A stretch of DNA of 27,709 bases from a virus. The position numbers and the translations under genes are program-made. The stretch lies in the IMG/VR virus record IMGVR_UViG_3300003621_000014, positions 8,337 to 36,045 of that record; one strand, 5' to 3'. Shown here one piece after another: positions 1-27,709 of the stretch. The notes under the pieces are model-generated. The model did no database searches. It worked only from the letters and a program-made list of their open reading frames with translations, and was not told where the DNA came from. The number at the start of each line of letters is the position of its first letter. Positions within the stretch are counted from its first letter, which is position 1.

Positions 1-422
1 CCCGCTTCTCTAAGGGTTTGAGTATTATATTTACCGACTATCTTTTCGAAGTTATGCATAAAAGAGTACATAAAAGGTTCCATCTTTTCTTTCATAGTAC
101 CTTTTAAAAAGCCTATCTCTTCATCTTTTAATGTTGTAACCGACTTAACTATAACTATTTTTCGATATCTGCCATCATTTTTTATTAAATCTAGTGCGAC
201 TGCACAGGACAAGTAAGTTTTACCTGTACCTGGTAATCCAGAGCATATAACCATCTCTTTATCCTTTATTTCTTTAACTAGTTTTTTCTGGTTAACCGTT
301 TTACACTTTATATCAACCTTAATTCTTTTTAAAAAATCGTTCCCTTGATGATCATTACTCATTGATTCTAGGATATCCTGCTGTTCTTCGTATGATAATT
401 TTTTTCTAGCTTTTCTAGCCAT
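1..422 (-). CDS. phoH: PhoH-like P-loop ATPase, 3' part cut off by window edge
   Basis: Reading leftwards from an ATG at 422, this gives 140 codons of an open frame that runs off the window, so the C-terminal part is missing. A Walker A motif (GLPGTGKT, about residues 62-69) is followed by the PhoH-typical stretch KSVTTLKDEEIGFLKG and then KEKMEPFM, the counterpart of the 'GFLPGDLQEKVDPY' region of PhoH proteins. PhoH proteins are cytoplasmic P-loop ATPases, very common in large marine and T4-like phages, and some act as RNA helicase/nuclease partners; their role in phage infection is not settled. The first 40 residues are basic and phage-specific. The gene follows the HAD gene by 14 nt and so is the last visible member of the leftward operon. 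The family call is firm; the exact role is unknown. Confidence 0.85.
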   Translation of the reverse strand, partial: MARKARKKLSYEEQQDILESMSNDHQGNDFLKRIKVDIKCKTVNQKKLVKEIKDKEMVICSGLPGTGKTYLSCAVALDLIKNDGRYRKIVIVKSVTTLKDEEIGFLKGTMKEKMEPFMYSFMHNFEKIVGKYNTQTLREA

Positions 423-436
423 ATGTATGTTTTGTA

Positions 437-727
437 TTAAAAGTAATCTTCACTGTTTATATTCTTATCGTCGATAAAAATATCGTAAGGAGGTTTGCCG
501 AATTTCAATTCATGGTGTTTGACTCCCCATTCCTTAAATTGCTTCTTGGTTAGTTCCGAATGATCTATACCTGTTACGGAACCCCTTGCCGTCCAATAAA
601 CAATAGTGTTCCCTTCGTCGTATAATTTATTTATCTTTTTGATTCTGTCCATCATTGGGGTACTGGTTGTATAGTCGGTACTCCCTGTTTTAAATATAGT
701 ATTATCTATATCAACATATATTAACAT
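437..727 (-). CDS. Minimal HAD-superfamily phosphatase
   Basis: This is a 96-residue protein with three HAD signatures: the nucleophile motif DIDNT at residues 6-10 (D6 nucleophile, D8 acid/base), motif II YWTARG around 44-49, and the acidic motif DIFIDDK near 82-88. No cap domain fits in this length, so it is a bare Rossmann core, much shorter than GmhB (about 180 residues) or the sialate-9-phosphate phosphatase. Small HAD proteins of this kind occur in capsule and LPS gene clusters and in phages. Lying directly after neuB (11-nt gap) and before phoH, it may dephosphorylate a sugar phosphate made in the same cluster, but the substrate cannot be read from sequence. ATG at 727 is the only sensible start. 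Confidence 0.75.
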   Translation of the reverse strand: MLIYVDIDNTIFKTGSTDYTTSTPMMDRIKKINKLYDEGNTIVYWTARGSVTGIDHSELTKKQFKEWGVKHHELKFGKPPYDIFIDDKNINSEDYF

Positions 728-738
728 ATAAATTAATT

Positions 739-1578
739 TTATTTCCTTAAACTCTTCATTTTAGATAGTTCACCACCAAATAATTCTCTAGGACCTTCTG
801 GTATTGATAATGATTCTTCTATATCTCTAATACCTTTAACTAATTTAAATAAACCAGATGGTTCAATTGAAGCTGAATGATCGGATCCCCACATACCCCT
901 GTCTAGTGTTATGTGGCGTTCTACCCATTTTACGCCCATTGGTATAGCAGCGAAAGTGGTTACTAGCCCGTACTCATGTCCGCTATAACCTATTTCTTTT
1001 TCAGCGTAGTGGTTTTTTAACCATGTTATGTAATTTAAATTTAATTCGTTTACTGGACATGGATATGTTGAGTTTGTGTGCATTATAACGTCTGGGTTAC
1101 ACGCATCTATACATAAAGTAACCTCATCTTCATTACTCATACCTGTTGATATCATTAAGTAATCGGCCTTTTCTCTAGCATACTCACATAATTCAATATC
1201 GGTTATCAACGCCGATGGTATTTTCATAGCTACTCCTAGGTCACTTTCGTACTTCATCATAAAATCTACAGATGTTTTATCCCAAACGGATGCGAACCAG
1301 TTAATACCAATCTCTTTACAAAACCTATCTATTTCATCGTACTCAGCTTCACCGAACTCAGTTTTCCATTTATATTCTAAGTAAGTTATCTCACCCCAAG
1401 GAGTTTGTCTCATCTTACCTTTCTGTTCCTCTGGAACACATATGTCTGGGTTTCTTTTTTGAAACTTAACATAATCACAACCAGCAGCTTTAGCTACTAA
1501 TATTAATTGTTTTGCTATAGCTATATCCCCGTTATGGTTGATACCTATTTCACCTATAATCTTTGTCTTACTATTCAT
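739..1578 (-). CDS. neuB: NeuB-type nonulosonic (sialic) acid synthase lacking the SAF domain
   Basis: NeuB enzymes condense phosphoenolpyruvate with ManNAc or a related hexosamine to give Neu5Ac, legionaminic or pseudaminic acid. The 279 residues match the TIM-barrel domain throughout: GEIGINHNGD (9-18), DYVKFQKR (35-42), MKIPSALITD (118-127), MISTGMS (142-148), HTNSTYPCP (167-175), GYSGHE (197-202), ERHITLDR (220-227) and GSDHSASIEP (231-240). The protein stops at KMKSLRK, about where NeuB proteins enter the linker to the C-terminal SAF (antifreeze-like) domain, so the usual 60-70 residue SAF domain is absent. The gene sits 3 nt after the FkbM gene in the same operon as a NeuA-like enzyme and two sialyltransferase-like proteins. 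The family call is firm; which nine-carbon sugar is made is not known. Confidence 0.9.
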   Translation of the reverse strand: MNSKTKIIGEIGINHNGDIAIAKQLILVAKAAGCDYVKFQKRNPDICVPEEQKGKMRQTPWGEITYLEYKWKTEFGEAEYDEIDRFCKEIGINWFASVWDKTSVDFMMKYESDLGVAMKIPSALITDIELCEYAREKADYLMISTGMSNEDEVTLCIDACNPDVIMHTNSTYPCPVNELNLNYITWLKNHYAEKEIGYSGHEYGLVTTFAAIPMGVKWVERHITLDRGMWGSDHSASIEPSGLFKLVKGIRDIEESLSIPEGPRELFGGELSKMKSLRK

Positions 1579-1581
1579 AAT

Positions 1582-2217
1582 TTACTTTTGTTTATAATAT
1601 TTTTTATTTAACATAATATAGTCATTCTGTTTGACGTTAATTGCTGTTGATTTAAATATAGGAAAAAATCCTTTACTGTAAAGGTATTCCATAACTTTAG
1701 GTTCTAAAGTTTGTCCTGTGAAATATTCAACCTCCTCAGTTTCAATTTGTAGTATTTTTATATCCTCTAAAATACCACCAAAACTTTTTAAGGCTTCTAA
1801 TGTAGCTCCTTCAACATCTATTTTAACGAGGTCGGGTATATCTAAGGATTTTTCTGTTATGTACGTGTCCATCCTTTTACATTTTAACTCAACTAACCGT
1901 TCTTTAGTTTTTGATAAATTTTGTTCAAAAATACTATGTATACCATTTTGTTCTTTTTCGTAAAAATGTGTTACCCCATCGTAATCTCTTATTACGAAAT
2001 TTTCAAAACTAACTTTTTCGGTATCTTTACCTAGTAGGAATTTTTTGTAATTGTTGGGTAAACCTTCGAACCCTATAACTTTAGCGTCAAATAATTCTGA
2101 TAGAAGGAAGCTGTCAACTCCGTTTAAACACCCTACGTCATAAATTAATTTTATTTTTGATATATCCAAATTTTCATTTAGTACATCTTTCATTGTTTCC
2201 ATGTTTAATCTAGCCAT
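1582..2217 (-). CDS. FkbM-family SAM-dependent methyltransferase
   Basis: This 211-residue protein has a SAM-binding motif I, IYDVGCLNGV (25-34), an acidic motif II-like FEGLPNN (50-56), and the FkbM hallmark VKIDVEGATLEAL (131-143). FkbM enzymes O-methylate hydroxyl groups on sugars or small molecules and are frequent in LPS, capsule and phage glycan loci. The ATG at 2217 overlaps the end of the upstream GT4-like gene by 13 nt, so the two are probably translationally coupled. By position it likely methylates a sugar of the glycan built by the neighbouring transferases, but acceptor and position are inference. Confidence 0.85.
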   Translation of the reverse strand: MARLNMETMKDVLNENLDISKIKLIYDVGCLNGVDSFLLSELFDAKVIGFEGLPNNYKKFLLGKDTEKVSFENFVIRDYDGVTHFYEKEQNGIHSIFEQNLSKTKERLVELKCKRMDTYITEKSLDIPDLVKIDVEGATLEALKSFGGILEDIKILQIETEEVEYFTGQTLEPKVMEYLYSKGFFPIFKSTAINVKQNDYIMLNKKYYKQK

Positions 2218-3056
2218 TTTTCGTATATTTTAATGTATTCATTTGCGATAGTTTCTGGGTCCCAATGGTTCTCCATCCATAATCTACTTTCGTAACCTTT
2301 ATCAATTATTTTATTTAAACCAGATTCTATTAAATTAATTAATTCTATTTCTAAGTTTTGGTGATACGTGTTAATAAAAGGGTTTGTTTTAGCGTTTGAC
2401 GACCTTAGTAAAACTTCTTCTACTTCCTTACTAACAGAACATATGGTTGTTATACCCATGGCCATTGATTCGAGGCCTGATCTGTGATACGAATCGGTCT
2501 TAACTTCATCTATAAATATATTACACTCAGATTTTCTTTTGAGACATTCTTCTAGTGGCACCCCAGTAATCACCTCTATCTCCACTTTATCTTTATATAT
2601 TTTTTTTATTTTATTTAGGATTGGTATAGTTTCTTTGTAACCCTTATCAGCCCATTTAGACGAGGGTGTTGTTGAAGATGGTGAATATCCTATTCTAATT
2701 ACTTTGTTTTGATATTTGGGGATGTATTTAACATCAAATAAATCTACTGGGTTTCTTACCACTCTACAATGTCTATATTCGGGTAAGGTGGCATGATATT
2801 GGGCTATTACTAGTTTTGGTATATCAACATTTAATTCAACTCTAAAAGGTTCACTGTGGTATTGTATAATACTTTTCTTGGTAGTATAGAACTTCTTGTT
2901 GTGTTGGTGTACTATATCTGAATTAGGTATAATTAATTTACCTGGGTAAGAATAACCAACAACATATGATTTATGTTCGGTATATTTGTTTATAACCTCA
3001 CTTATAGCTTCTGGTGCCTCGGCTATGTTGGTGTGTTTAGTATGTGTTACTATCAT
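2205..3056 (-). CDS. GT-B fold glycosyltransferase (GT4-like)
   Basis: This 283-residue cytoplasmic protein has no membrane segment. The C-terminal half looks like a GT4 nucleotide-sugar domain: a beta strand with IRIGYSPSSTT near 120-130, a lysine/aspartate helix, EVITGVPLEECL, and then SYHRSGLESMAMG (189-201), which corresponds to the donor-binding EX7E region of GT4 enzymes. The N-terminal half is short (about 115 residues against 170-200 usually), with a histidine-rich stretch (IVHQHNKK). The ATG at 3056 overlaps the upstream GT29-like gene by 20 nt. The GT-B/GT4 assignment is by pattern; donor and acceptor are unknown. It probably adds a sugar to the same glycan that receives the nonulosonic acid. 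Confidence 0.7.
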   Translation of the reverse strand: MIVTHTKHTNIAEAPEAISEVINKYTEHKSYVVGYSYPGKLIIPNSDIVHQHNKKFYTTKKSIIQYHSEPFRVELNVDIPKLVIAQYHATLPEYRHCRVVRNPVDLFDVKYIPKYQNKVIRIGYSPSSTTPSSKWADKGYKETIPILNKIKKIYKDKVEIEVITGVPLEECLKRKSECNIFIDEVKTDSYHRSGLESMAMGITTICSVSKEVEEVLLRSSNAKTNPFINTYHQNLEIELINLIESGLNKIIDKGYESRLWMENHWDPETIANEYIKIYEKWLD

Positions 3057-4020
3057 AAAAAGTTATTATATTATTTTTTTTATCATACTCAAAAGCCATA
3101 CTCATTATTTCTAATTTCTCTTTCTTATAATTATGTACTTTAGATATCTCGTACTCTAAACCTTTATCTGTCCTTAATAAACTATTTTCACCACCGTCAT
3201 AGAAGTTAAATCCTATTAGGTCTATCTTTTTAAACCCACCTAGGTGTAATAATAACTTTAGCATGGTATACCCGCTAGTGCTTGGTTGTTCGTCTGTTTT
3301 CATACTATTATGATCATTATGGTGGTTATACTTAAGTATTAACCCCTGATGAACCTTGTTTAAACCTTTAACCTTATTGATCCAGTTAGTGAGGTTATTT
3401 GATATGATAAATCTTATAGGTACGTATTTATCTAGATTTTCGTCTTGTAGGTATACGCTAACATGTATTGTAGTTTTAGACCCAGTATATACTTCGTTTA
3501 ATTTAAATGAGTTGAATCTTACGACAATATCATTAGAGTCAATAATATCACCATTTTCTTTTTTAAGTAAGTCTGATGAGTTAGCAACTAATATTATAGT
3601 CTTATTTTTTATCATCCTCTTTAAATTATCTAAAGATAATAAAGAGCGTTTTTTTAAAAATTGGTTTAATAATCTGTCAATGGTTTCGTCATATAATTCT
3701 TGATTAGACTTATCATTGTTTTTTGTTTTAGTTCCTTTAATAGTGGTGAGTGTAGGTTCAGAAACATTTTTTTGTTCTGTTTTTACAACCCCTTTCTTTA
3801 AGTCAACATTTTTTTGTTCTGTTTTTACAACCCCTTTCTTTAAGTCAACATTTTTAGTTTTATTCACTTTAAGACCTTTTTTAGGGTTGTTAGCTGTTAC
3901 TATTTCAACCACGTTTTCTAAGACCTCATCGACCTGAGAATTAATTTTAATTCTTTGTTTCTGGTTACTCTTAGTAACTATTGATTTACCCTTATTTTTT
4001 TTCTTTGCGAAGTAACCCAT
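3037..4020 (-). CDS. GT29-type sialyltransferase with repeat-containing basic N-terminal region
   Basis: Residues 140-327 carry the sialylmotif pattern of family GT29. A motif-L-like segment IILVANSSDLLKKENG is followed by IDSNDIVVRFNSF (about 142-172). A motif-S-like segment begins at PSTSGYTMLKLL (246-257) and ends at IDLIGFNFYD. A motif-VS-like H296xxxxE301 follows. GT29 enzymes move sialic acid from CMP-sialate to a glycan acceptor. Residues 1-110 are lysine-rich with no signal peptide and contain two exact copies of a 14-residue unit (57-70 and 71-84) from a 42-bp tandem DNA repeat. The frame is open upstream to a TTG at 4041, but I use the ATG at 4020, giving 327 residues. The CDS overlaps neuA by 29 nt. 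Sialyl transfer is inferred from motifs and from the neighbouring neuA and neuB. Confidence 0.75.
   Translation of the reverse strand: MGYFAKKKNKGKSIVTKSNQKQRIKINSQVDEVLENVVEIVTANNPKKGLKVNKTKNVDLKKGVVKTEQKNVDLKKGVVKTEQKNVSEPTLTTIKGTKTKNNDKSNQELYDETIDRLLNQFLKKRSLLSLDNLKRMIKNKTIILVANSSDLLKKENGDIIDSNDIVVRFNSFKLNEVYTGSKTTIHVSVYLQDENLDKYVPIRFIISNNLTNWINKVKGLNKVHQGLILKYNHHNDHNSMKTDEQPSTSGYTMLKLLLHLGGFKKIDLIGFNFYDGGENSLLRTDKGLEYEISKVHNYKKEKLEIMSMAFEYDKKNNIITFYDSNTY
3763..3846 (-). repeat. Perfect 42-bp tandem duplication inside the GT29-type gene
   Basis: Two identical 42-bp units lie at 3763-3804 and 3805-3846, followed by the first 9 bases of a third. The period is a multiple of three, so each unit encodes the same 14 residues (NVDLKKGVVKTEQK) and the frame is kept. 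The lack of any difference between copies points to a recent duplication by slippage in the linker/stalk part of the protein, where length variation would be tolerated. Confidence 0.95.
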
Positions 4021-4642
4021 CAAAATCTTTTTTAGTGTCAACGTCTATAACATCGTATATTTTAAAGAAATATGTATCATCATTATATAAATTATTGTTT
4101 AGTTTACCTAATTCACTAACCTTAAATATAGATATGTAATGAGATATTTCAAATATTTCTGGGTAGTCTTGTCTCCTGTATAGATTATGTTTAACTAACT
4201 GTCTACCTTTGTTGTTACCTGCGTTTAACATATATAAATATGGGTGTACACCTTTAAAATCCTTTTTACACAACAAACTTTTTTCTTTATTATCTAAAAA
4301 TAATTTATAGACATTTTTAACCTCTTTAAAAGTTCTTTCTGGGTAAGTTAGGTATAGCATTATAACCACATCGTCGTAATTTAAATCACCGTTTTTAACT
4401 AGGTATTCAATGACTTCTTTTGTGCTGGTTGTGTCAATGGCTAACTCATCTGGTCTAATAGAAACTTTTAAACCCATTAATTCACATTTTTCGATCAATA
4501 CTTCATCATCTGTTGATACAATTATGTATTTGTGGTATTTTTTAGGTATACTATCAACTGTTTCGTTAAAAAGTAACCTATTTTTAAAAGGTAAGCCTTT
4601 TGAGTTTCTTCTGGCTGGTATTAATATTTTAAGTTTATCCAT
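3992..4642 (-). CDS. neuA: CMP-nonulosonate (acylneuraminate) cytidylyltransferase
   Basis: NeuA-type enzymes activate a nonulosonic acid with CTP, giving the CMP-sugar donor. The 216-residue protein starts with the nucleotide-binding motif IPARRNSKGLPFKN (about 8-21; family form IPARGGSKGIPxKN). It continues with VSTDDEVLIEKCELMG, then RPDELAIDTTSTKEV, and ends with a metal-site-like IDVDTKKDF. The length matches the 220-230 residues usual for bacterial CMP-sialate synthetases. The frame is open to a GTG at 4663, but the ATG at 4642 places the core motif at the usual distance and overlaps the upstream stop (4635-4637) by 8 nt, typical of this operon. It lies between the two GT29-type genes, so donor synthesis and transfer are encoded side by side. 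Confidence 0.87.
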   Translation of the reverse strand: MDKLKILIPARRNSKGLPFKNRLLFNETVDSIPKKYHKYIIVSTDDEVLIEKCELMGLKVSIRPDELAIDTTSTKEVIEYLVKNGDLNYDDVVIMLYLTYPERTFKEVKNVYKLFLDNKEKSLLCKKDFKGVHPYLYMLNAGNNKGRQLVKHNLYRRQDYPEIFEISHYISIFKVSELGKLNNNLYNDDTYFFKIYDVIDVDTKKDFDGLLRKEKK

Positions 4643-5168
4643 TATATAATAATTTAACTTCACCTTTATTAATGAGATTGTTGACCAAAGCCTTTTCTAA
4701 GTCTGGTCTATGACCTATCATTTTATTATCGTCTTTATAGTAATGAACTCCATTCTCAAAGAAATCAAAACCATGTATTTTGACATTATAACCTTTTTCT
4801 ATAAAATAGTATATCATCACTAATCCAGTAGTGGCCCATAGGTTACCAGCGTCTAACAATTTATTTACCTTGTTGTAGAATTTTACAGGGATCACATTAA
4901 ACCCATCATTAACTAAAATCTTCTTCTCTTCTTCGGTACATCTTATGATGTTTGGGTAAACGTAGAATTTACTTTTGAAGTTTTTGGTTATATGTTTAGA
5001 TGACATTTTAGTCTTGACCCATACGTCTGTTTTGGTACCAACGTGTTTTTCGTAACCTTTTGTCTCGAAGTCATTGAACCTAATAACTGTTTCATGAGAG
5101 TCTATTAGTTCACCCAATTCTTTATCTAAACAAGACGGACCATTACCTATCAATAAAACTTCTTTCAT
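4635..5168 (-). CDS. Compact GT29-type sialyltransferase
   Basis: This is a 177-residue protein with all three sialylmotif-like segments in the right order: VLLIGNGPSCLDKELG then IDSHETVIRFNDF (L, 4-34), WATTGLVMIYYF to VKIHGFDFFE (S, 111-138), and H153xxxxE158 (VS). It is essentially only the catalytic core, far shorter than animal GT29 enzymes (300-400 residues), with no transmembrane anchor, so it would act in the cytoplasm. It is clearly related in pattern to the larger GT29-type protein two genes downstream but not a recent duplicate. It overlaps the GT2 gene by 4 nt and neuA by 8 nt. The family match is good; its use of CMP-nonulosonate is inferred from context. Confidence 0.75.
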   Translation of the reverse strand: MKEVLLIGNGPSCLDKELGELIDSHETVIRFNDFETKGYEKHVGTKTDVWVKTKMSSKHITKNFKSKFYVYPNIIRCTEEEKKILVNDGFNVIPVKFYNKVNKLLDAGNLWATTGLVMIYYFIEKGYNVKIHGFDFFENGVHYYKDDNKMIGHRPDLEKALVNNLINKGEVKLLYNG

Positions 5169-6604
5169 ATAACTTTTTTACTTTTATGAGAATCTTTAGT
5201 GAAGTCTGTGATATGTTTCTCTCTATCGAAATCGTATTGGTAACCCAGGGATCTATCCCTGTTAAACTTACTTAACCTTTTATGGTAACTACCCATTTTA
5301 TCTAGAAAGTATTTTAACCCTATTTTTTTATAATGTAATAGTTTAACATCACCATCGAAATACTTTACATTACCAGAGGGGTTAGCGACATGACAGCCGA
5401 AATTATAATTAATCTCCTTTATCTCACTTGGCTTGAACATACATAGTTTGTCAAAATGATTGTGTCTTATACCGTATTTAACGTCACTTAATAAATCAAC
5501 ACTTTTAGTGATGTCGAAATCCTCTATTATCATATCATAACCCACTGGTTTTATTATAGTAGCACTACTATCGTTAAAGTTTCGTATTAAAGTTCCTATG
5601 TTTTCGGTATATAGAAACTCGTCCATATCACAAACTATTACAATGTCCGCTCTACCTATCGAATTTTTCCATAAATTATTTTTTATCTGTAGGTAGGCAT
5701 CGTCGCGTATTTCACCACCAGTATCGTAACTAATGATAGTTACTTTAGGGTGTTCAGTTAATATCTTAACACTATTGTCATTAGATTTGTTATCGTAAAC
5801 TATGATTCTATCAACCCAGTTTTCGTAGTGTTTTAAAAATGAAGGGATTATCTTTTCTTCGTTCCAACATAGTACGTGTAAGTCTACTTTTGGTAATGAT
5901 TTATCGAATACTATATGTGAGGTGTTTTTATTTAGGTTTATTGGTATGTTTTTAGAATTTCTGGTCTCAAAGATTAATTTATTCTCCTCCCATTGTTTGT
6001 TAGTACCACCAACCGATTTATGTATCAATTTAATATTAGACATTAAACCTATTTTAGCCCCATTTATATGATTATCAAAACAAAATGATATGTCATAGAA
6101 ATGGAACCCTTTATACGATTCATCGAATTTACTTATTAACCTAGTCCTATCTACCGCTAAAAATAAACCATCCAGAACAACCATCTCTTTTAGTTCATTA
6201 CCGTAACTTTTAGAGAATTTATTCTCCCATACTTTATTACCGTCGGTGTGTTTAACGGTTCCGTGCATAGCGTTCCTTATCTCCCACCACATACCACTGA
6301 TCATGTGATTCGTGCCAGCAACACCTAGTATGGAATATTCTTCATTTTTATCAAAATGTTTTATTAACTTATTACCCCAATTTTTTGTTTCAAAAATTAT
6401 ATCATCATGACAAAAAACCACTATATCACTAGACGCTTCTTTTAACCCTTTGTTGTATATTTCAGTTAATGAGTATTCTCCGTTATTTAGGTACGGTAAT
6501 ACTTCAACACCTTTATGTAGACATGTTTTTTTTACGTGTTCAACAAATGAATCGTCTATAGCTCTGGTTGAGAAAACGACACTGATCTTAATGTTAGTCT
6601 TCAT
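5165..6604 (-). CDS. Two-domain GT2 (GT-A) glycosyltransferase
   Basis: Two GT-A domains are joined in 479 residues. Domain 1 (about 5-210) begins KISVVFSTR, has an acidic FCHDDIIF (64-71) in the place of the DxD metal site, and includes WWEIRNAMHG and LDGLFLAVDR, resembling the StrF-like GT2 subgroup (Glyco_tranf_2_5). Domain 2 (about 240-440) begins DLHVLCWNEE, then DNKSNDNS, and carries a clear CDMDEFLY (325-332) with the D326xD328 metal motif, resembling Glyco_tranf_2_4. No membrane segment is seen. Such tandem GT2 proteins can add two different or alternating sugars. The ATG at 6604 overlaps the upstream small gene by 11 nt. Substrates are unknown; the context suggests it builds the acceptor glycan. 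Confidence 0.8.
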   Translation of the reverse strand: MKTNIKISVVFSTRAIDDSFVEHVKKTCLHKGVEVLPYLNNGEYSLTEIYNKGLKEASSDIVVFCHDDIIFETKNWGNKLIKHFDKNEEYSILGVAGTNHMISGMWWEIRNAMHGTVKHTDGNKVWENKFSKSYGNELKEMVVLDGLFLAVDRTRLISKFDESYKGFHFYDISFCFDNHINGAKIGLMSNIKLIHKSVGGTNKQWEENKLIFETRNSKNIPINLNKNTSHIVFDKSLPKVDLHVLCWNEEKIIPSFLKHYENWVDRIIVYDNKSNDNSVKILTEHPKVTIISYDTGGEIRDDAYLQIKNNLWKNSIGRADIVIVCDMDEFLYTENIGTLIRNFNDSSATIIKPVGYDMIIEDFDITKSVDLLSDVKYGIRHNHFDKLCMFKPSEIKEINYNFGCHVANPSGNVKYFDGDVKLLHYKKIGLKYFLDKMGSYHKRLSKFNRDRSLGYQYDFDREKHITDFTKDSHKSKKVI

Positions 6605-6896
6605 CTTTTTCTTCTATTAATTCTCGTACCGTATCATCGTCTTTAAATTTTAATACAGGTATGATCCCATTAAACATCTGTATGAAACTAAATTTTAAAC
6701 TAACCTCATTTAGCTCTCTTTGGAGGAAAGTGGCTAACTTATACTCGTCCGATCCTGGTGGATAAACAAATGCGTACAATACTTTATCTCCGACCTCTAT
6801 CCTTTTACCAGACCAAACTGTTTTGTACTCGACTCTATCTAGTACATCTGGTGTGATAGTTTTGTAAGCCTTTATTTGTTCTTTAAATTCTTCCAT
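6594..6896 (-). CDS. Small acidic protein of unknown function
   Basis: I do not recognise this protein. From the ATG at 6896 it has 100 residues; the frame stays open to a GTG at 6935, inside the dUTPase gene. I prefer the ATG because it starts just upstream of the dUTPase stop and has an AGGAG 12 nt in front, one of the few Shine-Dalgarno-like sites here. The middle looks like a small beta-rich fold (VGDKVLYAFVYPPGSDEYKL), followed by a helix and a strongly acidic tail (EEKDED). It has no signal peptide or membrane segment. It lies between dut and the GT2 gene, overlapping the latter by 11 nt. Its position could suit either a nucleotide or a glycan role. Confidence 0.6.
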   Translation of the reverse strand: MEEFKEQIKAYKTITPDVLDRVEYKTVWSGKRIEVGDKVLYAFVYPPGSDEYKLATFLQRELNEVSLKFSFIQMFNGIIPVLKFKDDDTVRELIEEKDED

Positions 6897-6900
6897 AACA

Positions 6901-7485
6901 TTATTTAACTCCTGTTGAACCAAACCCGCCTTCACCTCTTTCTGATGAAGATAGTTTATCTTTTTTTATAAGTTTAGTCCTATCCATTGTTTGTACGGCG
7001 GCTATAACTCCTTGGGCTATTCTATCACCATTATTTACGGCAAATGATTCTGAATTATCTGTATTATAAAGTATAACCCCTACTTCGCCTCTGTAACCAG
7101 AGTCTACTGTACCAGGACTATTTAATACCATCACACCGTTTTTAAGGGCTAAACCACTTCTAGACCTAACCTGTAATTCATAACCTAACGGTATCTGAAA
7201 ATATAAACCAGTTTTTATTAATGTTCTATTACCTGGTTTTAGTTCGATCGGTTCATCTATATTGGCTCTAATATCAAAACCACTGTCGCCGTGTTTTTCG
7301 TATGATGGGTCAGGGTTGTCAGATTTATTTATAAATGATACTTTTAATTTTATACTCATGGTTTCTTGGTCGTAATCCCAGTCACCCATTAAATCTTGTG
7401 TTTGACCTAACACACTTTCTAAGTCTTTCTTAACATCCTCACTAAGAAGTTCGTTTATGTTTATATTATCTAAATGATTTTCCAT
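6901..7485 (-). CDS. dut: dUTP diphosphatase (trimeric dUTPase)
   Basis: This enzyme hydrolyses dUTP to dUMP and diphosphate, keeping uracil out of phage DNA and feeding dTMP synthesis. All five motifs of the trimeric family are present: DSGFDIRA (67-74), RSRSGLA (107-113), GTVDSGYRGEVGVIL (125-139, with the catalytic Asp in VD), GDRIAQGVI (153-161) and RGEGGFGSTG (183-192, the P-loop-like C-terminal arm). It has an unusual acidic N-terminal extension of about 43 residues; an internal ATG before SIKLKVSF would give the normal 150-residue length. I keep the ATG at 7485 because it sits 1 nt after the upstream GT stop (7487-7489), as elsewhere in this operon. A nucleotide enzyme here shows that the glycan genes are embedded in ordinary phage metabolic genes. 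Confidence 0.92.
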   Translation of the reverse strand: MENHLDNININELLSEDVKKDLESVLGQTQDLMGDWDYDQETMSIKLKVSFINKSDNPDPSYEKHGDSGFDIRANIDEPIELKPGNRTLIKTGLYFQIPLGYELQVRSRSGLALKNGVMVLNSPGTVDSGYRGEVGVILYNTDNSESFAVNNGDRIAQGVIAAVQTMDRTKLIKKDKLSSSERGEGGFGSTGVK

Positions 7486-7486
7486 T

Positions 7487-8710
7487 CTAAACTAATGATT
7501 TGTATAATTCGTCTCTATATTTTGTTACGTTATTTATATCGTAACGATCTTTAACTGTTTCGTATAACTTTTCACCTAAGTCCGTTACCATATTTGGGTT
7601 ATCCATTAACATTTTAACGTGTTTACCCCATTGTTTATGGTTTTTACTAGTTTCCACTAATAAAGAGTTACCATCACTGTTAATAGTACCACCTTTGTTT
7701 ACCGCTGATATTAAATCTATTGTATACGGACCGTAGTTTTGTGCAATGATAGGTTTTTTGTGGAAACCAGCCTCAATAACTTTTAACTGAGACTTGTATT
7801 TATTAAATTCGTTATCTAACAAAGGTGCTAATGCTACATCGAACTCGTTATAACCTGTAGCATAGTTATTAATATTTTTTGTCCATATCCTTCTGTATGG
7901 TTTGTTTAAGTCATCAAATTTAACTTCTGGGTCAAACTTCATTAGATGACTTAGATACTCGGTATCACCCTCTAATAATCTAAAATTGTTAGTTATAAAC
8001 ACCTCATACATGAACCATGTAGTTTCTAGTGGTTGCATATCTCTTTCCATCCACTTTTTAGTTTCTGGGTTGAACATTTTAACCTTACCTCTTTTATCGA
8101 AACCGCATAAAACAAATTGTATTTCATCTTTTCGTTTTGCTGTGGTCTGAGCTATATCTTTAATTAATTCGATATCTTTAATATGGGAAGACCCGCCAAG
8201 CCAACCGAACCTTAATCTATCAGATTCTGTAGGTTTTGGTGTAAATTGTTGTTCTTTTGGGTTAATCGCGTTTGGTAATACGAAACAGTTTTTGTTGTAC
8301 TTAAATACTTCATCTCTTAGTATTTCTGTTGTAACAGTTACCATATCAGCACTTTTAACTAGATTGATAATAGTTCTACTGTATCCACCTTCTTTAGCCT
8401 GTAAATACATACCGTGAGATTTATCCAATCTCCAGTAGTCATCTAAATCAAGAACTATTTTACCACCTAAAGATTTTATCTTAGCGAAAATCTCTTCGGC
8501 TTGTTGGTAATTACCCCCAGGTACCCTATTAAAAAAGAATATATTAAACTTTTTTAGGTAGTTAGTGTCGTTAAAATCTATATTTTGGTTTATCTCTACA
8601 AAATATTCTTCACTGTGGTTATTTTGTAGGGTTACGTGTGGGTCTATACACCTGTATTTACCAGATCCAGACCTATCATTAGGGTTAACTAGTATGTTTA
8701 TCTTACTCAT
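7487..8710 (-). CDS. GT-B fold glycosyltransferase (GT4-like)
   Basis: This 407-residue protein starts INILVNPNDRSGSGKYRC, like GT4 enzymes whose N-terminal domain opens with a strand and a glycine-rich loop. It continues with IVLDLDDYW, then SADMVTVTTE and FVLPNAINP (the usual link between domains), a C-terminal strand LRFGWLGGSSHIKDIEL, and FDVALAPLLDNEFNKYKSQLKVIEAG (about 295-320), with acidic and lysine residues where GT4 enzymes bind the nucleotide sugar. An inserted segment around 215-275 (KKWMERDMQPLETTWFMYEV onward) lengthens the C-terminal domain. No signal or membrane segment is seen. Similar proteins are widespread in T4-like marine phages. Donor and acceptor are unknown. The 62 nt upstream hold no clear promoter. 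Confidence 0.78.
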   Translation of the reverse strand: MSKINILVNPNDRSGSGKYRCIDPHVTLQNNHSEEYFVEINQNIDFNDTNYLKKFNIFFFNRVPGGNYQQAEEIFAKIKSLGGKIVLDLDDYWRLDKSHGMYLQAKEGGYSRTIINLVKSADMVTVTTEILRDEVFKYNKNCFVLPNAINPKEQQFTPKPTESDRLRFGWLGGSSHIKDIELIKDIAQTTAKRKDEIQFVLCGFDKRGKVKMFNPETKKWMERDMQPLETTWFMYEVFITNNFRLLEGDTEYLSHLMKFDPEVKFDDLNKPYRRIWTKNINNYATGYNEFDVALAPLLDNEFNKYKSQLKVIEAGFHKKPIIAQNYGPYTIDLISAVNKGGTINSDGNSLLVETSKNHKQWGKHVKMLMDNPNMVTDLGEKLYETVKDRYDINNVTKYRDELYKSLV

Positions 8711-8772
8711 TAAATTTATTATTTGTGTAATAATAGTAAATTTAATGCATAAATTAAAGTAAATCTGTTTAT

Positions 8773-9519
8773 TTATTTGGGTGTTACTACCCCTCTTCTA
8801 CTTACGACGTTGGAAGCGTTTTCATTAGCTTTTATTATAGCTTCTGAAATATCTGAGGTTATATAGTAGGTAGTTATGAATGAAGCGGTAAAAGTATCAC
8901 CAGCACCGCTTACGTCTATGGTTTCTTGAGGGTTTAGTGATGGGTATAATTTACTACCATGTCTAGCACCTTTAGATCCTAGTGTTACTATAATACCGTT
9001 ATGTGTTAAATGTTTATTGTTACCATATTCTGATTCATTCAATTTTATAAACGTATAACTATTTATAATATCATTATTTAATTTACGCTTAGAATCTAAT
9101 ATAGATAACTCACTTAACTCTCCTATTCTTTTTACATCAGAATCCTTTAAAAAACCTTTGTTGTAATCACTTACAACGACTATATCAGCCTGTTTTATAG
9201 ATTCTATGATATCGTTAGTCCATTCTATAGGTGTTAAACTGTCCTCACCTTTATCTACCCTTAAGAACATATGGTTAGATTTATTCTCGATATAACGTGT
9301 TTTAGTTATATTTTCAGTTTGTATCACTGAAGTAATCTGAGAGTTTGGTAATATAGACTTTAAATTTGTTGTTGTGTTACCAGACATACCTCTATTTTTA
9401 ACAGTTTTTATTGGGTTTAAAACTGGTACTGGGGCTTCTGGTGATAATCTATCCGATTTACAATAAATAAACTCGTCAGTGCAACTCTCACCTATAACTA
9501 GAATTCTAATCTTATTCAT
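8773..9519 (-). CDS. PfkB-family sugar kinase resembling the HldE (RfaE) kinase domain
   Basis: At 248 residues this matches the kinase half of HldE, which phosphorylates heptose 7-phosphate at O-1. Landmarks are LVIGESCTDEF (7-17), LSPEAPVPV (25-33, highly characteristic of RfaE/HldE), FLRVDKGE (85-92), VVSDYNKG (115-122), NESE (161-164) and DVSGAGDTF (202-210) with the catalytic Asp208 and GAGD anion hole. It is about 60 residues shorter than bacterial HldE domain I, with losses in the middle, and there is no cytidylyl/adenylyltransferase domain. It probably phosphorylates a sugar for the glycan block, but the exact substrate is inference. It starts 30 nt after the Omp28-like gene, with no terminator between them. 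Confidence 0.8.
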   Translation of the reverse strand: MNKIRILVIGESCTDEFIYCKSDRLSPEAPVPVLNPIKTVKNRGMSGNTTTNLKSILPNSQITSVIQTENITKTRYIENKSNHMFLRVDKGEDSLTPIEWTNDIIESIKQADIVVVSDYNKGFLKDSDVKRIGELSELSILDSKRKLNNDIINSYTFIKLNESEYGNNKHLTHNGIIVTLGSKGARHGSKLYPSLNPQETIDVSGAGDTFTASFITTYYITSDISEAIIKANENASNVVSRRGVVTPK

Positions 9520-9549
9520 ATAATAAAAATTTACCTTTATTAATTAAAG

Positions 9550-10320
9550 TTATTTAGTGAATGCGTTGACAAATTGTAACCCCCAAGGTTCTTGTTTGTA
9601 GATCACTAATCCGAAAGAAATATCTTTTGTTTTCCAGGAAACATCTTTTTTTACTGTAAAGTCTAGGTTAATTGTGTGGCCTCTTTCAGCACCATTTGTT
9701 GTTAATTGGTACCCAAAGTTTTCTACTGAACTAACCGTTGTTGGTTTTGCGACTCTAGCAACATAGTTGTGATGAACTGTGTTGTTCCCGTCAACATGCC
9801 CATTTTGGTAACCAACGATGTTGTCAACTATCATGTATGGGGCTATATAGTACACACCTTCCACATTAGCAAAAAACTTTGTTGTGGTTTTTAACAACAC
9901 ATTTTGACCTGATACTTCCATGTCGTAATTAGCGCTAGCAACAACGTAATCAGATTCAACGTGCTTCGTAATCACTGAATCATCAGCGTTTGGAATAAAA
10001 TTGTAAAAAAATGTTGGTACTGAACCCCCTAAGTTAAAAGTTGGTCCTACTTCATCAAACAAAGTTGAACCTTCGGTAGTTGTAAAGGCGTCTTTCCAAG
10101 CCATAAATAGGGCTTTTCCTTTGTAAGTTTCTTTCAATGTTTCAAATTGAGGAAACCCCCAACTTCCACAAGGCCCGCACCAAGTTGCAGTTCTCTTTCC
10201 GATAACAGCCATGTTTGCTTCTGTTACTTCCAATGTGTTTTCTGATTCTTCCATTGGTGATGTTTTTCGACAAGCGAATAGTGCTGTTGTGATTAACAGG
10301 CTTAAGATTATTTGTTTCAT
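9550..10320 (-). CDS. Omp28-like thioredoxin-fold lipoprotein
   Basis: This is a 256-residue exported protein. The N-terminus MKQIILSLLITTALFAC is a lipoprotein signal peptide with Cys17 as the lipidated residue, followed by an acidic linker. A thioredoxin-like active site ATWCGPCG (45-52, Cys48/Cys51) precedes FETLKETYKGKALFMAW, and the rest is a beta-rich domain (about 130-256). This is the layout of Omp28-family lipoproteins of Bacteroidota. It would be anchored in the cell envelope of the infected host and might act in disulfide exchange, envelope modification or superinfection exclusion; none of these is shown. A strong terminator lies just upstream (10357-10394), so it needs its own promoter. 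Parts of the gene (around 9770-9840) look richer in G+C than its neighbours, suggesting host origin. Confidence 0.8.
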   Translation of the reverse strand: MKQIILSLLITTALFACRKTSPMEESENTLEVTEANMAVIGKRTATWCGPCGSWGFPQFETLKETYKGKALFMAWKDAFTTTEGSTLFDEVGPTFNLGGSVPTFFYNFIPNADDSVITKHVESDYVVASANYDMEVSGQNVLLKTTTKFFANVEGVYYIAPYMIVDNIVGYQNGHVDGNNTVHHNYVARVAKPTTVSSVENFGYQLTTNGAERGHTINLDFTVKKDVSWKTKDISFGLVIYKQEPWGLQFVNAFTK

Positions 10321-10333
10321 AGTTAGTAGATTT

Positions 10334-10373
10334 ATTGCAATATAGTGAATTTAATTAAAAACCCAATTAATAT
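10334..10373 (-). promoter_or_regulatory. Weak candidate promoter for the Omp28-like gene
   Basis: On the minus strand ATTG is separated by 19 nt from TATATTGC, which approximates the Bacteroidota TTTG-N19-TAnnTTTG class with one mismatch in the first box and two in the second. It lies inside and just downstream of the hairpin terminator and ends about 15 nt before the ATG at 10320. The match is weak, but the gene must have some promoter in this gap unless it relies on read-through. Confidence 0.25.
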
Positions 10374-10394
10374 ATTGCATTTAATTGGGTTTTT
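10357..10394 (-). terminator. Rho-independent terminator, probably bidirectional
   Basis: A perfect 14-bp inverted repeat (AAAAACCCAATTAA at 10357-10370 and its complement at 10381-10394) encloses a 10-nt loop. Read leftwards, the stem ends GGGTTTTTAATT, giving a U-rich tail. It lies 6 nt beyond the stop of the DUF397-like gene and ends transcription of the 13280-10401 gene group before the Omp28-like gene. Confidence 0.85.
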
Positions 10395-10400
10395 GAGTTT

Positions 10401-10592
10401 TTAACTTTCTTGTTTGTTGGTGGTTATATCGTCGAACTTACCCGACTTGGCCGCCTCAACAAAATCAGAAAACTGTGATTTAGTCCATGTGGTTATACCT
10501 TCTGGACCTTCTTTATCGCCAAGTACTATCGTGGATTCTTTCACCTCTATTACTGGACAACATTTGTTTTTACAAAATTTTATTACAGACAT
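10401..10592 (-). CDS. Small DUF397-like protein
   Basis: This 63-residue soluble protein has the pattern CPVIEVKESTIVLGDKEGPE, then a Trp/Thr segment (TTWTKSQFSDFVEAAKSGKFD). This resembles DUF397, whose members read roughly 'C-VEV-...-VRDSKDP-GP-L-F---EW-AFL-GVK-GEFD'. DUF397 is mostly known from Actinobacteria, often next to regulators, and has no established biochemical role. Two closely spaced cysteines (Cys11, Cys12) follow Cys7. It starts 1 nt after the stop of the holin-like gene and is the last gene before the strong terminator. The match is by eye over about 45 residues, so the family name is tentative; the gene itself is well supported. Confidence 0.55.
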   Translation of the reverse strand: MSVIKFCKNKCCPVIEVKESTIVLGDKEGPEGITTWTKSQFSDFVEAAKSGKFDDITTNKQES

Positions 10593-10593
10593 A

Positions 10594-10773
10594 TCATACT
10601 TTTTTAGTATCCTTGATTTTATCTAAGATTGACCATATACCACCTATTAGTGTTGTACCACCACCGATTAATTCTAATACAAGAGCTTCGTCAGCAAACC
10701 CTTTTGCGACAACAATACCACCAACAAATGTTAGTACGTGTCTAATAATTCCCATTAATTGTTCTTTGTTCAT
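10594..10773 (-). CDS. Small holin-like membrane protein
   Basis: This is a 59-residue ORF. It begins MNKEQLMGIIRHVLTFVGG, followed by a hydrophobic glycine-rich helix (IVVAKGFADEA), a turn, and a second hydrophobic stretch (LELIGGGTTLIGGIWSIL), with a charged tail DKIKDTKKV. This closely follows a small phage protein family annotated as putative holin (Pam3-gp28-like), where 'IIRHxLTFxGG', 'VAKG' and a terminal 'GxxWSxxxK' recur. Such proteins would insert into the inner membrane and could permeabilise it at lysis. It lies 1 nt before the DUF397-like start and 13 nt after the upstream stop. No endolysin gene is seen in the window, so the lysis role rests on family resemblance only. Confidence 0.65.
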   Translation of the reverse strand: MNKEQLMGIIRHVLTFVGGIVVAKGFADEALVLELIGGGTTLIGGIWSILDKIKDTKKV

Positions 10774-10786
10774 AATTTTTATTTAT

Positions 10787-11383
10787 TTATTTATTTTTAT
10801 TATTCTCTTTTAATGACATTAATTTACCACCAAAAGTCTTTTCACCTATTTTTATTTGTATAGTCTCATCAATAGACGTATTTTTACTCATCTTGTCTAT
10901 CGTTTCTTCAACAGTTTTTTTTATGATATATTCTATCAAATTAGTGTCCATAACTGGAGCTTTAGATTCTACTACAACCTCTTTAGTTATTTCGGGTCCT
11001 GTTGATTGATATACGTTATTGTAACTGTTTTGAGTCTCGTTAACCTTACTTACAACGTTGTCTAAACCAACTGGTACTGTTGGGTCGTTAATAGGGTTGT
11101 TTAAGAAAGATTCTAATATTTCTTTAGGCATTTTAGATGACTCTAGGTTTTTCATAGTCTTTTTAGGTCCAGTGTTCTTAGACGCTACCCTTGCTTTCAT
11201 TTCAGCCTCAGATATGTACTCTGGTTCCCTTTCATTATAGTTAGGTTGTGGTGGGTATGATGTGCTAATACCATTATTTGTGTTTTGGTTGCTATTAGAG
11301 ATACCACCTTCTACTTTCTGCATTACTTTTCTTGCGTTAGCTATACCTTGAGCTAATTTATTCGCTTTTTCTTCACTATTCAT
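10787..11383 (-). CDS. Unrecognised phage protein, partly disordered
   Basis: I do not recognise this 198-residue protein. It has an N-terminal helix (MNSEEKANKLAQGIANARKV), then a low-complexity part rich in Asn, Pro and Tyr (about 28-56), a helical middle with many Lys and Glu, and a compact C-terminal segment (about 147-198) with TNLIEYIIKKTVEETIDKM and a short beta-like IQIKIGEKTFGGKLMSL. There is no signal or membrane segment. It overlaps the WYL-like gene by 8 nt. In large phages, groups of such short genes between the polymerase and a holin often encode assembly or minor virion proteins, but nothing in the sequence decides this. Confidence 0.7.
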   Translation of the reverse strand: MNSEEKANKLAQGIANARKVMQKVEGGISNSNQNTNNGISTSYPPQPNYNEREPEYISEAEMKARVASKNTGPKKTMKNLESSKMPKEILESFLNNPINDPTVPVGLDNVVSKVNETQNSYNNVYQSTGPEITKEVVVESKAPVMDTNLIEYIIKKTVEETIDKMSKNTSIDETIQIKIGEKTFGGKLMSLKENNKNK

Positions 11384-11924
11384 ATGTACTATATATCCAT
11401 TTTAGAAAACCAGAGCTGTAAGATTCATTAATAGTTAAATCGACATTTTCTCCTTCTTCATTTTTATTTACCATTTCTGGTTCTTTATAATTGGGATCTT
11501 TAGGTCCAGCTGGTTTATTAACATCTAAATAATTTATAGACTTATCATTAGCCATCTTTTTGTCTGATCCATCCGTTTTGTAATCGCTTTTAGGTTCGAA
11601 AGTTTTTAGATTCTTACCCGTGTTATCATACATCACTTTAATCGTATTATCTTTAATTTCATCAACAATGAAAGTTTTCCATTTTTGGTTTTCTGTGTTA
11701 GTCACACCTGTAGTTTGGTAGGCCCTAAGCATCCATTTACCAGTACCCTTACTTTTACCTAGTGCTACTGGTTGTACGCGTCTATAGTTTTGTTTAGTGT
11801 ACTTTTTATTGTCAGGGTCACTAACTTTAACACCTCTGTACCAGAACGAAACCTCGTATTTATTTTCAATTGCGTATCTAATAACATCTAACTTATCATC
11901 ACCGATATTTTCAATTATAAGCAT
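11376..11924 (-). CDS. WYL-like domain protein
   Basis: This is a 182-residue protein. Residues 10-110 resemble a WYL (Sm-fold) domain: VIRYAIENKYEVSFWYRG (14-31), YRRVQPVALGKSKGTGKWML (48-67), RAYQTTGVTN, and KTFIVDEIKDNTI (83-95). This copies the order 'AIxxxxxVxIxYRG ... RxVxPxxL ... WYLxAYD ... RxFxLDRI' of WYL domains, which bind ligands or nucleic acid and often sit in transcription regulators and phage-defence proteins. Here there is no helix-turn-helix; the C-terminal 75 residues are polar and probably disordered, ending in an aromatic GFLKWIYSTYE. It could be a stand-alone sensor or a structural protein that reuses the fold. It lies in a group of small late-type genes. Confidence 0.6.
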   Translation of the reverse strand: MLIIENIGDDKLDVIRYAIENKYEVSFWYRGVKVSDPDNKKYTKQNYRRVQPVALGKSKGTGKWMLRAYQTTGVTNTENQKWKTFIVDEIKDNTIKVMYDNTGKNLKTFEPKSDYKTDGSDKKMANDKSINYLDVNKPAGPKDPNYKEPEMVNKNEEGENVDLTINESYSSGFLKWIYSTYE

Positions 11925-11936
11925 AATATTATAAAA

Positions 11937-12218
11937 TTAAAGTACAGATTCGTCTGGATATGTATTAGTATTCTTGTAGTTATTAACAGCTAATAATTTA
12001 GATCTTTCAGCTACATCAGTGTCGTTACCGATAGTACCTTTCCCTAAATCACCTTTTCCTTTACTGTCACCGTCACTTACAGCATTAGGGTTTGTAGCCC
12101 CATACTCGAATGAATCTGGTTTATATTCGTTAGTTGGTATTAATTTACCTTCTCTTTCATCGCTAGCTACCTGTCTAAGTTGTTGTGAAGCAGGTACTTT
12201 TAAAATATTGTTAGCCAT
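11937..12218 (-). CDS. Small polar protein of unknown function
   Basis: I do not recognise this 93-residue protein, which begins MANNILKVPASQQLRQVASD. The middle is rich in Gly, Asp, Lys and Asn (SDGDSKGKGDLGKGTIGNDT) and looks disordered; no motif, signal or membrane segment is seen. It fits snugly between neighbours (5 nt after the upstream stop, 12 nt before the next start) in the same leftward operon, which supports it being a real gene. It may be a minor virion or scaffold component, but this is only a guess from context. Confidence 0.65.
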   Translation of the reverse strand: MANNILKVPASQQLRQVASDEREGKLIPTNEYKPDSFEYGATNPNAVSDGDSKGKGDLGKGTIGNDTDVAERSKLLAVNNYKNTNTYPDESVL

Positions 12219-12223
12219 AATCT

Positions 12224-12721
12224 TTAAATTTTATTTATTAATTTTTTTATTTTATCTATATCCTCTAATAAAGCACTATTCGTCATTAGGTCTGGTACAT
12301 CCATAACTCTATCACCTATACTAGTGTCGAAGTCATTATCTTTATCATCTTGTCTAAATTGTTGACTCATACCAGCATTAGTTTTTGCGACTTTTTGACT
12401 CTTAACCCTTTCTCTTTCACTTTTTATTAAACCCTGAACCCATTTATTCATAGCATCACCACCATTTAACTCGTATTCTATTGGGTTTAAGTTGTCTTTA
12501 TCTAGCGTATCAAAGTAATGTTTTATCATAACTAAGTTAACAAAGGGTTGGTTAGTGTTTTTTATTAAATGGTTGGCTCTTTTATAACCCTTTACTGTCT
12601 TATGTTCAGAGTGTTTTTTAATCGCACTTTTTAATAAATCAATTAACTCTTCTGGTAAGTCATAGGATTTACTCTTTAATATAGAATTTTCTTCGTTTAT
12701 GTTCTCAAATAACTCACTCAT
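12224..12721 (-). CDS. Unrecognised helical phage protein
   Basis: This 165-residue, mainly alpha-helical protein has many Lys, Asn and Asp. Segments include LPEELIDLLKSAIKKHSEHK (helix, 22-41), FVNLVMIKHYFDTLDKDNLN, and a C-terminal helix ALLEDIDKIKKLINKI. There is no recognisable domain and no signal or membrane segment. The ATG at 12721 overlaps the upstream gene by 8 nt, so the pair is probably translationally coupled. The gene is supported by its length and tight spacing. The function is unknown; the neighbourhood suggests assembly or packaging rather than metabolism, without proof. Confidence 0.7.
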   Translation of the reverse strand: MSELFENINEENSILKSKSYDLPEELIDLLKSAIKKHSEHKTVKGYKRANHLIKNTNQPFVNLVMIKHYFDTLDKDNLNPIEYELNGGDAMNKWVQGLIKSERERVKSQKVAKTNAGMSQQFRQDDKDNDFDTSIGDRVMDVPDLMTNSALLEDIDKIKKLINKI

Positions 12722-13280
12722 TATCTAAAGATTTCTTAAAGTAGTCTAGTAAAACCTTTTTTTCGGATTCATCCATATTTTTATTAAAGAATTCAATAAG
12801 TCTATCTAATTTACCTAAAATTAGGCTTTCTTTACCTCTTATTTCTTCTATGGTGGTAGGTACTACTTTGTTTATTATGCTACTGTCTTTACCTCTAGAT
12901 AATAAATCTTCTAACATTTTAAACGCCTTTTCTTTAGAAGTAGTTTTAGTTAGTTCCTCTGGGTTGGCTGGTTTAACATCTTTTTTATCCTTTATTTCTA
13001 GGAAGTAATCTTCAAAAGTGTTCTCTAAACCCTTTTTATATAGGAATTCATAAAACTTTTCTGGTGAGTCTTTTAGTTTATCTGCTTCTTCGTTGAACGG
13101 TAGTGTTGATTCTCCGTAGTATCTCCTGTAGTTTTGGAATAAAAAAGGTTGTCTAGTTTTTAATACCGAAGCGTCAGTAGTGTCATGTGACGTGTTCTTG
13201 TAATCGACATGTTTTAGATCACCACTTATGATATTACCTTCATCGTCAATAAACTCTTTGATGTTTTTATTATTTTCCAT
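12714..13280 (-). CDS. Unrecognised charged phage protein
   Basis: This 188-residue protein has a polar N-terminus (IKEFIDDEGNIISGDLKHVD), a QPFLFQNYRRYYGEST segment (about 44-59) and long charged helices after residue 60, ending LDYFKKSLDNE. There is no known motif, no signal and no membrane segment. It starts 42 nt after the polymerase stop, and a TATTTATA sequence lies 12 nt before its ATG, so it may have its own transcript start in addition to read-through from the polymerase. The function is unknown. It heads a run of seven small genes ended by the terminator at 10357-10394. Confidence 0.7.
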   Translation of the reverse strand: MENNKNIKEFIDDEGNIISGDLKHVDYKNTSHDTTDASVLKTRQPFLFQNYRRYYGESTLPFNEEADKLKDSPEKFYEFLYKKGLENTFEDYFLEIKDKKDVKPANPEELTKTTSKEKAFKMLEDLLSRGKDSSIINKVVPTTIEEIRGKESLILGKLDRLIEFFNKNMDESEKKVLLDYFKKSLDNE

Positions 13281-13324
13281 AGAATATTTTATTATAAATA
13301 TCTTTGAGTTTAGTAATATTCATA

Positions 13325-16300
13325 TCACACTGGAATTTCTTCTTCGAAACCAGGTATTTTAAATATTATATCATCATTAAACCAAAAATCAGGTTCATAT
13401 GATAGTTTATTCCAGAACTCTTTTTCTGTTGGTGATGGGGTGTAAAACTCTAATAAGGTATCTTGGTCACCTATATCGTTAGGTTGATTATTCAACAATT
13501 TTAATTCCGACCTTAGGAACATTTTCTTGTCTTCTGGTTTATTTATCAATATATCACCCCTAACATTTAAAGAGTACGAAACTAATAATGGTTTTATTTT
13601 CTTGTTAAAAGCGTCTAGATATTTAGGTACGTTATATTCACCTATCTCATTAGGTTTGTTTTCTATTATATCCATAGGTACTAAAGAAGCATACATTTCA
13701 CCTTCTTTATTATATTGCGAATCACCGTGAGACTTTACCTTACCATTATTTACATAATATATTGTATCACCTAAGTTAACATCTAAGTTATTTATAACCG
13801 CTAATTCCATATGAGCCTGTTTAGGTAGGTCTCTACCATTTTTATCAGTGCCTCTATTTTTATAATCCTCAATACTCTTCTTAACTCTTGATTTAGTTGC
13901 TATCATAGCTAATGGTATTTCTTTGTTATATATCTTTTCAGCATATTCATGATAATAACTAACAAATTCATAACCCTTATTCTCTAACAACATTTTAATC
14001 CCTTTTTTAAGGAATTCTTCTATATACATAGGTAGTTTTTTGGATTTAATACTGTTACCAGTTAAACTAATACTACCATCATATTCTAGGAGAGCATAAT
14101 TTTTTCTAGATAGGTTTATAGTTGATGGCCATACCCCATCTAAACTCAACCCCATTTCTTTACGCATATATAAGTCGTTGAATTCCGCAACCGTAGCGTC
14201 TACACCAGTGTACTCTCTGCCTTTTTCAACGCTGTTACTTAAACCTTTACCTATATAAATAAAATCTTCACCACTCTCTGGCGCTGTGAAGTTTACACCA
14301 TCGGTATCTAATACTGAAGGGTCGTAACCTTTCTTTATAAAGAATTTAACTAATAATCTAAGGTATTGCCTAGCTGTACATGTTATTTGCTCACTAACAT
14401 CTATCTCAGCCCATTGAAAGGCTAGAGGAGCACCCAGGGCACCGAACATTGAGTTTATAAATATCTTAAGTGGTAGTTGTTTTCTTTTGTATTTATCCGC
14501 TAATTGATAGTTACCCTCTTTTTTATACTTACTGGCTAGGTTTTTAGCTTTAAACCTCTCTGTGTGAAAGTATTTTAACATGGATTTCATAGCCCCATTA
14601 ACATCAGAACTAGGGAATATATCGTGAGCTAATTGTATGGCTGGGTATAATGAGTCGTAATCCATTTTCCTTAATTCTTCAGAATAACCGACCTTAAAAA
14701 GTCTAGATAACCCACCAGTAAAACTACGTCTCTCTTCTGGGGTTGGTACGGCTAAACCATTCTCGAAGGAATAGGTCATCATTAAAAGCTTCCATAACCC
14801 AGCGGTACCCATTGTGGATACTCTTTGGTAAGTTGTTGGTACTAGCTTAGCTAATAAAAATGAAGACTGGTTGTAAACCTCATCTACTTCCATGGTTTCC
14901 CATAAATCATCAATAAGATATCTCTCAACAATATATTTACCATCAACAGGTTTTATTGTTTCTATGTAAGAACGCAACGCTTTTAGCGTTTGTATTAAAA
15001 AGTTGTAGGTATTAGGTGCTCTTAATTGTAGTTGAGAAGAATCTGTACCTATACCACTTTTAGGGAAATTAACTTTCTTACCCTCATCAATAAATCTGAT
15101 TATCTCCTTGATACCCTTATTTATTTTAACTTTATTATCCTCTAATTCTAGGTCGTTAAAGAATGAATCATCGGTATTACCTGGTTTTTTCTTAGTAAGG
15201 ATAGGTATTGCGTTGCTTTCGCCACGCATCTCTTTAGATTGTTCACCAAAACCTTCTAAAGACTCATTCTCACTATAAACAAATATCTCTTCTGGGTTTG
15301 ATTGTACGTACTCTCTTGTTATGTTATCGATAAAATCTATGGAACCTTTAGCTTTGTTGTAGGTACCGTTCCTGTCATTAAAATAAAAAGTATCTTTTGA
15401 ATACCACGTATCACCTATTTTATCACCAGTGATATAAACACGATTTTTCTTATTTATTTTATTGTATTTACAAACGTATTTAAGACCTGCTGACTTCATA
15501 CTGGAATCGATAGCTTGAGCTCTTCTGGCTGAGTGTATAATGTCTATAATACTATAACCAAACATATTAGTTTGTTCGAAATGTTCGACTTCACTACCTA
15601 GTTTAAGCATTCCTGATCTATTATTGATTAACTCACCTTTCTTAAGGGTGATTGCTATTTTTTCTATATCTAACCCTAGTATTTCACATCTTTTAAAGAA
15701 AAATGGCCAGTCAAAGTTAGCACTATTGTATCCCGCTATAATAGCTGGTTTTATTTCGTTTATTTTATCAAAGAATTTTATGATACCTTGTCTTTCTGAC
15801 TCGTCATTGTCTTCGATTGGTATTATTTCTTCCACACCTTTATTTGTGTACATACCAATCATAAATATCCTACTATAACTAGGGTCTAAACCAGTTGTTT
15901 CTAAATCGAATACTAGTTTGTGTATTTCAGAATATTCATCGAAACCCTTAAAAAGTCGTTTACCAGTATGTATTAAATATTGTTCTACTGGTGATATCAT
16001 TAAGAAATTAGATCTTATATCATTTCTTTTATCATAAACATATAAACCACCTTCTTTAAAGAACTGTAACATTCTTTGGTGTCCCTGAGTACAGGTTAGT
16101 AAATACCTATAACCTTCAATTAATTTAGGGTGATTACTGTGTTCTAACGATTTTATTTCTATACCGAATTTTTCTCTAGCAGATCTTATCCTAGCATCGC
16201 TATTACCGTAGAAGTTTATTAATTCCTTAACTTTGTTAAGGTTTTTAATCCACATAAAAGCGAGTAGAGGCTCCTTTTCGGTATAGAGGCCTTTTTCTGG

Positions 16301-16426
16301 ATGCTGTTTTATTTTGTGAATAAGATTTGTTTCTTTGTCGTATTCTATATTAACAATATACTTCTCATCATCATGTCCATTTAAAAACTTTTCTATTTGA
16401 TCTAAAGGTATCTTGTATCCAGCCAT
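13325..16426 (-). CDS. Family B DNA polymerase with 3'-5' exonuclease
   Basis: This is the replicative polymerase of the phage (functional counterpart of T4 gp43), 1033 residues. Exonuclease motifs: ExoI VFDLETTG (172-179, Asp174/Glu176), ExoII AGYNSANFDWP (231-241, Asp239) and a probable ExoIII Y503xxxD507. Polymerase motifs: A MDYDSLYPAIQL (588-599, Asp589), B LKIFINSMFGALG (653-665) and C LDTDGVNF (706-713, Asp707/Asp709). Motif C has DTDG instead of DTDS, and motif A ends SLYPA instead of SLYPS. ExoII and ExoIII are about 265 residues apart, against about 105 in T4, so an extra domain or long insertion lies around 330-490. The A-to-B spacing is short (about 65). The gene has its own promoter just upstream. 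Confidence 0.95.
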   Translation of the reverse strand: MAGYKIPLDQIEKFLNGHDDEKYIVNIEYDKETNLIHKIKQHPEKGLYTEKEPLLAFMWIKNLNKVKELINFYGNSDARIRSAREKFGIEIKSLEHSNHPKLIEGYRYLLTCTQGHQRMLQFFKEGGLYVYDKRNDIRSNFLMISPVEQYLIHTGKRLFKGFDEYSEIHKLVFDLETTGLDPSYSRIFMIGMYTNKGVEEIIPIEDNDESERQGIIKFFDKINEIKPAIIAGYNSANFDWPFFFKRCEILGLDIEKIAITLKKGELINNRSGMLKLGSEVEHFEQTNMFGYSIIDIIHSARRAQAIDSSMKSAGLKYVCKYNKINKKNRVYITGDKIGDTWYSKDTFYFNDRNGTYNKAKGSIDFIDNITREYVQSNPEEIFVYSENESLEGFGEQSKEMRGESNAIPILTKKKPGNTDDSFFNDLELEDNKVKINKGIKEIIRFIDEGKKVNFPKSGIGTDSSQLQLRAPNTYNFLIQTLKALRSYIETIKPVDGKYIVERYLIDDLWETMEVDEVYNQSSFLLAKLVPTTYQRVSTMGTAGLWKLLMMTYSFENGLAVPTPEERRSFTGGLSRLFKVGYSEELRKMDYDSLYPAIQLAHDIFPSSDVNGAMKSMLKYFHTERFKAKNLASKYKKEGNYQLADKYKRKQLPLKIFINSMFGALGAPLAFQWAEIDVSEQITCTARQYLRLLVKFFIKKGYDPSVLDTDGVNFTAPESGEDFIYIGKGLSNSVEKGREYTGVDATVAEFNDLYMRKEMGLSLDGVWPSTINLSRKNYALLEYDGSISLTGNSIKSKKLPMYIEEFLKKGIKMLLENKGYEFVSYYHEYAEKIYNKEIPLAMIATKSRVKKSIEDYKNRGTDKNGRDLPKQAHMELAVINNLDVNLGDTIYYVNNGKVKSHGDSQYNKEGEMYASLVPMDIIENKPNEIGEYNVPKYLDAFNKKIKPLLVSYSLNVRGDILINKPEDKKMFLRSELKLLNNQPNDIGDQDTLLEFYTPSPTEKEFWNKLSYEPDFWFNDDIIFKIPGFEEEIPV

Positions 16427-16450
16427 CGTTAATTTTATTTTAATTTAGGA

Positions 16451-16481
16451 CAAATATAGATAAATTTACATGATAAACAAA
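16451..16481 (-). promoter_or_regulatory. Bacteroidota-type promoter for the DNA polymerase gene
   Basis: On the minus strand TTTG (16481-16478) is followed after exactly 19 nt by TATATTTG (16458-16451). This matches the consensus of the Bacteroidota primary sigma factor, TTTG at -33 and TAnnTTTG at -7, with no mismatch. Transcription should start a few bases left of 16451, giving a leader of about 20 nt before the ATG at 16426. The host RNA polymerase could therefore read the polymerase gene without a phage factor. Confidence 0.8.
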
Positions 16482-16562
16482 AAAGATTACATTCTTTTTT
16501 CTAATATTGATTAAATACACGTGGTTTAAAACCTTGATTCACTAATATAGAGTATGGTACTA

Positions 16563-16964
16563 TTATACGATATCTGTTTTAACAAAAGAATCCAGTATGT
16601 GTATATATAATTGTTCTTGTATTGGGGTTATCAACTCTCCGTATACTTTAGTTGGGTCGGTTAAATCGAATAATGTGATTTTAAACTCACCTAAAAATAT
16701 ACCTGGTTTATTAGTATCCTCAGATGAAAACTGGTAAGTGACAATATAATTTTTTTCTGAAGTTTCTTCGCATGGTTTTTCTAAAACTATTTTAGCTTCT
16801 TTGTTGGCTACTTTATAAACACCATTCTCTTCATCTTTCATGGCGAAAGTAGCAACAGAATTCTCTAGAAGTTCTTCAAAGTGTCTGAAGTCGTTTCTAC
16901 CATCTTTTAAAACTTTCATTTTTAATACGGGTAGCGTTGAGTTTTGTCTTATACTGAATATCAT
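16563..16964 (-). CDS. BppU-like N-terminal domain protein, probable baseplate component
   Basis: This 133-residue protein follows the pattern of the BppU N-terminal domain found in baseplate proteins of many phages: IRQNSTLPVLKMKVL (5-19), then ATFAMKDEENGVYKVANKEA (38-57), YIVTYQFSSEDTNKPGIFLG (72-91), EFKITLFDL, and a closing EQLYIHIL. Such domains are immunoglobulin-like platforms that attach receptor-binding or fibre parts. Here the protein is only this domain, without a C-terminal fibre part. Its ATG shares one base with the stop of the 507-aa structural gene. The match is by eye and the role is inferred. Confidence 0.55.
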   Translation of the reverse strand: MIFSIRQNSTLPVLKMKVLKDGRNDFRHFEELLENSVATFAMKDEENGVYKVANKEAKIVLEKPCEETSEKNYIVTYQFSSEDTNKPGIFLGEFKITLFDLTDPTKVYGELITPIQEQLYIHILDSFVKTDIV

Positions 16965-18487
16965 TAGAATAATTTATTTATAAATATCTTTCTCCCACCA
17001 TTTATTGTCTTTAAATCGTATTTATCTTTAATATTAGATACAATTTCTTTTATTTCCATGGTGTATAGTGGGGTACATAACATTTGAAAATCTTTAATAC
17101 CACCTAGAAAAGTACCAGTAAAAAATTTGTCTAAAACTGTGTTTATTTCCTTAGTATTGTCTAAATATGTTGCTTCAACTAGGTTTTGAGTACCCCCACC
17201 AAAAGATATGTTGTATGGTACGGTCTCTTGTAGATCAGCTTTTTCGTCTAAATCGTGTGTAATTATCTCAATAAATTCTTTATTTCTTAAGACTAGGAAA
17301 CCATTTATGTAAATAGATAAGACACCTTTTTTATAGTCACCGTATTTAAGTTCACACCCTTCTCCATAAGGGAAGTCTCTCTCGAAAACGGCGCTAATAT
17401 GTAGATACTTTTCTTCATTAACATCAATTAATGGTTTTTTTGTGTAACACTCTTCTATAGTAAAATACTTAGTTATTATTCTGCTAACAGTATGGTTTGA
17501 ACATGGGTTATCTTCTTCCTCTACGAATGAATTGCTGGTTATACCAGATACATCTTGTGTTTCTCCACTATAACAAACGTCTGTTGGATATATGGTTCTG
17601 TAACCTATTTTACCATCTGGTGTGATTCTAACACCTATGGAATTATAATATAAATCTTTGTATTCTTGGTGATACACTAGTTTCTTGGATTCATCAGTAT
17701 AGTTTCTTCCTGTGTACATAGAACCTTGATAGTAGTTATAATAACCGTCGTATTTATTAACCCCATCTAATGTTACTAAATCATTGTACGTATATATATT
17801 TTCACCTGTTTTGGGTGATATTGAGTAGCCAGATTCTAATTTTTCTATTTCGATCTGAGTTAAGTCAGAGAATTTATTTTCTGCTCTAGTACCCATATAG
17901 AATATAAAACCAGTATTACCCGAGTAATTGTCGTTTAAAATGTTTTTTGTCGACCCTGTACTTTGCTCATATAAAGGAAAGTGTATAACTTTGTTTGAGG
18001 TCCACCCTAATCTGGCTCTTGTGGGGAACCATTCTACTGGTTGATTAACTATTTTGTAAAAACCTTGGTAGAAACCTCCCTTTAGTTGGTCGTAATATTG
18101 ACCTTTATCTAGTTTATCGTATTCTATATCATAACTATACGTACCCGTGTAACCAGATACTTGATGAAAGCAAAATGTATCACCACTCTCTATTACATAA
18201 CTTAATTTAGGGTTTGAAATAATTTGAACACCGTTTTTAGTGTTTTGTATTATATTGTCTCCTATAAGATCTTCTTTTTCTGCTAAGAATTGATTGTCGT
18301 AACCCGTTAGCGTTATATTCTCTAAAACAACGTCTTCACCCGTATATGAGTTTTTAATTGAGCATAAGTTTTTAGTTATGTCAATATTAATTAAATCACA
18401 ATCACTATAATCTCGATAGAAATCACGAGAGTCATTACTTAACGTTAGATCGAAATAATCATTCTTATACGATTCGTTATACCTCAT
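16964..18487 (-). CDS. Probable virion structural protein, lectin-like C-terminal domain
   Basis: This 507-residue protein is rich in Tyr, Asp, Asn and Thr, as are many tail or baseplate proteins. No family is recognised with certainty. Residues about 350-475 resemble a concanavalin/LamG-like beta sandwich: YLHISAVFERD, GVLSIYINGFLVLRN, and FFTGTFLGGIKDFQMLCTPL. In such folds 'I..NG' and 'G.I.DF.I' strands are typical. This suggests carbohydrate binding or a jelly-roll role at the tail tip. It has no signal peptide or membrane segment. It overlaps the neck gene and the BppU-like gene by one base each, so the three form one transcription unit and are probably made late in infection. Confidence 0.6.
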   Translation of the reverse strand: MRYNESYKNDYFDLTLSNDSRDFYRDYSDCDLINIDITKNLCSIKNSYTGEDVVLENITLTGYDNQFLAEKEDLIGDNIIQNTKNGVQIISNPKLSYVIESGDTFCFHQVSGYTGTYSYDIEYDKLDKGQYYDQLKGGFYQGFYKIVNQPVEWFPTRARLGWTSNKVIHFPLYEQSTGSTKNILNDNYSGNTGFIFYMGTRAENKFSDLTQIEIEKLESGYSISPKTGENIYTYNDLVTLDGVNKYDGYYNYYQGSMYTGRNYTDESKKLVYHQEYKDLYYNSIGVRITPDGKIGYRTIYPTDVCYSGETQDVSGITSNSFVEEEDNPCSNHTVSRIITKYFTIEECYTKKPLIDVNEEKYLHISAVFERDFPYGEGCELKYGDYKKGVLSIYINGFLVLRNKEFIEIITHDLDEKADLQETVPYNISFGGGTQNLVEATYLDNTKEINTVLDKFFTGTFLGGIKDFQMLCTPLYTMEIKEIVSNIKDKYDLKTINGGRKIFINKLF

Positions 18488-19578
18488 TATATTATTTTTA
18501 TTGGCGTTGGGAAAGCTCTATATTTTAAGGCTTTATTAATCTCTTCAGCTTCAGTTGACATTCTCTTCAACATTTCAACAGGGTTGAATCTAACCATTCT
18601 ATCTTCCAATTCCTTTTTAAGTGTTAATACTTCGTCTTTACCTTCTGATAAAAGTGATTGGTATTCCATCTCCATAGCAGCATCTGGAATTGGTATTTTA
18701 CCACCAAAGGTACCTCTAACCCTACCCAGAGTTTCTTTACAAAGTGCAGTGAAATATCTTCTTATCCATATTTTTGCTGGGTCGTTTAAATCATCAAAAG
18801 CAACGTTATCCAAAGGTACATCCATTGGCGATTTAATGATATCTTTGTTTTTTGTTAAACAATCCTCTTTAATTTCTGGATTAATATCATAATACCAATA
18901 CCAACATTTACCTGCGTCCATCATTGATCCTCTATAATCAAAACGACCGCCAGGAGTGTTCATTAAGTGAACGTACTTCTTACCGTCTGGTGCGTTGGTT
19001 ATTTTATATATCATCTCCCCTCGGATCATTCTATTCTTTAAATTCCTATCATTTTGTCTCAGCATCATATCGGACGCTGGTAATATATAATAACTACCTA
19101 ATCCCATATATTCAGCACCAAATGCATTATTCCATACACCTAAGAATGGATCTATAACCGATTGATCTAAAGAGGCTGGTGTAAACCAAAGCACTTCATT
19201 GATTTCTCTGTTAGCTGGTATTTCATACATTTGTTGACCCTTTACTAATTCAAAGAAATCTCTTTTCATGACATAACCCCCTTCACCAGCACCTAGACCA
19301 ACTATTTTGGAGTATGAGTAGGTGTATTGTGTTACTAAATCGTGTGTTCTGTATAGAAATGCTCTGGTTAAGTCCGCTTCATTAACGTTTAAACCGACTA
19401 GACTGGGCCACTGGTGTTCTATTAACCAGTTGTGTATAAACTCAACGTAATCTTCTGTAGCTAATTCAAGTAACGAATCTAATTGTTCATCCTCTAGTTG
19501 TATTTTTCTGATCGGTGCACCAAGTCTATGTTTAGCTTGTTTGTATATCTTCTCTTTCTCAGCTGGATTTATTCTCAT
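18487..19578 (-). CDS. Neck protein, T4 gp13-like
   Basis: This 363-residue protein matches in pattern the neck/head-completion proteins of T4-like phages. It has an N-terminal helical part with QLDSLLELATEDYVEFIHNW, a central aromatic part (KGQQMYEIPANREINEVLWF), and a C-terminal signature WIRRYFTALCKETLGRVRG, GGKIPIPDAAMEMEYQSLLS, and ELEDRMVRFNPVEMLKRMS. gp13 closes the filled head together with gp14, before tail joining. It is the first gene of the leftward 19578-16563 unit and faces away from the plus-strand tail genes. A TATAAATA sequence lies 8 nt before its ATG. Assignment to gp13 specifically is by pattern and by the gp15-, gp18- and gp19-like genes nearby. Confidence 0.65.
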   Translation of the reverse strand: MRINPAEKEKIYKQAKHRLGAPIRKIQLEDEQLDSLLELATEDYVEFIHNWLIEHQWPSLVGLNVNEADLTRAFLYRTHDLVTQYTYSYSKIVGLGAGEGGYVMKRDFFELVKGQQMYEIPANREINEVLWFTPASLDQSVIDPFLGVWNNAFGAEYMGLGSYYILPASDMMLRQNDRNLKNRMIRGEMIYKITNAPDGKKYVHLMNTPGGRFDYRGSMMDAGKCWYWYYDINPEIKEDCLTKNKDIIKSPMDVPLDNVAFDDLNDPAKIWIRRYFTALCKETLGRVRGTFGGKIPIPDAAMEMEYQSLLSEGKDEVLTLKKELEDRMVRFNPVEMLKRMSTEAEEINKALKYRAFPTPIKII

Positions 19579-19661
19579 TTTGTATGTATTTATAATAAAT
19601 AGTTTAATATAGCTAAAAACGTCATCATATTAGTTGTGTAACTATATAATAATTTAAAAGA

Positions 19662-20831
19662 ATGGGTAAGAAAAATATAAGAGAGTCTTTAGTTAGATTA
19701 AAAGAGTTGTCTAATTATAGATTAAAAGAACATAATAGCATTAACGAGGTTGATTGGGATAAAGAGTTTTCAGATGTTAAGAAAACCTGTATGGCTCCAG
19801 AAGATGTGGTTAATATGCTAAACGGTCAATTAGATAGACTTAACTCTAAATCTAAAGATAGGGGTAAGATAAGCGCTAACGAACCTATAATTAGTAGGGG
19901 TAATATACCGCTTAAAGACGGTGATATTGATGTGGAGCATTTTATTAGAGAAATCACTTCTAAACCTAAACTAATTTTCGATAGGAATCCTAAAATGGAA
20001 AAAGGTGATAAGGGTGCGCTACAATATACCGTTAATACTGGTTTACCTGCTTTGAGGAGTATATTATATGATAAGGATAATAATAAATTTTATACTATAA
20101 ATACTTGTCCTGGTGCGGGTGCTTGTGCTGTTAACTGTTATGCTCGTAAGGGGTTTTATATAATGAATGATGGTAAGAACTTAAAGTATACCCAAAGATT
20201 AAACCTACTATTAAACGATCCAGAAGAGTATGAGAATATAATTATGGATGAATTAGACCCTTTAGCTTATAAGATTAAAAGAGAGTCTAGAAAACTAGGG
20301 GAAGATATTAAATTAATAATCAGGTGGAATGACGCTGGTGATTTTTTCTCTAAAAAATATTATGATATCGCTAGGAGTGTTACTAATCAATTAATTAGTA
20401 GTGGCTTTAATATCGAATCTTACGCCTATACTAAAATGGGGGATATAGCAAATATATCTGATGATAACTTTATCATGAACTTTTCAGATGACGCTAACAA
20501 AAGAGAAACGGAAAAAGTGGATACTGACTCTGTTAAAGTTTCTAAGATAGTACCTAAAGAACTATTTAAAGATATTTTCGTTAAAAAGGGGCCGCACTTT
20601 GTTAAAGATGAAAATGGTAAACCTACCTTTAATGAGGGTGGTGAAGAGAATCTTAAGAAATTAATTGTTTCAAAGTACAATGTACCTTATGAGTCATTAG
20701 TTTACACTAGTGAATTACCTTCTACTCAGGAGGAGCCATTAAAGTATAATGTTATTGTATTACCTACTGGTGATAGTGATGTGGGTGCTCAAAGAAGAGA
20801 TGTTAAGATTAGCTTTTTATGTGAACATTAA
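19662..20831 (+). CDS. GP88-family phage protein
   Basis: This 389-residue protein resembles the GP88 family (mycobacteriophage gene product 88 and relatives) in its core: NTCPGAGACAVNCYARKGFY (147-166, Cys149, Cys155, Cys159), then TQRLNLLLNDPEEYENIIMD, and KLIIRWNDAGDFFSKKYYD (217-235). Family members share 'C-P-A-x-GC---C', 'AR--KT--F--D---F', and 'VR-NG-SD'. The three cysteines suggest a metal site. Residues 1-100 are an extra polar region, and 270-389 carry additional charged segments. Function is not established in the family. It is read rightwards, divergent from the neck gene and convergent with the helicase, whose stop overlaps it by 4 nt. ATG at 19662 is the natural start. Confidence 0.6.
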   Translation: MGKKNIRESLVRLKELSNYRLKEHNSINEVDWDKEFSDVKKTCMAPEDVVNMLNGQLDRLNSKSKDRGKISANEPIISRGNIPLKDGDIDVEHFIREITSKPKLIFDRNPKMEKGDKGALQYTVNTGLPALRSILYDKDNNKFYTINTCPGAGACAVNCYARKGFYIMNDGKNLKYTQRLNLLLNDPEEYENIIMDELDPLAYKIKRESRKLGEDIKLIIRWNDAGDFFSKKYYDIARSVTNQLISSGFNIESYAYTKMGDIANISDDNFIMNFSDDANKRETEKVDTDSVKVSKIVPKELFKDIFVKKGPHFVKDENGKPTFNEGGEENLKKLIVSKYNVPYESLVYTSELPSTQEEPLKYNVIVLPTGDSDVGAQRRDVKISFLCEH

Positions 20832-22606
20832 AGAGATAGGGTATTTATAACCTCTTTAGTCATAGAGATATGGTCTTCTTTTGGGTCATCACCCATTATA
20901 GTACTTATAATCTCCATTTTTGATTGTAGTGTTTTATACATTATAAGATCTAACGTGTCTTTAACTAGGGGGTATATTATATGTACCTTATTTTCTTGTC
21001 CTATTCTGTGTGCTCTATCTTCAGCTTGCATGTGATTTGCTGGCGTCCAATCCAAATCATTGAATATTACAACACTACCTTCGGTTAATGTTAATCCAAC
21101 TCCAGCAGCAACTATATTCCCTATGAAGACTTTTATTTTATCGTTGTTTTGAAAACTTTCAACTGCGTGTTGTCTTCTTATAGAGGATACCGAACCGTCA
21201 ATAGTGACACATTTGTTACCAAAATGGGATTCTAATTCTTTTATAGTGTTTGTAAAACAACTGAATATAATAACTTTATGACCGTTATCTATCATCTCTT
21301 CAGCCATATTAATAGTCGTTCCAATTTTATCTGAGGATAACAATTGTCTAACTTTTACTAATTGGGTTAAGTGGTCTGTTACTTTTGGTTTTTCACCATT
21401 GGTTATCATTTCTTCTTGCCACTCCTCGTATTCTTTAATATAGGTGTTATAGTTTTTAGACATTTCTATTGGTAGATATACTGGTTTTACAGTTTTTTGT
21501 GGTAGATCTATAGATTCATCCTTTGTTCTTCTCAATATAACATCAGATGAAAATTCGTTTAATTCTTCCAGGTTTGAGGCTCCAGAACATACCCAGTATT
21601 TTTTGTTGGTACCTTTTCTGTTAAATTGTCTACCAGCACAATACCTTTTTACATAACCAACCCAACTGTCCGCTACTGGTGATTCGCATAGGAATAACAA
21701 ATTATAGAAGTCGATAGGTTTATTGGTTATAGGTGTCCCTGTTAATAACCATCTAACGGGTATCTTCATAGCGAAGTCATTAAATATTTTAGTTCTATTT
21801 GAATTAGAGTTCTTTAGGTAATGAGCTTCATCAGCAATAACTAAATCAAACTCATTATAGTCTATTGGTGATACTGGTAAGTCTTCAGTGTTGACACCTC
21901 TTTTGGGTAGGTGATGAAAATTTTTGAGTATGTCGTAATTAACTATAGTCCATTTCTTAGCATTAAAGTTATTGCCATTAACAACACTTATATTTTCCAC
22001 CGAATCATAATTAGATATCTCCACCTCCCAATTTAATTTAAGAGAAGCGGGACATACGATTAGTATTTTTTCATACCCAGCCTCAACAGCTGATATGATA
22101 GCAGAGGTTGTTTTACCCAGACCCATTTCGTCAGCTAATATAAACTTGTCGTTACTTAATAACTTCTTTATAGCGGTAACTTGATGCGGTTTTGGTGGTC
22201 TAGAGTATTTTGTTATGTCTATCTCTGGTTCTTCTTTATTGGATTTTAAGCATGATTTAGATAAATAAAAATTGAAATATTTGTCACATCCCTCTTCAAA
22301 ACAACCGTTTATATGTAACATATCATTTTTTCTTGATAATAATTTACTGACGAACACTTCTTCTGGTATGAAGTCTAACATTAGTTGTTCGGATATAAAA
22401 GTTCTACAAGATGGGTTTAAAGTAAATAACTTGTTTACGATTACAGGGTTTACATTACCATTCCTAATTATATAATTACTTTGAGCCTTTGTTGGTACAA
22501 ATCCCTTAGTTTTATTATAATCATTTTTTATTTTAAGTATGTGGTCATTAAGCCCTTCATAAACTTTTAGTATATCTAAAGCTCTTTTTTCTATCGGTAG
22601 TTTCAT
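20828..22606 (-). CDS. SNF2-family DNA helicase/translocase
   Basis: This 592-residue superfamily 2 ATPase of the SNF2 group is similar in layout to SMARCAL1-type remodelers and functionally comparable to T4 UvsW. Motifs: Q-like PPKPHQVTAIKKL (137-149), motif I DEMGLGKTT (159-167), motif Ia IVCPASLKLNWE, motif II DEAH (259-262), motif III LLTGTPITNKP, IV KVIIFSCFTN, V VAAGVGLTLTEG, and VI QAEDRAHRIGQ. Such enzymes remodel replication forks, anneal strands or handle recombination intermediates. The N-terminal 135 residues are a phage-specific region with Cys102 and Cys107 that might form part of a metal site. It is convergent with the GP88-like gene and divergent from the tail genes; it stands alone between structural genes. 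Confidence 0.92.
   Translation of the reverse strand: MKLPIEKRALDILKVYEGLNDHILKIKNDYNKTKGFVPTKAQSNYIIRNGNVNPVIVNKLFTLNPSCRTFISEQLMLDFIPEEVFVSKLLSRKNDMLHINGCFEEGCDKYFNFYLSKSCLKSNKEEPEIDITKYSRPPKPHQVTAIKKLLSNDKFILADEMGLGKTTSAIISAVEAGYEKILIVCPASLKLNWEVEISNYDSVENISVVNGNNFNAKKWTIVNYDILKNFHHLPKRGVNTEDLPVSPIDYNEFDLVIADEAHYLKNSNSNRTKIFNDFAMKIPVRWLLTGTPITNKPIDFYNLLFLCESPVADSWVGYVKRYCAGRQFNRKGTNKKYWVCSGASNLEELNEFSSDVILRRTKDESIDLPQKTVKPVYLPIEMSKNYNTYIKEYEEWQEEMITNGEKPKVTDHLTQLVKVRQLLSSDKIGTTINMAEEMIDNGHKVIIFSCFTNTIKELESHFGNKCVTIDGSVSSIRRQHAVESFQNNDKIKVFIGNIVAAGVGLTLTEGSVVIFNDLDWTPANHMQAEDRAHRIGQENKVHIIYPLVKDTLDLIMYKTLQSKMEIISTIMGDDPKEDHISMTKEVINTLSL
20829..20858. terminator. Possible hairpin between convergent gene ends
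   Basis: TAAAGAG (20829-20835) can pair with CTCTTTA (20852-20858); after a 3-nt bulge another 2-3 pairs form around a loop of about 10 nt. It overlaps the last codon of the plus-strand GP88-like gene and the end of the helicase gene. No good T-run follows on either strand, so termination is uncertain. Confidence 0.3.
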
Positions 22607-22722
22607 TATATGAATACATGTATTTCAAACCTTTATTCTTTATTAATAATAGGACTTGTTAAAATAAAAGTCAATTCATTAATAAATGAAACTATTTATA
22701 TGTAATAGATAACTATATTAAT

Positions 22723-23244
22723 ATGAATAGAAAGACTAGGATACCTAATACTAGATTAAATAAATTTTATGACGAAGAAGACTTCAGATTAGAATTAGAC
22801 ATGGCGACAGAACTCATTGAGGGAGATATGAATTTTACCGTTGTTTTATTTAGGATAGATAGGGTTAATACTCAGGTTGATGATGTTTATCAGGAAGGTA
22901 ATGCTTCTGATATTAGATTTAAGGCTCCTGTTGAACTGAAGGTTATACTTAATTTATCTACTAGTGAAAATAAATCTTATTTACCAGATGGTAATATGAG
23001 GTATCAAGATTACGGTAATTTAGAGTTCACTCTTTTAAAGAAACAATTGGAGGAGAAGGGTATTGATATATCGTATGGTGATATGGTTGGTTACTCGGAT
23101 TATGAAGATAATTTTAAGTATTTTACCGTGTTTGATGATGGTAAAATCACTAGTGATAACCCTAGTTCTCATTTCGGTTATAAGGGTTACTTCAGAAGAA
23201 TAAAATGTACTAGCGTTGACCCTAACGTTTTTAATGGATTGTAA
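22723..23244 (+). CDS. Probable neck / head-tail connector protein (gp14-like position)
   Basis: This is a 173-residue protein. The segment FRIDRVNTQVDDVYQEGNA (44-62) followed by IRFKAPVELKVILNLS is reminiscent of connector proteins of T4-like phages, where a 'VDDVYGE...F..P' turn recurs. The C-terminal half is beta-rich with YFTVFDDGKI and YKGYFRRIKC. There is no signal or membrane segment. It begins the plus-strand tail gene run and is followed after 2 nt by the gp15-like gene, then the sheath and tube genes, which is the T4 order 14-15-18-19. I assign it to the gp14 position from synteny, but the sequence match is loose. A TATTTATA lies 22 nt before the ATG. Confidence 0.5.
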   Translation: MNRKTRIPNTRLNKFYDEEDFRLELDMATELIEGDMNFTVVLFRIDRVNTQVDDVYQEGNASDIRFKAPVELKVILNLSTSENKSYLPDGNMRYQDYGNLEFTLLKKQLEEKGIDISYGDMVGYSDYEDNFKYFTVFDDGKITSDNPSSHFGYKGYFRRIKCTSVDPNVFNGL

Positions 23245-23246
23245 TT

Positions 23247-24014
23247 ATGGCTTTACCTGGTTCTTTTAAAAAGAAAATAAACATAACGAGAGATCGTTCT
23301 AATATTACTTACCCTTACTCTATGCAGAGTGGTGCGGCTGAGAATATGAAGGATATGATTGTTGATAAGGATACTTATTTACCTAAAGGTGTTTTACATA
23401 TTGATTTAGATAGGGGTTTTAAGGAATTCGTTAATAATGAATTGTCATTAACACTTAATGGAGAAAAAACTCCAGTTTTTATGATGGGTATACAGGCTTG
23501 GAATGAATTTTCTCAGACTTGGAAGTTTTCTGATGAATATAAAAACACTAAAATACCTTTTATTAATATAGTTAGAAGTCCTGATACAAAGTATGGTACC
23601 AACCCTTCTATGAGATATAATATACCTACTGGTAGACATTACACTTACGCTGAGGTTCCTACATGGGATGGTAATAATAGGGGTGTTGATGTGTATCAAA
23701 TACCTCAACCTATACCTGTAGATATAAATTATTCTGTGAGGATATTCTCATATAGACAACAGGAACTGAATAAGTTTAACGCTATAGTTTTAAAGAATTT
23801 TCAAAGTAGACAGGCTTATACCGCTGTTAATGGTCATTATATACCAATTGTGTTGGAAGATACATCAGATGAGAGTCAAGTAACTGATTTAAATAATAAA
23901 AGATTTTATGTTCAATTATACACTTTTAACTTACAGGGTTTCATATTGGATCCAGAAGATTTCATTGTAACTCCTTCAGTAAGTAGGACAATAACTATAA
24001 CAGAAAATAATTAA
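23247..24014 (+). CDS. Tail completion / sheath stabiliser protein, T4 gp15-like
   Basis: This is a 255-residue protein. T4 gp15 caps the finished tail and stabilises the contracted sheath before joining the head. The shared pattern is PIPVDINYSVRIFSYRQQEL (about 153-172; T4 gp15 has a similar 'SPIKMIYELSIFTRY' segment), followed by a helix, FQSRQAYTAVNGHYIPIVLE, and a final strand pair YVQLYTFNLQGFILDPEDF. Length is close to T4 gp15 (272). The N-terminal part contains KGVLHIDLDRGFKEFVNNEL. The start ATG lies 2 nt after the previous stop, so the two genes are coupled, and the sheath gene follows after 104 nt. The assignment rests on this pattern and gene order. Confidence 0.65.
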   Translation: MALPGSFKKKINITRDRSNITYPYSMQSGAAENMKDMIVDKDTYLPKGVLHIDLDRGFKEFVNNELSLTLNGEKTPVFMMGIQAWNEFSQTWKFSDEYKNTKIPFINIVRSPDTKYGTNPSMRYNIPTGRHYTYAEVPTWDGNNRGVDVYQIPQPIPVDINYSVRIFSYRQQELNKFNAIVLKNFQSRQAYTAVNGHYIPIVLEDTSDESQVTDLNNKRFYVQLYTFNLQGFILDPEDFIVTPSVSRTITITENN

Positions 24015-24023
24015 AAATAAAGT

Positions 24024-24070
24024 AACTTTTTATGAAATGCTGAAAGTTTCTGGTTTTTTGATAAAAAGTT
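24024..24070 (+). other. Long-stem hairpin in front of the sheath gene
   Basis: AACTTTTTAT (24024-24033) and ATAAAAAGTT (24061-24070) are perfect complements enclosing 27 nt, in which GAAA and TTTC can pair further. It lies in the 104-nt gap between the gp15-like stop and the sheath ATG. There is no T-run directly after it, so an mRNA processing, stability or attenuation element is as likely as a terminator. Confidence 0.45.
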
Positions 24071-24118
24071 TAATATTTATCAATAAGTAAAATTAAAAGA
24101 TTAATAAATTTATAAGAT

Positions 24119-27100
24119 ATGGCAAATAAAGTATATGCATCTCCAGGTGTTTACACAACCGAAAAAGACTTATCCTTCACAACAGAAACTGTTGGTGTTA
24201 CTACACTAGGTAGTGTAGGTGAAACGTTGAAGGGACCTGCGTTCCAACCGATGTTTATTAGAAACTTTGACGAGTTTCAAACAACTTTTGGGGGAACTGA
24301 CCCACAAAAATTTAAAAACACACAAATAGTTAAATATGAGTTACCTTATATTGCTAAACAGTATTTAACTCAATCAAACCAATTGTATGTAACTAGAGTG
24401 TTAGGTTTGTCTGGGTACGAGGCTGGTATGGCATGGAGTATTAAGACTATGGGGGCTGTTGATGAATCAACTTTGTCAACTACTGGTGTCACTAAACAAT
24501 CAATTGCTTTTGAATTTGATACCGCTACTAACTCTTTTTATACGACTAGTGTTTCAGGTAATACAGATTTATTAACTTACATATCTGATATTGTTGGTGT
24601 TGATGCGACTGAATTCACCACCACTTTTGAAAGTTATTTCACTACAATAGGTGGTTATCAGAACGCACGTTTTTATGATAAAAAACACTCTATGTATTGG
24701 GGGTTATTAACCTCTCAATTAGAGACAGATATAGATAATGATGCTAATACTGTTAATGGTGTAATACCTACTTATATAGATGCTTACGAATTACCTTCGT
24801 CTGTACCTGTAAGTGATAGAGATTCGTATATACTTAATAACGAATTAGTTTATAATTCTTCTAACGAGGAATATGTGGGTACTAGTTTTGGTTTATTTTG
24901 TCATAGTTTCACACCTAGTGGTATTACTACTATAGCTGGTGAATTAGAATTATATACAACTGTTTTAAGTGCTTCACCTTATAATGAAGGTCATAATAAA
25001 ACTGTAGCTACTATTAGAAGTAGAGGTGGGTATGTTTCTGATGTACTTAAATATAACGCAGCTACTTTAAGTATGAATGCTCAGGACGATATGGTTAATA
25101 ACCCTTTCTTGTCTTTCGAGTTAACTGGTACTACGGGTAACCCTACTGGTAGCGATTTTTCTTATACTGTATCTTTAGATCAAACTAAAGCGAATTACAT
25201 TAAGAAGGTTATCGGTTCTACACCTGATGATGGTGACGCTATGATATTTGTTGAAGAAGTTTATGATAACTCTTTAAAAATGGGTAGATTAAACGGTAAG
25301 ATAAAAGGTTTACACACTGAGTTAGTTTCTGAGAATAGCTGGGATCATTATAAATTCCAATTTCAATCTCCAGTAACACCTTTTATTGTATCTGAATTAC
25401 GAGGTGGTTTACCACAAAGAATGTTTAGATTAATTTCTATATCTGACGGTACTAACGCTAATTATGAAATAAAATTATCTATCGCTAATGTAGATCTATC
25501 TAAAAGAACTTTCGATTTATATATTAGATCTTTTAATGATAGTGATAAGTCTCCTGTTATTCTAGAGAAATTTGTTGATTGTACAATGGACGAGTCTTTA
25601 GATAATTACATAGGTAGAAAAATAGGTACTATCGATAATAAATACCCTTTAAAGAGTAGTTATGTTATTTTAGAAATGGCAGATAACGCACCTAGCGATG
25701 GTGTTGCTTCTGGTTTCGAAGGTTATGAATTTAGAGTTGATGACTTAGGTTCTCTTTCTGTACCTGAAGTACCTTACAAGTTAGAGTATTATTCACCTGG
25801 TGATGTTGTTTTTGACCCACCTTTTGATAACGCTACAATTTCTTCTGGAGATGTTGTTCGTAAACACTACCTAGGCTTTTCTAGTCAATTTGGTTATGAT
25901 AAAGATTTATTACTATTCAAAGGTAAGAAAAGTATTTTAGGTGATAACGCTTACAATACTGGTGATGATTATATAACAAAAACTAAAGGTTTCCATATGG
26001 ATACTAACGCTTCGGCTATTATTGACTCTATGACAAATGAAGAGGTATTTGCTGTAGGTGTTGGGACTTTTAACGATGCTACTATCGTTGATGGTACTAC
26101 AACCCACCCTTATAACAGTATGAGAACTAGAAAATTCACTTGTTTATTTTCAGGTGGTTTTGATGGTTGGGATGCTTATAGAGTTAATAGAACTAATACA
26201 GATGATTATAAAATAGGTAGAACTGGTTTCGTTAATAGTTCTTTCGATACATTCACAAATGTGGAGTACGCTGAATTGTTTGGTACTTCTGATTACTACT
26301 CTACTCTATACGGATTGAGAAGTATGCAGAATCCTGAGGAAATAGCTATAAACATATTAACTACCCCTGGTATTGATGTGTTGAATAACACTGATTTGGT
26401 AAGAGATGCTATCGAGATTGTTGAAGAGAAAAGATTAGACACTATCTACTTACCTACTTTACCAGATATAAAGTTATTGAATAACAGTAACCCTTCTGAT
26501 TCAGAAAACTGGTATTACGCTGAGGATATTGTTGATGAACTTGAAGGTACTGAAATAGATTCTAGTTACACTGCTCTATATTACCCATGGATTCAAATTA
26601 ACGACACGACTAATAACGCTAATTTATTTATACCACCTACCGCTGAAGTAGTTAGGAATTTAGCTTACACTGATAACGTTTCTTTCCCATGGTTTGCGAC
26701 AGCTGGTTATAACAGAGGTCTGGTTAAATGTAATAGAGCTCGTATAGCGCTAGATCAAGAGTCTAGAGATGTACTTTACCCAGGTAGAATTAACCCATTA
26801 GCAACATATTCAGACGTTGGAGTTGTTATCTGGGGTAACAGAAACTTACAGATTAAATCAAGTGCTCTTGATAGACTTAACATTAGAAGATTGTTATTAC
26901 AAGCTAGAAGATTAATAATGAGTGTATCTAAAAGATTATTATTTGATCCGAATGATACTACGGTTAGAAATCAATTCTTATCATTAGTTAACCCTATATT
27001 GGATAACATAAGAAAAGAAAGAGGTTTAACAGACTTTAGAGTTTCAGTTGAAATGGATATTGAAGATGGAGATAGAAATACGTTGAGAGGTAAGATATTT

Positions 27101-27181
27101 ATCAAACCCACACCAACGTTAGAGTTCATAGAGCTTGAGTTCACAGTTACTCCTCAGAACGTATCTTTTGATAACATCTAA
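24119..27181 (+). CDS. Tail sheath protein, T4 gp18-like, enlarged
   Basis: This forms the contractile sheath around the tail tube. The N-terminus is typical: YASPGVYTTEKDLSF (5-19), GVTTLGSVGETLKGPAF, RNFDEFQTTFGG, and YLTQSNQLYVTRVLG. The C-terminal polymerisation domain is clear: FPWFATAGYNRGLV, ALDQESRDVLYPGRINPLAT, VVIWGNRNLQIKSSALDRLN, IRRLLLQARRLIMSVSKRLL, and the last strand EFIELEFTVTPQNVSFDNI. At 1020 residues it is about 360 longer than T4 gp18 (659); the extra length lies in the central part (roughly 100-700), presumably surface domains on the sheath. It follows the gp15-like gene and is ended by a strong terminator at 27198-27229. Confidence 0.93.
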   Translation: MANKVYASPGVYTTEKDLSFTTETVGVTTLGSVGETLKGPAFQPMFIRNFDEFQTTFGGTDPQKFKNTQIVKYELPYIAKQYLTQSNQLYVTRVLGLSGYEAGMAWSIKTMGAVDESTLSTTGVTKQSIAFEFDTATNSFYTTSVSGNTDLLTYISDIVGVDATEFTTTFESYFTTIGGYQNARFYDKKHSMYWGLLTSQLETDIDNDANTVNGVIPTYIDAYELPSSVPVSDRDSYILNNELVYNSSNEEYVGTSFGLFCHSFTPSGITTIAGELELYTTVLSASPYNEGHNKTVATIRSRGGYVSDVLKYNAATLSMNAQDDMVNNPFLSFELTGTTGNPTGSDFSYTVSLDQTKANYIKKVIGSTPDDGDAMIFVEEVYDNSLKMGRLNGKIKGLHTELVSENSWDHYKFQFQSPVTPFIVSELRGGLPQRMFRLISISDGTNANYEIKLSIANVDLSKRTFDLYIRSFNDSDKSPVILEKFVDCTMDESLDNYIGRKIGTIDNKYPLKSSYVILEMADNAPSDGVASGFEGYEFRVDDLGSLSVPEVPYKLEYYSPGDVVFDPPFDNATISSGDVVRKHYLGFSSQFGYDKDLLLFKGKKSILGDNAYNTGDDYITKTKGFHMDTNASAIIDSMTNEEVFAVGVGTFNDATIVDGTTTHPYNSMRTRKFTCLFSGGFDGWDAYRVNRTNTDDYKIGRTGFVNSSFDTFTNVEYAELFGTSDYYSTLYGLRSMQNPEEIAINILTTPGIDVLNNTDLVRDAIEIVEEKRLDTIYLPTLPDIKLLNNSNPSDSENWYYAEDIVDELEGTEIDSSYTALYYPWIQINDTTNNANLFIPPTAEVVRNLAYTDNVSFPWFATAGYNRGLVKCNRARIALDQESRDVLYPGRINPLATYSDVGVVIWGNRNLQIKSSALDRLNIRRLLLQARRLIMSVSKRLLFDPNDTTVRNQFLSLVNPILDNIRKERGLTDFRVSVEMDIEDGDRNTLRGKIFIKPTPTLEFIELEFTVTPQNVSFDNI

Positions 27182-27197
27182 AAATAAATAATGTATT

Positions 27198-27229
27198 AAG
27201 AAGGGTATTAAGTTACCCTTCTTTTTTTT
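27198..27229 (+). terminator. Rho-independent terminator of the sheath gene
   Basis: A 10-bp perfect stem, AAGAAGGGTA (27198-27207) with TACCCTTCTT (27214-27223), a 6-nt loop TTAAGT, and a run of eight T that begins in the last stem bases. It starts 17 nt after the sheath stop codon. This is a textbook intrinsic terminator and separates sheath from tube transcription. Confidence 0.93.
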
Positions 27230-27230
27230 G

Positions 27231-27352
27231 TATTATTATAGTACATATATTATTATAGTACATATATTATATATATTATTATAGTACATATATTATATAT
27301 ATTATTATATTATTATATTATTATAATATGTACTATATATATATTAATTATA
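27231..27352. repeat. AT-only tandem and inverted repeat tract
   Basis: A perfect 26-bp unit is duplicated in tandem (27249-27274 and 27275-27300), preceded by a partial 17-bp copy (27232-27248). Each unit contains ATAGTACATAT. A reverse-complement copy, ATATGTACTAT, lies at 27326-27336, after a run of ATT-type triplets, so the tract could extrude a large hairpin or cruciform. It is almost free of G and C apart from the repeated GTAC core. It holds no credible gene. Confidence 0.85.
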
Positions 27353-27357
27353 ATGGG

Positions 27358-27398
27358 GGTTGGGATAATAGCCTTATCAAAAATAAGGATCTCAAACC
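27358..27398 (+). other. Structured RNA element in the sheath-tube gap
   Basis: CCTTAT (27372-27377) pairs with ATAAGG (27383-27388) around a CAAAA loop. Outside, GGTTGGGA (27358-27365) can pair with TCTCAAACC (27390-27398) with one bulged A and one G-U pair. The result is a two-part stem with an internal bulge TAATAG. It does not fit a tRNA. A cis-acting leader element or small RNA is possible; the function is unknown. Confidence 0.4.
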
Positions 27399-27614
27399 AA
27401 AAAGTCAAGTTATTGGTGAATTATTTTTTATTTAACCATTATTTTGATAAAAATGGTCTTTAGACTATTTATAATAAAACAGTACGCGATCACTATATCG
27501 TTACACTTTTACAAATATAGTTAATTATATTAACTTTTTTTTAAAATAAGGTGTACAAAGGTAAAAGTGAGGGTATTTATAAGAAAGAATAATTAAAAAC
27601 TAAATATATAAAAT

Positions 27615-27709
27615 ATGGCTAACTTATTAATGAAAATGCCTGTTCCTTACGAACCAAAGAAGAAGAACAGATTTATTTTAAGATTTCCAAGTTCACTAGG
27701 TATTAACGA
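27615..27709 (+). CDS. Tail tube protein, T4 gp19-like, 5' part only
   Basis: The first 31 codons of an open frame run into the window edge. The start MANLLMKMPVPYEPKKKNRF followed by ILRFPSSLGIN matches the N-terminus of tail tube proteins of T4-like marine phages, where 'PVPYEP.RKNRF.LRFPS.LGI' recurs. The tube polymerises inside the sheath and guides DNA into the host. Its place right after the sheath gene follows the T4 order 18-19. Everything beyond residue 31 is outside the window. Confidence 0.75.
   Translation, partial: MANLLMKMPVPYEPKKKNRFILRFPSSLGIN

Follow-up and report, generated by a model that had tools for sequence, protein, structure and literature searches.

A phage very probably encodes its own enzymes for making, activating and transferring a nonulosonic acid, a kind of sugar familiar from the surface of animal cells and the coats of bacteria. 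In the window, the whole stretch of 27,709 nucleotides analysed (IMG/VR record IMGVR_UViG_3300003621_000014), minus-strand ORFs between positions 437 and 5168 overlap or nearly abut (gaps or overlaps of -50 to +11 bp) and encode a NeuB-family synthase, a CMP-nonulosonate synthetase, two GT29-fold proteins, an FkbM methyltransferase and a small HAD phosphatase (Table 1). Family, fold and active-site identity were computed for the steps, as was the conserved clustering of the genes, and the make-activate-transfer set proposed by a sequence-only reading of this DNA is upheld by the catalytic residues of NeuB, the metal and carboxylate residues of the synthetase and the profile and fold of the GT29 proteins.

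Table 1. Cassette genes and adjoining sugar genes in the window
Feature	Position	Strand	Evidence
Small HAD phosphatase, EcbF/BcbF-like, 96 aa; proposed nonulosonate-9-phosphate phosphatase	437..727	-	phrog_1238, TIGR01689, catalytic residues
NeuB-family nonulosonate synthase, SAF-less, 279 aa	739..1578	-	Pfam NeuB, 40-sequence alignment, tree
FkbM-family methyltransferase	1582..2217	-	TIGR01444
Putative GT4-like glycosyltransferase	2205..3056	-	Homologues at other NeuB loci; no family match
GT29-like transferase b, 334 aa	3037..4041	-	Pfam GT29, phage GT29 profile, AF2 model
Predicted CMP-nonulosonate synthetase, NeuA/PseF-like, Y104 type	3992..4663	-	1eyr, PseF, residue table
GT29-like transferase a, 177 aa	4635..5168	-	Pfam GT29, AF2 model, PDB fold matches
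Two-GT2-domain protein, possible acceptor-glycan builder	5165..6604	-	Pfam Glyco_tranf_2_5 + Glyco_tranf_2_4
GT4-like glycosyltransferase, kept in nearer relatives	7487..8710	-	phrog_7162
PfkB/RfaE-domain-I-like sugar kinase, loose association	8773..9519	-	TIGR02198 below cut-off

Gene content and conservation of the cassette

The NeuB, NeuA-type, FkbM and two GT29 genes all lie on one strand with overlapping ends where the sequence-only reading had placed them, but it had overlooked the HAD gene. It had also counted GT2 and GT4 transferases in the cassette: the GT2 gene exists (Glyco_tranf_2_5 at 2.6e-25 and Glyco_tranf_2_4 at 4.4e-17) but lies outside the span of 739 to 5168 then drawn, and a GT4 identity is unproven for the ORF that follows FkbM in Table 1, which matches no Pfam, PHROG or NCBIfam family and has homologues of 44-75% identity at several other NeuB loci, including L004, L007, L012, L014, L018, L025 and L080. 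FkbM (TIGR01444, 2.4e-15) is considered accessory, because among the loci it recurs only in the closest relative, L007. Of the outlying genes, the GT4-like glycosyltransferase (phrog_7162, 1.1e-49) has counterparts of 54-78% identity in most nearer relatives (L007-L025), and the kinase-like gene (TIGR02198, 1.7e-31) is found elsewhere in L007, L009 and L011 only.

The same NeuB occurs at 63 non-redundant phage loci. The set is common in IMG/VR and not unusual in a phage as had been thought. The synthetase is present at 57 of these loci and the HAD at about 55, both always on the NeuB strand and no more than 60 bp from NeuB at 28 and 24 loci, respectively; a tblastn search of INPHARED with NeuA returned two records only. 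Since the clustering is conserved across the 63 loci and pN/pS values relative to L007 reveal purifying selection (NeuB 0.05, HAD 0.08, NeuA 0.26, GT29a 0.35), chance clustering is excluded. Full-text searches of open-licence papers found no account of a phage that carries nonulosonate synthesis, activation and transfer together.

The synthase, the phosphatase and the predicted sugar

The NeuB protein matches Pfam NeuB (PF03102) at 9.7e-60 (202 bits, cut-off 22.1), and among NCBIfam models NeuB_NnaB (6e-56) ranks ahead of PseI (1e-39), both under their equivalog cut-offs; against the Neu5Ac synthase equivalog TIGR03569 it fails, with 190 bits versus 399.65. Residues E10, K38, Q40, K119, H201, E220 and H222, which we take to be the catalytic, PEP and metal residues, are invariant in an alignment of 40 phage NeuBs. 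A KDO pathway was considered and rejected, as the synthase belongs to the NeuB and not the KdsA family and the synthetase scores much lower with CMP-KDO synthetase models than with NeuA/PseF.

All 40 phage NeuBs lack the C-terminal SAF (antifreeze-like) domain, which in characterised NeuB enzymes contributes residues to the substrate site, and stop cleanly at the linker E..K..SLR, about 55-60 residues short of the SAF-type cellular rows. In place of the FQ-T...LEL of bacterial Neu5Ac, Leg and Pse synthases, the phage NeuB carries the signature FQ-KR...WG..Y..YK..EF, which presumably resembles that of human NANS. Intact SAF-less NeuBs are conserved in several phyla and form part of a trifunctional fusion, and in their cellular clade a KdsC/KDN-9-phosphatase-like HAD is adjacent or fused at 60 of 88 loci and nearby at 3 more. 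The HAD of Marinimicrobia matches the KDN-9-phosphatase model NF058599 at 1.3e-44, and in L150 CMP-synthetase, HAD and NeuB are fused. Among other Bacteroidia NeuBs, a HAD neighbours 4/4 with the phage-shared FQ-KR signature versus 0/21 without it, a comparison based on two pairs of related sequences.

The HAD of the window (phrog_1238, 8.7e-26; TIGR01689, 3e-6) retains DxDxT, the motif II Thr, the Lys and the acidic motif, with D6, D8, T10 and T46 in 54/54 homologues and K78 and D87 in 53/54. It does not match NF058599, which is KdsC-like, and belongs to a different HAD subfamily; a KdsC-like HAD was found at one phage locus only (L017), and in cyanophages the same small HAD family adjoins heptose genes. 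A NeuC-type 2-epimerase occurs in 1/18 large phage records and is absent from this virus's 80 kb contig and from its 154 kb relative. Because the SAF-less clade pairs with HADs, the phage HAD adjoins NeuB and NeuC-type epimerases are rare, a phosphorylated route from a hexose-6-phosphate and PEP appears likely, as suggested indirectly by the HAD association together with the FQ-KR signature. The earlier view that the phage would need only a hexosamine is not supported in that form.

The synthetase matches CTP_transf_3 at 3.6e-6, PseF at 5e-14 (under the equivalog cut-off) and, by phmmer, the N. meningitidis CMP-Neu5Ac synthetase 1eyr at 3.6e-14 over 1eyr residues 8-216. In the Neisseria enzyme roles have been assigned to D209, D211, R165 and Q104, the last of which contacts Neu5Ac and Mg, is needed for Neu5Ac and cripples the enzyme when changed (PMC2901514). 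The Mg-binding pair D209 and D211 is present in 41/41 Y-type phage rows and the carboxylate-binding R165 in 39/41, and the equivalents of these residues and of Q166, R12, K16, K21, N22 and R71 are kept in nearly all of them. At the Gln104 position, 41 phage synthetases including that of the window have Tyr and 15 other phage rows have Gln; outside phage records the Y104 type was found in MAG contig L088 only, which is probably itself phage. We therefore regard the enzyme as a predicted CMP-nonulosonate synthetase whose nonulosonate activity is unproven given Tyr104, and Neu5Ac as the proposed "sialic" sugar is doubtful.

Together, NeuB would join PEP and a hexose-6-phosphate, for which mannose-6-phosphate is the likeliest candidate, into a nonulosonate-9-phosphate, the small HAD would strip the phosphate, and the NeuA/PseF-like enzyme would convert the sugar and CTP into CMP-nonulosonate. 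The two GT29-fold enzymes would then put it on acceptors, probably glycans from the neighbouring GT2/GT4 enzymes that FkbM may methylate. We consider the full reading, a cytoplasmic pathway to KDN or a close relative with a phage structural protein as the most likely acceptor, fairly probable; taken alone, the KDN-like product is a tentative assignment.

The same pathway could instead yield a 5-N-acyl nonulosonate (Neu5Ac-, Leg- or Pse-like) from ManNAc-type precursors of host or phage, as the sequence-only reading held. The rank of NeuB_NnaB as top model is consistent with this, as are the canonical Q104-type synthetases at 15 loci and the UDP-GlcNAc-2-epimerase-like (8 of 63 loci), aminotransferase-like (27) and epimerase-like (32) genes, but it is unlikely here in view of the Y104-type synthetase, the missing SAF domain, the KDN-9-phosphatase-like partners of the cellular clade and the lack of a 2-epimerase in both the contig and its relative. 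That the genes are decayed or repurposed and make no CMP-nonulosonate, as the SAF and Q104 changes at substrate-site positions might suggest, is very unlikely given the strong purifying selection, the persistence of intact SAF-less NeuBs across phyla and in a trifunctional fusion, and the retention of all other catalytic residues in NeuB and synthetase.

The GT29 proteins and their acceptor

Both transferases exceed the Pfam GT29 cut-off of 23 bits (GT29a 1.8e-17, 64.1 bits; GT29b 5.1e-6, 26.5 bits). The AF2 model of GT29a (pLDDT 91.3) retrieves GT29 sialyltransferases as all of its top 30 solved structures (best E 8e-10, TMq 0.63-0.78). GT29b begins with a Lys-rich extension of about 115 residues, followed by a GT29 domain that matches the phage GT29 profile at 7e-50; its model is weaker (pLDDT 68), with best PDB matches to ST6Gal1 at 1.7e-5. 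Alignments for structure modelling left out rows from LR756508.1. A profile of 27 divergent phage GT29 sequences, whose sole invariant columns are G115 (motif S) and H153 (the catalytic His), finds only sialyltransferases in the PDB, with ST3Gal1 at 1.5e-31 (aligned through the VS motif) and the GT42 enzyme CstII at 2e-10. The GT29-type identity is thus confirmed, and GT29a and GT29b are predicted GT29-fold sialyltransferases with putative use of a CMP-sialic acid donor. Searches of phages and IMG/VR with GT29a by tblastn gave almost no matches because GT29s diverge fast; the clean profile detects GT29 at 25/63 NeuB loci, replacing a count of 33 inflated by a cluster mixed with GT2/GT8-type proteins.

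A lipid-linked initiating transferase (PF02397) and a flippase (PF13440) are absent from 18/18 records, and attachment is therefore probably cytoplasmic; no transmembrane-like segment was found in any cassette protein. Virion proteins, which would be altered before assembly, are a possible target and the first candidate. An alternative acceptor is a host LPS or capsule precursor, which would be altered in the infected cell to exclude superinfecting phages or mask receptors. In its favour, the classical role of GT29 and GT42 enzymes is the capping of surface glycans, and Acinetobacter prophage enzymes (epaA/epaB, O-acetyltransferases) are reported to act on bacterial nonulosonates (PMC12053666, PMC6586298). 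The missing initiator, flippase and transmembrane-like segments make a host acceptor rather unlikely, although cytoplasmic capping of a host precursor would be compatible with them. Anti-restriction modification of phage DNA, which T4-like phages do glycosylate, is very unlikely even with dUTPase, PhoH and PolB genes around the cassette, as a thymidylate-synthase/hydroxymethylase family gene occurs in 6/18 records only and is absent from the 80 kb contig and the 154 kb relative.

Known systems and significance

The KDN pathway of Bacteroides thetaiotaomicron and Prymnesium parvum comprises KDN-9-P synthase, KDN-9-P phosphatase and CMP-KDN synthetase (PMC6200933). Like it, the cassette combines a NeuB-family synthase, a HAD phosphatase and a CMP-synthetase and needs no ManNAc supply; unlike it, the phage has a NeuB without SAF, a HAD of another subfamily, transferases of its own and substrates that are predicted. 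With bacterial Neu5Ac, Leg and Pse pathways (NeuB, LegI, PseI; NeuA, PseF) it shares the NeuB and CTP_transf_3 families and their catalytic residues, but differs in SAF, the FQ-KR signature, Tyr at Q104 and, mostly, the lack of NeuC. The transferases share sialylmotifs L, S and VS, the catalytic His-x4-Glu and the predicted fold with ST3Gal1, ST6Gal1, ST6GalNAc2 and ST8Sia3, whereas the phage protein is far shorter (177 aa), has no signal or membrane anchor and is 14-20% identical in structural alignments. Whereas the Acinetobacter prophages reportedly modify host-made nonulosonates, this phage carries synthesis, activation and transfer. The unannotated huge phage LR756508.1 (484 kb) holds in one region a NeuB (51% identity to that of the window), a synthetase (43%) and a GT29 (28%), but has five GT29 paralogues.

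These data suggest that it is routine for large phages to add a sialic-acid-like sugar to their own particles or to the host. It is a bolder and rather unlikely extension that large tailed phages as a group operate a nonulosonate pathway themselves, using a phage-specific Y104 synthetase retuned for a nonulosonate foreign to cellular NeuA and a phage GT29 branch that puts the sugar on virions, such that many environmental particles would bear sialylated-like glycoproteins. Cellular relatives suggest a SAF-less synthase branch that uses phosphorylated intermediates and to which an actinomycete fusion of three domains would belong. With the core conserved at 63 or more distinct phage loci, phages would be a large source of nonulosonate enzymes and GT29 transferases that has been overlooked, and this would raise the question of whether virions of large environmental phages wear a coat of acidic nine-carbon sugar and how this would affect their adsorption, decay and recognition.

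The cassette and the phage that carries it

Profile searches bore out the NeuB synthase, CMP-synthetase, FkbM methyltransferase and two GT29 proteins named by the sequence-only reading, and we found that a 96-residue HAD phosphatase, 11 bp from NeuB, belongs to the same gene set. The claimed GT2 gene is real but lies outside the span assigned to the cassette, and for the GT4 transferase placed within that span we found an ORF without any family match. The genes sit in one unbroken minus-strand series whose neighbouring ORFs either overlap, by up to 50 bp, or lie at most 62 bp apart, and every gene is under purifying selection relative to its orthologue in the closest relative of this virus, NeuB and the HAD being most constrained. 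The virus (record length 36,045 bases, the window being positions 8337-36045) is a tailed phage, as seen from matches to tail sheath (phrog_23, 2e-53), head-tail adaptor, DNA polymerase B and DNA helicase; the sheath has distant relatives among T4-like myoviruses, cyanophages included.

Features of the window and of loci carrying NeuB homologues
Locus	Positions	Strand	Feature
Window	437-9519	minus	ORF series
Window	437-727	minus	HAD phosphatase
Window	739-1578	minus	NeuB
Window	1582-2217	minus	FkbM
Window	2205-3056	minus	ORF, no family match
Window	3037-4041	minus	GT29b; N-terminal Lys-rich extension of ~115 residues with 14-residue tandem repeat NVDLKKGVVKTEQK
Window	3992-4663	minus	CMP-synthetase
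Window	4635-5168	minus	GT29a
Window	9550-10320		predicted lipoprotein, weak thioredoxin match; uncommon for a phage
Window	13325-16426		Family B DNA polymerase; a DUF7831 stretch separates its exonuclease part from its polymerase part
L004 (huge phage LR756508.1)	4168-5097, 17247-22065		five GT29 paralogues around NeuB
L098, L099, L105 (Marinimicrobia)	about 7995-11230		SAF-less NeuB, CMP-synthetase, KDN-9-phosphatase-like HAD and KDO-transferase-like gene, one after another
L150 (actinomycete)	6783-8819		three-domain fusion

A SAF-less synthase and a probable phosphorylated route

The catalytic residues are invariant in 40/40 aligned phage NeuBs, all of which end cleanly where characterised enzymes start the C-terminal antifreeze-like (SAF) domain. 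A tree of 106 sequences supports the SAF-less clade at 100/98 and places 52 of the 53 phage NeuBs in one group with eight contigs (100/99). These contigs come from MAG bins assigned to several phyla, carry a NeuB nested inside the phage clade and may themselves be phage contigs. SAF-less enzymes share the signature FQ-KR...WG..Y..YK...EF, most SAF-type enzymes FQ-T...LEL, and scores across 119 Bacteroidia genomes are bimodal (eight SAF-less at 309-377 bits; the rest, mostly SAF-type, at most 223).

Among 88 cellular loci with SAF-less NeuB, many of them near-copies from Hymenobacter, a KdsC-like HAD is adjacent in 43, fused in 17 and nearby in 3. In other Bacteroidia NeuBs such a HAD is nearby in 4/4 with the KR signature versus 0/21 without (Fisher 8e-5, the four positives being two pairs of relatives). 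The actinomycete protein is a single 678-residue chain of CMP-synthetase (1-215), KdsC-like HAD (225-375) and NeuB (405-675); NeuA-NeuB fusions of similar length occur at L148, L152, L158, L161 and L164. Some Hymenobacter loci have no KdsC-like HAD in the vicinity of their SAF-less NeuB, and at L097 this gene adjoins a class III aminotransferase, an SDR and an SpsF-like cytidylyltransferase.

In Marinimicrobia the order is NeuB, CMP-synthetase, HAD and KDO-transferase-like gene (L098), and the HAD matches the KDN-9-phosphatase model (1.3e-44) ahead of KdsC. Because KDO-8-P synthase had no match in four such draft genomes, a nonulosonate may replace KDO in their lipid A core.

By analogy with these neighbourhoods, nonulosonate-9-phosphate synthase is the likelier identity of the phage NeuB, and the small phage HAD is more likely the phosphatase of its product, in place of the KdsC-like HAD. 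Since the small HAD family also adjoins heptose genes in cyanophages, the phosphatase step is one that we infer.

Predicted activation and transfer

An alignment with the N. meningitidis CMP-Neu5Ac synthetase (1eyr) shows R12, S15, K16, K21, N22, R71, R165, Q166, D209 and D211 retained in the window enzyme; the N. meningitidis protein binds metal through D209 and D211 and the carboxylate through R165 (PMC2901514). Position 104 is Tyr in the window enzyme, as in 41/60 phage rows, and Gln in 15/60, and substitutions of Q104 in N. meningitidis lower catalytic efficiency for Neu5Ac 200- to 47,000-fold (PMC2901514). Judged from these residues, the activation chemistry looks intact and the sugar side looks altered.

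Sialyltransferases were the sole PDB matches of the phage GT29 profile. The first 30 structure matches of the GT29a AF2 model (pLDDT 91.3) were all GT29 chains, and the poorer GT29b domain model (pLDDT 68) likewise matched GT29 best.

Possible acceptors and distribution of the module

The earlier observation stands, and its interpretation, that the phage makes and attaches its own sialic-type sugar, is partly supported and refined. The phage cannot make its own lipid-linked surface polymer via the usual route: the initiating glycosyl-phosphate transferase PF02397 was found in 0/18 phage records versus 9/14 controls, and the flippase PF13440 in 0/18 versus 14/14. As no cassette protein has a transmembrane-like segment either, attachment in the cytoplasm is favoured, with a virion protein as first-ranked acceptor and a host precursor second. 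T4-type base hydroxymethylases are members of the thymidylate-synthase family, genes of which occur in 6/18 records and were not found in the window's close relatives.

One IMG/VR scan with the window NeuB gave 80 loci (identity 54-100%); after two records from INPHARED and the one containing the window were added, dereplication at 97% identity left 63. Within 10 kb of NeuB, and on the same strand every time, lie a CMP-synthetase in 57/63 loci and the small HAD in 55-57/63; 28 synthetases and 24 HADs are within 60 bp. Searching with a clean GT29 profile picked out 32 proteins in 25/63 loci, and an MptE/Maf-like family (PF01973, just below cut-off), for which we claim no nonulosonate-transferase role, occurs in 21/63; one or the other is present in 40/63. 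PF00777 (GT29) was found in 6/18 large phage records with this NeuB and in none of 14 control genomes. The literature searchable for this analysis contained no report of such a phage module, which joins known enzyme families and is widespread; it is distinguished by a synthase that lacks the SAF domain, by a route that is probably phosphorylated and by a synthetase whose sugar site looks altered.

Follow-up and report, generated by a model that had tools for sequence, protein, structure and literature searches.

The window, which is the whole stretch of 27,709 nucleotides that was analysed and comes from a virus record of 36,045 bases, carries a gene for a predicted thioredoxin-like lipoprotein that was almost certainly captured from a host chromosome. 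In the simplest reading of the sequence, a hairpin and a promoter-like box arrived together with the gene, and this host segment appears to have replaced the terminator and promoter that related phages have at the same site.

Sequence features of the lipoprotein gene

The original prediction covered positions 9550–10394, which correspond to the gene plus the hairpin. The CGPC protein and the perfect 14-bp hairpin in front of it were confirmed at 9550–10320 (minus strand) and 10357–10394, respectively (Table 1). Landmarks of the 256-aa ORF are MKQIILSLLITTALFAC, followed by RKTS, and TATWCGPCGSWG, and the motif WCGPC is present. The hydrophobic N-terminus ends with LFA immediately before C17 (MKQIILSLLITTALFA followed by C17), as read from the sequence only. 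The proposal that the protein is an exported lipoprotein agrees with the invariance of the putative lipobox cysteine among 18 aligned family members, across which Cys48 and Cys51 of the CxxC motif were also invariant.

Table 1. Positions of the gene, its predicted parts, and the flanking elements in the window
Feature	Position	Strand	Basis
Thioredoxin-like lipoprotein gene (HBP35/Omp28-like), 256 aa	9550..10320	-	ORF, alignment, model
Predicted signal peptide, residues 1–16	10273..10320	-	Sequence
Predicted lipobox Cys17 codon	10270..10272	-	Cys invariant in 18 aligned family members
CGPC redox motif, residues 48–51	10168..10179	-	Sequence, alignment
Thioredoxin-fold domain, about residues 38–125	9946..10209	-	AlphaFold2 model, structure match
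C-terminal beta-sandwich, about residues 126–256, HBP35- and Omp28-domain-like	9553..9945	-	AlphaFold2 model, structure match
Left neighbour, 63 aa, kept in phage relatives; left edge of empty site	10401..10592	-	
Right neighbour, PfkB-like kinase; right edge of empty site; own TAnnTTTG box missing in window	8773..9519	-	
Perfect 14-bp hairpin, terminator of upstream unit; resembles host hairpin, not the terminator of phage relatives	10357..10394	-	
TATATTGC box, promoter-like (inferred); kept in the two nearest host copies; two mismatches from TAnnTTTG	10337..10344	-	
Segment with blastn-level DNA similarity to host chromosomes, 77.9–78.7%	9550..10373	-	blastn

Host orthologues of the phage gene

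When the three phage copies were aligned and used to query 84,980 species genomes, two chromosomal orthologues were recovered, L009 in the Crocinitomicaceae MAG Ww488 and L010 in the Flavobacteriales MAG QJ.25, with 87% and 85% protein identity, respectively. Both chromosomes had the order polA, a small conserved gene, the orthologue, an outer-membrane barrel gene (3959–4735 in L009), a DEAD helicase gene, and tdk. Three other genomes contained more distant orthologues, likewise immediately before a PF13568 barrel gene, so that an outer-membrane beta-barrel gene of the PF13568 family directly followed the orthologue in 5/5 closest chromosomes examined. The phage copy shares with its chromosomal orthologues the protein sequence (85–87% identical) and a similar 5′ flank, whereas it precedes the PfkB kinase gene instead of a barrel gene. 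The hosts also carry distant paralogues with approximately 24–30% identity (L016 and L018 in one genome, L017, L023, and L024), two of which are arranged in tandem in one genome.

The phylogeny against host proteins, which had been proposed as a check, nested the window copy with L009 and L010. The support values of this cluster were 98/97, and a further analysis gave 92/96 for protein and 96/97 for DNA, without separating the two host copies by their closeness to the window copy. The blastn similarity to L009/L010 extended from the stop codon through the gene to 10368/10373, about 50 nt past the start codon. Downstream of the stop codon, no similarity above chance to the host or to the empty site was found. 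A stretch common to the window and the phage locus L041 in this downstream region, TTTTTATTAT, was indistinguishable from shuffled sequences and was discarded.

DNA upstream of the gene

The hairpin arms (10357–10370 and 10381–10394) are 14 nt each, 100% complementary, and separated by a 10-nt loop. The 80-nt upstream flank was similar to that of L010 with a z of 7.3 (0/1000 dinucleotide shuffles) and to that of L009 with a z of 3.3 (6/1000). The outer part of this flank, which contains the hairpin, was by itself above chance against L010 (z 4.4, 1/1000) but not against L009 (z 0.4), and the comparison of the same stretch with the empty sites of phage relatives gave z values of −0.7 to 2.5. 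At the corresponding position, both hosts have a hairpin whose loop, GCAATA, is related, and their copies of the gene are preceded by a (T/A)ATATTGC-type box. Because the similarity to host DNA extends about 50 nt upstream into the hairpin, the hairpin and the box resemble the terminator and promoter of the donor itself. The left boundary of the transferred DNA carries an uncertainty of about 30 nt.

The original prediction regarded the gene as a moron that stands behind a terminator and is transcribed separately. The hairpin was borne out; the phage design was not, and the hairpin and promoter-like DNA instead match the upstream region of the donor host. TAnnTTTG is the flavobacterial −7 consensus (PMC6847099). 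A sigma-70 promoter scan detected nothing above shuffled sequences, the Bacteroidota promoter type being outside its scope. An imperfect inverted repeat (10330–10344 and 10371–10385) was also observed, in which the hairpin loop (GCAATAT) pairs with the promoter-like box (ATATTGC). It was recognisable in L009 and L010 too and may serve as an operator or allow the RNA to pair in an alternative way.

The empty site in related phages

We compared 28 loci related by DNA polymerase (53–100%), among which L040 belongs to the window phage itself. In 20 syntenic loci, several of which are near-duplicates, the lipoprotein gene was absent and the order of polymerase, gene 10401, and the kinase or the glycosyltransferase gene was kept (L041–L049, L051, L052, L054, L056–L061, L065, and L066). 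L050, L053, L055, and L062 end before the site, and L063, L064, and L067 differ in gene order. No copy of the gene was found anywhere in 31 records from two phage groups by the same kind of search that detects the known carriers. The idea of an extra, moron-like acquired gene was thus upheld by its absence from all close relatives examined. On the same absence from these relatives, a virion component was rejected, and the gene did not turn out to be ubiquitous in related phages.

The empty sites checked contained a hairpin with a T run after gene 10401, and a TAnnTTTG box was located 12 nt before the kinase ATG in 7/8 of them. The window has neither this phage-type terminator nor the kinase TAnnTTTG box. 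Because these elements of the empty sites are missing in the window, a host segment containing terminator, promoter, and gene appears, from the sequence comparison, to have replaced the phage terminator/promoter segment. No hairpin was found within the 30-nt gap between the lipoprotein gene and the kinase gene. With no terminator between the genes and the promoter-like box of the block itself missing here, the suggested read-through into the kinase/glycosyltransferase block is possible.

The gene shares with phage morons and host-derived auxiliary genes that it is an extra gene absent from relatives, and the hairpin and promoter-like box in front of it may correspond to the terminator and promoter of a moron. 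Unlike in phage morons, the putative regulatory DNA matches that of the donor gene, and no sign of lysogeny was found in the records of these phages.

Carrier phages

Among the products encoded in the window are a family B DNA polymerase and a T4-type tail sheath, and the carrier is a virulent-looking myovirus. Judging solely from the donor of the lipoprotein gene, the phage would infect Crocinitomicaceae-like Flavobacteriales. Lysogenic conversion, to which the gene layout had been compared, is not supported: a search for PF00589 integrases was negative in eight records from these groups (up to 206 kb and possibly incomplete) and positive in 14/14 control genomes.

Scans of IMG/VR identified the window phage (L001), L003, and L004 as the only carriers. 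The window and L001 records were identical over 16.7 kb and may not be independent; like all phage sequences used here, both are metagenomic. A tblastn search with the lipoprotein gave no match in 50,697 phage records, and this collection yielded no member of the envelope thioredoxin lipoprotein family. An Omp28 family search of the phage's own record also gave no match, but its controls were likewise silent, so it was set aside, and a search of part of the literature found no report of phage Omp28 or phage thioredoxin lipoproteins.

Other genes of the window were also noted. The region 437–5168 (minus strand) contains much of what is needed to synthesise and transfer a sialic-acid-like sugar, including NeuB (739–1578), a cytidylyltransferase (3992–4663), and matches to glycosyltransferase family 29 (sialyltransferase) at 3037–4041 and 4635–5168. 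Some phage relatives also have NeuB and the cytidylyltransferase. A WYL-like domain protein, possibly a regulator, is encoded at 11376–11924 (minus strand) with a sub-threshold E of 4e-4 and 29–79% conservation in the relatives. The family B DNA polymerase (13325–16426, minus strand) contains an internal DUF7831 domain at residues 365–479 (E 6e-31).

The gene in a second phage lineage

The copies of L003 (257 aa, 66%) and L004 (256 aa, 61%) are located on phage contigs with different gene neighbourhoods and have no host upstream DNA. Relatives of L003 (e.g. L103, L114, L107, and L115) keep the order RNaseHII, membrane protein, and p8782, and the gene is absent from them. This lineage is distantly related to the window phage: comparison of the window sheath with five long relatives of the L003/L004 group gave a distant match in 3/5 (26–29% over about 190 residues) and none in 2/5.

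The L003 and L004 copies formed their own clade (100/99). A model with one capture behind all three phage copies was weakly rejected, with AU p values of 0.084 for protein and 0.036 for DNA. Because of this weak rejection and the different insertion sites, two separate captures, one in the window lineage and the other in the L003/L004 lineage, are probable. The presence of the same gene in a second, distantly related lineage suggests a benefit of the protein for phages.

Six adjacent proteins of L003 (plus strand; 10813, 11456, 12041, 12382, 13282, and 13831) were found to have related N-termini (MKHIKLFEQFINE and variants). These recall the capsid-targeting peptides of T4 internal proteins.

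Base composition, codon usage, and selection

The different base composition that had been suspected was evident in a comparison with the neighbouring genes. The lipoprotein gene had the highest GC content of 23 minus-strand genes (37.9%, against 26.9–37.0% for the others) and the least phage-like codon usage among them, between that of phage and host. The dN/dS of the window copy against L009/L010 was 0.042–0.068, and that between the two hosts was 0.076; these values are rough because dS is near saturation. The ratios point to purifying selection on the lipoprotein, which may partly reflect the time spent in the host genome. Composition and selection fit a functional gene some time after transfer.

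Predicted structure and family

Sequence profiles assigned the phage protein poorly. Pfam gave a sub-threshold thioredoxin match only (E 0.0024), PHROGs gave no match, and neither of the Omp28 profiles, PF11551 and NF033782, was matched. PF11551 was matched by 12/18 family members, with a best value of 1e-12. The AlphaFold2 model built from the 18-row alignment (pLDDT 84.6) comprised a thioredoxin fold (residues 38–125) and a beta-sandwich (residues 126–256). The best solved structural match was HBP35 of P. gingivalis (5y1a; Z 20.1, rmsd 2.7, 210 residues, 19% identity), followed by 2axo (Z 14.0). The C-terminal domain matched the Omp28 domain 2r2c (Z 8.8, 109 residues, rmsd 2.6), and matches in a viral structure library were weak and unspecific. 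In the description of the protein as an Omp28-like thioredoxin, the CxxC thioredoxin fold held; the Omp28 part did not hold for the profiles of the phage protein itself and is retained through its relatives and the C-terminal fold.

Like HBP35, an exported envelope protein, the phage protein has a CxxC thioredoxin domain followed by a beta-sandwich. HBP35 is secreted as a type IX cargo and has a C-terminal signal domain at residues 287–344 (PMC11285876), which lies outside the aligned 5y1a range (12–248). Unlike HBP35, the phage protein ends at the beta-sandwich without a type IX signal domain and has a lipobox, so that a predicted lipid anchor stands where HBP35 has this domain. The protein shares with the Omp28 family the predicted lipoprotein character and the fold of the C-terminal domain; it differs in that it matches neither Omp28 profile and has a clear CxxC thioredoxin half.

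Proposed function and alternative explanations

The explanation that we favour overall, with moderate confidence, is that a captured gene for a host envelope oxidoreductase would be expressed during infection and its product would maintain envelope proteins. By sequence comparison, the captured unit appears to comprise the coding sequence and about 50–75 nt of upstream DNA with the donor's hairpin terminator and promoter-like box, and to have displaced the phage terminator/promoter segment between gene 10401–10592 and the PfkB kinase gene. The protein would be an exported lipoprotein with its lipid at Cys17, anchored in the envelope and most likely in the outer membrane. From its fold, motif, and conservation, it is predicted to act as a thiol-disulfide oxidoreductase of the HBP35/Omp28 kind. 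During infection, the phage copy would top up the host's own copy, so that the disulfide bonds of the host barrel or of other envelope proteins would stay correct during the shut-off of host synthesis. The downstream kinase, dUTPase, and glycan genes would fall behind a host-type promoter.

HBP35 is a known thioredoxin that reduces insulin via its CxxC motif; it also complements E. coli dsbA and has hemin-binding activity (PMC2907840). Because the closest structure has these reducing and dsbA-complementing activities, an envelope thiol oxidoreductase is the best reading of the model, and we regard this role as probable. Since HBP35 also binds hemin, the function that matters could, by analogy, be one other than redox chemistry. 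The weak thioredoxin similarity by sequence, the two mismatches of the box from TAnnTTTG, and the L003/L004 copies without host upstream DNA also count against the favoured explanation. The benefit to the phage through envelope-protein maintenance is proposed tentatively, in preference to exclusion at a receptor, its chief rival.

In this chief rival, which we consider unlikely, a lipoprotein made early would bind, in the outer membrane, the barrel encoded beside the host twin or another receptor and block adsorption of further phages. Phage T5 Llp, which acts on FhuA, offers a comparison. The predicted lipoprotein signal, the barrel gene adjoining the host twin in all five chromosomes, and the sporadic presence in two phage groups, as for an arms-race gene, are consistent with such a blocker. 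However, the protein and its two redox cysteines are under strong purifying selection, as suits a host-like enzyme better than a blocker, and the host already makes the protein, so that a plain copy would add dosage only.

It is rather improbable that the gene is a passenger, i.e. host DNA that was caught by chance, has not yet been lost, and has no effect on the phage. Its restriction to a single phage population in its lineage (the identical window and L001 records) and a codon usage still between host and phage would be expected of such DNA, but the frame is intact, with its DNA about 78% identical to that of the closest known hosts, dN/dS is low, the codons are partly ameliorated, and a second capture probably occurred in another phage lineage at another site.

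Selection on the promoter rather than the protein is less probable still. A host cassette would then drive the downstream kinase, glycosyltransferase, and dUTPase genes, in line with the missing phage-type terminator and kinase box (the latter present in 7/8 empty sites) and the lack of a terminator before the kinase gene, but this would leave unexplained both the L003/L004 copies without host upstream DNA and the conservation of the protein. An assembly artefact joining host DNA to phage contigs is very improbable: the records are metagenome-derived, but conserved phage neighbours flank the cassette on both sides in syntenic order, codon usage is intermediate, and the two records, possibly from related samples and of unproven independence, are identical across it.

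Implications

Host-derived extra genes are common in phages, and the donor lineage, the transferred segment, and the empty site are rarely all visible together. Here, all three can be compared, including a likely swap of phage for host terminator and promoter. It is a speculative and rather improbable extension that distantly related virulent Flavobacteriales phages repeatedly capture this same host outer-envelope thioredoxin lipoprotein because control of the disulfides of one outer-membrane barrel, the product of the gene next to it in the host, is a general point of contest, with the phage copy tuning that barrel, a possible receptor, to finish the infection or to exclude competitors. If the second lineage represents a separate capture, the redox state of the outer envelope would become a testable point of phage–host conflict in Bacteroidota.
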